A stretch of 64,000 bases of DNA, from positions 28,954,001 through 29,018,000 of the forward strand of contig CM034546.1 in assembly GCA_020055645.1 (NCBI GenBank), in the 5' to 3' direction. The notes beneath the pieces were generated by a model that saw only the letters and a list, made by a program, of their open reading frames with translations, had not been told where the DNA came from and searched no databases. The stretch comes from Tomocerus qinae (taxonomy: Eukaryota; Arthropoda; Collembola; Entomobryomorpha; Tomoceridae). The translations under genes were made by a program, and so were the position numbers. Every line of letters begins with the position of its first letter. The stretch's first letter is position 1. Shown one piece after another: positions 1-64,000 of this stretch.

Positions 1-489
1 ATGCTCAAATAAAAACATGAAAATTCCATTTAACTATTGTTTTTATAAAGAACTATTTTCAGGCGAATTCCCGGAATATTTATCTGGATCAACGCAATAC
101 TATAAATAAAGTAAACATATTTTCAACATTGGTGCATTATATTTATTTAACTGTTGACAAAGACAAAGGCCCAAGATATAATAATTATGATTATTAGATA
201 GCTATATAAAATGTTGGAGTTGGGCAGTATCATGTTCAAGCATAAGTATGAGAGTTATTATTGTGATATATCTTTCAGGAGTAGACAAAGGTAAGAAATT
301 GAGATGGAAATAGGATCATTATCCGGCCATTTTTGACTTATTTTCGTCTATATGAACTTTTAGCCCTCCCCCCGGAAACTCAATTCTGTATACGTGCATA
401 CTATTTTCTAGTACACCATGTTTTATGATTGTGCATCAAATTGGCTTTCCAAATGTAATCAGGAGTATTATATTGAAGACAATGATATC
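1..489. other. Spacer downstream of A1, left window edge
   Basis: No gene is seen. The first 120 or so bases match 10254-10370, which lies in the same position downstream of A4. This shows that the spacers were duplicated together with the receptor genes and that the array may continue past the left edge of the window. Confidence 0.6.
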
Positions 490-1769
490 TTAATTCAGAA
501 GGAGAGTGATAGTATAGTTGACAATATTTGACATCAATGCGACAACAGTATCTCTGGTGATTACGCAGAACATTCCAATACGTATGCCAAATGGCATAAA
601 AGATGCGATTGTTTTTCTATCTACTTTACTTGGGAGAATTGAATGCCAGTCATGAATGAAATCTGAGGACAGAGAATATATGTAGGCAGATTGTGTCATT
701 AGGACTATTTGTTGTAGTATTACAACAGCTGAAATATAAGGGAAGAAAAGGTAGGTAGGCATTCCAAATTCATGATACAGTTTAAGGGTTGCAAAATTAC
801 CTAAAATGGCTAATAGTGTACCTGTGCCTGTGTAAAGGGGAAGGATAAATCTAACTAGATGCATAATTCTTTGATTAATTAGTCTAAGACAGGTGTACAT
901 ATGTTTTCCTGATATGAATTTGTTTCGCAGTCCAGATTTAAATTTTGAATATGATATTTTTTTATGAATGGAAAGTTTACGCAGCCAATGAAGATTGGAA
1001 TGTACGTATATCACTGCAATTATCACTACTAACAAAACATTCATGACAGCACAAGTGACAATATACATATGAAATGCAGACATAATAAAAAACGAGATGA
1101 TTCGAGTGCTCAGCTGAAACCGTGAAGAATTGGGAAGAGCCCAAGAGAATAAATGCAACTCTTCAAAAGATAATTTTATCGAACAGCAAATTATTAGGAA
1201 GGCGACCGCGGGGAAAGTAAATTTTAAGAGGAATCCTAATGTCCTCATCCAATAGGTTGCTTCAATCACTGCCGTATCAACAGGGAACTTTGCTATATAG
1301 AAAATACAAATGTTATACCGTTGGAATTTCTATATACAGATATACTGACATTATTTAAAGAAAATAATTTTCTGTAATATTTCTTTGACATATGTGGGAC
1401 TTATCTCTGTATATTTTGTCGTACAGAAGAAGATTGTTGATAACTCTTGCAATTTCTTCTGGATTGAGACACGACATTGTTTGAATTGAAATCGAAGAAA
1501 CTCCCATGAAAATGAAAATCAGGAAAATTGCCAAGCTTGTGATATTCAGAAATGGATTTTCCAAAAATATCTGAGAAATTACGACAGCGGTTGTGGAAGG
1601 TCACAAAAATCATGAGAAACAAGTTGAAAAACGAGAGAATCTTCTTTACCGTTTGATCAGTCTTTCTCGTGATCAATTTTTCGGCGTCGTAATCCCACAA
1701 ACCAAATTTGACAAAATCAGAAATTTGAAAATATTGTTTTGTAAATTCTCTCATGGCTTTGGTCGTCAT
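490..1769 (-). pseudogene. A1: family-A chemoreceptor, broken
   Basis: Two-exon member of family A on the minus strand: exon 1 at 1769-1405, intron of 112 bp, exon 2 at 1292-490. Exon 2 is an open frame with the whole family pattern (FHMYIVTC, YTCLRLINQR, FCVITRDTVVALMSN, NYTITLLLN at the end). Exon 1 is 365 nt instead of the 367 nt of intact copies. Compared with A4 and A6 it lacks 2 nt near 1594-1596, so the frame is lost after LMIFVTFHN and resumes in another frame as ISQIF-like then ENPFLNITSLAIF. The donor is also altered: where the other genes have GAG then GTAAG, this one has GAG then ATAAG. Two independent lesions argue for a pseudogene, although a single assembly error could explain the deletion alone. 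It groups with A4 and A6 by short intron, MTTK start and shared upstream DNA. Confidence 0.85.
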
Positions 1770-2050
1770 TTTTTCTATCTGGTATTTAGCTCCTAATCAA
1801 ATGAGACTTTCGACTTTTCGTTTCTGGCGTTTCACCGTATGTAATTCGAAATAGCTTTAGAAATAGTTTGTTAGTTTAGAATAACTGAGGAAATAAAGTT
1901 CCGATTGAAATTCAATATGAATTGCTCTAACTCAATTTTAATTTTTCACTAAGCAATGAATTGTCTTTAAAATAGGATCTTAATAGTCTGTATTTGCTAT
2001 ACTACTGACCTTTTAAAAATATTTTTTGCCTTGTGGAGGTACGAATAAAA

Positions 2051-2160
2051 CAATGTTGATCTAGATAATTTAAAATATTATAAATAGCGGCTCTATTGAA
2101 AATGTTTGCACTTAACAAATTATTGAACAGAAAACCTTGTATGCCTGGCCTATATATAGC
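2051..2160 (-). promoter_or_regulatory. Conserved upstream block of A1 with TATA-like run
   Basis: Lying about 285-390 bp before the A1 start, this block shares with other A genes a run reading (plus strand) CAATGTTGATCTAGATAATT and then TAAAATATTATAAATAGCGG. The CCTGGCCTATATATAGC stretch at 2144-2160 is matched upstream of A4 (near 12863) and A6 (20084-20100). It could hold the core promoter or an untranslated exon. Conservation could also simply reflect recent duplication, so function is inferred. Confidence 0.35.
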
Positions 2161-2632
2161 TCTGCCATTCTACACTCAATGTATAATGAATATATAAGGT
2201 ATATATGAAAGATATTGACAAAAGTTTTATACATGTTTTTAAGTTCAGCCCACTGTAAGTATACATTTATTTTTAGATCCACAGGAAAATGACGACACAC
2301 ATTAAAGAAATGGTAAAGTTTATCCTAAGTATTGTTTTACTTACCGTTTTGTCAACACCAAATTGTCAAATCTTTAACCTATTCTAACTTAAGCTAATCA
2401 TGTATAATTCTGTTGACAAATTGGGATGGTTCCGTATTTTACCATGACTCCAAAAGAACATTTGTCTTCAAGATGCTCACCACAAAGTCTTAGTTTAGCA
2501 TTTCAGATTTTAGAACCCCAGAGTCACGTCAAAAGAAATTAGTTTTACAAGAGACAAAATTTGACAAAATGTTACTCTGTATTAATCTTGAACAAATTTG
2601 TATAATATTTATGTAATGGCGTACCAAATTGG

Positions 2633-2825
2633 AAAAAATTGGACAAAATTTATTTTGTTTTGAAGAAAGTTGGACAAAACTTATTTTCATCTGGAGAAAG
2701 TTTGGCAAAACTTATTTTGTTCTGGAGAAAGTTGGACAAAACTGATTTTGTTCTGGAGAACGTTGGGCAAAACTTATTTTGTTCTGGAGAAAGTTTGACA
2801 AAATTATTTTCGTTCTGGACAATAT
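2633..2825. repeat. 31-bp minisatellite, about six copies
   Basis: Six tandem imperfect copies of a unit close to AAAGTTGGACAAAACTTATT followed by TTGTTCTGGAG. The unit changes at single positions (TTGGAC, TTGGGC, TTTGAC), so the array is moderately old. Similar GGACAAAACT words occur inside the hAT-like MITE at 6434-6616 and near 6760, which suggests the array grew from a mobile-element fragment. The 62-residue open frame across it is only a by-product of the repeat. Confidence 0.85.
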
Positions 2826-3709
2826 AAAATGCAATCGTTAATCGTTGGAAATGAACGAGAAAAAATATGAATAACTGTTTTAATAAGTAGGAGCAGTAAT
2901 GAGCAAATTGTATATTATTTTATTTTATTATTATGTTTATAATAATATATTTATAAGTATAATATTTTATATTATTGCCAATAAATGATATTCAATGCTT
3001 TTCCCCAACAATATCATAAAAATGTCAAAAGAGTCGTAATATAGTTTTGTCATTTCTGTATTTGCTTAATAAATTGCACCTTTACCCCAACTAGCTACCT
3101 ACTAAATTGTGGCATGATTTTAATGTGTTTGTATTATTTGGCATATAAAAAGCTATAATGTAAAAGCATTATTATAAATTATAAGTCTTTTAAAAGGGTT
3201 TCCGCAATATACACCCTATTAATGTTAAGGTAACTTTAATATATTTCAACTAAAAGTCAAGCCAATACCAGGAACTATTTATCTTTGTCCTACCCTATTT
3301 CCAGGTAAAGAAAAACAATATTATTTCTCTTCCTTATGTCTGACAAACGCTTATGAATAATTTAGGAGAAAACCATCTTACAAGCATAAGATAATTCTGC
3401 CACTACACAGAATATCAAATATTGAAGCAAACTTTAGATGGCCATTGTATATAATTATTATAGTATTTGGATTCACACTTTCTTGTTCAGTTTGTGACAG
3501 AAGGGTAATGTGAGACTGTATGAAGTGTTACGTTAAACAATTAATTATTTTTAGACATGTTAGCCAGTTCAGGTTTGTATTCCAAACTTATAAATTGCCT
3601 TGACCCGGCCAAAGTGCTTGTATTCACTCAGATGAAATTTGTAACAAAATAACGCGTACACAAATTGTAAGACCCCTAGCTTGCCAAAGGTGGGAATTCG
3701 GATAAACTG

Positions 3710-3960
3710 ATTCTACCCTTGTTCAATTTTCGAGAGAATTGGGGATGCCGCATGGAAAATGAGCCATGAGACGAAGAAAATAATAAAAACTACACTCAGA
3801 CTTATGGAATGACTCAAAAGAATTATTTATTAGGTCTTGACTCAGGGACTTGGGATATGGATTGACGTTTGGGGAGTCTGGGGAGTCGGAGTGGGTGAAT
3901 AAGGGAGTGAGCGAATGAGAGGTGAGCTCGGTCCCTTAAATTCGGGAGTGGAAATATATT
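3710..3960. repeat. Interspersed repeat, copy 1
   Basis: Shares with 26580-26830 the order CCTTGTTCAAT, GAGAGAATTGGG(G/A)TTGCCG, TTATGGAATGACTCA, TTTTTATTAG-like, then GAGAGGTGAGC(T/A)CG(G/A)TCCCTTA. The copy is longer on both sides and purine-rich in the middle (GGGGAGTCTGGGGAGTCGGA). It may be an LTR or another non-coding transposon part, but I found no convincing terminal repeats. Confidence 0.6.
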
Positions 3961-4260
3961 ACACAGATAGAAAACATACAGATAAAATTAGGAGACAGCG
4001 CCAGAGCTCCGACTTCGCTTTACCAACATGTTTTTTATTATCAATGCATTCAGCATGGCTATGACTTATGACAGCTTCTAGATATATTTGCATTACTATG
4101 CTTGTTTTAGGTTTCTACAGTTCAACTGGAAAAATGTATGCACAGTATTTTGTTTAAATTGAAACTGATTTTTCTAGTACATTTGCGTGCATGAATTAAT
4201 TTTTCATCAAATCAGGAAAAAATTGAGGAAACAACAAAAGTATCATTCAAGAGTGCGATA

Positions 4261-5841
4261 CTATGATTCAAGTAATAGCGTGATGGTATAATTAACAATA
4301 TTTGACATTAATGTTACAACTGTACCTCTAGTGATTACACAGAATCCTCCCATACGAATACCAATTGGCATAAAAGATGAGATAATCTTCCTATCTACTT
4401 CTTTTGGGAGTATGGAATGCCAGTCGTCACAGAAATCTGTGGATAGGGAATATATGTAGGCAGATTGGGTCAACAGGACTATTTGTTGCAATATTATAAC
4501 AGCTGAAATGTAAGGGAAGAAAAGGAAGATAGGTATTCCAAATTCATGATACATTCTAATGCTTGCAAAATTACATAAAATCACTGTTAGTGTACCTGCA
4601 GCTGTGTAAACAGGAAGGACAAATCTAACCAAATACATCGCTCTTTGATTCATGAGTCTTAGACAGGTGTACAGATGTTTCCGCGATATGAATTCTTGAC
4701 GCTGTTCAGATCTAAACTTTAAAGATGACAATCTTTTACGAATTGAAAGTTTACGCAACCAATGAAGAGTAGAATGCACGTAGAGAACTGTTATAATAAC
4801 TACTAATGTAATATTCATGACGCCACAAGTGAAAATACACATATGAAATGTAAGCAAAATAAAAAAGTAGATGATTCGAATACTCAGGCAGAATTTTAAA
4901 ACATTAGGAAGAACCCAAGAAAATATGTGTACATCTTCAATAGATAATTTTACCGAACAGCCTATTGTAAAGAAGGTGATGATGGGAAAAGTAAGTTTTA
5001 AGAGAACAGCCAAAGATTTCATCCTGTATGTGCCTTCAATCGCTGGCATGTCATCACGGAATTTTTCTAAAGAAATTACAATTAATGTAAAATTAATATT
5101 TCTAGTTTCTTAATTCTGTTTTTCTTGACTCTCTTTCCATATAAACAGACGGCGGCTGAAGCCGTCCTTCTTTTAAAATTAATTATTATACCTTTTTATA
5201 GTAAAATTTTTAAAATATTCCTTTAAATGATTAGTCTGGCTTTATTATTGAAATATTTTGCTTGTTATTACTGTCAAATACACCAACATTGAATGTTTTA
5301 ATAGTTTGAAACTTGAAACGAGTCTTAGACAATCTGTAAATAGGAGACGGACTTCTAAATATTATACTAGTTTAGTTATATAACATTATTTTTACACACA
5401 CAAGCATTTTTATTTTACAACAGTTTTAAAGAAAATAAGCTTTTGTTATTGGTTTTGGTATGTATGAGAATTACCTCTGTATATTTTGTCATAGAGGAGA
5501 AGATTGTTGAATACTTTCACCACGTCTTCTAAATTAAGACACGCTGTTATTTGAATCGACATTGAAGATATTCCCATGAAAATGAAATTCAGAAAAACCG
5601 CCAAACTTGCAATGTCAAGAAACGGTTTTTCTAAAAATATCTGGGCAATTACGACAGCAATTGTGTAAAAGTTCACAAGAGTCGTGACGGCCAGATTGAA
5701 ATATGAGACAATAATTTTTATCTTCTGATTAGTTTTCTTCATGATCAATTTCTTCGCGTCGTAATCCAAAAGGCCAAATTTTAGAGTTTCGGAAATTTGA
5801 AAATATTGTTTTGCAAATTCTCTCATAGCGTTGGTTGTCAT
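4261..5841 (-). CDS. A2: family-A 7TM chemoreceptor candidate (390 aa)
   Basis: Exon 1 is 5841-5475 and exon 2 is 5066-4261; the 408-bp intron has a GTAATT donor and a TTCTTTAG acceptor and splits the codon after DKIYR. The ATG at 5841 is chosen because MTTNAMREF is shared by nearly all copies; further upstream only a TTG is in frame. Hydrophobic segments fit seven helices, roughly at residues 44-66, 78-100, 140-165, 180-218, 262-290, 293-325 and 357-388. Shared family marks are DYDAKKL near 27, YTCLRLMNQR near 253, DDWHSILP near 330 and NYTITLLL at the end. The length and C-terminal pattern G-x-F-C-V-I-T-R suit the insect GR/OR superfamily, but the TYhhhhhQF signature is missing, so membership is inferred. 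No lesions are seen. Confidence 0.75.
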
Positions 5842-7676
5842 TTTTTCAATTAAGGTGATCAGATCAGAATTCAACTTTGAGTTCCGTTATAATTGAAAAC
5901 TATCTTTGGTCTTTGGAATAGTCTGTTCTATGTCCTTCATCTAATGAAATAAAATTTTGCAATGCAAATCCTTATAAAACTAAATCCCCGCCGAGACTTT
6001 AGCAATAAATAATCAGTAAATTTGCTTTTGTATTTTTCTCTACTATTCACCTTTTAAATATTGTTAGCCATACAGGTCCAAAGGAGACAATGTCAGTCTA
6101 GACAATTTACATTATTTTAGATAGTGGCTAGATGTATATTATGTATTTGCGACTTATATAAATTAAATCAATACAATATTACCTCATATCTGCCAATGGA
6201 TGCTTGTGGATTAATAAGCAGAAAACTTTCTATACCTAATGCATATAGTTCAATATTGTATTCTATCTATCAGCAATATTACAGATATGGGCAAAAGTTT
6301 TATACATGCTTTTGGTTCTGCCCATTACGAGTATTAATTTATTTTCTTATATACCAATACCAACAACGCCAACGTCTAATAGTACATATTGAAGAAATGG
6401 CATAATTCTACCCTGCCTGACAGGTCATGTATGCAGGGTTGCGTTTTGTCCGGACAAAACTATTACTGTCCAGGATGAAATTAGTTTTGTCCACTATCTA
6501 TCCAGGACAAAAGTGGACAAAACTAATTTCTTCCAGGACAAAACTAGTTTTGCCCTGGATAAAACCACTTTTATCCACTTTTGTCCACACCTTCCTATCC
6601 GGATACCGCAACCCTGCATGTATGTATTTTACTATGACTGTAAAATACCATTTCTTGGCTTGGACAGTTATAAGGAAACCCAAAGTCTTGGTTTAGCATT
6701 ATATAATACGACTTACGACATTTTAGAATCTGAGAGTGAGATTGTCATAACGATGACGTTAGTTAAAGTTGGACAAAACAAATTTCTTTTAAGTCATAAC
6801 AAAATATTTTCGTCTGGGACATAATTAATGCCTCTATTAGCCTTTAGCTTAGCACTCTACATTAAAATAAGTTTATAGTGTTAATAAGTTATTTTATACA
6901 CTCCATAAGAACGTACACAGGTTGAAGCACATTGCTTTAATATATTCCAAGTAGCCAATGTCTTGCTAAACTCAGTAGCTATAATCCTACGTTTGAATTG
7001 CAGATAAACAAAGGCAATATTTCTGTCTCGTAATGCTTAGGAATAATTAATGAGCAGAAAATCCTACATTATATAAATCAGCCAATATTTAGAATGAATC
7101 AAATATTAAAGCAATATTGAGTTTACAAGGGTATTGTATATACAATAAATGGTTTTATTTAGACGATATTATGGCCATCTGTTTACATACAGTTATATTA
7201 AATGTACATAATCTTATAGTATTTATTTAATGTGGTTTGCTACAGACTAAATATATTAAAGTATTACAATAGTAGCTCTTATTACACTTAAGTAATTTGT
7301 TTATCGATTAATTTGGGTCGATCTTACTGAATACACTTTTTACCAGTACAAATACAAAGATCCTCAGCATTTTGTACATCGTAAAGGATGATGTAATTAT
7401 CAGTAGTATGTAAACATAGTTAACAATAAGGGCCGCTAGAGGTGAGACATTAAGATTTTATGGACTCTTATTTCAGACACAACGGCGATAATACTGATAC
7501 CAGGGTGCTTGTGGGTTGCTTTTTTACGGACGTCACTTAAAACTGGACAAATTATAATTCTGCAATACACAGCATTTTATTTTCATTTCTTATTTTTCTA
7601 GTATATTGGTGTACATGATTGAAATTTCATCCTATCAGGAAAGAGATAGGAAGACAACTACAATACCAGAGTTATA
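5842..7676. other. Spacer between A3 and A2
   Basis: No gene is seen. The family-A upstream block lies at about 6085-6130 and a hAT-like MITE at 6434-6616. The remainder is AT-rich DNA similar to other A spacers. Short open frames around 6427-6824 lie across the MITE and are not genes. Confidence 0.6.
6434..6616. mobile_element. hAT-type MITE, 183 bp, CAGGGTTGCG ends
   Basis: The element starts CAGGGTTGCG and ends CGCAACCCTG, a 10-bp terminal inverted repeat. It is flanked on both sides by CATGTATG (6426-6433 and 6617-6624), an 8-bp target duplication as expected for the hAT superfamily. The inside is made of inverted GTCCGGACAAAAC / TTTTGTCC words that would fold into hairpins. It has no coding capacity. 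Confidence 0.88.
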
Positions 7677-9297
7677 TTATAAATTAAGAAGAAGTGTGAT
7701 GGTGTAATTAACAATATTCGACATCAATGCAACAATGGTACCTCTGGTTACTACACAGAACTCTCCCATACGTATGCCAATTGGCATAAGAGATGTCATT
7801 GTTTTCCTATCTACTTCCTTTAGGAGTATGGACTGCCAGTCATGACAGAAATCTGTGGACAGGGAATATATGTAGGCAGATTGGGTAAATAGCATTATAT
7901 TCATTATTGTTATGGTAATTGAAATATAAGGGAAGAAAAGGTAGGTGGGCATTCCAAAATGGTGATACATTTTAATGGTTGCAAAATTACATAAAATCAC
8001 TAATAGTGTGCCTGTAGCTGTGTAAACAGGAAGAACAAATCTAACTAAATACATTGATCTTTGGTTTACGAGTCTTAGGCAGGTGTACAGATGTTTTCCC
8101 GTTATGAATTCTTGACCCGGTTCCGATCGAAACTCTGACGAGGATAATCTTTTACGAATGGAAATTTTACGCAGCCAATGAACAGTGGAATGTACATATA
8201 GTACTGTTATCATCACTACTAATCCAACATTTATGCTCTCACAAGTTATAATATACATATGAAATACAGACAAAATGAAAATAGAGATGATTCGAGTGCT
8301 CAGCTGAAATTCTGAAAGATTGGGAAGAACACAGGAGAACAGATCTAACTCTTCAACACATAATGGTATCGAACAGCCTACTATAAGGAAAGCGACGGTG
8401 GGAAACGCAAATTTTAAGAGAATGCCCAACATCTTTATCCAGTATTTGTCTTCAATCACTGACATGTCTTCACGGAATTTTTCTATACAAATTACAGAAG
8501 AGTTAGTATTTACAGTTTCTCTATGTGGGCAGGGAACAACAAAGGTACACATTTTTGCCAAAAAGTAAAGAAGCACTAGTTTAAAAAAAACTACTTTTTA
8601 GAAACTACTTTTAAAAAAAGATATTACTTTTTAAAAAACTACTACTTTAAAAAAATACTGCTTTTAAAATAATACTACTTTAAAAAATACTACTTTTAAA
8701 GAAATACTACTTTCAAAAATACTACTTTTAGTTTAAAAAAGGCTTTTTTGTGTTTTTAGCTTGTTTATATGTAAAGTGGAAGTAAATGGGGCTAATTGCT
8801 ACATCAAAAAAGATAAAACGGATAAAAAGGACTGATTTTTAAAAATTTACTGCTACTTTATTTATTAAAATCTTGACCTGTTTTTGAGTTCTCTTAATCA
8901 GTATGTAGAGATCGATTGTATGTAACTTACGTCTGTATATTTTGTCATACAGAAGAATATCGCTGAAATCTCTCGCCAAGTCTTCTGGATTGAGACACTC
9001 CATTACTTGAATTGTCATTGAAGAGACTCCCATGAAAATGAAAATCAGGAAAATAGCCAAGCTTGTGATATTGAGAAACGGATTTTTCAAAAATATCTGA
9101 GAAATTACGACAGAAATTGTGTAGATAGTGACAAGGGTCACGACAGCCAAATTAAAATACGTGAAAATGATCTTGATCTTTTGACCAGTTTTTCTCATAA
9201 CCAATTTTTCCGCGTCGTAATCGCATAAACCAAATTTTATTTTTTCTGCGATTTGAAAATATTGTTTTAAAACGTCTCTCATGGAGTTGGTTGTCAT
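7677..9297 (-). CDS. A3: family-A 7TM chemoreceptor candidate (390 aa)
   Basis: Exon 1 runs 9297-8931 and exon 2 runs 8482-7677, with a donor GTAAGT and an acceptor TTGTATAG. The junction codon becomes CAA, so this copy reads YRQKFRED where most have YR(A/E)KFPDD. Both exons have the standard lengths (367 and 806 nt) and no stops. The otherwise conserved LWDYDA motif of exon 1 is LCDYDA here, and LLYDKIYR is preceded by FSDI rather than FNN. Exon 2 carries FHMYIITCESINVGLV, YTCLRLVNQR, CHDWQSIL, FCVVTRGTIVALMSN and the end NYTITLLLNL. The 448-bp intron is the longest of the family because it holds a low-complexity tandem repeat. Likely a membrane receptor of the GR/OR type; the ligand is unknown. 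Confidence 0.75.
8577..8740. repeat. Low-complexity tandem repeat in the A3 intron
   Basis: About ten imperfect copies of a 14-18-bp unit near ATACTACTTTTAAAAA fill the middle of the intron. After it comes TTTATATGTAAAGTGGAAGT and CTACATCAAAAAAG, words that return at about 50850-50890, so this segment may be the tail of an interspersed element. Confidence 0.8.
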
Positions 9298-10936
9298 TTC
9301 TCCAGCAATTTTTGTGTTTTCTAACAAAGTCTTAATTGGTTCATTTCCCTTTCCGTGATAATCGTATCCACTATCTACTATCCTTTACTTAATTTACTCC
9401 TCATATATGGTAATTTGAACCACCACTACCACCAACCTAGTAGGTTGGTGGTTCAAAGTTATACTAGCTGCCGATTCGTTTAAATAAACCTAGCTTGGGG
9501 AAAATTTCTAGGATATGAAGTAATGCACATTGCTTTATAATGTAAAACTCTGGATATTCCTTTATTTTGTAGCCACTTTCATTTATATTGTTATTCTTAT
9601 TGGGATACCTGGACAGCAATGTTGGGCCAGGCATTTAAAATATTTTTACTCTACGTGCATACTATTTCTATATTCCTTGCAAATAGATACAATCACTATT
9701 TGTTATGTTTCATTTCTTTCCGCAGCTTATAAATAAACAACACTGAATGCCTTGGCTGTGCTTTAGTTGACTATACTTATAATCTACTCATAAGGAACAT
9801 GTAGCTTAAACATGTCTATTGCTTAACCCATTTAATTTTGCAAAAGTATACATGTGGGAAGCCAAAAATTCATTATTTTGTTTTGTTGGTCTTAAGGAGT
9901 GGTAAAACCTTATAAATTAGGTATTTCGAGTAGGTTTATCATGTCTGACTTATTATTATTTATGCTGGCTTTCTATTGATTATTATATAGAGCTATGTCC
10001 TTCTTCTACATACACATACATTGGGAGTTTATATACTCGGAACATGCTTTATGCCTGCTAAAGACAGTTTTAGAGTTTAATAATTTTAATTTTTTGGATA
10101 ATACTTAAGTCTATTTATATGGTAGCTCCAATACATAAAACCAAAAGCAATGGCCTGTGTGTCGCAATATCAGTATGATTTGAATACTGATACTTGTAGA
10201 ATAATACACCCACAACTTAGTCAACATATTATTTTTTGAAATACTTTCCTCCGTGCTCAAAGAAATACATGAAAGTTCCATTTAACTATTGTTTTTATTA
10301 AGAAATATTCCCAGGCGAATTCTCGGAATATTTATCTGGATCAACATAATACTATAAATAAAGTAAAACAACAAGACAAATCCACCAAACATTTTTTTTC
10401 AATATTGATGCATTATATTTTATTTTATTGCTGCCAAAGACAAAGACACAAGAAATATAGTATAATTATTAGATAGCTATATAAATGTGTTTGTGAGCAG
10501 TCTCAAGATATATACGACAACTACATAGATATCATTTAATATTTAAGGTGAAAGCAAACTCTAAAAGCTTATTGGCATTAGGAGAGTTGTGTTATTGTAC
10601 ATGATAAAAACAAAAACATGCAGTAAGGATGTTGGGAAACCCAAGTGGAGGAAAACGCAAAATTCTCTCGCTGGTAATGAGTTGTAAATAGAAAGCTATA
10701 ATTGCAGTTACGCGGATGAGTTTAAAATAACAGTGATGAAACGTGGGTAGCAGCACCAGTAACAAAGGTTATCAAAGCGGACAATGTTAGGCGTCATGGA
10801 AAAGTTAGGCGGTGGTTTAAGGATATTATATTTATAAGGACTTCATTGATTAATACTAGTACATGATTTATGAAATGGTATAATATTGTTTTTCCTACCC
10901 TAATGAGGACATATTATATTCAGGACAATGATATTA
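9298..10936. other. Spacer between A4 and A3
   Basis: No receptor gene is seen. A perfect palindrome with 12-bp arms, ACCACCAACCTA / TAGGTTGGTGGT, lies at 9428-9452. The stretch 10254-10370 is a copy of the first 120 bases of the window. In 10731-10830 the plus strand reads SDETWVAAPVTKVIKADN then VRRHGKVRRWFKD; this has the flavour of the end of a non-LTR reverse transcriptase (the WxGHVxR region) but is too short to call. Confidence 0.5.
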
Positions 10937-12508
10937 TTAATTAAGAAGAAGAGTGATGGTATAATTGACAATGTTGGACATCAATGCCACAACAGTACTT
11001 CTGGTGATTACACCGAACATTCCCATACGTATGCCAAATGGCATAAAAGATGCGATGGTGTTCCTATCTACTTTACTTGGGAGTATGGAATGCCAGTCAT
11101 GAATGAAATCTGTGGACAGGGAATATATGTAGGCAGATTGAGTCATTAGGACTATTTGTTGTAATATTATAACAGCTGAAATGTAAGGGAAGAAAAGGTA
11201 GGTTGGCATTCCAAATTCATGATACAGTTTAAGCGTTGCAAAATTACCTAAAATCACCGATAGTGTACCTGTAGCTGTGTAAGCAGCATAGACTAAATAT
11301 TCATAGCAGAAAAAAGCTTTTTCTGCTATAAGACACACAAAGTCCATTTACCAATCTGAAGGCAAATTTGAATGCCTATACTGCCAAACTATTGCGCCAC
11401 GAATTGGCGCCTGTTCTCAAACTCCAATCCACCAGAGGTGGTCATAATTTAGTCATTGTCATTGGCTGTCAACTAGCCAATAGTAATGATTAAATTATGA
11501 GAGATGGCATCAAATATAACAAAGACTCTGGGCATATTAAGCTGTTTCAGGCTTAATCTTAGTATATGTGTAAGCAGGAAGGATAAATCTAATTAAATGC
11601 ATTACTCTTTGGTTCATTAGTCTTATGCAGGTGTACATGTGCTTTCCTGATACGAATTCTTGATGCAGTTCAAATCCAAACTTTGGAAATGGTAGCCTTT
11701 TACGAATGGAAAGTGAACGCAGCCAATGAAGAGTGGAATGTACATATAGTACTGTTAACATAACCACAAACACAATATTCGTAGCTGCACAAGTGACAAT
11801 ATACATATGAAATAACGACATTATAAAAAAATAGAGGATTCGAGTGCTCAGCTGAAATTCTGAAAAATTGGGAAGAGCCCAGGAGAATAGATGCAGCCCT
11901 TCAACAGCTAATTTTATCGAACAGCATATTATCAGGAAGGCGACCGTGGGAAAAGCAAATTTTAAGAGCATGCCCAACGTCTTCATCCAAATGGTTGCTT
12001 CAATCACTGCAGTGTCAACAGGGAACTTTGCTATAGAATATACAAATATTATAGGAATGGTATATTAGGTATGCATATGCTTATACGTCTCTTAGAGTAA
12101 AGAGTTTTCTGTTATAGGTATTCCTTTGATATGTATGAGACTTACCTCTGTATATTTTGTCGTACAGAAGAAGTTGATAACTCTTGCAATATCTTGTGGA
12201 TTGAGACACGCCATTATTTGAATTGAAATAGAAGAGACTCCCATGAAAATGAAAAACAGAAATATCGCCAAAGTTGTGATGTCCAGAAACGGATTTTCCA
12301 AAAATATCTGAGAAATTACGACAGTGATTGTGTAGAAAGTCACAAGAGACATCAGAACCAAGTTTGCAAACGAAAGAATCTTCTTTACCATTTGATCAGT
12401 CTTTCTCGTGATCAATTTTTTGGCGTCGTAATCCCACATACCAAATTTGACAAAATCAGAAATTTGAAAATATTGTTTTGTAAATTCTCTCATGGCTTTG
12501 GTCGTCAT
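10937..12508 (-). pseudogene. A4: family-A chemoreceptor, broken twice
   Basis: Exon 1 (12508-12146) is 363 nt, four short: near 12172-12175 the copy lacks the ATTG found in A1 and A6, so INNLLLYDKIYR becomes INFFCTTKYTE. Exon 2 (12030-10937) is 1094 nt, exactly 291 more than the family norm, because a 280-bp sequence plus an 11-bp target duplication sits at 11287-11577. Translation from the 5' side reaches stop soon after HLIRFILPAYTY; the remaining part restarts as YTATGTLSVILGNFATL and runs intact to NYTITLLLN. The insertion length is a multiple of three but it carries stops. Closest relatives are A1 and A6 by MTTK start, 115-bp intron and shared upstream DNA. Confidence 0.9.
11287..11566. 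mobile_element. Hairpin-rich 280-bp insertion in A4
   Basis: Flanked by the direct repeat TGTGTAAGCAG (11276-11286 and 11567-11577). Inside are at least four strong palindromes: TAGCAGAAAAA / TTTTTCTGCTA near 11312-11336, GCGCCA / TGGCGC near 11394-11410, CCACC / GGTGG near 11429-11441, and two 25-bp arms at 11443-11467 and 11475-11499 with only four mismatches and a 7-nt loop. It has no open frame and no clear terminal inverted repeat. The long, uneven target duplication would suit a retroposon or a foldback-like element; the class is undecided. Confidence 0.8.
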
Positions 12509-13827
12509 TTTTTCAATCTGGTTTTAGCTGATTAGATGAAATGAGACTTTCAACTTTTCGTTTCACTGTATGTAGTTCGAAATATGTGCTTTAGAATTGT
12601 TTGTTCCGTTTTTTATCAAATGAAATAGTCCATACTAATTCCATATGAATTGCTCAAACTCAGTTTTTACATTAGTAAGCATAATGTTTAAATAGGATGT
12701 TAAAAGTCTGTACTTGCTATGCTACTGACGTTTTAAAAAATATTGTTCGTCATACAAGAGTGAAGAAAACAACAATATTGATCTAGACAATTTAAATGTT
12801 ATAACTAGTGGCTTAATGCAGAAATATTGCACTTAACAAATTATTAAACAGAAAACCTTATATGCCGGGCCTATATATATATAGCTTTGTTTTTATTCTC
12901 TATGTATAAAGCACGTATAAAAGTCATTATTGACACACGTTTTCTTCAAGCTTTTAAGTTCAACCCACTGCATGTATTCATTTATTTTGACATACATAGA
13001 GAAAGGACGAGACACATTGAATATATGGCAAAAATACATCCTAAGAGGCAGCCTGTGAATTTTACTATGTCTCTAAAATAATATTTGTTTTCGTGAGCTT
13101 AACATAAAGCCTTGGTTTAGCATTCTAGATTTTAGAATTCGAGAGTCATATTAATGATATTTAAAAGTGGCCAAAATTAATTCCGTCTATGTGTTAAGAA
13201 AATTGTTTTACAACAGACAAAATTTGACAACATTGATTTCTCATTGACAAAAATGATTTTACTGACTTTTTTCCAACGCTAATAAAAAAATTACACTTGG
13301 GCATTTCTGCCGTTGCTAATAAACTGTGCCTTGATTTTAAAACCATCTTCCACTAGTATATTGCCTTATGATTTTGGTAGAGTATTATTTGGTATATAAA
13401 AAGCTTTATAATGTAGAAACATTATTGTAAACTAAGAAGGCTGTTAAGGTTGTGTGCAAAATACAGTCCTTTTATATTAAGATAGGCAAACCAATGTTAA
13501 TAAATATATTTACCTTTGTCCTATATTATTTGCAACTAAATAAGAGCAATACTTCTCTGCCTATTGTCTGACAAGAAACGCTTATGAATAATTTAGGAGA
13601 AAAACATCTTACCAGTTTCAGATAATTCCGCCACTACTCAGAATGTAGGAAATATTGAAGCACACTTAACATAGCCATTGTATATAATAATAATAAGATA
13701 TTAAATTCCGATTCGGAGGGCACCGCCTCTATCCGCTTTGACCCTATGCACGGCGGTGTTATGTATATTTGATTTTGATTAAATTAACTTAAGGTATATT
13801 CTGACTTGAATGAAGTGCATAAAGTGT
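12509..13827. other. Spacer between A5 and A4
   Basis: No gene is seen. The upstream block shared with A1 and A6 lies at 12770-12885, including GGCCTATATATATATAGC. ACAAAATTTGACAACATTGA near 13215 is a relic of the sequence that seeds the minisatellite at 2633. A small GC-rich patch (GGAGGGCACCGCCTC) lies at about 13714-13730. Confidence 0.55.
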
Positions 13828-15782
13828 CTATAAACTTACAGATAGAAGGAGTGTGATGGTATAATTAACAATATTCGACATGATAGTTACAACAGTGTCT
13901 TTGGTTATTACACAGAAGCATCCAATATCTACACCAATTGGTCTAAGTGCTCTGATTGTTTTACTATCTACTTTTCTTGCGAGTATGGGATTCCACTTTT
14001 TACAGAAATTTAAGGACTGCGAATATATGTAGGAACATTGAGCGGTTTGCACTATTATTTGTATTGTCATGACAACAGATGCGTAAGGAAAGATAAGGTA
14101 ACCGGGCATACCCATGTGATGATGTAATTTAAGAGTTGAAAAAATACCAAAAATTGACCCTAATATAGATGATCCAATGAAAATTGGAAACATGAATCCC
14201 ACCAATTCCATAATTCGTCGGTTCATTAGTTCAAAGCAGGTGTACATCTGCTTTGCATGTGAGAATTTCTGTCTCACCTCGTATAAAGAATCTGAAGATA
14301 TTTTACAAATGGAAATTTTAAGTAGCCAACAACATGTGGAGTGTGTATAAAAGATTGACAACATTACTCCCAGCCAATAATTTAGGGTCCCACAAGTTAA
14401 AATATACATATGAAATGCTGACAAAATGATATAAAACATGATTTTAGTACCCATCTGAAATTTTGACAAATTAGGAAAAACCCAAGAAAATAAATGCAAA
14501 TCATCAACAGATAGTGTTATCGAACAGCAAAGCAATAGGAAAAAGGCGATCGGAACAGCTAATTTTAAGAAGACTCCAAACGCTTTCATCCCAAAACTTG
14601 CTTCAATCATTGCCATGGCTTCATTGAATCTTTCTAGAAATTAAAAATATGAAATTTACTGTCTCCGCAACTAAAAAATATTTATAACTCATTTTTCTTT
14701 TAACCGTCTTCTTCAGGACAAAAATGAACTTGGAAAAATGACATTTGTGATTGACCATAAAATAACGTTTTACAAATAGGAGAATTTTATATTAGTATAG
14801 AAATTGGTTGTCACTAGAGTCATAATATGAATATTGATTTAAATACCAATGTAAAAGGTTGGAATTTAAGAGATTGGAAGAGCCTTTATCTTATGGTGTT
14901 TTATTTTAAAAGCAAAAACTATTTTTTTGGTTCAAGAAAATCCCCATTACAGAAATAGCATTCATATTTCTAAACTCGGGCTCACCTCTGTACATTTTGT
15001 CGTACAGTAGAAGATCGTTGACAACCTTCGCAGCGTCTTTTGAATGCAGACACATTGTAAGTTGAACTGATATAGAGTTGACTCCAATAAAAACGAAAGC
15101 CAAAAAAATGGCCAAATTTGGGATGTTCAAAAACGGCTTTTCCAAAAATATCTGCAAAGTCACGACGGTTATGGTGTACAAGGTAACAACAGTCATGACA
15201 GCCAAATTGAAAACCGAGAGAATGGTCTTTATCTTTTTATCACTTGGCCTCATGACCAATTTTTCAGCATCGTAATCCCAAACTCCAAATTTTATAATTT
15301 CGGATATTTGGAAAAATTGTTTTAACCCTAGCCATACTAACATATTTTTTGCACAGTTCTTATTAACATGCACACGGGTGTAGGCAATGTATTAAGAGTA
15401 TGATGACGGCCATTGCATACACGTGAGAAAGTCAGGGTTCCGGGTTTCTACTCTCATGGCATAGTCAATACAGCAAGGAATCTAGATGCAGACCCACGTA
15501 ATTACGAAACCTCTGAGCCTACACCTGTGTGCATGTTAGTATTTAATGTTTATTTTGGTCAACTTTTTTGTATTATTTTATTTCTTACAGCCGCTATAGG
15601 TGACCACATAACCTCATATATACATCATTAGAAAGAGCAATAAATTCTTGAGGCATAGCAAAATCCCCGAGGTTGTGTGGTCGATAGTTTCACTAAGCCA
15701 GGCGTTTAAAATCTCTTGCATACGCCTGTATGCTTCTTAAAATGGCTAGGGTTAAGGAGTCTCTCATGGCGTTGGTTGACAT
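13828..15782 (-). pseudogene. A5: divergent family-A chemoreceptor split by a MITE
   Basis: Exon 1 should run 15782-14986 and exon 2 is 14633-13828 (acceptor TTTCTAG, donor GTGAGC). The first nine codons, MSTNAMRDS, lie at 15782-15756; then comes a TTAA site and 426 bp of transposon, and the frame resumes at LKQFFQISEIIKFGVWDYD. Removing the element and one TTAA gives exactly the usual 367-nt exon. Both flanks and exon 2 are free of other lesions. The element offers an in-frame ATG at 15343, so a protein starting MLVWLG then LKQFFQIS could still be made; hence this is either a very recent pseudogene or a gene with a replaced N-terminus. Exon 2 is the most divergent in the array (FSWVFPNLSKFQMGTKIM, KWNPILARKVDSKTIRAL) and ends NYTITLLLSVSL. 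Confidence 0.75.
15326..15751. mobile_element. piggyBac-like MITE, 426 bp, TTAA duplication
   Basis: Both ends are CCCTAGCCAT in inverted orientation, and both flanks are TTAA (15322-15325 and 15752-15755). TTAA targeting and CCCTAG termini are the hallmark of the piggyBac superfamily. A second inverted pair of 21 bp, differing at one position, lies at 15365-15385 and 15517-15537 (starting AACATGCACAC). There is no transposase, so movement would have needed a partner elsewhere in the genome. Confidence 0.9.
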
Positions 15783-16904
15783 TTTCCCTTCTAATTACCT
15801 ACAAGCTGGCAAATCAGACTTTCACCATTTAGTAATTATATTTTTATCCTACTGATAGATGCATGCAATATTATGAGCTTCAAACCTTGTCCTACGCTTG
15901 ATTGTCGTTTTAGTATTTCTCTCGTCGCAGAATCATATTTGCTTCTGGTATTAGGGTTCTATCTTTCTCTTCTCAACTGAGTTTCTCCTAGTTGGTCAGT
16001 GGTTCAAACTAAAATAAAAGTTGAATTAGCTTCTATTTCTTGTAAATGAACGTAGCCCGGGGAAAAGTTCAAGGGTATGAAATACTAATGTAGCATTGCT
16101 ATGTAGAGCTATGAATAAAACCCTTTGCTATTTTATAGCCACTTTAATTTTTAATATTTGCATTGCATTGGGATACCTGGAAAGCAATGTTTAGCCAGGT
16201 ATTTTAGCTGTTGCTTCATGTACTACGTACAAACTATTTCCCTTTCGCAAAGTTTTTAAGACTGTCTTGTGAGTGTTGTAAGTATGTCTTGTCAACTGTA
16301 AAATCGTGCATTAACACGTTTTCACCATCGTTCACATGCTCAACAACGTGAACCGAATACGACAACCACAATAGACAAGTCCTTCTATTTCACTTAAACG
16401 GAATTCCAGAAATACATTCAACATGACTGGAAGTAGAACTTTTATAGGCTGCATACAAAACATAATACTCATGACACAACATGTGCTGACTATTTAGGGA
16501 ATTTTGCGCTTGGCAATATCTAGTTTGGGTCTTAAGCGTACAATAAATAGCGTTACAATAATGTTAAGTGCCGACTGCTGAATTTACTGAATCCACCATA
16601 TTCATGTCTAAATGTAGGGATAGCAACAATCAAAATAATGTTAAAGCATATTATACTTTAAATGAAAACACTTCGAAGAGTGGAAGCCAAAGTCTGGCTG
16701 GTTAAAGTGAGTAACTATATACATTTTTTCTGTATGTGCAACTAAAGGAAAGCAATATTTGGAATGCCTCATGTCTGGCAGCGGTAACAAATGCTTATGA
16801 AAAATTGTAAGTAGAAAATCTTACAAGCATAGCATAGATAATTCGTAGCCAATACTAGGTATGTAGCAAACATTGAAGAAAGCTGTACACGTATTATCTG
16901 GCCA

Positions 16905-17250
16905 GCAATGTCTTCGCGGAGATGCTCCGCGTTTGGCGTCCGGGGCGCCTTCACGGATATTTGGGCTCTACAGGAATAACCATGGGATAACATTCGCGAA
17001 AATAGTCATAAAAATTTTGTTGTCACGGATTAGAGCTGCGAAAATCGTCGTATTTTTTGGCGCCAATTTTTTCTTGCTTGCGGATAACATATACGCGAAA
17101 AATTAAGCTTTAGGCACCCACGTCGCCTAGGAGCCCCTCCGTACGCCCAAAGAATAAATTGCAGGCCCGTAATAATATAGTCTCTAATAAGACGGCGCTG
17201 AAGATTTTGCTGCAAGGAACCAAGTACTTTATTTAGCAAACGTAAATGAG
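16905..17250. other. GC-rich hairpin patch of unknown nature
   Basis: In an otherwise AT-rich spacer this stretch holds CGCGGAGATGCTCCGCG and GGCGTCCGGGGCGCC back to back (both self-complementary), and further CG-containing words such as TTCGCGAAAATAG and GGCGCCAATTTT. Base composition unlike its surroundings suggests an inserted element, but no flanking duplication could be identified. Confidence 0.4.
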
Positions 17251-17282
17251 TACGTACAAGTTATGTAGTTATTAACTGGTGT

Positions 17283-17360
17283 AACGTAAACTGGTCTTTG
17301 TAAACTGCTTCCCCCGCAAAACCAACCGGTCTTCGGAAAAAGTAAACTGGCCTTATGAGT
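17283..17360. repeat. Fragment related to the foldback/MULE element
   Basis: Reads GTAACGTAAACTGGTCTTTG, then GCAAAACCAACCGGTCTTC, then AAAGTAAACTGGCCTTATG: the same GTAAACTGGTCTT and ACCAACTGGTC words that build the arms of the element at 49466-50422, here diverged and without the second arm. Confidence 0.65.
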
Positions 17361-18446
17361 ATGAGTCTCACTTAGCAAAATAATTCACAAGTGCCATAAA
17401 CGTTACCGATGTTTAGTATTCATTTTATATGCACAAAATCGAAATAGTAATTAATAAAAACGCAAAATTTCTTTCCTGTGAACATTTAATTTTTCTGTAA
17501 TATCTTTAATAAATAATATCTAAGCATACTATTAAATCATAAAGTACAGCTAAATAAATTATTAAATAAATACCTGCTCCAATCAGGTATATGTGAATGT
17601 CCAATGGTGATTTCTGTTCCTGATCCTTTACTTTACGTCAACCAGCCATGGTATCTTTTCTTATTTTAACCTCTCCAAGTACTCCTTCCGTTTTTCCTGT
17701 TTGCTGTATATACGAAGCCTTCCTGCACTAACTAATCTTTAACTCTTTAAGGTTTAAGGGGACAAAGTTTTTAAGTTCTCGGGTTTGCAGTGTATTACTA
17801 ATAGGACGCCAGGATTGCATTTGAAACCCGATGAATTTTTAATAAGAGTGATAGGATGTAAATAAAACACCAGAAAATTGACTAGGATGGTCCGCATAAA
17901 ACTTAAAACGAACGATGAACTGCGTTTTATGGATATTATAATTATGAAGATCTATATTAATTACTGGTAGCTAAAATAAATCCGTCTACAAATTAAAATT
18001 TACTTGGTGTAAAAATATGATTAATATGATTTGTTGTACACAATACAGGTTACTAAAAGCATTTAATGAATTGATATATTGACTCTTATTTCGTTATATA
18101 AATATAAATTACATTGCTAAATTATTTTTCCTTAATACCTCTTAAACTCAAAAAACCAAAACCCATTTTTTATTTATATATCTATTCAGAATAAAAAATT
18201 GGCTGTAATACTACAAATGTTGTCACTATAAATTAAAATATTAAGGAGAAAAACCAGTTTTCTAATAACCAAAGCATTAAAGTTGTTGCTTAAATATACA
18301 TAAAGTTTTAAATAAAAGTTACTTTAAATGGTTCGTTTCAAACTCAAAAAAGTTGCAGATGAATTATGTAGTGATTTATCGTTGTATAAACTTAGTTTTC
18401 CAAACTTAATCTGGAAATATTATATTCAGAATTAACAAAGATAATG

Positions 18447-19763
18447 TTAATTAAGAAGAAGAGTGATTGTATAGTTGACAATATTCGACGTTAATGCTAC
18501 AACAGTACTTCTGGTAATTACGCAGAAAATGCCCATATGTATGCCAATTGGCATAAAAGATGTTATTGTTTTTCTATCTACTGCGTTTGGAAGTATGGAA
18601 TGCCAGTCATGACAGAAGTCTGAGGAAAGGGAATATATGTATGCGCATTGGGTAAGCAGGACAGTTTGTTGTATTATTACCATAAATGAAACATAAGGAA
18701 AGAAAAGGTAGCTGGGCATTCCAAATTGATGATACATTCTAATGGTTGCAAAATTACCTAAAATCGCTGATAGTGTACCTGAAGCTGTGTACACAGGAAG
18801 GGTAAATCTAACCATGTGCATAACTCTTTGGTTCATTAGTCTAAGACAGGTGTACATATGCTTTCCTGATATGAATTCTTGACACTGCTCAAATCTAAAC
18901 TTTGCAGATGACATCCTTTTACGAATTGAAAGTGTACGCAGCCAATGAAGAGTGCTATGGGCGTATAACACTGCTATCATTATTACCAACACAACATTCG
19001 TGACTGCACAAGTGACAATATATATTTGAAATCCAGTCATAATAAAAAACGAGAGGATTCGAGTGCTCAGCTGAAATTGTGAAGAATCGGGAAGAGCCCA
19101 AGAGAATATATGTAACTCTTCAACAGATAATTTTATCGAACAGCATATTATTAGGAAGGCGACCGTTGGGAACGCAAATTTTAAGAGCATGTCCAATATC
19201 TTCATCCAATAAGTTGCTTCAATCACTGCAGTATCTTCAGGGAACTTTGCTATAGAAAATACAAATATTATACATTTGGTAGTTACAGATTATCTATTTT
19301 TCTCCCTACACTCATTTCAAAAGAACAAGTGCGTCATTGACTCATCTCTGTATAATATTATAAATATTTATATTATAAACAAAGTCTTTGACTCACCTCT
19401 GTATATTTTGTCGTACAGAAGAAGATTGTTGAAAACACTGACAACATCTTCTGGATTGACCCACGCCATTATTTGAATTGAAATGGAAGCGACTCCCATG
19501 AAAATGAAAATCAGGAATATTGCCAAGCTTGTGATGTTCAGAAAGGGATTTTTCAAAAATAGCTGAGAAATTAAGACAGTAATTGTGTACAAGGTAACAA
19601 GAGTCATGAGAACCAAGTTGAAAAACGTGAGAATCTTCTTTATCTTTTCATCAGTTTTCCTCATGACCAATTTTTGTGCGTTGTAGTCCCATAAACTAAA
19701 TTTTATGACATCAGAAATTTGAAAATACTGTTTAGCAAATTCTCTCATGGCTTTAGTGGTCAT
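18447..19763 (-). CDS. A6: family-A 7TM chemoreceptor candidate (389 aa)
   Basis: Exon 1 is 19763-19397 and exon 2 is 19249-18447, joined over a 147-bp intron with GTGAGT donor and TTCTATAG acceptor; exon lengths are the family standard. It starts MTTKAMREFAKQYFQISD like A1 and A4 and is the only intact member of that subgroup here. The conserved cysteine in MxCLNPED of exon 1 is replaced by tryptophan (MAWVNPED). Exon 2 shows the usual landmarks: IYIVTCAVTNVVLV, YTCLRLMNQR, CHDWHSILP, FCVITRSTVVALTSN, end NYTITLLLN. Seven hydrophobic segments are visible. Likely a plasma-membrane chemoreceptor of sensory neurons, inferred from the array context and overall architecture; the family assignment is weaker than for the B genes. 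Confidence 0.75.
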
Positions 19764-19989
19764 TTTCTTAAGAAATCTGGTATTAGCTGATCACATGAGA
19801 CTTTCAACTTTTTGTTTCTAGAGTTTCACTGTAATTAGAAGTAGGTAATTCCATATGAATTAACTCGGTGACACTATTTTACTTTAGTAAACAATGAATA
19901 GTCTGTAAAATAGAATGTTATTCGTCTGTATTTGCTATACTACTGACCTTTAAAAAATATTGTTCGCCATGCAGGTACGAAAGAAACAA

Positions 19990-20100
19990 TACTTTTCTAG
20001 ATAGTTTAAAATATTATTAATAGTGGCTGCTCTATGTGACAATATTCGGACTTCAAAATATATTGAACGGAAAACCTTGTATGCCTGGCCTATATATAGC
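19990..20100 (-). promoter_or_regulatory. Conserved upstream block of A6
   Basis: Repeats the pair of motifs seen before A1 and A4: a CTAGATAGTTTAAAATATTA run and CCTGGCCTATATATAGC, some 230-340 bp before the start codon. A role as promoter is inferred from position and conservation only. Confidence 0.35.
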
Positions 20101-21012
20101 TCGATGCCATTAAAGTCAATATAATATAAGCAATCTATAAGGCATGTATAAAATATATTGACAAAAGCTTTAAATATGCTTAATTTCAGCCCACAGCAAG
20201 TATATTATACATTTATTTTTAGATTCATAGGCAAAGGACGACATACATTGAAGAAATGGCAAATTAAATATGTCAACTGAAACTCAAGCCAATGTAAGCA
20301 ACTATTTACCTTTGTCCCATGTTTTTTGCAACTAAATAAGAGCAATATTTTTCTCCCTCATGTCAAGTAGCACTTGCTTATGAATAATTTAGGAGAAAAA
20401 CATCTTACAAGCCTAAGGTAATTCTGCCACTACTCAGAATGTAGCAGATATTTAAGTAAACTACATATACATATTAATATATCATATATATTAAAACCTA
20501 ATAATTCAGAAGAAGAGAATAAGCTGCTAAGAATCTACACGAAACTGCTAGTAATTAGTAATTTTAAAAGAGTATTAATTAATTAGTAAGTAATAGTAAT
20601 AGTAAGTGTTAATTGGGGACAGATTTTTAGGACTGTACAAATATTTCCTCCACAAAACAGTCTGCTAATTGACAGATATAAATAATCCATTTAGCAAATC
20701 CAATTATATTTAAATGTTTTTTTAGCATGTAGATATGCAGTAATTGTATTTATTTATTCAACCATTAAAAATCATTAATTAGTTCTAGTGCTACCAGTCT
20801 TTCAGCAATTGTCGATAAAATTTCATCAATAAAAATTTGTTTTTCTACAATTCAGCCACGAAAACATTTCCTTAGCTAAAGTAGTTAGTGAAGAGCGTGG
20901 CAATTTTTTACATTGTAGTTAGCAAACAACAATACGCTAAAACCATTAATTAAATTAATTCACTCTAAGTATATTTATTCCATCAACTCTGCTTTTAAAA
21001 ATACAATGTAAT

Positions 21013-21030
21013 AATTAACAATATTAGTTG
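21013..21030 (+). promoter_or_regulatory. Conserved upstream motif of B1
   Basis: AATTAACAATATTAGTTG lies 173 bp before the B1 ATG; the same or a near copy precedes B2, B4 and B5 at 165-201 bp. The core AACAATATTAGTT is nearly self-complementary. Whether it binds a factor is unknown; it may only reflect common descent. Confidence 0.4.
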
Positions 21031-21185
21031 TCGATTTGATAATATGGAATGTTGAATACAGTACGGAAATATTTCAAGAAAGTTACACAGAAAACGCAGT
21101 TACTTACTTGGTTTTGGTTAGCGTCATCCAAAATAGACAATTGCAAAAACTTCTTGTTTTTGAAGCTAGCAAGTATTTGGATAAA

Positions 21186-22773
21186 ATGGATAAAACATTA
21201 TCTGTAGAGGAAAATCTATGGATTATTGGGAAATGGGTGATAATCCCAATGCGAATACTATCATTTTTGCCATTTCCACTCGATTACAAAGATATTAAAA
21301 ATTCAACCATCAAAAATTTCTTTAGCTTCCGTGGTATAATTAATTCAATATTCAATATTTGCTCCATTCTTGCAATTTACTCCGCAAATATAACTATGAA
21401 AATAGTTTTGACTTCATTAAATATTACTTCATCTACAGAGTTGTTAATTTTTACTGTAGTTGGCCATTTAGCTATTGTTTATGGAATCATATTTCGGGGT
21501 GTAGGAATATTTTATGCAAAATCCACTTCCAATTTCTGGAAGAGTACTTGTTTCAGACTTGCCAAAATCCAAAAACTTACTGAACAAGATTTCTTTCACC
21601 CAAGTAATCAATACTTTAACTCTATAAAGTCACAAATGAGAAATTCAATTCTAATTTTATGCCTCGCCCTATCTGGTCAACTAATGGCAATAAATTTAGT
21701 GCCTTTGCAAGAAAAAATACAGGAAGGGTTTGGGAAGTCATTACTGATGCTTCAAAGTGGACCATTGTTTATTGTTATGGTAGTACAAGTATTCATTTCA
21801 TGTTTAAATCCGTGCAGTGCTTTTTGGTCTCTTTATTTTATTAAAATATACCAATGCACTCTTAAAACTATTTCAAAATATGTCGATGAGTTTTCATTTA
21901 CATTGGAAAATCCCTTGAGTACAGCTGAAAAAAAGAAATTGTCAAACCAAGACGATTTTGAATTTTTAGCATCTAAAAATGTCGAAGAGTTTGTGATAGA
22001 AAGAGTATTTAGAAAATCACATAAAACTCCCCAAAACGATTTCGAAGGTATTTTTGAAAAGAAACTTATCATTGCTATGCAGGCTTATTATGAGACGTTG
22101 AAAATGATTGACGAATTCCACGGTACTCTTAGCATCAACTTACTAATTAACGTAACACTGTCTTTAGTAGTTACAATTATTTATGTTTTTTTCTGCATAA
22201 TATGGATTGTAGATGCTAAGTATCATTTGTTATCCTTTTGCTTGTGTCCATGTTTGGTGCAGGCGGGTATAATTTATCATTTAGTAACAAACAGTAATGA
22301 GCTTTATAAAATCGGCAAAGTACTACAACAGAAAATTTGTAACGCGCCAAAATGGGTAAATATCAATTTACAGCCATCTATTCAAATAAAGGTAAAAACT
22401 TTTAAAATTTTGTTGATCTACTTTTATTAATTACTTTACTTTATGTAAATAATATACATTCAATGTCGTAAAAATTATCCTTTTTCTTCAGATTCACATC
22501 TTTTCAGCAAATGTATCAAAAAATCCTGTTAAAATTTCTCCAGGCTCATTTTTTGAAATGAATCATTCATTATTGACATCGGTAAAACATTAATACTTTT
22601 TAAATTCTAGGCACATAACATAATAAAATTAGACATGCATCTAACTTATTTTCATCGCATTTTTTATTACTATATTTCAGATTTGTGCAACTTGTGCAAC
22701 TTATATAATCATACTGATGCAGTTCAGACAAGGAGAAACTGATATAAATTTAGGAAATTGTACTGTAACTTGA
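21186..22773 (+). CDS. B1: gustatory receptor (about 462 aa)
   Basis: Three exons: 21186-22391, 22492-22581 (90 nt) and 22681-22773 (93 nt), all phase 0, with GTAAAA donors and TTCTTCAG / TATTTCAG acceptors. The ATG at 21186 is the first in line with the other B genes (M[D/E]K then VEENL, GKWVI). Seven hydrophobic segments are visible, with a long charged loop at about 235-310 before TM5, and the motif AMQAYYETLKMIDEFHG near 320. The small last exons give SPGSFFEMNHSLL and TYIIILMQF, the diagnostic TYhhhhhQF motif in TM7 of arthropod GRs. It therefore belongs to the GR family; ligands are unknown. It sits alone among minus-strand A genes and is closest to B2 (both read FPFPLDY). Confidence 0.9.
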
Positions 22774-23443
22774 ATACCTTCCTAAATCAACACAGTTGTC
22801 ATATATAACAAAATTAATAACCTTATTAACATCTTAGATACATATCATTTATTTAAAAAGGCGTTAAAAACAATTACATAATAGTTTAATAATTATATAA
22901 GCAATCTTTCCGTCTTACTTATTACAATCACATATTTATTAAGTGGTGTGCAACACTGCTTTATAGGAATGTCTAATCTGTCTGTCTGACTGTCCGTCAA
23001 TCTGTCTCTCTTTTAGCACGATAACTCAAAAACGGTTTGAGATACTCAACTCAAACTTACTGTACGTGATGTAGAGATGAAAAGCAAGGTAGAGTTCGAA
23101 AATGGACAAAATCGGACTCACCCCTTGCCTGTGGGCGTGGTCCAAAAGTTTAAAATTGGTGTAACTTTTGTTATTGACGTTGTAGAACGTCATGAGATAG
23201 CTCGTTCGAAAAATTTATTCGTTAGGCCATGTCAAGGTCAAGTCACACGTGTCAAAAGGTCAAAGGTCATTGAAAAAATTCACTAGAAACGTCATGTAAC
23301 GTCAGATAATCAGTTCAAACTTTTAATGCAATTTCACACCACTTTTTTACATCCATGTGGACATGGTTTATTATTATATTGATTAGCTACTATAACGTCA
23401 TGTGTATAGTACATGTCTCACAAATAATAATTTACAAGAATGA
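22774..23443. other. Spacer between B1 and A7 (convergent ends)
   Basis: B1 and A7 end towards each other here. Most of the interval is the MITE at 22941-23344. Confidence 0.6.
22941..23344. mobile_element. MITE-like element with AAGTGGTGTG ends
   Basis: Starts AAGTGGTGTGCAA and ends with the inverted TTTCACACCACTT. Inside are a pyrimidine-rich CTGTCTGTCTGACTGTCC run, then CACGATAACTCAAAAACGG-type sequence and purine/pyrimidine blocks. A target duplication could not be fixed. The internal GTCTGTCTG plus ACGATAACTC arrangement is of a kind seen in dispersed repeats of several invertebrates (general recollection). The 69-codon open frame inside is not a gene. Confidence 0.65.
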
Positions 23444-24995
23444 TTATAAATCAAGAAGAAGAGAGATTGTATAATTAACATTAGTCGACATTAAAACTAC
23501 AATAGTACTTCTGGTGATTACACAGAATGCTCCAATTGGTATGCCAATAGGCATAAATGATGTAATTGTTTTCCTATCTACTTTTTTCATGAGTATGGAT
23601 TGCCAGTCTTGACAGAAATCTGAGGACAGAGAGTATAAGTGAGCAGATTGGATAAGTAGGACTAAGCTTTGTAAAGTTATGATAATTGAAATGTAAGGAA
23701 AGTAAAGGTAGATTGGCATTCCAAATTGATGATATAATCTGAGACTTGCATAATTGCACAAAATCCCTAATAGTGTACCTGTAGCTGTGTAAACAGGAAG
23801 GGCAAATCTAATCAAATAAATAAATCTTTGGTTGATGAGTTTTAAACAGGTGTATATGTGCTTTCCTGATATGAATTCTTGACCCGGGTCCGATCTAAAT
23901 TCTGTGGTTGATAATCTTTTATGAGTGGAAATTTTATGCAGCCAATGAAGAGTGGAATGAACGTATAGCACGTATACTATAACTAACAATGCAATATTCA
24001 TGCTCTCACAAGTTATAATATACACATGAAATGCTAACAAAATGAAAAACAAAATGATTCGAGTGCTCAGCTGAAATTCTGAAGAATTAGGAAGGGCCCA
24101 AGTGAATATATGCAACTCATCAACACATAATTTTATCGAACAGCATATTATTAGGAAGGTGGCGTAGGGTAAAACGAATTTTAACAGGTAGCTCACTGTC
24201 TTCATCCGATAGGTGGCTTCAATCTCCGCAGTGTCATCGGGAAACTTTGCTATTCAAATTACAAATATTATAAAATAATTACTATTTATAGTTTCTCTAT
24301 CTATTTATATATAACACCTCATAATGCTTGATTTTCAATAACGTTTGTTTCTGTTTTCTATTAATTAAGTTTGAGAGAAAACAAATTCAATTGTAAAGTG
24401 GATTGAAAATTGTAATAAATAGTGGTATATTTGTTTATATTCCACTTGCCAATTTAAAAATAGTTTAATAGCATGAGCATACAAAAATAAAAAATGAGCC
24501 TAATTTAATATTTGAATAGTTGTGGCTTGGCTTATATAAAGTTACATTAGCAGTTTTAGGCAAATTTTACGCATACATTTCTTAAAGTAAATAACTTTCA
24601 TTATTTTTTTGCCATATATGAAACATACCTCTGTATATTTTGTCGTGTTGAAAAAGATTGTTGAATACTTCCACAACATGTTCTGGATTAAAACAGGCCG
24701 TTACTTGAATTGACATGGAAGAGACTCCGAGGAAAATGAAAACCATGAAAATCGCCAAACTTATGATGTCCAGAAAGGAATTTTCCAAAAATATCTGAGA
24801 AATGACAACGGCAGTTGTGTAGATGGTCACAAGAGTCGTGAGAGCCAAATTGAAAAATGAGATGAGGATTTTTATCTTTTGATCAGTTAGCTTCATAATC
24901 AATTTTTCTCCGTCGTAATCCCATAAGCCACATTTTAATTTTTCGGCAACTTGAAAATATTGTTTTGCAAATTCTCTCATGGCGTTTGTTGTCAT
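23444..24995 (-). CDS. A7: family-A 7TM chemoreceptor candidate (390 aa)
   Basis: Exon 1 is 24995-24629, exon 2 is 24249-23444, with a GTATGT donor, an AATAG acceptor and a 379-bp intron. Both exons have family length and are open. Changes from consensus are LKCGLWDYDGEKL in exon 1, FQHDKIYR in place of LLYDKIYR, and STNVNYTISLLLDL at the C-terminus, making it one of the more diverged intact members. YTCLKLINQR, CQDWQSIL and FCVITRSTIVVLMS keep the family pattern. The ATG of MTTNAMREF is used; the upstream in-frame codon is GTG, not ATG. It begins the second A group (A7 to A11) beyond B1. The role as a sensory receptor is inferred. Confidence 0.75.
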
Positions 24996-26389
24996 TGTTC
25001 CAATCACTCCAGTCAGGACAGATTTTTAACCTTTCGTTATCAGCGTTCTACAATAACTATAACCCATTCGAAATAGTTAGCAAGGTTTGTTTGTCTCCTG
25101 ACTTTTAACTAATGAAATAGAGTTCGAATATGGATTCATTGAACTACAATATTATAGATAATAATGCCATATTATAAAAAATTAAGTATTATAATAATAG
25201 CTCCTAAGGAAACAATGAGAATCTAGACAATTTACAATATTTTATATACTGGCTGTGTACATATGGAACTGATAATAAATCGAATGGATATTAGTATTAT
25301 TTGATATTCTCTAGCAAATGCTTTTACATTAATGAGCTGAAAATAAAGTGTAATACCTTATATCTATATATATATACATAAAAGTTGTCATGATATTTAC
25401 TATGGGTGCTGTGTATATAGCTAAGGTACATATGGTAGCAGTAGCATAGCTCTACTTATCAATAGTAGTTGCCGTGGTCTCCCCCTGACACAAACATAAC
25501 TAAGGTAGGGCTATCTAAAGAAATGAAAATAGTGTAGATAATTAACATATACATGATTCAAAAGACAGTCGGAATTGAAAGAAGTAAAGTTAAATTCATC
25601 CTGGACATAGGCAATTCTAGTTATTGTTGAAAGTGGACGATATAAGGACGATGTATGATTTTAGTGATTTGGGAACAGTACTGGGCAAATTTACAATAGT
25701 ATGTATTACTGCCAATAATCCAATCATTCTCCGAATGAGTATTGAAATAACGAAGGAGTGGTAAAGTGCTTGGGCAATTCTGCCTCTGCTATTAAATTGC
25801 CTTGATTTCAAAACTAGCTTAAATTGTGACATGATTTTAATGTGTTGTATTACTTGGAATATAAAAACCTTTTTAATGTAAAAGCAGTATTGTATTCTAA
25901 GAACTACGGAGAAAAATATTTAAAGTTTATACACAATGCCAACTTCATGGAAATAATGTTCCGACAGATATTATCTGTTCCTAGTAGTCGAAGTAAAAGT
26001 GGAGCCAAAGTAGGTACTATATATTATTTGCAACTAAAGTATAGCCATTTCTAATACCTCGATGTCTCGTGGCCAATACTTATGAATAATTTATGAGCAG
26101 AAAAGCTTACAAGACTAAGATAATTCATCCACTACTCAGAATTTAGCAGACATTGAAGAAGGCTTTACATGGCCATTGTTTACTATTGCTCAAAGCATAT
26201 AAATGTTGAAAACATTAAAAATAGCGGCGGTAAAGGATTTGTCACAAGGAATGAAGATTTTTCATGGATGTATTTGAGTTGGTACAAGTTCAGGTGGTTT
26301 ATACCAATTTCAACTAATGACTAATAGCGGAAGAAGCTATACCTAGACAAAGTGATAAATTGGACAAAATATGCAACAACTCTAAAACA

Positions 26390-26570
26390 TTTTATCAAAA
26401 AATAAAACTATTGTGACTCTAATGATTTATGTCGTCCAATTATTGAAAATCCTTTGGGTAAGAACATATATAAGAGCTGCGTGTAAGTATGACTAGCTAT
26501 GTTACATTCACTAATAATATACTCACCGTTAATCTTTATTGTAGTTGGGCATTTACCTATTGTACTAACT
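26390..26570 (+). pseudogene. Relic of a B-family receptor exon
   Basis: TTAATCTTTATTGTAGTTGG and GCATTTACCTATTGT at about 26531-26565 match the B exon-1 stretch coding LLIFTVVGHLAIV with a few substitutions; TTGAAAATCCTTTGGGTAAG near 26443 resembles the ENPLS region that lies further along in intact genes. The pieces are out of order and heavily mutated, so this is a rearranged remnant at best. Confidence 0.45.
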
Positions 26571-26579
26571 GGATGTGCT

Positions 26580-26830
26580 GGTCCTGCCCTTGTTCAATAT
26601 GCGAGAGAATTGGGATTGCCGAATAAAAGATGAGTCGTGAGTAAAAGGAAATAATGCAAAATGAACTCTATGAATTATGGAATGACTCAGGAGAACTTTT
26701 TATTAGACTGAATATTCTCTAGCTTAGGTTTAAGGATTGTTAGAAAGGAAGTTGCAGACACAAAAGTTGGAAGGAGACTGAAGAGTCTTGGCTCAGGAGG
26801 TGAGAGGTGAGCACGATCCCTTACATTACT
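26580..26830. repeat. Interspersed repeat, copy 2
   Basis: Second copy of the repeat at 3710-3960 in the same orientation, with several small gaps. It shares CCTTGTTCAATNTNCGAGAG, TTATGGAATGACTCA and GAGAGGTGAGC. It abuts the B relic on its left side. Confidence 0.6.
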
Positions 26831-26966
26831 TCAACTTTTGTAAAGATATGTACATTTAGGAAAGCAGACATTTTATTATTATTTTGTCTTCTATTAAGTA
26901 GTAGTCATATAACATTGGTTGTCCAATCCTAATGCAGGAAGTATTATTTTCATAAAAATGACATTG

Positions 26967-28511
26967 TTAATTAAGAAGGAGAGTGATGGTATAATTAACA
27001 ATATTCGACATTAATGCCACAATAGTACTTCTAGTGATTACACAGAACATGCCCATACGTATGCCGATTGGCATAAAAGATGTGATTGTTTTTCTATCCA
27101 CTTCATTTGGGAGTATGAAATGCCAATCATGAATGAAATCTGAGGACAGGGAATATATGTAGCCAGATTGGGTCATTAGGCCGATTTGTTGCATTATTGT
27201 GGTAACCGAATTGTAAGGGAAGAAAAGGTAGATGGGCATTCCAAATTGATGATACATTCTAAGGGTTGCAAAGTTACTTAAAATCACCGATAGTGCACCT
27301 GTAGCTGTGTAAACAGGAAGGACAAATCTAATTAAATACATAGCTCTGTTGTTCATGAGTCTTAGACAGGTGTACGTATGCTTTCTTGATACGAATTCTT
27401 GATGCACTTCAGATTTTAACTCTGAAGATGATGATCTTTTGCGGATAGAAATTTTACGTAGCCAATGAAGAGTAGAATGTACGTAAAGCACTGTCATCAT
27501 AATTACAAACAAAATATTCATGCTCTGAAAAGTAATAATATAGATATGGAATACAGACAAAATGAAAATGGAGATAATTTTAGTGCTGACAGACAATTCT
27601 GAAGGATTGGGAAGCGCCCAAGCAAATATGTGGAAATTGTCAGCAGATAATTTTATTGAACAGCCTATTATTAGAAAGGTGATATTGCGGGGAGCAAATT
27701 TTAATATGATGCCCAAAGTCTTCATACAATATGTTCCTTCAATTAGTGCTGTGTCATCAGGAAACTTTGCTACAGAAATCACAAATATTATACATTGTAA
27801 AAATACTATTTCTATTTTTAGGTTCGTGCACTATCACTGAAAGAACAAGAGCAGAAATAGTGAACGGCTTGGAGCCAGCGGCTAAAGTTCTTACAAAACT
27901 TTCCCCAGAATTCTTAATTACATCATTTAGTTATAAAATTCTAGAATTAATTACCCTTTCCCCAAAATAATTAGTGTAATTAAAAGTGTGAGTATATATA
28001 AATTTAATCATGTTTAAATCGTTTATAATAAATAGGTGAACCTTTTTTACTTTTTTATAATTTTAACTTTTAACAGCATACTGCATTTGTTGAATAAAAT
28101 AATAATAAAAATAAAAAGGAAATTTAGAAAACGAAGAGACTCACCTCTGTATATTTTGTCGTACAGCAGAAGATTGTTGATTACTTTTACAACGTCTTCT
28201 GGATTAAGACACGCCGTTACTTGAATCGACATGCAAGAAACCCCGATGAAAATGAAAATTAGAAAAATGGAAAGGCTTGTGATGTTTAGAAACGGATTTT
28301 CCAAAAATATCTGAGAAATTATGACAGCGATTGTGTAGAAGGTCACAAAAGTCGTGACAGCCAAATTAAAATAAGATAAAATGACTTTTATCTTCTGATC
28401 AGTTTTCTTCATGACCAAATTTTTCTCATCGTAATCCCAAAGGCCAAATTTTATTTTTTCCGCGATTTGGAAATACTGTTTTATAAACTCTCTCATGGCG
28501 TTGGTTGTCAT
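26967..28511 (-). CDS. A8: family-A 7TM chemoreceptor candidate (389 aa)
   Basis: Exon 1 is 28511-28145 and exon 2 is 27769-26967; donor GTGAGT, acceptor TTCTGTAG, intron 375 bp. The open frame of exon 2 continues through AKFPDDTALIEGTYCMKTLG to the acceptor, which supports the splice prediction directly. Exon 1 reads FGLWDYDEKNLVMKKTDQ, and the C-terminus keeps GMFCVITRSTIVALMSN and NYTITLLLN. It shares FAWALPNPSEL and YNSVT(T/I)(I/L)MQQIGLMTQ with A9, A10 and A11 and forms a recent subgroup with them. No lesions are seen. As with the others, the receptor role rests on 7TM architecture and array context. Confidence 0.77.
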
Positions 28512-29926
28512 TTTTCCAATCAATCTGGTATACTCTGAATTACTCTGATTAAATTAGACTTTCAACTTTTCGTATCCGCTAAATCAAAATAAGTAGCAAA
28601 TAGATTTGGAATTTTCTGTCTGAATGAAAAAACTCGGTATTCTGATTCCTTATAAATCCCTCTAATTGAGCTCAATTTTTAACTTACTAAACATAAATAT
28701 AAAGTAAAATAGGAGATGTATTTACTATACTTTTCCCCTTTTAAATATTGCCCGCAATGCAGAACTGAAGAAAGCAATGTCAATCTATGCAATATAAAAT
28801 ATTTTAAATAGTGTCTCGATGTATATATGTACATATGTGACTCATATACAAATAAATAGGATCAATATACAGTATTACTTTCTATCTTATAAGCGCTTGT
28901 AAATTGATGAACAGAAAACTTCTTATACCTATAGTTGCATGTATTACTTTCTAAGTATAAGTAATATAACAGATATTGCCAAACGGTTAAACACGCTTTT
29001 GGTTCAGCCCACTGCAAGTATTATTTATATTCTCATATACCTCTGTAGATTGTAGATATAGACATATAGACAAACTTCTATAGATATAGAAAATTATTTC
29101 GTCCTGCTGGATTAAATTTATTTCGCTTTGAACAAAATTTATTAGATGATTTATACATTCGTTTGGCAAATGGAATAGACTCCATTCAGATTTTATTGTG
29201 TGGAATGAGGCTATTTAATGTGAAAAATAATGTGTATCGAGCTTGAATAAATTTCATGTACAAAACAAAAAGTGGATTGGTGTTTATTCATTACTTAAAT
29301 TAAGCTCATTATACTTGTTGCCAACAATAAACATCGAAAGTTCCAGCTTGGGATTTTCTGCCTTTGCTAATAAATTGCCTCTTGACTTCATAACCAATTA
29401 CTGAGCTTTAGTCATTTTATTTACAATCTACCCATAAGGAATGTAATTGGAAGAAAGCTTAAACATGTCTATTGTTCAACCCATTTATTTTAACTTTTGC
29501 TAAGGTATACATGTGGGAAAGCAGAACTTCATTATTTTTCCTTCTTTTACGTAGTAGGCATATAAATATATATATACAGCCTTATAATATGGGTAGTTTA
29601 GTCTGACTTATATAGTCTATAGTGAATATTATGATTTTTGTTGACTTCTTATGAACTATGGCAATGTCCTTCAACGTACATAAAGGTCACTTTAGATAAT
29701 AGGAACACAAATTAATGTTATAATAAACAGTTTCAGGGTTATAATAATTTGTTGGCTAATACTTAAGTCTATTTATTTGGTAGTTTCAGTAAATAAAACC
29801 GAAATAAATTTATCAATTATATTTATGAATAATGTGTTAAAATATCGGTAGGATTCAAATTTCGATAGTTTCAGGATAATAATTCCAAACTTAGTCAAAA
29901 AATATTCATGACTGGTCATGAAGATG
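28512..29926. other. Spacer between A9 and A8
   Basis: No gene or bounded repeat is seen. The A8 upstream block (CAATGTCAATCTATGCAATA, TATTTTAAATAGTG) lies at 28776-28815. The remainder is duplicated spacer DNA related to 32400-32600 and 37700-38200. Confidence 0.55.
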
Positions 29927-31499
29927 TTATTTTAAACTAAGAAGGAGGGTGATGGTATAATTAGCAATATTAAACATCAATGCCACAACAGTAGCTCTGG
30001 TGATTACACAGAACATACCTACACGTATCCAAAATGGCATAAAAGATGTGATTGTTTTTCTATCTACTTTACTTGGAAGAATGGAATGCCAATCATGACA
30101 GAAATCTGATGACAGAGAATATATGTAGCCAGATTGGGTCATTAGGCCGATTTGTTGCATTAATATGGTAACCGAATTATAAGGGAAGAAAAGGTAGATG
30201 GGCATTCCAAATTCACGATACATTCTAAGGGTTGCAAAATTACATAAAATCACCGATAGTGTACCTGAAGCTGTGTAAGCAGGAAGGATAAATCTAATTA
30301 AATACATAACTCTTTGGTTCATGAGTCTTAGACAGGTGTACATATGCTTTCCTGATGCGAATTCTTGCCCCAGTTTAGATCTAAACTCTGAAGATGACGA
30401 TCTTTTGCGGATAGAAATTTTACGTAGCCAATGAAAAGTGGAATGTACATATAGCACTGTTATCATAACTACAAACAAAACATTAATGCTCTCACAAGTA
30501 ATAATATACATATGGAATACAGACAAAATGGAAAAGTAGATAATTTTAGTGCTGAGAGATAATTCTGAAGGATTGGGAAGCGCCCATGCGAATATGTGGA
30601 ACTCTTCAACAGATAATTTTATCGAACTGCCTATTATTAGAAAGATGATATTTCGTGGAGCAAATTTTAAAACGATGCCCAATGTCTTCATCCAATAGGT
30701 TGCTTCAATCATTGCAGCGTCATCAGGAAACTTTGCTATAGAAATTACAAATACTATTATATATTTTCTATTTGTATGTTCTCCATCTTAGTGTAATACT
30801 ATCTTAAAAAGAACAAGAGCGGAAATAGTGGACGGTTTGAAGCTTGCGGCTAAAACTTTTACTCCTGTTCCAAAATCACAGGAAATAATATTTCCTCAAA
30901 ATTATTACACATCATTTTATAGTAAAACTCTAGAAATGTTCACCCTGTCTTCCAAATGAGTGGTCTGCTTATACAATTAAAAATAAGAGTAAATATAAAG
31001 TTAATATTTCCAATTTAAATCTTTATAAATTTACCGGGATTTCTTAGGTATTACTGTACTACATTTTTACAGTACATAGCTTATTCTATTTTTTCGACAC
31101 TTTATACATTGAAATCATAGATAAAAACTCACCTCTGCATACTTTGTCGTACAGGAGAAGATTGTTGAATACTTCTACAACGTCTTCTGAGTTAAGGCAC
31201 GTCATTATTTGAATTGTCATGGAAGAGACTCCGAGGAAAATGAAAATCAAGAACATCGCCAAGCTTGTGATGTTTAGAAACGAATTTTCCAAAAATATCT
31301 GGGAAATCACGACGGCAGTTGTGTAGAAGGTCACAAGAGTTGTAAGGGCCACATTAAAATATGTAACAATGATTTTTATCTTGTGGTCTGATTTCCTCAT
31401 GACCAATTTCTTTGCATCGTAATCCCATAGACCAAATTTTATTGTTTCCGCGATTTGAAAATATTCTTTCACTAACTCTCTCATAGCGTTGGTTGTCAT
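29927..31499 (-). CDS. A9: family-A 7TM chemoreceptor candidate (391 aa)
   Basis: Exon 1 is 31499-31133 and exon 2 is 30735-29927 (809 nt, two codons longer than the usual 803 because it ends LLLSLK). Donor GTGAGT, acceptor TTCTATAG, intron 397 bp. The start MTTNAMRELVKEYF is the first ATG; the codon three before it, ATG-like in frame elsewhere, is absent here, which supports the MTT start for the whole family. The conserved KIYR is KVCR. Exon 2 has FAWALPNPSEL, YTCLRLMNQR, CHDWHSILP, MFCVITRATVVALMFN. A11 is its closest relative. Intact, with seven hydrophobic segments; likely a chemoreceptor. Confidence 0.77.
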
Positions 31500-34275
31500 T
31501 TTTCCAATTAATATGGCTTAAACTGACTGACTAATATTACTTTCAACTTTCAGTTTTCAATGTTATACTAGATATTAATTTGCATATTAGAGTTGTCTGT
31601 CTAAAATGAATTAATGAAATCAAACTTGGGATTCTGTTTCCTTACAAATCCCTCTAATTGAGAGACAAATTTTAGCTTAGTAAATATAAATAGAAAATAA
31701 AATATGAGTTGCCATTACTATACTATTGTCCTTTTAAATATTGTTCACAATCCAGAAGCGAAGAAAACAATGTCAATCTAGACAATTTAAAATATTTTAA
31801 ATTGTGGCTTTATGTATACATGTATATTTGTGACTTATAAATAACGTTGATAAAGCAGATACTACTTCATTTAATTTCTATAAATGCTTGAAAATTGACG
31901 ATGAAAGCATCTTATACATATAGTTAGGCATTATTTCTCGTATAATTAAGATAACATAAATTGGCAAATACTTTAACATGCTTTTGGTTTAGCCCATTAC
32001 AACATTAATCTATTTTCTAATATACCTATAGATATAGAAAATACTAGTGAAGGAATGGCAGTTCTGGACCATACTCATTCTACACGGTATACATTTCCCT
32101 AATAGTCAACAGCTGAAATTAACTTTTGAGTTGACAGTAAGGCAATTTATATTGTTATCATGCGTGAATAAATTTATCAACCTATCTTATATATGTGTAA
32201 GTCTGGTATGAAGAAATCTGATACTATTCATCAAGATGTTAGTTTTAATTATTAAGTAGTGGACGATGTATAATTTTAGTTATTTGGGAACAGTTTTTTA
32301 ACTTATTATTTCAACTATTCTATGTATGTAAATACTATTCCTATATTCTTTGCAAATAAATACAATTATTATCTATAATGTGTTTGTGTCTTACAGTAAA
32401 TAACTCCTGCATGAATAAATTATTATCTGTATGCCTTGACTGGCCTTTTATTTAGAATCCACACATAAGGAATGTATAATTGGAAGAAAGCTTAAACATG
32501 TCTATCGTTCAACCCATTTATTTCATCTTTTGCAAAGGTATACATGAGGGAATACAGAACTTTATTATTTTGTCTTCCTTTACGTAGTAGGCATCTTCTA
32601 TAATATAAACGTCATCGAAATGTATGTTGTATGTTTGTGTGTACGGATGTTGTAATGTTATGAATGTTACTACTCGGCCACCGTACCGTTATTTCAAAAT
32701 GTATTAACAACACCATTTGATTTATTTGCAAAAGATGCTAAATTCCATCCAGATAGAACTTGGTTTTATGCATACACGCTTGCGCGGTGATAAAATTATG
32801 AAAGTCACTGTTGTGAGACGTGGTAGTTGAAATTCTTCCTTTCAAATTTAATATACCGTGCCGTGACCTTATTTTATACGCAGGAAAGTTTAAAATTTGG
32901 CTATTCACATTAAAACTATATTTTTTTCAATTCGCAAATCGAGATGAAGTGGTAAACAATTTTTTTATTTCAAATGTTTACGTTTTGAATCTGCCACTTA
33001 TGTGTTATAGAGATTTGTTATCATAAAATTATGACTTCTAATAAGACGTCACAAATCGTGATGATGATAGGATTAGGAAGAGTATAAGTAGCCCTTAAAA
33101 AGTTTAGGTGGGTGAATATTTATGAATATAGAATATTTCTTTAATGTGATTCCATTTTCGTAGGTCATAGTCATGAATGTCATGGAAGTTGACATTTTCC
33201 TTGCATTGACACTATACAACTGTAGTATATGTAATTAGTTATTCCAAATCAAAAAAACAAAATTTTCTAAAACTTCAGCGTATTAGGACCAAGGGCCAAT
33301 ATTTTTGTGTTGGAATTTTATTGTGACTATCGGTACTTACTCTGGTCACCCATTATGGTCACATTTTTGACTTGGGGTATAATGTTAGGTCTACGTTACT
33401 CTGACTCATCATTATGCATACTGCCAAGCTTAGATGTAAGCATCCCATCCATTATATCCAACATCCCCATCCAGGTGTATGAATAGGCTGAAAGGGATGT
33501 GTTGGTGATGGCTGTAATGGTACTTTATTTGGAAACTTGGGATTGGCTATATTAGATGGATTACTTTATTTAAATATTGGTGGTGGGCTGGATAAGATGT
33601 TGATCTTTTCTTGGGTGTTTGGTGATGATGGGATGGATGGGGTTGGATGTTCCATCTTTTGCATTGGATGGGATGTTTACCAACAACTTACATCTATGCT
33701 GCCAAGTGTTATTTTGTTTTATCCGACTAAGCAAATAAACTGCTTCCCCTCACGCACCAGGTGGGTGAGGGAAAGAAGTTTCTGAAATACATTCTATCTA
33801 TCCATCTTACAATATTGCCCCGGAATACACACTAGCTTTATTTATAACAGGGCCTGGGCCCTGTGACCGGCTAGTAATAATATAATAAATAACTTAACAA
33901 TATAGGTAGCCTAGTCTGACTTATATAGTATATAGTGAATATTATGATTTTCGTTGATTTCCTATAATTTATAGCGATGTCCTTTTACGTAAACATATTT
34001 ATACGAGCGCAGTGTCGGTAAATAAAACAAAAAGGAATATGTTAAAATATAGGTAATAGGAATATCAATACTTGTAGAATAATAAATCCATAACTTATAG
34101 TCAACATATTAATATTCTAATATACTTGCCATCAATGCTCAAAGAAAAACATGAATGTTCCATTTATCTATTACTTTTATTAATGACTATTCCCAGGCAA
34201 AAATTTGTCACATTTAATGGGTCATTGGTTTTCTTAATACATGAAATCTTATACTATTCATGAAGATTTTACTTT
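31500..34275. other. Spacer between A10 and A9
   Basis: No gene is seen. The A9 upstream block is at 31767-31810. A purine-rich tract with GATGGGATGGATGGGGTTGG is at 33630-33650. Two short hairpins follow: CCCTCAC / GTGAGGG near 33746-33772 and ACAGGGC / GCCCTGT near 33847-33864. The open frames at 32820-33026 and 33537-33785 show no family resemblance. Confidence 0.5.
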
Positions 34276-35814
34276 TTAACTAAGAAGGAGGGTTATGGTG
34301 TAATTAGCAATATTATACATCAATGCCACAACAGTAGCTCTGGTAATTACACAGAACATCCCTACACGTATCCCAAATGGCATAAAAGATGAGATTGTTT
34401 TTCTATCTACTTTACTTGGTAGTATGGAATGCCAATCATGACAGAAATCTGATGACAGGGAATATATGTAGCCAGATTGGGTCATTAGGCCGATTTGTTG
34501 CATTAGTACGGTAACCGAATTGTAAGGGAAGAAAAGGTAGATTGGCATTCCAAATTGATGATACATTCTAAGGGTTGCAAAATTACATAAAATCACCGAT
34601 ATTGTACCTGTAGTTATGCTAACAGGAAGGACAAATCTATTTAAATACATAGCTCTTTGGTTCATAATCCTTAGGCAGGTGTACATCTGCTTTCCTGAAA
34701 CGAACTCTTGATTCAGTTTAGATCTAAACTCTGAAAATGATAATCTTTTACGGATAGAAATTTTACGTAGCCAATGAAAAGTGGAATGTACGTATAGTAC
34801 TGTTAGCATAACTACAAACACAATATTCATGCACATACAAGTAAAAATATACATATGGAATACAGACAAAATGAAAAAGTAGATTATTTTAGTGCTGAGA
34901 GATAATTCTGAAGGGTTTGGAAGCGCCCAAGCGAATATATGTAACTCGTCAATAGATAACTTTATCGAACATCCTATTATTAGAAAGGCTAGGTTGCGGA
35001 GAGCAAATTTTAATATGAGGCCCAATGTCTTCATCCAATATGTTTCTTCAATCACTGAAGTGTCATCAGGGAACTTTGCTGCAGAAATTACAAATATTAG
35101 TTTCTATTTATCATTTGCAGTTTATCTTTATTAGTGCACTCTCTTAAAAAGAACGGAAAGAGTGGTCGGTTTGGATCTTGAGGCTAAAGGTCTGTTTCAA
35201 ACACTACCGATATATTTTTATAATAAAATTATATATATGATCACCATGCCAAACCCAATTGATTGGCTTATACAATTGAACGGGTATATTTAATCTGTAT
35301 TTTTAAATTGTAGTTTATAAAAAGGTTTAACTAAATTAAGGTCAAATTTACAAACATAATTGTAGGTATTCATATTACATTTTTTGAAATAAATATTTTT
35401 TATTTATTTTTCTTAATCATGTATATTTTTTAACAATAGAGACTTACCTCTGTATATTTTGTCGTACAGGAAAAGATTGTTGAATACTTTTACAACGTCT
35501 TCTGAGTCAAGGCACGACGTTATTTGAATTGACAAGGAAGATACCCCAATGCAAATGAAAACCAGAAAAATGGCAAGGGTTGTGATGTTTAGAAACGGAT
35601 TTTTCAAAAATATCTGAGAAATTACAACGGCGAATGTATGGAAGGTCACAAGAGTTGTGACGGCCAAATTGAAATACGAGATGAGAATTTTTATCTTCTG
35701 CTCAGTTTTCCTCATGGCCAATTTCTTTACATCGTAATCCCATAAACCAAATTTTATTATTTCCGCGATTTGAAAATATTGTTTCACAAACTCTCGCATG
35801 GCGTTCGTTGTCAT
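34276..35814 (-). CDS. A10: family-A 7TM chemoreceptor candidate (389 aa)
   Basis: Exon 1 is 35814-35448 and exon 2 is 35078-34276; donor GTAAGT, acceptor TTCTGCAG, intron 369 bp. Exon 1 reads FGLWDYDVKKLAMRKTEQ, then helices over KILISYFNLAVTTLVTF and LAIFLVFICIGVSSLSI. Exon 2 begins AKFPDDTSVIEETYWMKTLG and holds FHMYIFTCMCMNIVFV, YTCLRIMNQR, CHDWHSILPSKVDRKT, MFCVITRATVVALMYN and NYTITLLLS. Intact and close to A8, A9 and A11. The likely role is a ligand-gated or otherwise coupled receptor in the sensory membrane, by analogy with GRs; direct evidence is lacking. Confidence 0.77.
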
Positions 35815-38360
35815 TTTTCCAATCAATCTGCTTTAAGCTGATCAAATCTTACCAACTTTCAGTTTTTAACGTTATATATAACTAATAATAAGTATTAATT
35901 TGCTTTGGAATTGTCTGTCTCAAATAAACTAATGAGATGAAACTTGAGATTCTCTTATAATTCCCTCTAATTGAGCGACAATTTTTTAGCTTCGTAAATA
36001 TAAATAGAAAATAAAATATGAGTTGCCATTACTATACTTTTCCTGTTTTTAAATATTGTTCACAATCCAGAGGCGAAGAAGGCAGTGTCAGTCTAGACAG
36101 TTCAAAATATTTTAAATAGTGGCTTCATGTATACTTGTACTATAAATAACGTTAATATAGCATGTATTATTACTCTACATAAACGTAAAGTGGGACATAC
36201 TCAAGGAATTCTTTCACTATTCTTGCATTAAGGTTTGTATATATGTCCGTAATATTTTGTAATTAATGAGTATGGATTAGACTATCAGTACTGAGTTTGT
36301 TCTACATTTCAACCCGCTTAGACATCAAAAACTAGTCTACTAAATAATCAACGGTCTCTGAGATTCGGGCCAATGCGCAGTCACTAGAAATTCACTGATT
36401 TCAACATTTTTCTAGCACAATTTATGTGCTAGGATTCAACTAGTTTCATATATTTCTATAAATGCTTGAAAATTGACGAATAGAAAACATCTTATACATT
36501 TGGGCATTATTTTCTACGTCTAACGTATAAGTAAGATATTGGCAAATACTTTAACATGTTTTTGGTTCAGCCCATTACTAGTATTTTTATGTCAATGTAC
36601 CTGTAGATATAGAAAAATACTAGTGAAGGAATGGCAGTTCTGGACAACACTCATTTTACACGAAATAAATTTCCCTAATGGACTACAGCTGAAATTAACT
36701 TTTGCGTTGACAGTAAAGCTATTTATATTGTTTTCATCGAATGCTTGAATAAATTTATCGACCTATTTATATATGTGTATGTCTGGTATGAAGAAATCTT
36801 ATACTATTCATCAACATGTTAGTTTTAATTACTAAGTAGTGGACGATGTATAATTTTAGTGATTTGGGAACAGTAGTGGGCAAATTTACTACAGTATGTA
36901 TTACTGCCGATCCAATCATCTCCAAATGAGTATTAAAATAACGAAAGAGTGGTAACACAGATTTGGCAATTCTGCCTTTGCTACTACATTGCCTTGAATT
37001 TAAAACCAGCTACCCATTAAATTGCGACATGATTTTAGCGTGTTTTATAATTTGGAATATAAGAACCTTTTTTAAGAAGCAAAGTTGTATTCTAAGAAAT
37101 TCTAAGAAGCCTGCTTAAAGTTTATACACAATGCAGACTTTATGAAAATAATGTTTCGACAATCTATTCCTAGCAGTCGAAGTCAAAGTAGAACAAACGT
37201 AGGCAAATATTTGCAACTAAAGAATAGCAATTTATAATATCTCGATGTCTAGTAGCCAATGTTGATGAATAATTTATGAGTAGATAATTTTATAAGCATA
37301 AGATAATTCAGTCGCTACACATACAATGTAGCAAGCATTGAAGAGAGCTTTATAAGATTATTGTTAATTATATTACTCAATGCATATGACAAAACATTAA
37401 AAATGCCATTTTTCAAAATACGGCGGTGACGGATTTGCTGCCAGAAATGAGAACTTCTCATGGGTGTAATTAGGTTGTACAAGTTCATGTGGTTTATACT
37501 TTCAACTAATATCTATAATGGTAACTACAGAAACCTAGACAAAGTGGTAAAATATAAATACAACAACATTAACACTGAAACCACGTTTGGCATTTAGCTA
37601 TTTTTTAACTGTTATTATTTTAACTATTCCATGTATGTAAATACTACTCCTATATTCTCTGCAAATAAAAACAATCATTATCTATTAATGTGTTAGTGTC
37701 TTACAGTAAATAATTCATGCATTTTATTTACAACCTAGCCATAAGGAATGTAATTTGGAAGAAAGTTTAAACATGTCTATTGTTCAACCCATTTATTTTA
37801 ACTTAGCTAAGGTATTTGTGGGAAAGCAGAACTTGATTATTTTGTCTTCTTTTACGCAGTAAGCATACCTTTTACCTTATAATATAGGTAGTTTAGTCTG
37901 TGTTATATAGTCAATAGTGAGTATTATTGATTGTTACTTCCGATGACCTATAGCAATGTCATTCTTCTTACATAAAGGCAAAGTTTACTTTAGATATTAG
38001 GAACACAAATTAATGTTATAATAACAGTTTTAGGGTTATAAATTTGTTGGCCAATACTTAAGTCTATTTATTTGGTAGTCTCAGTATATAAAAGCGAAAG
38101 TAATATTTGTTAAAACATCGGTAGGATTTAAATATCGATAGTTTCAGGATAATAACTCCAAACTTAGTCAACATATCATTATCCTGAAATACTTGCTATC
38201 CGTGCTCAAAGAAAAACATGAAAGTTCAATTTATCCATTACTATTATTATGAACTATTTTCAAACAAAAATTTGTCACATTTAATGGCAATTTTTTTCTC
38301 ATCGTAATATAGGAAATCTTAAAGAAAAAATATTCATGACTGGTCATGAAGATGTTATTT
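35815..38360. other. Spacer between A11 and A10
   Basis: No gene is seen. The A10 upstream block is at 36085-36125. Compared with the A9 spacer, about 260 extra bases (roughly 36180-36445) interrupt the alignment; these include TTCTAGCACAATTTATGTGC, recalling the CTAGCAC element of the FkbM introns. GTTTGGCATTTAGCTATTT near 37588 may be a tiny relic of a B exon. Confidence 0.5.
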
Positions 38361-39916
38361 TTAACTAAGAAGGAGGGTGATAGTATAATTAACAATATTA
38401 AACATCAATGCCACAACAGTAGCTCTAGTGATTACACAGAACATCCCTACACGTATCCCAAATGGCATAAAAGATGTGATTGTTTTTCTATCTACTTTAC
38501 TTGACAGTATGGAATGCCAATCATGACAGAAATCTGATGACAGGGAATATATGTAGCCAGATTGGGTCATTAGGCCGATTTGTTGCATTAATATGAAAAC
38601 CGAATTGTAAGGGAAGAAAAGGTAGAGGGGCATCCCAAATGGACTATACATTCTAAGGGTTGCAAAATTACATAAAATTACGGATAGTGTACCTGTAGCT
38701 ATGCTAACAGGAAGGATAAATCTAATTAAATACATAACTCTTTGGTTCATGAGTCTTAGACAGGTGTACATATGCTTTCCTGATACGAATTCTTGCACTA
38801 GTTTAGATCTAAACTCTGAAGATGACAATCTTGTACGGATAGAAATTTTACGTAGCCAATGAAGATTGGAATGCACATATAGAACTGTTATCATAACTAC
38901 AAACAAAATATTCATGGTCTCACAAGTTATAATATACATATGGATTACAGACAAAATGAAATAGCAGATTATTTTAGTGCTGAGAGATAATTCTGAAGGG
39001 TTAGGAAGCGCCCATGCGAATATGTGGAACTCTTCAACAGCTAATTTTATCGAACTGCCTATTATTAGAAAAGTGATGTTGCTGGGAACAAACTTTAAAA
39101 CGATGCCCAATGTCTTCATCCAATAGGTTGCTTCAATCATTGCAGCGTCATCAGGGAAATTTTCTACAGGAATTTCAAATATCATTACATAATTTCTAAT
39201 TGCATGTTCTCCACTTATTTTCGTATAAACTTATAAAAAGAACAAGAGCGAAAAAATGGACGGTTTGGAGCTTGTGGCTAAAACTTTTACTCCTTTTCCT
39301 AAACTATAGCAGATATTTCCTCAGAATTATTAATTACACATCATTTTATAAAAGAAAAACTTGTGCCCCAAATAAATGACTGGTCTGCTTATACAATTAA
39401 AAATAAGAGTAAATATAAAGTTAATATTTCCTATTTAAATTTTACTTTATAACTACCTGAATTTCTTAGGTATTACTACATTTTTTAAAGTACATAGCTT
39501 TTTCTATTTATTTCGACACTATATATTGAAAACATAGATAAAAACTCACCTCTGTATATTTTGTCGTACAGGAGAAGATTGTTGCATACTTCAACAACGT
39601 CTTCTGAGTTAAGGGACGTCGTTATTTGAACTGACATGGAAGAGACTCCGAGGAAGATGAAAACCAAGAACATCGCCAAACTTGTGATGTTTAGAAACGA
39701 ATTTTCCAAAAATATCTGGGAAATTACGACAGCGATTGTGTAGAAGGTCACAAGAGTTGTGACGGCCAAATTGAAATACGTGATGATGATTTTTATCTTC
39801 TGGTCAGATTTCCTCATGACCAATTTCTTTGCATCGTAATCCCATAAACCAAATTTTATTGTTTCCGCGATTTGAAAATATTGTTTCACTAACTCTCTCA
39901 TAGAGTTGGTTGTCAT
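38361..39916 (-). CDS. A11: family-A 7TM chemoreceptor candidate (389 aa)
   Basis: Exon 1 is 39916-39550 and exon 2 is 39163-38361; donor GTGAGT, acceptor TCCTGTAG, intron 386 bp. The open frame of exon 2 runs through ENFPDDAAMIEATYWMKTLG up to the acceptor. Exon 1 has MTTNSMRELVKQYFQIAE, FGLWDYDAKKLVMRKSDQ and LLYDKIYR; exon 2 has FAWALPNPSEL, YTCLRLMNQR, CHDWHSILSSKVDRKT, MFCVITRATVVALMFN and NYTITLLLS. It is the last minus-strand receptor of the array and very similar to A9, including the flanks, so the A9/A11 duplication is young. Confidence 0.77.
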
Positions 39917-40639
39917 TTTTCCAAGCAATCTGGTTTAAGCTGACCAAATATGACTTTAGACTTCCAACTTTTAGTTTTAAATGTTATACTTCAACTCAAA
40001 TAAATTTTAATTTGCTTTTGAATTTGTCTCTCTCAAATAAACTAATAAAATAAAACAAGGTGTTCTGATTCTGATTCCTTTTAAATCCCACTAATTGAGC
40101 GAGTGTTTTAGCTTAGTCAATAAAAAATAAAATTTGAGTTGCATTTACTATACTTTTCTCCTTTCAAATATTGTTCACTATCCAGGAGCGAAAAAGGCAA
40201 TGTCAATCTATATAATTAAAAAGATTTTAAATAGTGGCTTCAAGTATACATGTATATTTGCAACAACCTAATGCGGCAAGTACTGCTTTATAATAATATA
40301 TTTCCTTAAGTGCTTGAAAATGCTGAGCAAAAAACGTCTGATACCAGTATTTGGGCATTATTTTCTACATATAAGTAAGATAACAGATATTGAAAAATAC
40401 TCAAACATGCTTTTGGTTCAGCCCATTACAAGTATTAATTTATTTTGTGAATATGCCTGCAGACGTAAATAATATTGAAGGAACGGTAGGTATGGACAAC
40501 ACTTATTATAAACGATATAAATTTCCTTTTTGGACAACATAGCTGAAATTAACTTTTGAATTGTAAAAGTTAACCTTTATCATTTGAACTGTTGTCGCTT
40601 CTTAACTTGAAAAGTTTCTTAACGGTTGAAAAAATATTT

Positions 40640-41340
40640 TGTTATTATTATATTTAGTTCGATTAATTAATTAACCGGAAAAGTAATTTCTCTTGACCGT
40701 CGACAGATAATATATTAATTATTATATTGATTCCGACCAATTGGGGAAAGTATTTTCTCTTGAATTTCGACCAACAGAATATTACGTAATATATTGATTT
40801 CAATAAATAGATTAATTGTTAAATAAGGTTAAGTTACTGGAAGACATGGTTCGCCAGATAACTTTTTGTTATATGTATTAATTTAAGTTATTTAAGAATA
40901 GTTATCGCTCGGCAAGGATCGCTTATTTTATATTGTATTTATATCAGTTAACTCAACGGTTATTATGACCTACCACTGAGGTAGGAAGAAAGCATTTACT
41001 AAATAGTATATTGATTTCAGTTAACTGAGCAGTTAATTATCTTCATATGACTGAGCTAGGAATAAATAAATATTTATTGAGTATGGCCGGCACGTATCCA
41101 GGAATTTGACCTAGGGAGGGCCCACCAAAATGTATTGGTAAAATTATGGCATATTCGCGCAATTTTTAAACTTTTTTGACAAAAAAATCTACCTTTTCTG
41201 GTTACTTAAGGGGGACCGGTCCCCAGACCCCCTTTAGTAGATACTTGCTTGGAGTATGGTATTAACTTCGATTAACTGATAAATTAATTATCTTCTTACG
41301 ACTGATTAATGTCTTATTATTGTCGACGGAATAATTTAAT
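40640..41340. repeat. Degenerate AT-rich tandem repeat
   Basis: Units of about 67-85 bp share TTTCTCTTGA, GTCGAC or TTCGACCAACAG-like words, TATATTGATTTC and TTAATTATCTTC. For example, CAGTTAATTATCTTCATATG (about 41032) returns as AAATTAATTATCTTCTTACG (about 41282). The hAT element at 41087-41251 interrupts the repeat. Divergence between units is high, so the array is old. Confidence 0.5.
41087..41251. mobile_element. hAT-type MITE, 165 bp (family of 61514-61698)
   Basis: Starts CCGGCACGTATCCAGGA and ends TAGATACTTGCTTG. Flanked by the 8-bp direct repeat GAGTATGG (41079-41086 and 41252-41259). The inside reads TTGACCTAGGGAGGGCCCACC and later GGGGACCGGTCCCC, as in the copy in the B5 intron. 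Terminal repeats have drifted, so it is older than that copy. Confidence 0.82.
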
Positions 41341-41725
41341 TGAATAATGCACTGTGGGCTGACAGCTCTCCATGTGCTCGGGTCACTCATTCTTGATTTC
41401 GAAGTTATCAAATTCAGTCGCTAATAATTCAGAGACTAATAACCGTAGAGAAATGAAATAAGCACCACCAAAAAGCCTGAAATGTCAGCTTTTCGGCTAT
41501 GTATCACATGACTAGGGTTGTCATATAATGTCAAGATCGAAATTTTCGTTTTACCTCTTTTTTGAACATTAAAAATTTTTTGAAAAATCGGGCAGCCAGT
41601 TTTTCATAGAATGGTAGTAGGCATGTCCTACTACACTATACTGAAAACCATTTGGCTGGATTGAATTACAACCAAAACATATAACTACTCAAATTACAGT
41701 TTCTAATTTCCCAAGTTTAGTTTTT

Positions 41726-42105
41726 TCAAGTTTTATATTTGTATTTGTAAGGTATTTGTAGCTACGATTCCGTTTCTTAACTCATTAGCATACCTAAAAC
41801 GACGTCTAATATCTTCAATGACCGAAGACATCATGGTAGTTAAATTGCCGGTAGATGTTACAAATGTATTACCTCGTTTTACTTGAGATAAAGATAAACA
41901 ATGCTTACGGTAACTATTCTTATCAAAGAGACATTAACCAATTGATCTGTGGTTGGATTGAAAGGAGTTTTGTGAGGGCAACCATCCGTTCTGAAGATGG
42001 TTGTTGAAATCCTTCTAGGTCGCTGATCTTCATCACTTGATTCCACATCTTCATTATTTGCTTCTGACTCTCTTTCCAACATGACAACCTCGTCAGGTCC
42101 TAATA
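41726..42105 (-). other. Coding-like remnant of unknown gene
   Basis: On the minus strand a frame read from a possible acceptor (TTTATTAG at about 42101) gives GPDEVVMLERESEANNEDVE then SSDEDQRPRRISTTIFRTDG and CPHKTPFNPTTDQ, unusually hydrophilic and varied for this AT-rich region. A second stretch at about 41870-41755 reads RGNTFVTSTGNLTTMMSSVI then EDIRRRFRYANELRNG. The two are separated by stops and I could not join them with convincing splice sites. They could be exons of an unrecognised host gene or a decayed transposon ORF. Confidence 0.3.
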
Positions 42106-42657
42106 AACATAAATTTTGGCCCTATACCTAAACAAATTATTGCACATTTATATAAATATAATAATTAATACCTCTTTGCCAACATTATATATATTGAATA
42201 ATGTAGTGTTCTTTGTTACAAATATAGTTTTTTGTTGTAGATACAAGACTAAATAATCGATGATTTGTCTCTGAGTTTAAACATTGGCGACGTAAACACA
42301 TTAGGTAAGCGCTTTATGACGTTTTAAACCTTGCTAACTTTGAGTTTAACTTTTCCTGTTCCTGGATTACACAAATAAAGCCTATCAATAAGATTACCCC
42401 AAACTTATTTGTCCCTGAGCCTTGACTTATAATTTTGAGCATGAGGCATACTTTTAATATAAAAAGTACACAGTGGGTGTCAAAACAATTCAATAGCAAT
42501 TGTACTAATTAGTGAAGAGCACAGCTATTTACATTATAGTTTGACAATAATTCAATTTGCAAAACCAATTAATGGAATTGGCAAGGTACTTGATATACGG
42601 TGCCTCTTACAAAAGATTTGGAACTGTACTAAATCTTCTTTAAAAAGACAATACAAT

Positions 42658-42675
42658 AACTAACAATATTAGTTA
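42658..42675 (+). promoter_or_regulatory. Conserved upstream motif of B2
   Basis: AACTAACAATATTAGTTAG, 165 bp before the B2 ATG, is the B2 version of the motif before B1, B4 and B5, preceded like in B4 and B5 by TTTAAAAAGACAATA. Function is inferred only. Confidence 0.4.
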
Positions 42676-42822
42676 GTTATTAAAGTATTTTATTAAATAA
42701 ATATTTGACTATGTTTCTCAAAATACTAACATACTTAATTGGTTTCGGTTAGTTTTATCTAATACAGGCAGTTGTAAACTTTTAAATTCTGTTTCTGCAA
42801 AGGTAATAAGTAATTGGATAAA

Positions 42823-44414
42823 ATGGAGAAAACATTATCTTTAGAGGAAAATCTACGTGATAGTGGGAAATGGGTTATAATGCCAATGCGAATACTTTCC
42901 TTTTTGCCATTTCCGCTCGATTACATAAATTTTAATAATTCGATCATCAAAAATTTATTTACCTTCCATGGTATGAATAATATAATAATCAATATTATCT
43001 CCATTCTTGCAATTTATGCAGCAAACTTCAGCATGAAATTTGTTTTGACTTCAATAAATATTACTTCATCTACAGAATTGTTAATTTTTACTGTAGTTGG
43101 CCATTTAGCTATTGTATATGGAATCATTTTTCGTGGTGTAGGAATAATTTATGCTGAATCCACTTCCATTCTCTGGAAGAGTACTTGTTCCCGACTTGCT
43201 AAAATTCAGGAATTTACTGGACAAGATTTTTTTCATTCCAGTAATCAAGATTTTAACAAAATAAAGTATCAAATAAGAAATGCAATTATATTTTTCTGTG
43301 TTACTTTGGCTGGTCAATTAATTTCAATGAATTTGCTTTCGTTGCACGACAAAGTACAAGATGGGTTCATTAAAATGTTCGTGCTACAAAGTGGACCATT
43401 GTTTATTCTTATGCTAGTGCAAAGTATTGTTTCATGTTTAAATCCATGCAGTGCTGTGTGGCCTCTTTATTTTATCAAAATATACCAATCCACTCTTAAA
43501 ACTATTTCAAAATATGTCGATGAGTTTACAGTTATATTGGAAAATCCCTTGAGTACAGCTGAAAAAACAAAATTGTCAATCCAAGATGATTTTGTATTTT
43601 TAGCACCTAAAAATGTCGAAGAGTTTGTGATAGAAAGAGTATTTACAAAATCACATAAAACTCCCCATAACGATTTTGAAGGTATTTTCGAAAGAAAATT
43701 GATCGCCGCTATGCAAGCTTATTATGAGACGTTAACAATGATTGACGAATTCCACAGTGCCCTAAGCGTCAACTTACTAATTAATGTAACGCTGTCTTTA
43801 GTAGTTACAATTATTTATGTCTTTTTCTGCATAATTTGGATAATTGAGGCAAAATATCTCTTGTTATCCTTTTGTTTGTCTCCATTTATTGTTCAGGCAG
43901 GTATAATTTACCATTTAATAACAAACTCAAACCAGCTTTACACAATAGGTAAAGTACTACAGCAAAAAATTTGCAACGCACCAAAATGTCTGAATATCAA
44001 TCTACCACCATCTATTCAAATAAGGGTAAGCACTAAAATTTTGACATTTATTGATTTACATCTGCATATGCAATTATGTCAAATTATAATTCAAGTTATA
44101 TAATATTAAAAATAATTATTTCATTTATTTCCTTGCAGATTCAAATCTTTTCAGCAAATGTATCAAAAAATCCTGTAAAAGTTTCTCCAGGCTCATTTTT
44201 TGAAATGAATCATTCATTACTTACATCAGTAAGGAAAATATTAATGTTTTTTAAAACTCTATGCTGTGCTTAATATTAAACATGTACACCTACATGTCTT
44301 CATCGCTTTGCTCGATTTCAGATTTGTGCAACCTGTGCAACTTATATAATTATTCTGATGCAGTTCAGGCAAGGAGAGACTGACATGAATTTAGGAAATT
44401 GTACTGCAACTTGA
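42823..44414 (+). CDS. B2: gustatory receptor (about 461 aa)
   Basis: Exons 42823-44025, 44139-44228 and 44322-44414, all phase 0; donors GTAAGC and GTAAGG, acceptors CCTTGCAG and GATTTCAG. The in-frame triplet nine bases upstream is TTG, so the start is the ATG giving MEKTLSLEENL. The landmarks are GKWVIMPMRILSFLPFPLDY, STELLIFTVVGHLAIVYG, SCLNPCSAVWPLYFIKIYQ, a charged loop of about 70 residues, and AMQAYYETLTMIDEFHSALS. The last two exons give SANVSKNPVKVSPGSFFEMN and then CATCATYIIILMQFRQGE, carrying TYhhhhhQF. Intact. Closest to B1, although 20 kb and five A genes now lie between them. Confidence 0.9.
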
Positions 44415-45699
44415 AAATGGTTCTGGTTTATAAGTCCTTGCATGTATCTTAGGTATAACAAAATAAAACACGCATAAATTTAAAAGAAGGCTATTAATAG
44501 CAGTGTCTATGTAGTTTGTGTAAATATGGTAATTTATTCTTTTCTGCGAATCATTCTTCGGTTTTAATTCAGAAAATTTATCTTTTAACTACCTATATTT
44601 TAATAAACAATTATTTCCTCTTATTTATTACAGTCACAAATAGTCAAATAGAGTAGGTAGCTACTAATTTCATTATTACTAATACTAGGTACTTAGCGTT
44701 TTTGTGTCAAGAGAAAAAAACCTTATAATCATAAGTTTCAAAATAGCGTCAGACGCTAATTCGGACACCAAAATCAAAATTTAGTGTTACATTTAGTGTC
44801 TAATTTTTTACCTTAAATTATAAAATTCGCAAAATTATACCACGTGGTCTGTAGCAGATTTGGACCTTAAAATTTAAGGTTAATGTTGAATTTTAGGTAA
44901 TTTACCTATAAACGCTAAGTACCTACTATATTATTATGTATTTGAAACAATTCAATCGTCATAAAATTAAATATTTATGTTGTCCTTCCTTAGTCAGATG
45001 TTCATTATATAAGTATGGTATTTTAATTCAGTTTCTGCAGTTTGTAAATCAATTAGCAATTTGTAGGTCTAAAAGAATGGCCAGAATCTCCGGCTCAGCG
45101 ACTTATACTAACAAACACCTGTTCAGTCAAACCCATTATTATTACCACATTAATTATTAATTTGCCTATCAATGTAACTGTCCTTCTTATTTTCTCAATT
45201 ATGCTTACCTATATTAATAAGTGTTTCTATGCTATGTAGTGTTACTGTGTATGCTTATTTTACCACATTCTACTTTTTTCTTTGGTACATATTATATAGT
45301 AGCAATTAGCATATGGTCAAATAATAACTACATTGTGCTAACAAGGGATAAAGTCAAACATTTATTTTATTAGGCAGCTATGCACAATTATCATTTAATT
45401 ATCCATTTTGTTTTCTATCAATTAATTTTATCAATTAATTGTCCAAATACCTTTTAACTTGAAATAAAACATTAAATATGTTTAACATTAAATCCATTAA
45501 TCAAACTGTACAAATATGGGAAACCAATCAATATAAATGTCAGGTTCGACATTGTACTAAACAGAATGTTAGGTGTGTCCATATCTTATTGAAATTAATT
45601 CACCAAACATGAACCGGACACGGTAATTGTTTCTATAATTTTACAAGCTTCAGTTGCAAAGTTTTCAATTTTGACGTTACAAAGTCATAGTTGGGAAAT
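44415..45699. other. Spacer between B2 and B3
   Basis: No gene is seen; AT-rich sequence with several short direct repeats (AAATTTAGTGTTACATTTAG near 44799). The upstream motif common to B1, B2, B4 and B5 was not found before B3. Confidence 0.5.
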
Positions 45700-47270
45700 A
45701 TGGATAAGACAATGTCTATTGAAGATATTCTACTAAATAGTGGGAAATGGGTGATATTTCCAATGCGGTTACTTTCGTTTTTACCATTCTCACTTAATAA
45801 ACCAGCCTTTGAAAAGTCATTTATCAAAAATATTTTTAGCTGTGGTGGTTTAATTAACATAGTATTTAATATTTTTTCTATTTTTTCAATTTACGCTGCC
45901 GGATTTAGCATGAAATACATTTTGACATCAGTAAAAATCTCTTCATCTACTGAGTTGTTAATTTTCACAGCGATGGCTTATTTATCTATAGCATTTGGGA
46001 TCGTCTTTCGTGTTATAGGCATAGTTTATGCCGAACCCATGTTTAATTTATGGAAAAGTACTTGTTTTAGACTTGACAAAATTCAAAAACTTACAGAACA
46101 AGATTTTTTTCAACCAACCAATCAGTTTCTTAAACCGATAAAGGCCCAAACAAGAAATATTGTTCTATTTTTCTGTTTTTGGCAATTTGGTCAAATAATT
46201 GCTTGTAATTTAATGCCAGTTGATGAAAAGCAAGAGGAAGAGTATGAAAGACTTTTACTTGTTGATAATCAACCATTTTTAATTTTAATGATATTCCAAG
46301 GCATGACTCAAAGCTTACAGCCATGCACAGCCGTTTGGGCAGTTTACTTCATTAAAATATACCAATCTATTCTAAATTCAATTTCACAATATGTCGATGA
46401 ATATTCTGTCCTTCTTGACAACTTTTTGATTGAAAATGAAAAGAATAATAAATTTTTATGGCAGAAACGGGAACATTTATTAGTGCCACAAAATGTTGAA
46501 AACATTGTGATTGAAAGGATATATAAAAAACCTCAGAAAATGCTTGCAGATAATTTTGAAGACTTTTTTGAACGGAAACTCATAAATTCCATGAAATCAT
46601 ATTATGAGACTTTGACAATGATTGACGAATTTCATGGAGCCCTTAGCATTAATATGCTCGTTAATATAACTATCAGTTTGGTGGTTACGATTGTTTACGT
46701 CTTTTTCTTCATATGTTGGACGATAGAAGGAAAATATTATTTGCTCTCTTTTTGTTTGTTTCCTATTATTGTAAATGCAGGAATAATTTATCATTTAGTC
46801 GAAAACTCGAATAATCTTTCTCACACTGGAAAAATCCTACTACAAAAAATTTGCACGGCTCCAGCATCTACTAAAGATTCAAAGCTTCGACCATCTACTC
46901 AAATAATGGTTAGTATAAAATATTGTCGGGACCATTAAGAAAATTTTAAAGTTACATTATAATACTAATACGAACGTTACCTACATGAAATTTTTTTTCT
47001 CAGATTCAAACGTTTTCAGCAAATGTATCAAAAAATCCAGTAAAAGTTTCTCCAGGCTCATTTTTTGAAATGAATCATTCACTACTAACATCGGTAAGTA
47101 AAATATCTCAAAATATTGCAAAAAGTGTATTCTTTATACTAAGGACTTGACTCAAAGCATATTAATGATTATTTTAGATTGGTGCAACTTGTGCAACGTA
47201 CATAATAATCTTAATGCAATTCAAACAAGGAGAAGTAGATGGGAAATCTTCAAATTGTTCTCTGTCATGA
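45700..47270 (+). CDS. B3: gustatory receptor, divergent B member (about 463 aa)
   Basis: Exons 45700-46908, 47004-47093 and 47178-47270, phase 0, donors GTTAGT and GTAAGT, acceptors TTTCTCAG and TATTTTAG. The ATG gives MDKTMSIEDILLNSGKWVIF; the codon upstream in frame is TTG. It keeps STELLIFTAMAYLSIAFG, SMKSYYETLTMIDEFHGALS and the TM7 exon ATCATYIIILMQFKQGE, so it is a GR, but it differs most from the other four (IEGKYYLLSFCLFPIIVNAG, LQPCTAVWAVYF instead of LNPCSAVWPLYF). All decayed B pieces near 50.6, 53.1, 59.3 and 62.1 kb resemble B3 more than B4/B5, which shows that B3-type genes were once more numerous here. Its 3' end faces the FkbM gene. Confidence 0.9.
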
Positions 47271-47645
47271 ATTTATTTCGGATTTCTAAAAAGTGAATAC
47301 ATCTGTGTCATACATTACATTTAACATCAAATCCAAATGACTCGTGTATGAATTGTGTACAGGCCATTATTATTAGTGTCATTATATTTAACAAAGGACT
47401 TCTTTTCCAGAAATTGATGTACAAATAATTAAAATCTACAGCCTTCAAACAACATTTCTGTGCATTATTGTATTTACCTTAGTTTAAATAAATTTCTTAA
47501 AGTCGTGCAATAATAAGGGTGGGCTTTCCTTTCAAAAACAATACGATGTCTGAGACTCCACAAACATGCAGTTCTATTGTTCTCGAAAGAAATGAAACAC
47601 TTTCTTCATTGTCCGACTCAATGAATGAATGTATTAACTAAGACT
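47271..47645. other. Spacer between convergent B3 and FkbM1
   Basis: Holds the two 3' untranslated regions. The sequence after B3 (TTTATTTCGGATTTCTAAAA and on) recurs after B4 (about 53290) and B5 (about 62280) and marks the copied block. Confidence 0.6.
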
Positions 47646-49277
47646 TTATTTAAGGATTGAACTGTGAGCATAGATGAAGTCGATGGAAGTCTGTCCTTTA
47701 AGTTGATAATTTTTGGATTCCATAAAGTCTTTAACGGCTTGTTGATTTTCTGGTGATAACATGTGAAACTCAATGGAGAAAACCTTAAAATAAAAATATT
47801 TAACAATCAAATAAATAAATAACTGCAGCATCAATTCAGATGCCTACTTGACATTAAATGAAATAATTGTTTCCTTAAAAAATTATGATTGGGTTATTTC
47901 TATCCTATGGAGATTCCACTAGCGTTACTCAACTTGCCTTAATTTGTAGCCGTTCAAAAGGTATCGATTGCACAACACTCAATTCCAGTCCCTCCACATC
48001 CAAACTAAAATAGTCCACAACGTCAACACCAATTGAAGAAATTATTGAGTAAATAGGAAAACATTGAACTTCGAAAGTCGTCCAATTCTTTGTAGATAAA
48101 GTAGAACCACCCACTCTACTGGCCACGTCATAGTTATCTGCATGACTGAAATTCGCCTACAAATAAAATTTTGGTTCATACTATACTTGGGATAGATCCT
48201 AGCACACCATTCTAGCACACTGACTGCGTAAGCATATAACTAATTATATCTAGCACACTTTCCTAGCAAAATTATAAACTGTGCTAGGGTATATAACTAA
48301 TTATATCTTGCACACTTTTACTACACAATTTACTCAAGCACTATAAATTGTGCTAAAATGTAACCAGTTACATCCTGGCACATTTTCACTGCACAATTGG
48401 TCAGATAGGGTGGTTAGAATATAACTGATTCTATTCTAGCACAACTTATAAGTATGCTAGAACATAACTAGTTATATCCTAGCACAAACTTAGTGCTACA
48501 AAATTGTGCTATGGTGTAACCCAGGAGCTTTGGATACTGGGAACAACTTTGTACAAACGTTTTTGCGAAATTCAGGTGTGTCATTTAAAGAGGTCGTTTT
48601 TCCCACTGCATCCATTTCTGAAATGTATTAAATAAAGTTTACCAGTTGAGGAGTCCTTAATGGAGAAAGACAGGCATCGGATAGCCATGCTTTTCTGTTC
48701 TTTCTATTTAAATGTGGATAAGTCATAGGATCTCCTTCAATAAGAATTCCAGTCCAGTTATACTTTCTCTCTAAGGTTAAAGTGTTTGAACCATATTCAC
48801 CATTATAGGCTCCTGCTTCTACAAAAAATCCTCCAGTCTGTTCAAAATGAATATTAATCGTCAAAATAGGATAGCATAAAAAATACACTCTAAATAGTTT
48901 TAAAAATTGGATGTTACCATGTTTTTGAGAATTCTTAAGGCAATTTGATATTGTCCACCCGTAGGATTATCGTTATCAGAGAGACCATGATCTTTATTCG
49001 GATCATTAAGATTGTACTCTTTTGTTGAAGGTGGCACGATGTGATGGACTCTAATGTACTTCCACAATAAAGGATCATCTTGCATCAAGTATCCCAATTG
49101 TTCAGCATTTAGCAAACCCGTGTCTAGTATAGGCTGTATGAAACGGTATTGAATGCGTTTTAAATGTCCGTTTCCATACGAGGAAAGGAAAAAATAAAAT
49201 GATGCCACTACACAAGAAAACAAACAAAGTTTAGTCACTGTTGGGTTTCTTTTTGAGGAAAAAATTGTAGAAATCAT
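47646..49277 (-). CDS. FkbM1: type II membrane protein with FkbM methyltransferase domain (303 aa)
   Basis: Four exons on the minus strand, all phase 0: 49277-48918, 48837-48643, 48156-47938, 47783-47646. The start ATG gives MISTIFSSKRNPTVTKL followed by one hydrophobic anchor (about residues 15-33, SCVVASFYFFLSSYG), so the protein should be membrane-bound with its domain in the lumen or outside. The FkbM core follows: FFVEAGAYNGEYGSNT (SAM-binding motif I), LIEGDPMTYPHL, ANFSHADNYDVASR, DYFSLDVEGLELSVV (the D-x-EG-x-E motif), ending FHMLSPENQQAVKDFME and YAHSSILK. This fits the arthropod FkbM proteins related to Drosophila Star. Whether it methylates anything is unknown. Intron 3 uses a GC donor (AAG then GCAAGT) where FkbM2 has GT. 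Intron 2 holds a transposable element. Confidence 0.85.
48184..48526. mobile_element. CTAGCAC-repeat TIR element in FkbM1 intron 2
   Basis: Ends are inverted copies of GGGATAGATCCTAGCAC / GTAACCCAGG type and the body is packed with alternating CTAGCACA and TGTGCTA words separated by about 25-45 bp (ATATAACTAATTATAT between). Two further copies sit at the same place in the FkbM2 intron and in the deleted FkbM copy. This copy is the most diverged and its target duplication cannot be seen. Confidence 0.75.
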
Positions 49278-49465
49278 TTTCAACGAATTTTTTCTTGTAA
49301 AGTTTAGTTTTGATTTTGTCTACTCTACTGCGATTGATTATAATCCAAATGCAATTATTATCGAATCTTTAATTATAAGTAGTCAGAGAAACATAGATGA
49401 TAAATTTAACAAATTGATATTATACACAGCATGCAGATACAAATCTGGATGGGTTTATTATTTAT

Positions 49466-50422
49466 GGTGTCACGTAAACTCGTCCAAGTAAACTGGTCTT
49501 TAGAGTCAAACGTAAACTGGTCTTGCTAAATACCAACTGGTCCTATGCCAAAAGTAAACTGGTCTTGGTCAATTACCAACTGGTCCTATGCCAAAAAGTA
49601 AACTGGTCTTGGTCAATTACCAACTGGTCCTATGCCAAATGTAAACTGGTCTTAGTCAATTACCAACTGGTCCTCCCGCATTAGTAAACTGGTCTTTCTA
49701 AAATAAGTAAACGTGAAATAAGTGAACTACCACATATTGAGACATACACCGCATTTTTATTAGGAATTTTTTTAATTAAGTATCAATCAACAATTGAATG
49801 GGGATGGTATTATAAGTCTCTATGGTACTTTTAATTTGCGCGTCTAAATTTATGTATCTAGCTTTCCTTCCTTTCCATCTGAAAGTGCCTATTAATGGCA
49901 TAGCCTTAAACCATTTATCCTCTTCAAGTTGTAATTTATGTAAAAATCTCCAAAACATAGGGTGTTTGCACCGAAATCTGACACCTACCAAGGGATGATA
50001 TCCCTCCGCACTGTTGGTAGTACGAGGAATGCCTTATAAAACCCTATCTCTAACGTTCCATTCCATACCATACCATATACTTCAACTCATCAAACTTAAA
50101 GATACTAGGCGCTTATTTTCATGGGAAGAACAATCATAGTGTTTGACCAAGACCAGTTTACTTTTGGCATAGGACCAGTTGGTAATTGACCAAGACCAGT
50201 TTACTAATGCGGGAGGACCAGTTGGTAATTGACCAAGACCAGTTTACTTTTGGCATAGGACCAGTTGGTAATTGACCAAGACCAGTTTACTAATGCGGGA
50301 GGACCAGTTGGTAATTGACCAAGACCAGTTTACTAACGCGGGAGGACCAGTTGGTAATTGACCAAGACCAGTTTACTTTATACCTAAAATACCAGTTTAC
50401 TAGGACCAGTTTACATAGAACC
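49466..50422. mobile_element. Foldback / Mutator-like element, 957 bp, 9-bp duplication
   Basis: Two long inverted arms (about 49466-49710 and 50130-50422) are each built from tandem units of about 42-45 bp: AGTAAACTGGTCTTGGTCAA then TTACCAACTGGTCCTATGCC on the left and the reverse complement on the right. The flanks are ATTATTTAT on both sides (49457-49465 and 50423-50431), a 9-bp target duplication. Long TIRs made of subrepeats plus a 9-bp duplication is the layout of Drosophila FB elements and of some Mutator-like elements. The centre carries a transposase fragment on the minus strand. Confidence 0.9.
49776..50034 (-). pseudogene. C-terminal fragment of a MULE-type transposase
   Basis: The frame reads GIPRTTNSAEGYHPLVGVRF, then CKHPMFWRFLHKLQLEEDKW, and ends PIQLLIDT with a stop. 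The order PRTTNxxEGxH, then HPxxWxFLxxLQxEE, is what I know from the C-terminal part of transposases of Mutator-like elements that often accompany FLYWCH domains. A stop precedes GIPRT, and the catalytic core is absent, so the element cannot move itself. The fragment fits the 9-bp target duplication of the element around it. Confidence 0.7.
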
Positions 50423-50589
50423 ATTATTTATACCTATTGCCATCGCAGCGAGATGAGATGACTAGATTAGAACATAAATTCATTTCCACGTACTTTGTTT
50501 ATAATCCCATTCCGCATAGTTTAATGACCTTGTAACCTACAATCCTGTATGTCCACATTATGTCGTGCAAACAAATAATTCTAATTATT

Positions 50590-50665
50590 ATGCCAAATCA
50601 GAATCTACTGAGTTGTTAATTTTCACCAATGTAATCCAAACAAGGAGAAACAGACAAGAAACCAA
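50590..50665 (+). pseudogene. Scrap of a B-family receptor
   Basis: GAATCTACTGAGTTGTTAAT then TTTCACC matches the exon-1 stretch for STELLIFT (closest to B3), and directly after it CAAACAAGGAGAAACAGACA matches the last exon (QFKQGE). The gene's middle is missing. The flanking 50430-50590 matches 59005-59165, so this scrap and the larger one at 59165 are copies of one dead gene. Confidence 0.7.
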
Positions 50666-51307
50666 CAAATTGGTCTTTATCATTAAAACTGCGTATATAA
50701 ATTATAAATACTGGCAATTAAGTACATCGAAAATAACAATTTTTTTAATTTTACGTCTAAAGTAGGGAACAAAAAAGGTACTCATTTTTTACAATAAAGT
50801 GAAAACGAATGACTTTTTTTAATGCAGTCCTTTTTACTTTTTTGTCTTATTTACATGTAATGTGGAGGTAAATTCTGCTACATCAAAAAAGGTAATAGAC
50901 AAAATATGAAAATATAGTCAGACAGTGGGTACAAAACATTTCCATAGCTAATTTTAACAATTAGTGAAGAGAGAATAGATGTCTACCCATTTAACAACTA
51001 TTTTAATCCTATGTGCTGAAATAAAGGTTTTATAACAATTAACTATATATAATTAGCCGTTAACATCTTTTCATAGAATAAATAATGGACAGACAATGAA
51101 AATATACTCAGAAACAGTGTGGGATAAAACATTTCAATATAGCTACTGTAATTGAGGAAAAGTACAGCAATTTATATTATAGCTTGATAATAATGCAACT
51201 TGCTAAAACCAATTAATGGAATTGGCTATAGGTACTTGGTATTCGGTGCAGTATACAAATGATATTATGCTACTGAATTAAATCTATTTTTAAAAAGACA
51301 ATATAAT

Positions 51308-51325
51308 AATTAACAATATTAGTTG
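51308..51325 (+). promoter_or_regulatory. Conserved upstream motif of B4
   Basis: AATTAACAATATTAGTTG, 178 bp before the ATG, preceded by TTTAAAAAGACAATATAAT as in B5. A wider stretch back to about 51165 (CCAATTAATGGAATTGGC, GGTACTTGGTATTCGGTGCA) is also common to B2, B4 and B5. Confidence 0.4.
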
Positions 51326-51485
51326 TAGGACATTTTGTTATATTATGAAGTGTTGAGTAAATAAATATTTAATTAAAGTTGCCTCAAAACATACGGACTT
51401 AAATATAGTGTCGGTTAGTTTCTAATGCAGGCAGTTGTGAGCTTTTCAATTCCGTTTCTGCAAATTTGACAAGTAATTTGATAAA

Positions 51486-53050
51486 ATGGAGAAAAGAGTA
51501 TTTTTAGAGGAAAATTTACTTGATAGTGGAAAATGGGTTATAATCCCAATGCGAATACTTTCTTTTTTACCATTTCCACTTAGTAAATCGGATTTTGAAA
51601 ATTCTTTCGTCAAAAATTTCTTTAGCTTCCGTGGTATGATTAATACTGTATTCAATATTTGCTCCATTCTTGCAATTTACTCTGCACATATTAGCATGGA
51701 AATCGTTTTGACTTCAATAAATATTACTTCATCTACAGAGTTGTTAATTTTTACTGTAGTTGGTCATTTAGCTGTTGTATATGGAATCGTTTTTAGAGGT
51801 GTAGGAATAGTTTATGCTGAATCCACATCCAATTTCTGGAAAAGTACTTGTTCCAGACTTGCTAAAATTCAGGAAATTACTGAACAAGATTTTTTTCATT
51901 CCAGTAATCAATATTTTAAGCCAATAAAGTATCAAATAAGAAATACAATTATATTTTTCAGTGGTACCATTTCTGGTCAACTAATTGCCACGGGTTCACT
52001 TTCGTCGCAGAGTAGAGTACAAGAAAGATTTGATAAGACGTTCGTGTTTCAAAGTGTCCCATTGTTAATAATTATTATGGTCTACAGTATCCTTTCATGT
52101 TTAAATTCATGCAGTGCTGTGTGGCCTCTTTATTTTATTAAAATATACCAATCCACTCTAAAAACAGTTTCAAACTATGTCGATAAATTTTCAGTTGCAA
52201 CTGAAAATCCCTTGAGTAAAACCGAAAAAAAGAAATTGTCAAACCGAGACGATTTTTTATTTACACTGCCTAAAAATGTCGAAGATATTGTTATAGAAAG
52301 AGTATTTAGAAAATCTAATAAAACTCACCAAAACAATTTCGAAGATATATTTGAAAGGAAATTGATCGCTGCTATGCAAGCTTATTATGAGACGTTGAAA
52401 ATGATTGACGAATTCCACGGTGCTCTCAGTACCAATTTATTAATTAACATAACGTTTTGCTTAGTTCTTACAATTATTTATGCTTTTTTCATCATAATTT
52501 GGATTGTAGAGGGAAAATACAATTTGCTATTATTTTCTTTGTTCCCAATTGTCAAACATGCTAGCGTAATTTATCATTTAGTAACTAACTCAAATGAACT
52601 TAATAAAGCTGGCAATGTACTACAGCAAAAAATTTGTAACGCACAAAAATGTGGAAATATTAATCTTCAACCATCTATTCAGCTAAGGGTAACTACATTT
52701 TAAAATTTGGTCATTTATTTATTTTATTTAGTCAGTTATAAAATATCAAAAATATTTTTATTTCTACAGATTCAAATCTTTTCAGCAAACGTATCAAAAA
52801 ATCCTATAAAAATTTCTCCAGGCTCATTTTTTGAAATGAATCATTCGTTATTGACATCGGTATAAGAAAAACATTAAACTCTACCCATGAAATACGTTAT
52901 ATAAGACTAGACATTGACCCAGTTTATTTTTCTACTATTATTATTACTCTATTTCAGATTTGTGCAACCTGTGCAACCTATATAATCATACTGATGCAGT
53001 TCAGGCAAGGAGAAACTGACATGAAATTAGAAAATTGTACTGCAACTTGA
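51486..53050 (+). CDS. B4: gustatory receptor (about 461 aa)
   Basis: Exons 51486-52688, 52770-52859 and 52958-53050, phase 0; donors GTAACT and GTATAA, acceptors TTCTACAG and ATTTCAG. The start is ATG (MEKRVFLEENLLDSGKWVI). It is intact, with STELLIFTVVGHLAVVYG, SCLNSCSAVWPLYFIKIYQ, AMQAYYETLKMIDEFHGALS and the TM7 end TYIIILMQFRQGETD. B4 and B5 are very close throughout, including introns and flanks, and differ from B1/B2 by FPFPLSKSDFE and TISGQLI. It is thus one half of a recent block duplication. Likely receptor role as for the other GRs. Confidence 0.9.
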
Positions 53051-53072
53051 AAACGGGTTTCATTTTTGGTTT

Positions 53073-53286
53073 CATCATTCATTATTGACATCGGTAAGTA
53101 GAATATCTCAAAATATTACAAGGACATTAATTGTTTGTTCCACAAGTACTTGACTTAATGCATTTCTAAATGACAATTTTAGATTGATATGCAACTTGTA
53201 CAACTGCAACGCAGATAATAATCTTAATGCTATTTAAACAGGAAAAAGTTGACGGGAAAATAAAATTGTTCTCTGCCATGAATTGA
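53073..53286 (+). pseudogene. 3' remnant of a B3-type receptor after B4
   Basis: CATCATTCATTATTGACATC then GGTAAGTA equals the end of exon 2 with its donor; after about 90 bp a damaged last exon follows (ATTGATATGCAACTTGTACA, then CAACGCAGATAATAATCTTA, then CTCTGCCATGAATTGA). The tail sequence and the 3' flank match those of B3, not of B4. Only about 120 nt of coding sequence remain. Confidence 0.8.
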
Positions 53287-53743
53287 ATTTATTTCGGATT
53301 TCTAAGAAGTGAATAGTGTTTGCGTCATACATCGCATTAAACATCAAATAGAAGTGTTTCGTGTATGAATTTGTGTATAAGACATTATTATTGTCATCAT
53401 ATTTCACCAATAGCAGATTTTAGTGAATTAATGTACATACAAAAACTACAGCCTTCAGCAAACATTTTTACGTATTGTCTTCAAGTCTTCATCTTAGTTT
53501 GACTGCATTCATTAAATAACTCGAATAATGAAAAGGGCGTACCCTTCCTTCCGAGAACAATGCGAAGTGCGCGGTCTGAGACTCCTCACCGAACAGTTCG
53601 CGAACTAGTCCCATTGTTCCCAAATCCACGACCTATTGTAACAACTATTGTATTTGTAAAACTTCTAACATTGAAATTAAATAAAACCTTATGTAAGTAA
53701 TTACACGTTAAGTTGTTTCACACGGATGACAATGTTTATTGGA

Positions 53744-54898
53744 TACCTGGGTTATATCTTATAGCAAACCCCTCACCCCCTAGCAAACTGTGCTAGAATA
53801 TAACCTGTTATATTCTAGCACACTTTCCTAGCATCCTTATAAACTTAAACTGTGCTATGATATAACTAGCTGTATTCTAGCACTTTTTACTTCCTAATTT
53901 CCTAAGGCATTAAATTGCGCTAAAATGTAACCAGTTATTATCCTAGCACAGTTATACAGCACAATGGGCCAGAAAGTGGGCTAGAATATAACCAGTAATA
54001 TTATATTCTATGTATGAAAGTGTTGACCTAAAGTTTAACTTATATAATTTTATGAAAAGCGCATTAATGTAAAAAAACTGACTATAGTTCCCTTCAACGA
54101 AAGTAGCTAAAATCGATTAAAAAGCTAAACACGCTAATAAAATTCTCATCTCCTTACGGCGCGTGCGAAACGGATAGATTTTTGCGGCGCGAAAGGCTTA
54201 TATATCGCCGAAACTTTATCCACTCCAACGTGGATAAAAAAAGAGATTATTTTACCTTTCCGTTACAAATTTAAATTCCCAGTCTCGAAATACTTCGTGT
54301 GTGTTTTTAAAAAACCTCGTTTTCTGGCATTTACCTCTAATTTCCCAGTATGTCAGTTCGTTCAAAAAAACCGAAGATTACTTTGGACTCTGGAGCAAAT
54401 TAAGAAAATTTAGCAAATGGTAGTACATAAATACAAATACAGTAGTGACTTAACTAATTATTATTGGTCTTGATTGGTAGGTGTTGCCACGAATGACATT
54501 TGCGAGAAATATGAAGGCTGAGTTACAATTCGATTGTACCGATATTCAACTAAAGAACGGACTATGCAACCTTATTAAAAATTGTCATTAACTATTATTA
54601 GCCGTTAATAAAAAATACCCTTCAACGACCTAGCTAAATAATCTGTTATATCCAATAAGCTAAAATAGCTGTTGCCCTGATACTGAAGGGTGCTTATATA
54701 TTTTAAAATAATGTTTATCTAACTATACCATGTAATGTATCGGGCTGGCGGGACCTATGTTCGATTTAATAAATACATACATACATACAACCAGTAATGT
54801 CCTAGCACACTTTATAAGTATGCTAGAACATAACTAGTTATGTTCTAACACTGCTAGCACAGAGTGATTTAGAAGTATGCTAGGATCTAACCCAGGTA
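53744..54898. mobile_element. CTAGCAC-repeat TIR element, split by a retroposon
   Basis: Second copy of the element found in the FkbM introns: starts TACCTGGGTTATATC, ends GATCTAACCCAGGTA, followed by CATTGGA as at the FkbM2 copy. Removing the 789-bp insertion and its 10-bp duplication leaves about 356 bp, the size of the FkbM2 copy (363 bp). Confidence 0.8.
54000..54788. mobile_element. Retroposon, 789 bp, with CATA tail
   Basis: Inserted between two copies of AACCAGTAAT (53990-53999 and 54789-54798), a 10-bp target duplication. The right end is AATAAATACATACATACATA, a simple-sequence tail as left by target-primed reverse transcription, which sets the orientation to plus. No long open frame; this could be a SINE or the 3' part of a LINE. 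The undisturbed site is visible in the FkbM2 intron (about 63520-63535). Confidence 0.82.
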
Positions 54899-54993
54899 CA
54901 TTGGATGCTGCACCAACTTTATTCAGATAGGTTCTCAAAAAATTTTTGAAGTTGATTCCCCACACTGCACAGTCCACTGAAATGTATTAATAA

Positions 54994-55040
54994 AGTTTAC
55001 CAGTTGAGGAGTACTTAATGTAGAAAGACAAATATTGGGT
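54994..55040 (-). pseudogene. Relic of a third FkbM gene
   Basis: The minus strand keeps the donor end of FkbM exon 2 (CCTCAACTG then GTAAAC) and about 40 nt of coding sequence, then breaks off into the tandem repeat at 55045. The exons expected to the left, equivalent to 62745-63222, are missing: 3'-flank sequence (about 53520-53700) is joined straight to the intron flank (53715). Only the intron element and this scrap survive. Confidence 0.75.
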
Positions 55041-55044
55041 TAGA

Positions 55045-55640
55045 GTTAATGAGATTTTCCCCAATTTTGATTTTATTTTCATTTTGATATTCATGCATAT
55101 TCCCAAATATCAAACCACAATAATCTTCAATTCGACAGATAAGTTAGAATACTGCTACCTCTGGGGTTTGAAGAACGGCCAACGAACTATAAACTAAGTA
55201 CCAAGAGTATAGATTATGTCATAGCGAAATTAGGAGTTTCCGGATTTTGATTTTATTTTGATTTTGAGGTTTATGCATATTTCATAATGTCAAACTACAA
55301 TATACTTCAAGTCAATAGAAACGTTGAAATGAGAACTAACCTTGGAATTTAAAGAAGCGAAAACCAACTGCGGAAAACGAGTATAAATATTGTGGTAGGG
55401 TTAATGAGATTTTCCCCAATTTTGATTTTCTGTTCATTTTGATATTCATGCATATTTCAAAATATCAAACCACAATAATCTTCAATTCGACAGATAAGTT
55501 GGAATACTGCTACCCCTGGGATTTGAAGAAGCGCAAACGAACTATAGACTAAGTACCAAGAGTATAGATTATGTGATAGGGAAATTAGGATTTTCCGGAT
55601 TTTGATTTTATTTTGAGATTTTTTATGTATAAAACAACTT
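55045..55640. repeat. Satellite-like array, about 177-bp unit
   Basis: About 3.3 units. Units start near 55045, 55222, 55400 and 55579 with (T)TA(A/G)GA(G/T)TTTTCC then TTTTGATTTTATTTT, go through TATGCATATTTC and AAACTACAATA, and end in AGTATA-type sequence. Odd and even units differ, so the real period is about 355 bp (for example CAATAATCTTCAATTCGACA at 55111 and 55471). The array cuts off the FkbM relic on its left. Confidence 0.8.
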
Positions 55641-56324
55641 TTTATTAATTTTTGAGAATTATCTAGTTTTTTTGGACAATTAATGGGGATGCTTAAGCAC
55701 CCTAGCACCCCTTAAATACGTCCTTGAATGGGATTGCTCAATAAGTATAATGTTGAAATCTAGGAGAACTGCAGAGTGTCCAAGTCATTTTCGATTATTA
55801 AGATATTTGGACTGCTAAAAACCCTAGTTTAGTCACTTAACATATTATCTTTGCCATTTGCTTCCCGTTATTATTTCTACCTTTATTGACCTAACCTAAT
55901 TAAAAATAAACACATTTACTTGCTTATTAGGCTTTAGCAATAAAACAGTTTATTTTTTATTAGGTTAGGTCAAAAAAGAGTCAAAAATAGTGACGGGAAT
56001 CAACGAGGACAATATATAAAAGTAGTTGGTTCGCTAAACTAGGGGCAACGGGGAGGGGGCATTTGAGGCAACAGGGGCAATCGAGGCAACGAGATCCCAC
56101 TGCCTAAATCTAGCCCTAAATATATCTCAAAGTTGTGTTAACCATTGCTCCTTTCAGCAAAGCTAGTGTAGTCTATTTATGGTGTTTTTATTACAATTAC
56201 ATGCTAAAAAAAGTTAGTCCGCATTTCTTTATATCACAAGTCTGTAATGTAAAGTTCAGTATTTCAATAAATATTTCCCCTGGGAATGCTTTATGAAAAT
56301 CATATCAAATTTTGAAATGAAAAA

Positions 56325-57175
56325 TAGTTTCGGATTTTCCCATTTCCCACCTCATTTTGATAGCCAGTTGGGAAAAGTGGGAAATTACTGGGAAATGAAA
56401 AAAAGTCACGTGAAATGATTTGATTCGCTACGGTAGCCTAGGGCGGCTGTTCTTTTCTGCTGCAAATTAATAGCCATAAACAAAAGTAAATAATTTTGTA
56501 ATTCTGCAATTCAGATGACAAGATCTGCCAATTCCGTACTCCACAGTCTAAGTATAACATTGATTTATTTTCTGTTTTATCAGATTACGTAAAATATGAC
56601 AGAATAAAAATTTGGGATACTCAAGAGTTGCATTAGTGTTGACAAGTGAAGCGAGTAGTACAAGTAATTTGATTTAATATTTACATTTTGTAAATTGGGC
56701 TATGAATTTATACAGCGGAATATTGTCACCTTCTTGACTGCATCTGCAGCAGTGTTTTATATTAATATACATTAATCTGTTTCATCTTTGCATAAGGCAA
56801 CGTAGGAACGATATCCCAGTGACTCAAAGCCCTACATTATCGTTATAATAATTACGTTACCTATACGTAATCATTATTATGCAATAATAATAATTAATTC
56901 AATAATCAGTTATAATTTTTTTACTGCATCTATAAACCACTCTCATTAACATACGAAATGTAAACAAACAAGGATGACTGAAAGAGCACTAAAGCAGTCT
57001 CGTCTCATATGAGACTTCTAGGGGCAGTATTTATATCTTCTGTGTACTAATGTTTCATTTCCCAGTCATTTTTTTCATTTCCCATTTTCCCACCCACTAA
57101 GCCATTTTGATTCCCACTTTTCCCACTGGGAAAATGGGAAGATCCCACTTTTTGATTTCCCACCCGAAACCTTGA
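56325..57175. repeat. Two pieces of GGGAAA-rich MITE family
   Basis: Clusters of TTTCCCATTTCCCAC and GTGGGAAATTACTGGGAAAT at about 56325-56405, and CATTTCCCATTTTCCCACCC to TTTTGATTTCCCACCCGAAA at about 57053-57172, resemble the better-bounded element at 59797-60013. DNA between the two pieces is anonymous AT-rich sequence. Target duplications were not resolved. Confidence 0.55.
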
Positions 57176-57551
57176 ATGAAATGCTGTATTCTGATTGGTC
57201 AATTTCAAAAATGCATCGACCAAATAAAAGCCAGAGATATTTCCGTTTCGATTTGAAAATTATCTCCTTGGGATAATTTAGACAATACACGTAAATTCAT
57301 ATTTTTCAACTTTCGTTTGCGAGTTATTGCACTTTTCCCATGAAATCATTATTGTCTCGTAAGCAGAGGGAAAAATTAGGAATCTAAGTGCAAACTACTA
57401 TAAACTGACATTTTCTGCGTTTTTAGAAACCAATTTTGTTATTCTGCGATCAATGTTCTCTGGCTAGATACAAGTTTTCCTAAATATATACCTTCCTCAT
57501 TTCATTCTCTTCAAAGGCAGCCTTTGCCGCACACGGCTTTTGGTGGTGTTT

Positions 57552-58004
57552 CGTTAGGCAAAATATACCCTGTGTATTAATCAGGGTTAATTTTTGCCTA
57601 CACATTTACACAGGGTTGGGTCGTGGTTAAAACCGTTTTGACCATTTTCGGTCAAAACGGCCCGGTCAAAACGGTCCAAATGTCCTTTTGGGGTACATTG
57701 AGACCCAAGGTAACTTTGACTGCAACAATAAACAACAAATATAACTTTCTAAAGATTGCAGTTAAAAATAGTTAGATTGTGTCATTTTGTAGTTGGATGT
57801 TAGTAGATTAGGGTTTCATTGGTTTTAGGTAATATTTCATTCTCTAAGTATTTTAAATATGCTTTGCTAACCTAAGTAACTGTATACTGATATTTTGACC
57901 GTTTTGGCCGGTTTTAACCGTTTTGACCACCCGGCACGGTCAAAATGCAAAAAAGTGGTCAATTTCCCAACACTGCATTTACACAGGGTATATTTTGGCT
58001 AACG
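57552..58004. mobile_element. Short TIR element hosting a nested MITE
   Basis: The outer ends are inverted 24-mers with one mismatch: CGTTAGGCAAAATATACCCT GTGT at the left and its complement at 57981-58004 at the right. Without the nested hAT element (57611-57975 plus one 8-bp duplication) the outer element is only about 80 bp, close to a pure palindrome. Confidence 0.8.
57611..57975. mobile_element. hAT-type MITE, 365 bp, CAGKGTTGGG ends
   Basis: Left end CAGGGTTGGG, right end CCCAACACTG, flanked by CATTTACA (57603-57610 and 57976-57983), an 8-bp duplication. The inside holds several inverted GACCGTTTTGACC / GGTCAAAACGG words near each end. CAGKGTTGGG termini are typical of hAT elements. 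No coding capacity. Confidence 0.9.
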
Positions 58005-59164
58005 AGAGTAAAATGCTAAACTCTTTCCAACCAGCGTATTTTCTAAATACTGCGACAGGTTCGGAATGAGTTTATTCGGGTAAACTAATGTCTGAGCTGC
58101 TTAGGTTTAAAATAGTTGTCTTTGACATTAAAAACCAATATTTGTACATAAGGTAAAAGGTTGTGGGGTGGTTTAAAGTCTTACCTCGACGAGATCACAT
58201 CCCATAGGTCCGACTAAGCACAGAGCATACTACTTCGGCATCTTTCATCTTTGCATGGCTAGGCTATCAATTTCCGTGGTTGACAGCCCACCACCTAGCT
58301 ATATTTCAGCCATGTCGCCATCGCCATGCAAATGTACCCGAAGATTATGATACTTATAGGAAAAGAGATAGAGAGAGGCAGAAGGAGCAAGGAAGGATAG
58401 CCGTGAAGCGGCTATAATGTTAAGGTATTGCTCATTTAAGTACCATAGGAGTAGGAAAACCAATTGCACTATGGTAATTAATTTACTCATTGAGAGTTTG
58501 GAAGAAAACCTATTCCCAATACCAATGTCAGCCAAGCAACTCCGGGGTGGAATTGGTCTACTAACCTTGCCGTCTAAAGATTGAATACCTTAGCCGGCCG
58601 GCTTGTTGAGCTCGGCTCAATATTTGTACATATTTTTTGAAAAAATTCGTCGTCAGTGTTTATAACTATAACCGGACTCGAATCTCTACTTGTGACTTAA
58701 ATAATACACACTAAAGTAGCTTAATGGTTGGCTATGATGAAAACCGAGTTAAATTTGATATTTCCCATAAGAATTTTAGCTATGGTTACAATGGCTTAAT
58801 TGGCTTGATAAAAATTTAGAATAATTAGGTTAAAATAAGTAAAACATTGACTTTTGCTTAACTCTTTCAACGGACTTGATTGATTTTCCCAATGGAATGA
58901 TACCATTGGGAAAATAAAACAAGCCGAGGTGCAAGGAAATACCAAAATGGAATTATAACTATAAATAGCTAGCTTCATGAAATTTATACATTGTTCGTTT
59001 ATTGCTTATACCTATTGCCATTCCAGCGAGATGAGATGTCTAGGTTAGAAATGGCTTTCCACGTCTTTTGTTCATAATCACATTCCGCATAGTTTAATAA
59101 CCTTATATAACCTATCATCCTGCTTACAAAATATCCTGCCAATACATAATGTTAACTATTAGAA

Positions 59165-59575
59165 TAAATTAGAATCTACTGAGTTGTTAATTTTCACACG
59201 ATAGTTTATTTATTTTATAACGTTTAGCATCATATTTCGTGTTGTAAGCATAGTTTATGCCGAAAGGGAAACCAGAACCCATGTTTAATATTTGGAAAAA
59301 TAGTTGTTCCAGGCTTTAAAAAATCAAAACCTTACAAAAAATAATTTTTTAACCGGCCAAAATACTACTACAGAGAACTAGTACGACTCCAACATCTATA
59401 GAGCATTCAAAACTGTGGACATTTATTCACATAATGGTGAGTATAAAATTTTAAAATATTATCATATAACTATAAAGCATTTTAATAAATGTTTTAATAA
59501 ATTATCATTGTCACAGGAAATAATACATTCTTTCTAGAGTTTCAGACGTTCTCAGCAAATGCAAAGACTTGAACT
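59165..59575 (+). pseudogene. Decayed B3-type receptor
   Basis: In shifted frames one can read STELLIFT, then IIFRVVSIVYAE, EPMFNIWKNSCSRL, KIKTLQK, and after a jump PAKILLQRTSTTPTSIEHSK with a donor GTGAGT at about 59434, followed by FQTFSANA-like sequence near 59540. The order follows B3 (EPMFNLWKSTCFRL) with stops and a large internal deletion. Its left flank is shared with 50430-50590. Confidence 0.85.
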
Positions 59576-59796
59576 GGCAGTGGAAGTACACATTGATTAG
59601 TCAGACGACTGAATGCTCCAGCAGGCCAATGTGGCTGGGATGTGGCCAAACATTTCAATAGCTATTGTATAACAATTAGTGAAGGGCACAGCAATTTACA
59701 TTATAATTTGACAATAGTACCACTTGATGAAACCAATTAATGGAATTGGTTAGGTACTTGGTATTCGGTGCAGCATACAAAATATACTATGGTACT

Positions 59797-60013
59797 CAAT
59801 GTTTCGAGTGGGAAATACCACTAATGGGAAACTTCCCTGGGAAATGTGGATATCAAAATGGACTGGGAAATGGGAAGGGTGGAATAGCGATAAAGAGGGC
59901 TAAAATTGTGCCAACAATCAAATTTTTTTACTTCATTTCCCATTTTCCACAATTTCTGTATTTCACTGACGTCCAACAAAGTGGAGTGGGAAATGGGAAT
60001 ATTCGAAACTCTG
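59797..60013. mobile_element. hAT-type MITE, 217 bp, in the B5 upstream region
   Basis: Ends CAATGTTTCGA and the inverted TTCGAAACTCTG; flanked by ATGGTACT (59789-59796) and ATGGTATT (60014-60021), an 8-bp duplication with one change. The inside is rich in GGGAAATGGGAA and TTTCCCATTTTCC. The uninterrupted site is seen upstream of B4 (around 51264), so the insertion came after the B4/B5 duplication or was absent from the B4 copy. Confidence 0.82.
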
Positions 60014-60054
60014 ATGGTATTGAACTAAATCTGCTTTTAAAAAGACAATATAAT

Positions 60055-60072
60055 AATTAACAATATTAGTTG
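60055..60072 (+). promoter_or_regulatory. Conserved upstream motif of B5
   Basis: AATTAACAATATTAGTTG, identical to the B1 and B4 versions, 201 bp before the ATG. It lies just downstream of the hAT MITE, which separates it from the more distal conserved sequence near 59690-59788. Confidence 0.4.
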
Positions 60073-60255
60073 TAAGATGAATGTTGTTGAATTTTAAATG
60101 TTGTATTATGAAGTGCTAAGTATAAATGTTTAATTACAATTGCTCCAAAACATACGAACTTAAATTTACTAACTGTCGGTTAGTTGGAGCTAATGCAGGC
60201 AATCGTACAATCTTTTCACTTCTGTTTCTGCAAAGTCGACAAGTAATTGGATAAA

Positions 60256-62058
60256 ATGGAGAAAACAGTAACTTTAGAGGAAAATCTACTTGATAGTGGA
60301 AAATGGGTTATAATCCCAATGAGAATACTTTCTTTTTTACCATTTCCACTTAGTAAATCCGATTTTGAAATTTCTTTCGTCAAAAATTTCTTTAGCTTCC
60401 GTGGTATGATTAATACTACGTTCAATATTTGTTCCATTTTTGCAATTTACTCTGCACAGATCAGCATGAAAATCGTTTTGACTTCAATAAATATTACTTC
60501 ATCTACAGAGTTGTTAATTTTTACTGTAGTTGGCCATTTAGCTATTGTATATGGAATCGTTTTTAGAGGTCTAGGAATAGTTTATGCTGAATCCATATCT
60601 AATTTCTGGAAAAGTACTTGTTTAAGAATTGCTAAAATCCAAAAACTTACAGGACAAGATTTGTTTCACCCAAGTAATCAATATTTTATCCCGATGAAAT
60701 CGCAAATAAGAAATACAATTATATTTTTCAGTGGTACCATTTCTGGTCAACTAATTTCAATGGGTTCACTTTCGTCGCAGGGCAGAGTACAAGATGGATT
60801 TGATAAGACGTTCGTGTTTCAAAGTGCCCCATTGTTAATAATTATTATGGCCCACAGTGTCCTTTCATGTTTAAATTCATGCAGTGCTGTGTGGCCTCTT
60901 TATTTTATTAAAATATACCAATCCACACTAAAAACAGTTTCAAACTATGTCGATGAGTTTTCAGATGTAACTGAAAATCCCTTGAGTACAGTAGAAAAAA
61001 AGAAATTTCCAACCCAAAACGGTTTTATATTTTTAGCACCTAAAAATGTCGAAAATATTTTGATAGAAAAAGTAATTAGAAAATCCAATAAAACTCCCCA
61101 AAACGGTTTCCAAGATATTTTCGAAAGGAAATTGATCGCTGCTATGCAAGCTTATTATGAGACGTTGAAAATGATTGACGAATTCCACGGTGCCCTCAGT
61201 ATCAATTTATTAATTAACATAACGTTTTGTTTAGTCCTTACCATTATTTATGTTTTTTTCATCATAATTTGGATTGTAGAGGGAAAATACAATATGATAT
61301 CATTTTGTTTGTTCCCAATTATCGAACATGCTGGTGTAATTTATCACTTAGTAACAAACTCAAATGAACTTTATAAAGCCGGCAAAATGCTACAGCAAAA
61401 AATTTCTAACGCACCAAAATGTGGAAATATTAATCTTCAACCATCTATTCAGCTAAGGGTAACAGCATTTTAAAATTTTGTCATTTATTAATCTGTTTTA
61501 ATTTATTAGGTACCAAGCACGTATCCAGGATTTTGACCTAGGGGGGCCCACCAAAATATATTGATAAAAGCAAGGCACATTCGCGCGAAGCGCGAAATTT
61601 TTTTGGATTTTTAACCTTTTTTGACAAAAAAAACGCCTTTCTCTGGCTACTTAGGGGGGGCCCGGGCCCCCCCGGCCCCCCCTCTGGATACGTGCTTGTT
61701 AGGTACCATTAACAAATTTAGCAATTATTTCAAATTATAAATCAAGTTATAATATGTCAAAAATAATTATTTTTCTACAGATTCAAATCTTTTCAGCAAA
61801 TGTATCAAAAAATCCTATAAAAGTTTCGCCAGGCTCATTTTTTGAAATGAATCATTCATTATTGACATCGGTAAGCAATTTTTTTTAAATTCTACCCATT
61901 TAGTACTTTTTATTAGACATAAACCTAGTTTATTTTCCTTGTATTATTATTTTCATCTTTTTCAGATTTGTGCAACCTGTGCAACTTATATAATCATACT
62001 GATGCAGTTTAGACAAGGAGAAACTGACATTAAATTAGGAAATTGTACAGTAACTTGA
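60256..62058 (+). CDS. B5: gustatory receptor (about 461 aa)
   Basis: Exons 60256-61458, 61781-61870 and 61966-62058, phase 0; donors GTAACA and GTAAGC, acceptors TTCTACAG and TTTTTCAG. The in-frame codon nine bases upstream is TTG, so the ATG giving MEKTVTLEENLLDSGKWVI is taken. Intact; has STELLIFTVVGHLAIVYG, SCLNSCSAVWPLYFIKIYQ, AMQAYYETLKMIDEFHGALS and ends TYIIILMQFRQGETD. Intron 1 is longer than in B4 because of a hAT MITE (61514-61698). Sister of B4. Functional role as for B1, a GR in sensory-cell membrane, from the TM7 signature. Confidence 0.9.
61514..61698. mobile_element. hAT-type MITE, 185 bp, in B5 intron 1
   Basis: Starts CAAGCACGTATCCAG and ends with the exact complement CTGGATACGTGCTTG. 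Flanked by TTAGGTAC (61506-61513 and 61699-61706), a perfect 8-bp duplication. A GC-rich centre (GGGGGGGCCCGGGCCCCCCC) would make a strong hairpin. Clean ends and its absence from B4 indicate a young insertion. Same family as 41087-41251. Confidence 0.93.
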
Positions 62059-62744
62059 AATGTTTTTGGTTTCATCATTCGTTATTGACACCAGTAAGTA
62101 AAATATTTCAAAATATTACAAAGACATCAATTTTTTATGAAGTACTTGACTCAATGCATTTATGATTTATACTAATTTAGATTGTGCAACTTTTGTAACG
62201 TAGGTAATAATCTTAATGCTATTTACACAAGGAGAAGTTGATGAGAAATCAGCAAATTGTTCTCTGTCATGAATTGAATTTATTTCGGATTTCTAAAAAG
62301 TGAATGTGTCTGGATCGTACACCACATTAAACACCAAATCCAAGTGACTCGTCTATGAATTTGTGTGCAAGACATTATTAGTGTCATTATGCATTAGTCA
62401 TTATCTTTAACCATTTGCACTTTTTAGTGAATTAATGTACATATAATAAAAACTACAGCCTTCAACAAACATTCCTTCGCATTGTCTTCATCTTAATTTG
62501 ACTTCATTCATTAAAGTCGAATAATGAAAAGGGTGTACCCTTCCTTCCGAGAACCATGCGATGTGATCACCGAACTAGTTCCATTGTTTCCAAATCCACG
62601 ACCCCTCTGGTCATATTGTTCTCGAAAGAAAAGGTACACCCTTTTTCATTGTTCGATTCCATGAATCCACATAAATTAAGATAAATACAATAACAAATGG
62701 ATGCGGGGTGGTAAAAACTTCTAACATTGGAATTAACTAAAACG
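62059..62744. other. Spacer between B5 and FkbM2
   Basis: Holds the B3-type remnant and the FkbM 3' flank. It aligns with 53051-53700 and partly with 47271-47645. Confidence 0.6.
62070..62272 (+). pseudogene. 3' remnant of a B3-type receptor after B5
   Basis: Same content as the remnant after B4: CATCATTCGTTATTGACACC and a donor-like GTAAGTAAAA, then a damaged last exon from about 62181 (ATTGTGCAACTTTTGTAACG, then GTAATAATCTTAATGCTATT) to CTCTGTCATGA. Small deletions destroy the frame. It shows that the block copied with B5 also contained this dead gene end. Confidence 0.8.
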
Positions 62745-63928
62745 TTATGTAAGGATCGAATTATGAGCATAGATAAAATCAATAACAGTTTGCCCTTTAA
62801 GTTTATAATTTTTGGATTCCATAAAATCTTTAACTGCTTGTTGATTTTCCGGTGATAACATGTGAAACTCAATGGAGAAAACCTTAAAATAAAAATCAAA
62901 TAAATAAATTTGGGTGTCATTTTGACGGAAGGAATAAATTGTTTAAAAACATCATTAAGTCATTCCTATCTGGTAGATATTCAACAAGCGTTACTCAACT
63001 CACCTTAATTTTTAGCCGGTCAAAAGGAATCGAATGCAAAACACTCAATTCCAGTCCCTCCACATCCAAACTAAAATAGTCCACAACGTCAACACCAATA
63101 GAAGAAAGTATTGAGTAAATAGGAAAACATTGAACTTCAAAAGTTGTCCAATTCTTTGTAGCTGAAGTAGGACCACCCACTCTGCTGGCCACGTCATAGT
63201 TATCACCATGACTGAAATTCGCCTGTAAATAAAATTTTGTTAAACACGGATGGCCATGTTCATTGGATAACTGAGTTAGATCCTAGCACACTCCTCATCC
63301 CTCTAGTACACTGTGCTAAGTGCTAGCATATAACTAGTTATATTCTAGCACACTTTCTTAGAACAATTATAAACTTAAACTGTGTTATGATATTAACTAG
63401 CTGTATTCTAGCACTTTTTACTACTTAATTTCCTAAAGCATTAAATTGTGCTAAAATGTAACCAGTTATTATCCTACCACAGTTATACAGCACAATGAGC
63501 CAGAAAGTGGGCTAGAATATAACCAGTAATATCCTAGCACACTTTATAAATATGCTAGAACATAACTAGTTATATCCTCGCACTGCTAGCACAATGTGAT
63601 AGAGAAGTGTGCTAGGATCTAACCCAGGTACATTGGATACTGCACCAAGTTTATTAGGATAGGTTCTCAAAACATTTTAGAGATTATTCCCCCACACTTC
63701 ACTATCCAATGAAATGTAGTAAATATAGTTTACCAGTTGAGGAGTCCTTAATGGAGAAAGACAGGCATCAGATAACCAAGCTTTTCTGTGCTTCCTCTTT
63801 AAATGTGGATAAGTCATAGGATCTCCTTCAATAAGAATTCCAGTCCAGTTATACTTTCTTTCCAAGGTTAAAGTGTTTGAACCATATTCGCCGTTGTAGG
63901 CTCCTGCTTCTACAAAAAATCCTCCAGT
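62745..63928 (-). CDS. FkbM2: FkbM-domain protein, 5' part beyond window
   Basis: Three exons are in the window, all phase 0 and identical in length to FkbM1: 63928-63734, 63222-63004, 62882-62745. Exon 2 codes TGGFFVEAGAYNGEYGSNT, WTGILIEGDPMTYPHL and LSDACLSPLRTPQL; exon 3 codes ANFSHGDNYDVASRVGG, then DYFSLDVEGLELSVL; exon 4 ends YAHNSILT. The SAM-binding motif and the D-x-EG-x-E motif are kept. The last intron has a normal GTGAGT donor. Exon 1 with the membrane anchor should lie just past the right edge, since intron 1 of FkbM1 is only 80 bp. Probable active sister of FkbM1. Confidence 0.83.
63268..63630. mobile_element. CTAGCAC-repeat TIR element in FkbM2 intron 2
   Basis: Best-kept copy: left end TAACTGAGTTAGATCC, right end GGATCTAACCCAGGTA, flanked by CATTGGA on both sides (63261-63267 and 63631-63637; the repeat could be read as up to 9 bp). 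Inside, CTAGCACA and TGTGCTA words alternate about a dozen times. It occupies the same place in FkbM1, so it was inserted before the genes were copied. Confidence 0.82.
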
Positions 63929-64000
63929 CTGTTGAAAATGAAAATTAATCATCAAATTAGTATGGTATAAATAATACACTTTAAATATTTTTAATAATTG

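Follow-up and report, generated by a model that had tools for sequence, protein, structure and literature searches.

Duplication of a receptor–FkbM block

In Tomocerus qinae, a B-type receptor gene and a gene of the FkbM family were copied together as one block. With a probability of roughly 0.8, this represents tandem segmental duplication within a receptor cluster, in which FkbM was carried as a bystander. The window, i.e. the whole stretch of DNA analysed, comprises 64,000 nt (assembly GCA_020055645.1, contig CM034546.1, positions 28,954,001–29,018,000, forward strand). Coordinates without a chromosome prefix are positions in this window; C1 positions, given in Mb, lie elsewhere in the genome.

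Block I (50.4–55.0 kb) and block II (59.0–64.4 kb) display the same order: a decayed B3-type receptor, B4 or B5, the 3′ end of a B3-type receptor and, on the opposite strand, FkbM (Table 1). The final 368 bases of FkbM3 (to 64368) lie outside the window. A sister unit with intact B3 and FkbM1 occupies 45.7–49.3 kb and, with B2 located upstream, has the order B2–B3–FkbM1. The piece at 58619–58949 is likely the far end of block I. Another unrelated gene inside the receptor cluster, encoding a glycosyltransferase-92, is located 2.4 kb beyond FkbM3.

Both blocks and their order are as described in the original prediction, which had also placed an FkbM gene in block I and a dead B3-type gene upstream. 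The latter is present as scraps, and the idea that block I still holds a functional FkbM gene was rejected, as only 39 of 912 coding bases remain.

Table 1. Features of the receptor–FkbM units (positions in the 64-kb window)
Feature	Position	Strand	Remarks
Receptor B2, 3 exons, 461 aa	42823–44414	+	Same type as B4/B5; dS ~0.40 to both B4 and B5
Receptor B3, 3 exons (45700–46908, 47004–47093, 47178–47270), 463 aa	45700–47270	+	Intact; GT/AG splice model; TYIIILMQF
FkbM1, 4 exons (49277–48918, 48837–48643, 48156–47938, 47783–47646), 303 aa	47646–49277	-	Intact; PF05050 E=8.1e-13
FkbM1 intron 2 with palindrome-rich repeat	48157–48642	-	Element shared with FkbM3
Minisatellite, 43-bp, two inverted arms (49507–49696, 50143–50377)	49507–50379		Border of FkbM1 unit and block I
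Remains of a decayed B3-type receptor in block I (exon 1, 24 bp; exon 3, 59 bp), plus upstream spacer	50428–50686	+	78.6% to 59006–59197; B3 matches
Receptor B4 (block I), 3 exons (51486–52688, 52770–52859, 52958–53050), 461 aa	51486–53050	+	Intact; Pfam 7tm_7 E=7.9e-12
Second B3-type receptor in block I, 3′ end comprising the tail of exon 2, a decayed exon 3 and the 3′ flank	53074–53588	+	72.2% over 525 columns to B3 47074–47562
FkbM2 remnant (block I), no gene	53658–55030	-	Intron 2 retained; exon 2 reduced to 30 bp, exon 4 to 9 bp
Piece matching sequence upstream of FkbM3 (64489–64795)	58619–58949		73% over 334 columns
Block II decayed B3-type receptor, middle and end of exon 1, ~280 bp with stops	59006–59452	+	Matches B3 45945–46121, 46831–46924
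Receptor B5 (block II), 3 exons (60256–61458, 61781–61870, 61966–62058), 461 aa	60256–62058	+	Intact; 7tm_7
Block II 3′ end of second B3-type receptor, stop in exon 3	62074–62565	+	75.8% over 501 columns to B3 47074–47549
FkbM3, 4 exons (64368–64009, 63928–63734, 63222–63004, 62882–62745), 303 aa	62745–64368	-	Intact; PF05050 E=8e-13
FkbM3 intron 2 with palindrome-rich repeat	63223–63733	-	Same place as in FkbM1

Evidence for and timing of the duplication

The predicted duplication of receptor and FkbM as a block was confirmed, because the two blocks share a junction and dead fragments and because the divergence of receptor, FkbM and spacer is concordant. The junction is chimeric and common to both blocks: the end of a B2-type gene passes into B3-type exon 2, at 53074 and 62074, the B3-type 3′ end of block I being joined directly behind B4. 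Alignment of block I with block II yielded pieces of 1489 columns (88.7% identity), 893 columns (80.0%), 298 columns (86.6%), and 247 columns (87.0%), with E-values from 3e-83 to 0. In all three mostly non-coding segments analysed, the two blocks were mutually closest (bootstrap 0.999, 1.0, and 1.0), with K2P distances of 0.089–0.155 between them versus 0.23–0.31 to the B3–FkbM1 unit. The dS of 0.158 between B4 and B5 agrees with the divergence of these segments, as does the dS of 0.219 between FkbM1 and FkbM3. The B3–FkbM1 unit, earlier regarded as the likely ancestral arrangement, is intact and more diverged from both blocks than these are from each other.

Collinear similarity over genes and spacers, shared breakpoints, and concordant divergence are the hallmarks of tandem segmental duplication, and all were found here. 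Bystander genes inside tandem segmental duplications are familiar from general genome biology. The situation in T. qinae is the same in that unrelated neighbours were copied together and surplus copies decay; nothing essential differs.

The likeness of blocks I and II could also have arisen by gene conversion between old tandem copies instead of a recent block duplication. Identity is patchy (about 79–89% in the larger pieces), and intron 1 of FkbM1 and FkbM3 is 85% identical (68/80) versus 74% for intron 2 and 69% for intron 3. We consider this origin improbable, since the two blocks also have dead fragments, spacers, and the chimeric junction in common, in the same order over ~5 kb and with concordant divergence.

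Receptor genes

The five spliced proteins scanned, B1–B5, all matched PF08395 (7tm_7) in a scan at E up to 10, with a best E-value of 3.7e-14. For B4, the score was 45.6 bits over residues 22–448, compared to the curated cut-off of 26.6. The C-terminal sequence TYIIILMQF is present in each of the six B proteins (B0–B5) and fits TYhhhhhQF, the C-terminal motif of the gustatory receptor family. B-type proteins thus resemble insect gustatory receptors in the 7tm_7 match, the C-terminal motif, the clustering of their genes, and the short C-terminal exons, but they are divergent. Namely, a PDB profile search with five B proteins gave no chain below E 0.17, although the top two matches were Gr43a and another gustatory receptor. 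Intron 1 of B5 contains a 185-bp MITE-like insertion.

For the A-type proteins, a Pfam search with the whole model (E up to 1) assigned no family, and a PDB search gave no meaningful match. With exon 2, the first of nine members had no Pfam match, and all nine together (E up to 10) returned only four matches, each to one member, with a best E-value of 0.036. The label ‘receptor’ for the A-type therefore rests on the array, hydrophobicity, and resemblance.

FkbM genes

FkbM1 and FkbM3 each scored 49.3 bits against PF05050 (Methyltransf_21; curated cut-off 22.7), the domain covering residues 128–286. All exons of FkbM1 are in phase 0, and exon 3 has a GC donor. The original prediction of the same intron element in the FkbM genes holds for FkbM1 and FkbM3, where the palindrome-rich repeat occupies an equal place in intron 2. 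In the FkbM2 remnant, intron 2 is split by ~780 bp of other sequence.

FkbM1 and FkbM3 are under purifying selection (dS 0.219, dN/dS 0.124). Synonymous and nonsynonymous changes numbered 17/11 and 11/4 in the two lineages, with a further 7/6 without lineage assignment.

In addition to the domain that they share with the FkbM family, both proteins carry one N-terminal hydrophobic stretch ahead of it. The best 19-residue windows start at residues 13–17, with the highest Kyte–Doolittle mean of 1.78 at residue 13. Because of this stretch, FkbM1 and FkbM3 are probably membrane-anchored, perhaps in type II orientation; their methyltransferase function is putative. Drosophila Star is filed among FkbM proteins. 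Its layout is comparable, with a hydrophobic stretch at the N-terminus ahead of the main domain. PMC2950126 describes Star as a type II protein that Spitz requires in order to exit the ER.

FkbM–receptor pairing elsewhere in the genome

The survey for receptor–FkbM pairs elsewhere in the genome, proposed with the original prediction, revealed a second block duplication at C1:68.63/69.09 Mb, so that the absence of any other pair, named beforehand as counting against the prediction, was not observed. In this second case, the receptor is of another type and the FkbM gene belongs to a distant subfamily (46–48% exon-2 identity). Outside the cluster, eight close relatives of the B-type receptors share at least 44% identity; none of them had an FkbM match within 433 kb, and a recurrent pair of B-type receptor and FkbM was accordingly rejected. 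A more distant B-type array (C1:132.91–133.08 Mb) starts 164 kb from the nearest FkbM. The four FkbM paralogs closest by exon-2 identity had no match to a B-type query or to an A-type query from the window within 10 kb; near one of them, at C1:134.44 Mb, a gene with weak resemblance to receptors is located at a distance of ~4 kb.

The receptor lists used for genome-wide comparison are lower bounds, scoring having covered 106 of the 1686 A-like candidates and 111 of the 247 candidates for 7tm_7. Relative to uniform placement, FkbM clusters were nominally enriched near A-like receptors within 10 kb (2/25, expected 0.18, p=0.013), 20 kb (p=0.037), 50 kb (3/25, expected 0.62, p=0.023), and 150 kb (5/25, expected 1.46, p=0.014), but not within 100 kb (3/25, expected 1.03, p=0.08). 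After addition of the 7tm_7 matches, only the 10-kb distance was still below 0.05 (p=0.025). Both 10-kb cases belong to one paralogous pair and reflect a single duplication.

Against kinases as a control, no distance reached 0.05, either with all receptors (p from 0.097 to 0.59) or with A-like receptors only (p from 0.09 to 0.23). For example, 3/25 FkbM clusters versus 6/54 kinase clusters had a listed receptor of any kind at a distance of up to 100 kb (p=0.59). With A-like receptors only, the proportions were 2/25 versus 0/54 at 10 kb (p=0.097) and 5/25 versus 6/54 at 150 kb (p=0.23). In this A-like comparison the FkbM share exceeded the kinase share at every distance, yet not significantly, which points to low power. 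A genome-wide association of FkbM with receptors was not accepted, the nominal excess over uniform placement being significant at no distance when compared with kinases.

A search of a limited literature collection found no publication joining FkbM with a gustatory receptor, and nothing on FkbM methyltransferases in Collembola or on Star/Rhomboid/Spitz with FkbM. Judged by title, none of the papers that it returned on FkbM methyltransferases in arthropods concerned FkbM–receptor pairing.

One could imagine that FkbM1 and FkbM3, as type II proteins, aid the ER exit of the neighbouring receptors in the way that Star acts for Spitz, and that linkage is kept thereby. The N-terminal hydrophobic stretch before the FkbM domain, the purifying selection on both genes, the second block, and the nominal excess near A-like receptors are all consistent with such a module. 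We nevertheless regard it as quite unlikely: FkbM2 was lost while B4 remained intact, the eight close relatives have no FkbM match within 433 kb, the second block combines another receptor type with a distant FkbM, and no significant excess over kinases was seen. Equally doubtful would be the broader idea of membrane-bound FkbM proteins as dedicated helpers of arthropod chemoreceptors (trafficking chaperones or modifiers), repeatedly adjoining receptors and co-duplicated with them, as at the two loci described here, which differ in receptor type. The functional link that had been thought conceivable is thus unsupported, and the passive pairing offered beside it is the better-supported reading, given the loss of FkbM2 next to intact B4 and the unpaired relatives.

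Proposed history of the cluster

Tandem near-repeats are error-prone in genome assembly, but an artefact, with the blocks as uncollapsed alleles or a misassembly, is very hard to credit, since they share one contig, 8.8 kb apart, differ by about 11–20% in the larger pieces, and carry different insertions (the MITE-like element in B5 intron 1) as well as an FkbM remnant versus an intact gene.

Under tandem segmental duplication with FkbM as a bystander, we infer a large, actively rearranging chemoreceptor cluster in which duplications ignore gene boundaries. A unit with one or more B3-type receptors and FkbM would have duplicated first (dS/K2P ~0.22–0.31). One copy may then have gained a B2-type receptor, the ancestor of B4 and B5, between two B3-type genes, which decayed. 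The resulting chimeric unit, composed of dead B3, B4/5, B3 3′ end, and FkbM, would have duplicated again (~0.09–0.16) to give blocks I and II. FkbM was presumably lost from block I afterwards, whereas FkbM1 and FkbM3 stayed under purifying selection for a putative, probably membrane-bound function of their own. Unequal exchange and replication-based tandem duplication are candidate mechanisms.

Should the passenger FkbM turn out to assist receptors, taste and smell in arthropods would have a new component; the present evidence does not call for this. The cluster of T. qinae offers a clean, datable case of chemoreceptor cluster growth, in which chimeric blocks are copied whole, receptor copies die and are replaced, and an unrelated passenger gene is amplified.

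Duplication of the Receptor and FkbM Block

The original prediction, that receptor genes and genes of the FkbM domain (PF05050) had been duplicated together as a block, proved mostly right. Two neighbouring copies, blocks I and II, share the following order: scraps of a B3-type gene; an intact B2-type receptor (B4 or B5); the 3' end of a second B3-type gene; and, on the strand opposite to the receptors, FkbM sequence. The segment carrying B4 or B5 is 88.7% identical between the blocks over 1489 columns. The second B3-type 3' end begins at the tail of exon 2, directly behind the B4 or B5 stop, and this chimeric joint lies at the same place in both blocks (53074 = 62074). The chimeric unit therefore predates the separation of blocks I and II.

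Distances were estimated for three mostly non-coding segments, one at the B3 3' end and two within FkbM intron 2. K2P values between blocks I and II were 0.155, 0.142, and 0.089, as compared to 0.23–0.31 between either block and the unit formed by B3 and FkbM1; blocks I and II were the closest pair in 99.9–100% of 1000 bootstraps. The dS values were 0.158 for B4–B5, 0.40 for B2 versus B4 or B5, and 0.45 for B0–B3. Sequence comparison thus indicates that receptor, FkbM, and spacers were copied jointly, at a time when the B3–FkbM1 unit had already split off. The B2–B3–FkbM1 order at 42.8–49.3 kb looks like this unit in complete form; the ancestor may therefore have included a B2-type gene as well, rather than B3 and FkbM alone.

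Features of the examined region. Positions without a contig name are window coordinates; negative values and those above 64000 lie in the flanks
Feature	Position	Strand	Description
A-type genes	about −17.5 to 40 kb	minus	14 two-exon genes or near-complete copies, one fragment
A-type family	493–39916; C1:28.80–28.99 Mb		receptor-like
B-type genes	B0, −11.3 kb; B1–B5, within window	plus	six receptor genes
FkbM1	47646–49277	minus	four exons, all phase 0, 303 aa
FkbM3	62745–64368 (368 bases past window end)	minus	four exons, all phase 0, 303 aa
Block I	50.43–55.03 kb		likely far end 58.95 kb
Block II	59.01–64.8 kb		
Minisatellite	49507–50379		43-bp unit
MITE-like insertion	61514–61698		185 bp, B5 intron 1
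Sequence similar to MITE-like insertion	41090–41251		
Palindromic intron element	48157–48642; 63223–63733; 53713–55030		
Receptor-like frames beyond FkbM3	68726–71021; 75156–90824		diverged
Glycosyltransferase-92 gene	66787–67575 (L009:2787–3575)		2.4 kb beyond FkbM3
DUF4855 frame	L047:1701–4094 (C1:134.44 Mb)		798 aa
Inverted segmental duplication	C1:69085501–69095500; C1:68629301–68639300		FkbM and A-like receptor genes

The MITE-like insertion in B5, absent from B4, has perfect terminal inverted repeats of 15 bp and a target duplication of 8 bp (TTAGGTAC); judged by its size, it is presumably hAT-like. The minisatellite lies where the FkbM1 unit borders on block I. Its two arms are inverted, with a complementarity of up to 94%, and it may have helped rearrangement.

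Receptor Genes

The window corresponds to C1:28954001–29018000, and receptor-like genes fill it as well as its flanks. The spliced B-type proteins comprise 461–463 aa, lack internal stops in all six cases, and carry TYIIILMQF in the end stretch. All five that were scanned (B1–B5) matched Pfam 7tm_7 (best E 3.7e-14). The long exon searched alone matched no receptor family; the splice models therefore matter. The A-type family is very large, with 1686 candidates at first look, of which 106 were scored; all 121 matches listed fall on contig C1. Pfam and PDB comparison of this family gave no meaningful match; it is possibly a highly diverged, so far undescribed chemoreceptor family. Among the frames beyond FkbM3, two were recognized by the A-type profile (E 5e-6 and 0.001) and the others were judged by eye. 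FkbM3 thus probably lies inside the receptor cluster and not at its edge. The glycosyltransferase-92 gene (E 2.2e-24) is another unrelated neighbour in this cluster.

FkbM Genes

FkbM1 and FkbM3 each match PF05050 with 49.3 bits and share 94.1% protein identity (dS 0.219, dN/dS 0.124). Synonymous/non-synonymous changes, polarised against four paralogs, numbered 17/11 on the FkbM1 branch and 11/4 on the FkbM3 branch, with 7/6 unassigned. Set against a roughly 3.7-fold excess of non-synonymous sites, these counts indicate that both genes are constrained. An FkbM gene had been proposed for both blocks; this holds for block II, with its intact FkbM3, but not for block I, where "FkbM2" is a dead remnant consisting of an interrupted intron 2 plus 30 bp from exon 2 and 9 bp from exon 4. 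The intron element of repeated palindromes (GTGCTAG...AACTAGTT...CTAGCAC type) survived longer than the exons in this remnant.

Receptor–FkbM Pairs Elsewhere in the Genome

The survey of the genome (334 Mb, 115 contigs) revealed 82 FkbM1 exon matches and 31 Pfam FkbM matches, which were merged into 49 places outside the window; these form 40 clusters, of which C1 carries 25. A second clear case of receptor plus FkbM is the inverted segmental duplication at C1:68.63/69.09 Mb (pieces 77–96% identical, with alignment over about 73% of the stretch). Each copy holds a tandem pair of FkbM genes, with a single A-like receptor oriented divergently. These FkbM genes share 46–48% (exon 2) and 37–38% (exon 3) identity with FkbM1, and the receptor shares 28% (long exon) and 37% (first exon) identity with the window A-type. 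Kinase matches at C1:68.39 and 68.79 Mb score identically, which suggests a larger duplicated region.

All eight close B-type relatives outside the cluster (six places, at least 44% identity) have no FkbM match within 433 kb. A more distant B-type array (C1:132.91–133.08 Mb) has its nearest edge 164 kb from an FkbM. Neither B-type nor window A-type queries gave a match within 10 kb on either side of the four paralogs closest to FkbM1 by exon-2 identity (C4:9.27, 11.86, and 9.61 Mb; C1:134.44 Mb). A weak two-exon receptor-like gene (A-type profile E 0.022), for which Pfam search gave no receptor family, lies about 4 kb from the FkbM at C1:134.44 Mb, with an MGAT4-like gene (E 0.0021, under the cut-off) in between. 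The same locus contains an open frame with DUF4855 (E 7.6e-22), a mostly bacterial domain; horizontal transfer is possible.

FkbM clusters on C1 occur near A-like receptors more commonly than under uniform placement: 2 of 25 within 10 kb (expected 0.18, p = 0.013; 0.025 with 7tm_7 matches added); 3 within 50 kb (0.62, p = 0.023; 0.068); 3 within 100 kb (1.03, p = 0.08; 0.24); and 5 within 150 kb (1.46, p = 0.014; 0.09). Because gene placement is not uniform, protein kinases on C1 served as the control. For all listed receptors, the proportions were 2/25 versus 0/54 at 10 kb (p = 0.097), 3/25 versus 6/54 at 100 kb (p = 0.59), and 5/25 versus 9/54 at 150 kb (p = 0.47). For A-like receptors alone, p was 0.097 at 10 kb, with 3/25 versus 1/54 at 50 kb (p = 0.091) and 5/25 versus 6/54 at 150 kb (p = 0.23). 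The FkbM share exceeded that of kinases throughout, significantly at no distance, and both 10-kb cases derive from one duplication. The receptor lists are lower bounds, since scoring covered 106 of the 1686 A-like candidates and 111 of the 247 for 7tm_7; power is therefore low, and a modest association may exist.

Origin of the Association

We consider FkbM a bystander in receptor-cluster duplication (probability about 0.8). A functional receptor–FkbM link, which the original prediction called conceivable, is unsupported and appears very unlikely. A role in receptor trafficking is conceivable by analogy to Star, described as a type II membrane protein that Spitz needs to leave the ER (PMC2950126). 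The kinase comparison for A-like receptors alone and the uniform-placement results at 50 and 150 kb slightly raise this functional reading and lower the bystander one, but none of the results demands such a role. Loss of FkbM2 beside an intact B4, as well as close B-type receptors without FkbM elsewhere, argue against an obligate partnership. Under the bystander explanation, receptor clusters of this kind would grow by tandem duplication that ignores gene borders. An FkbM gene trapped in such a cluster would have been copied along; one copy would then have decayed, while two may have been retained by selection for a function of their own.
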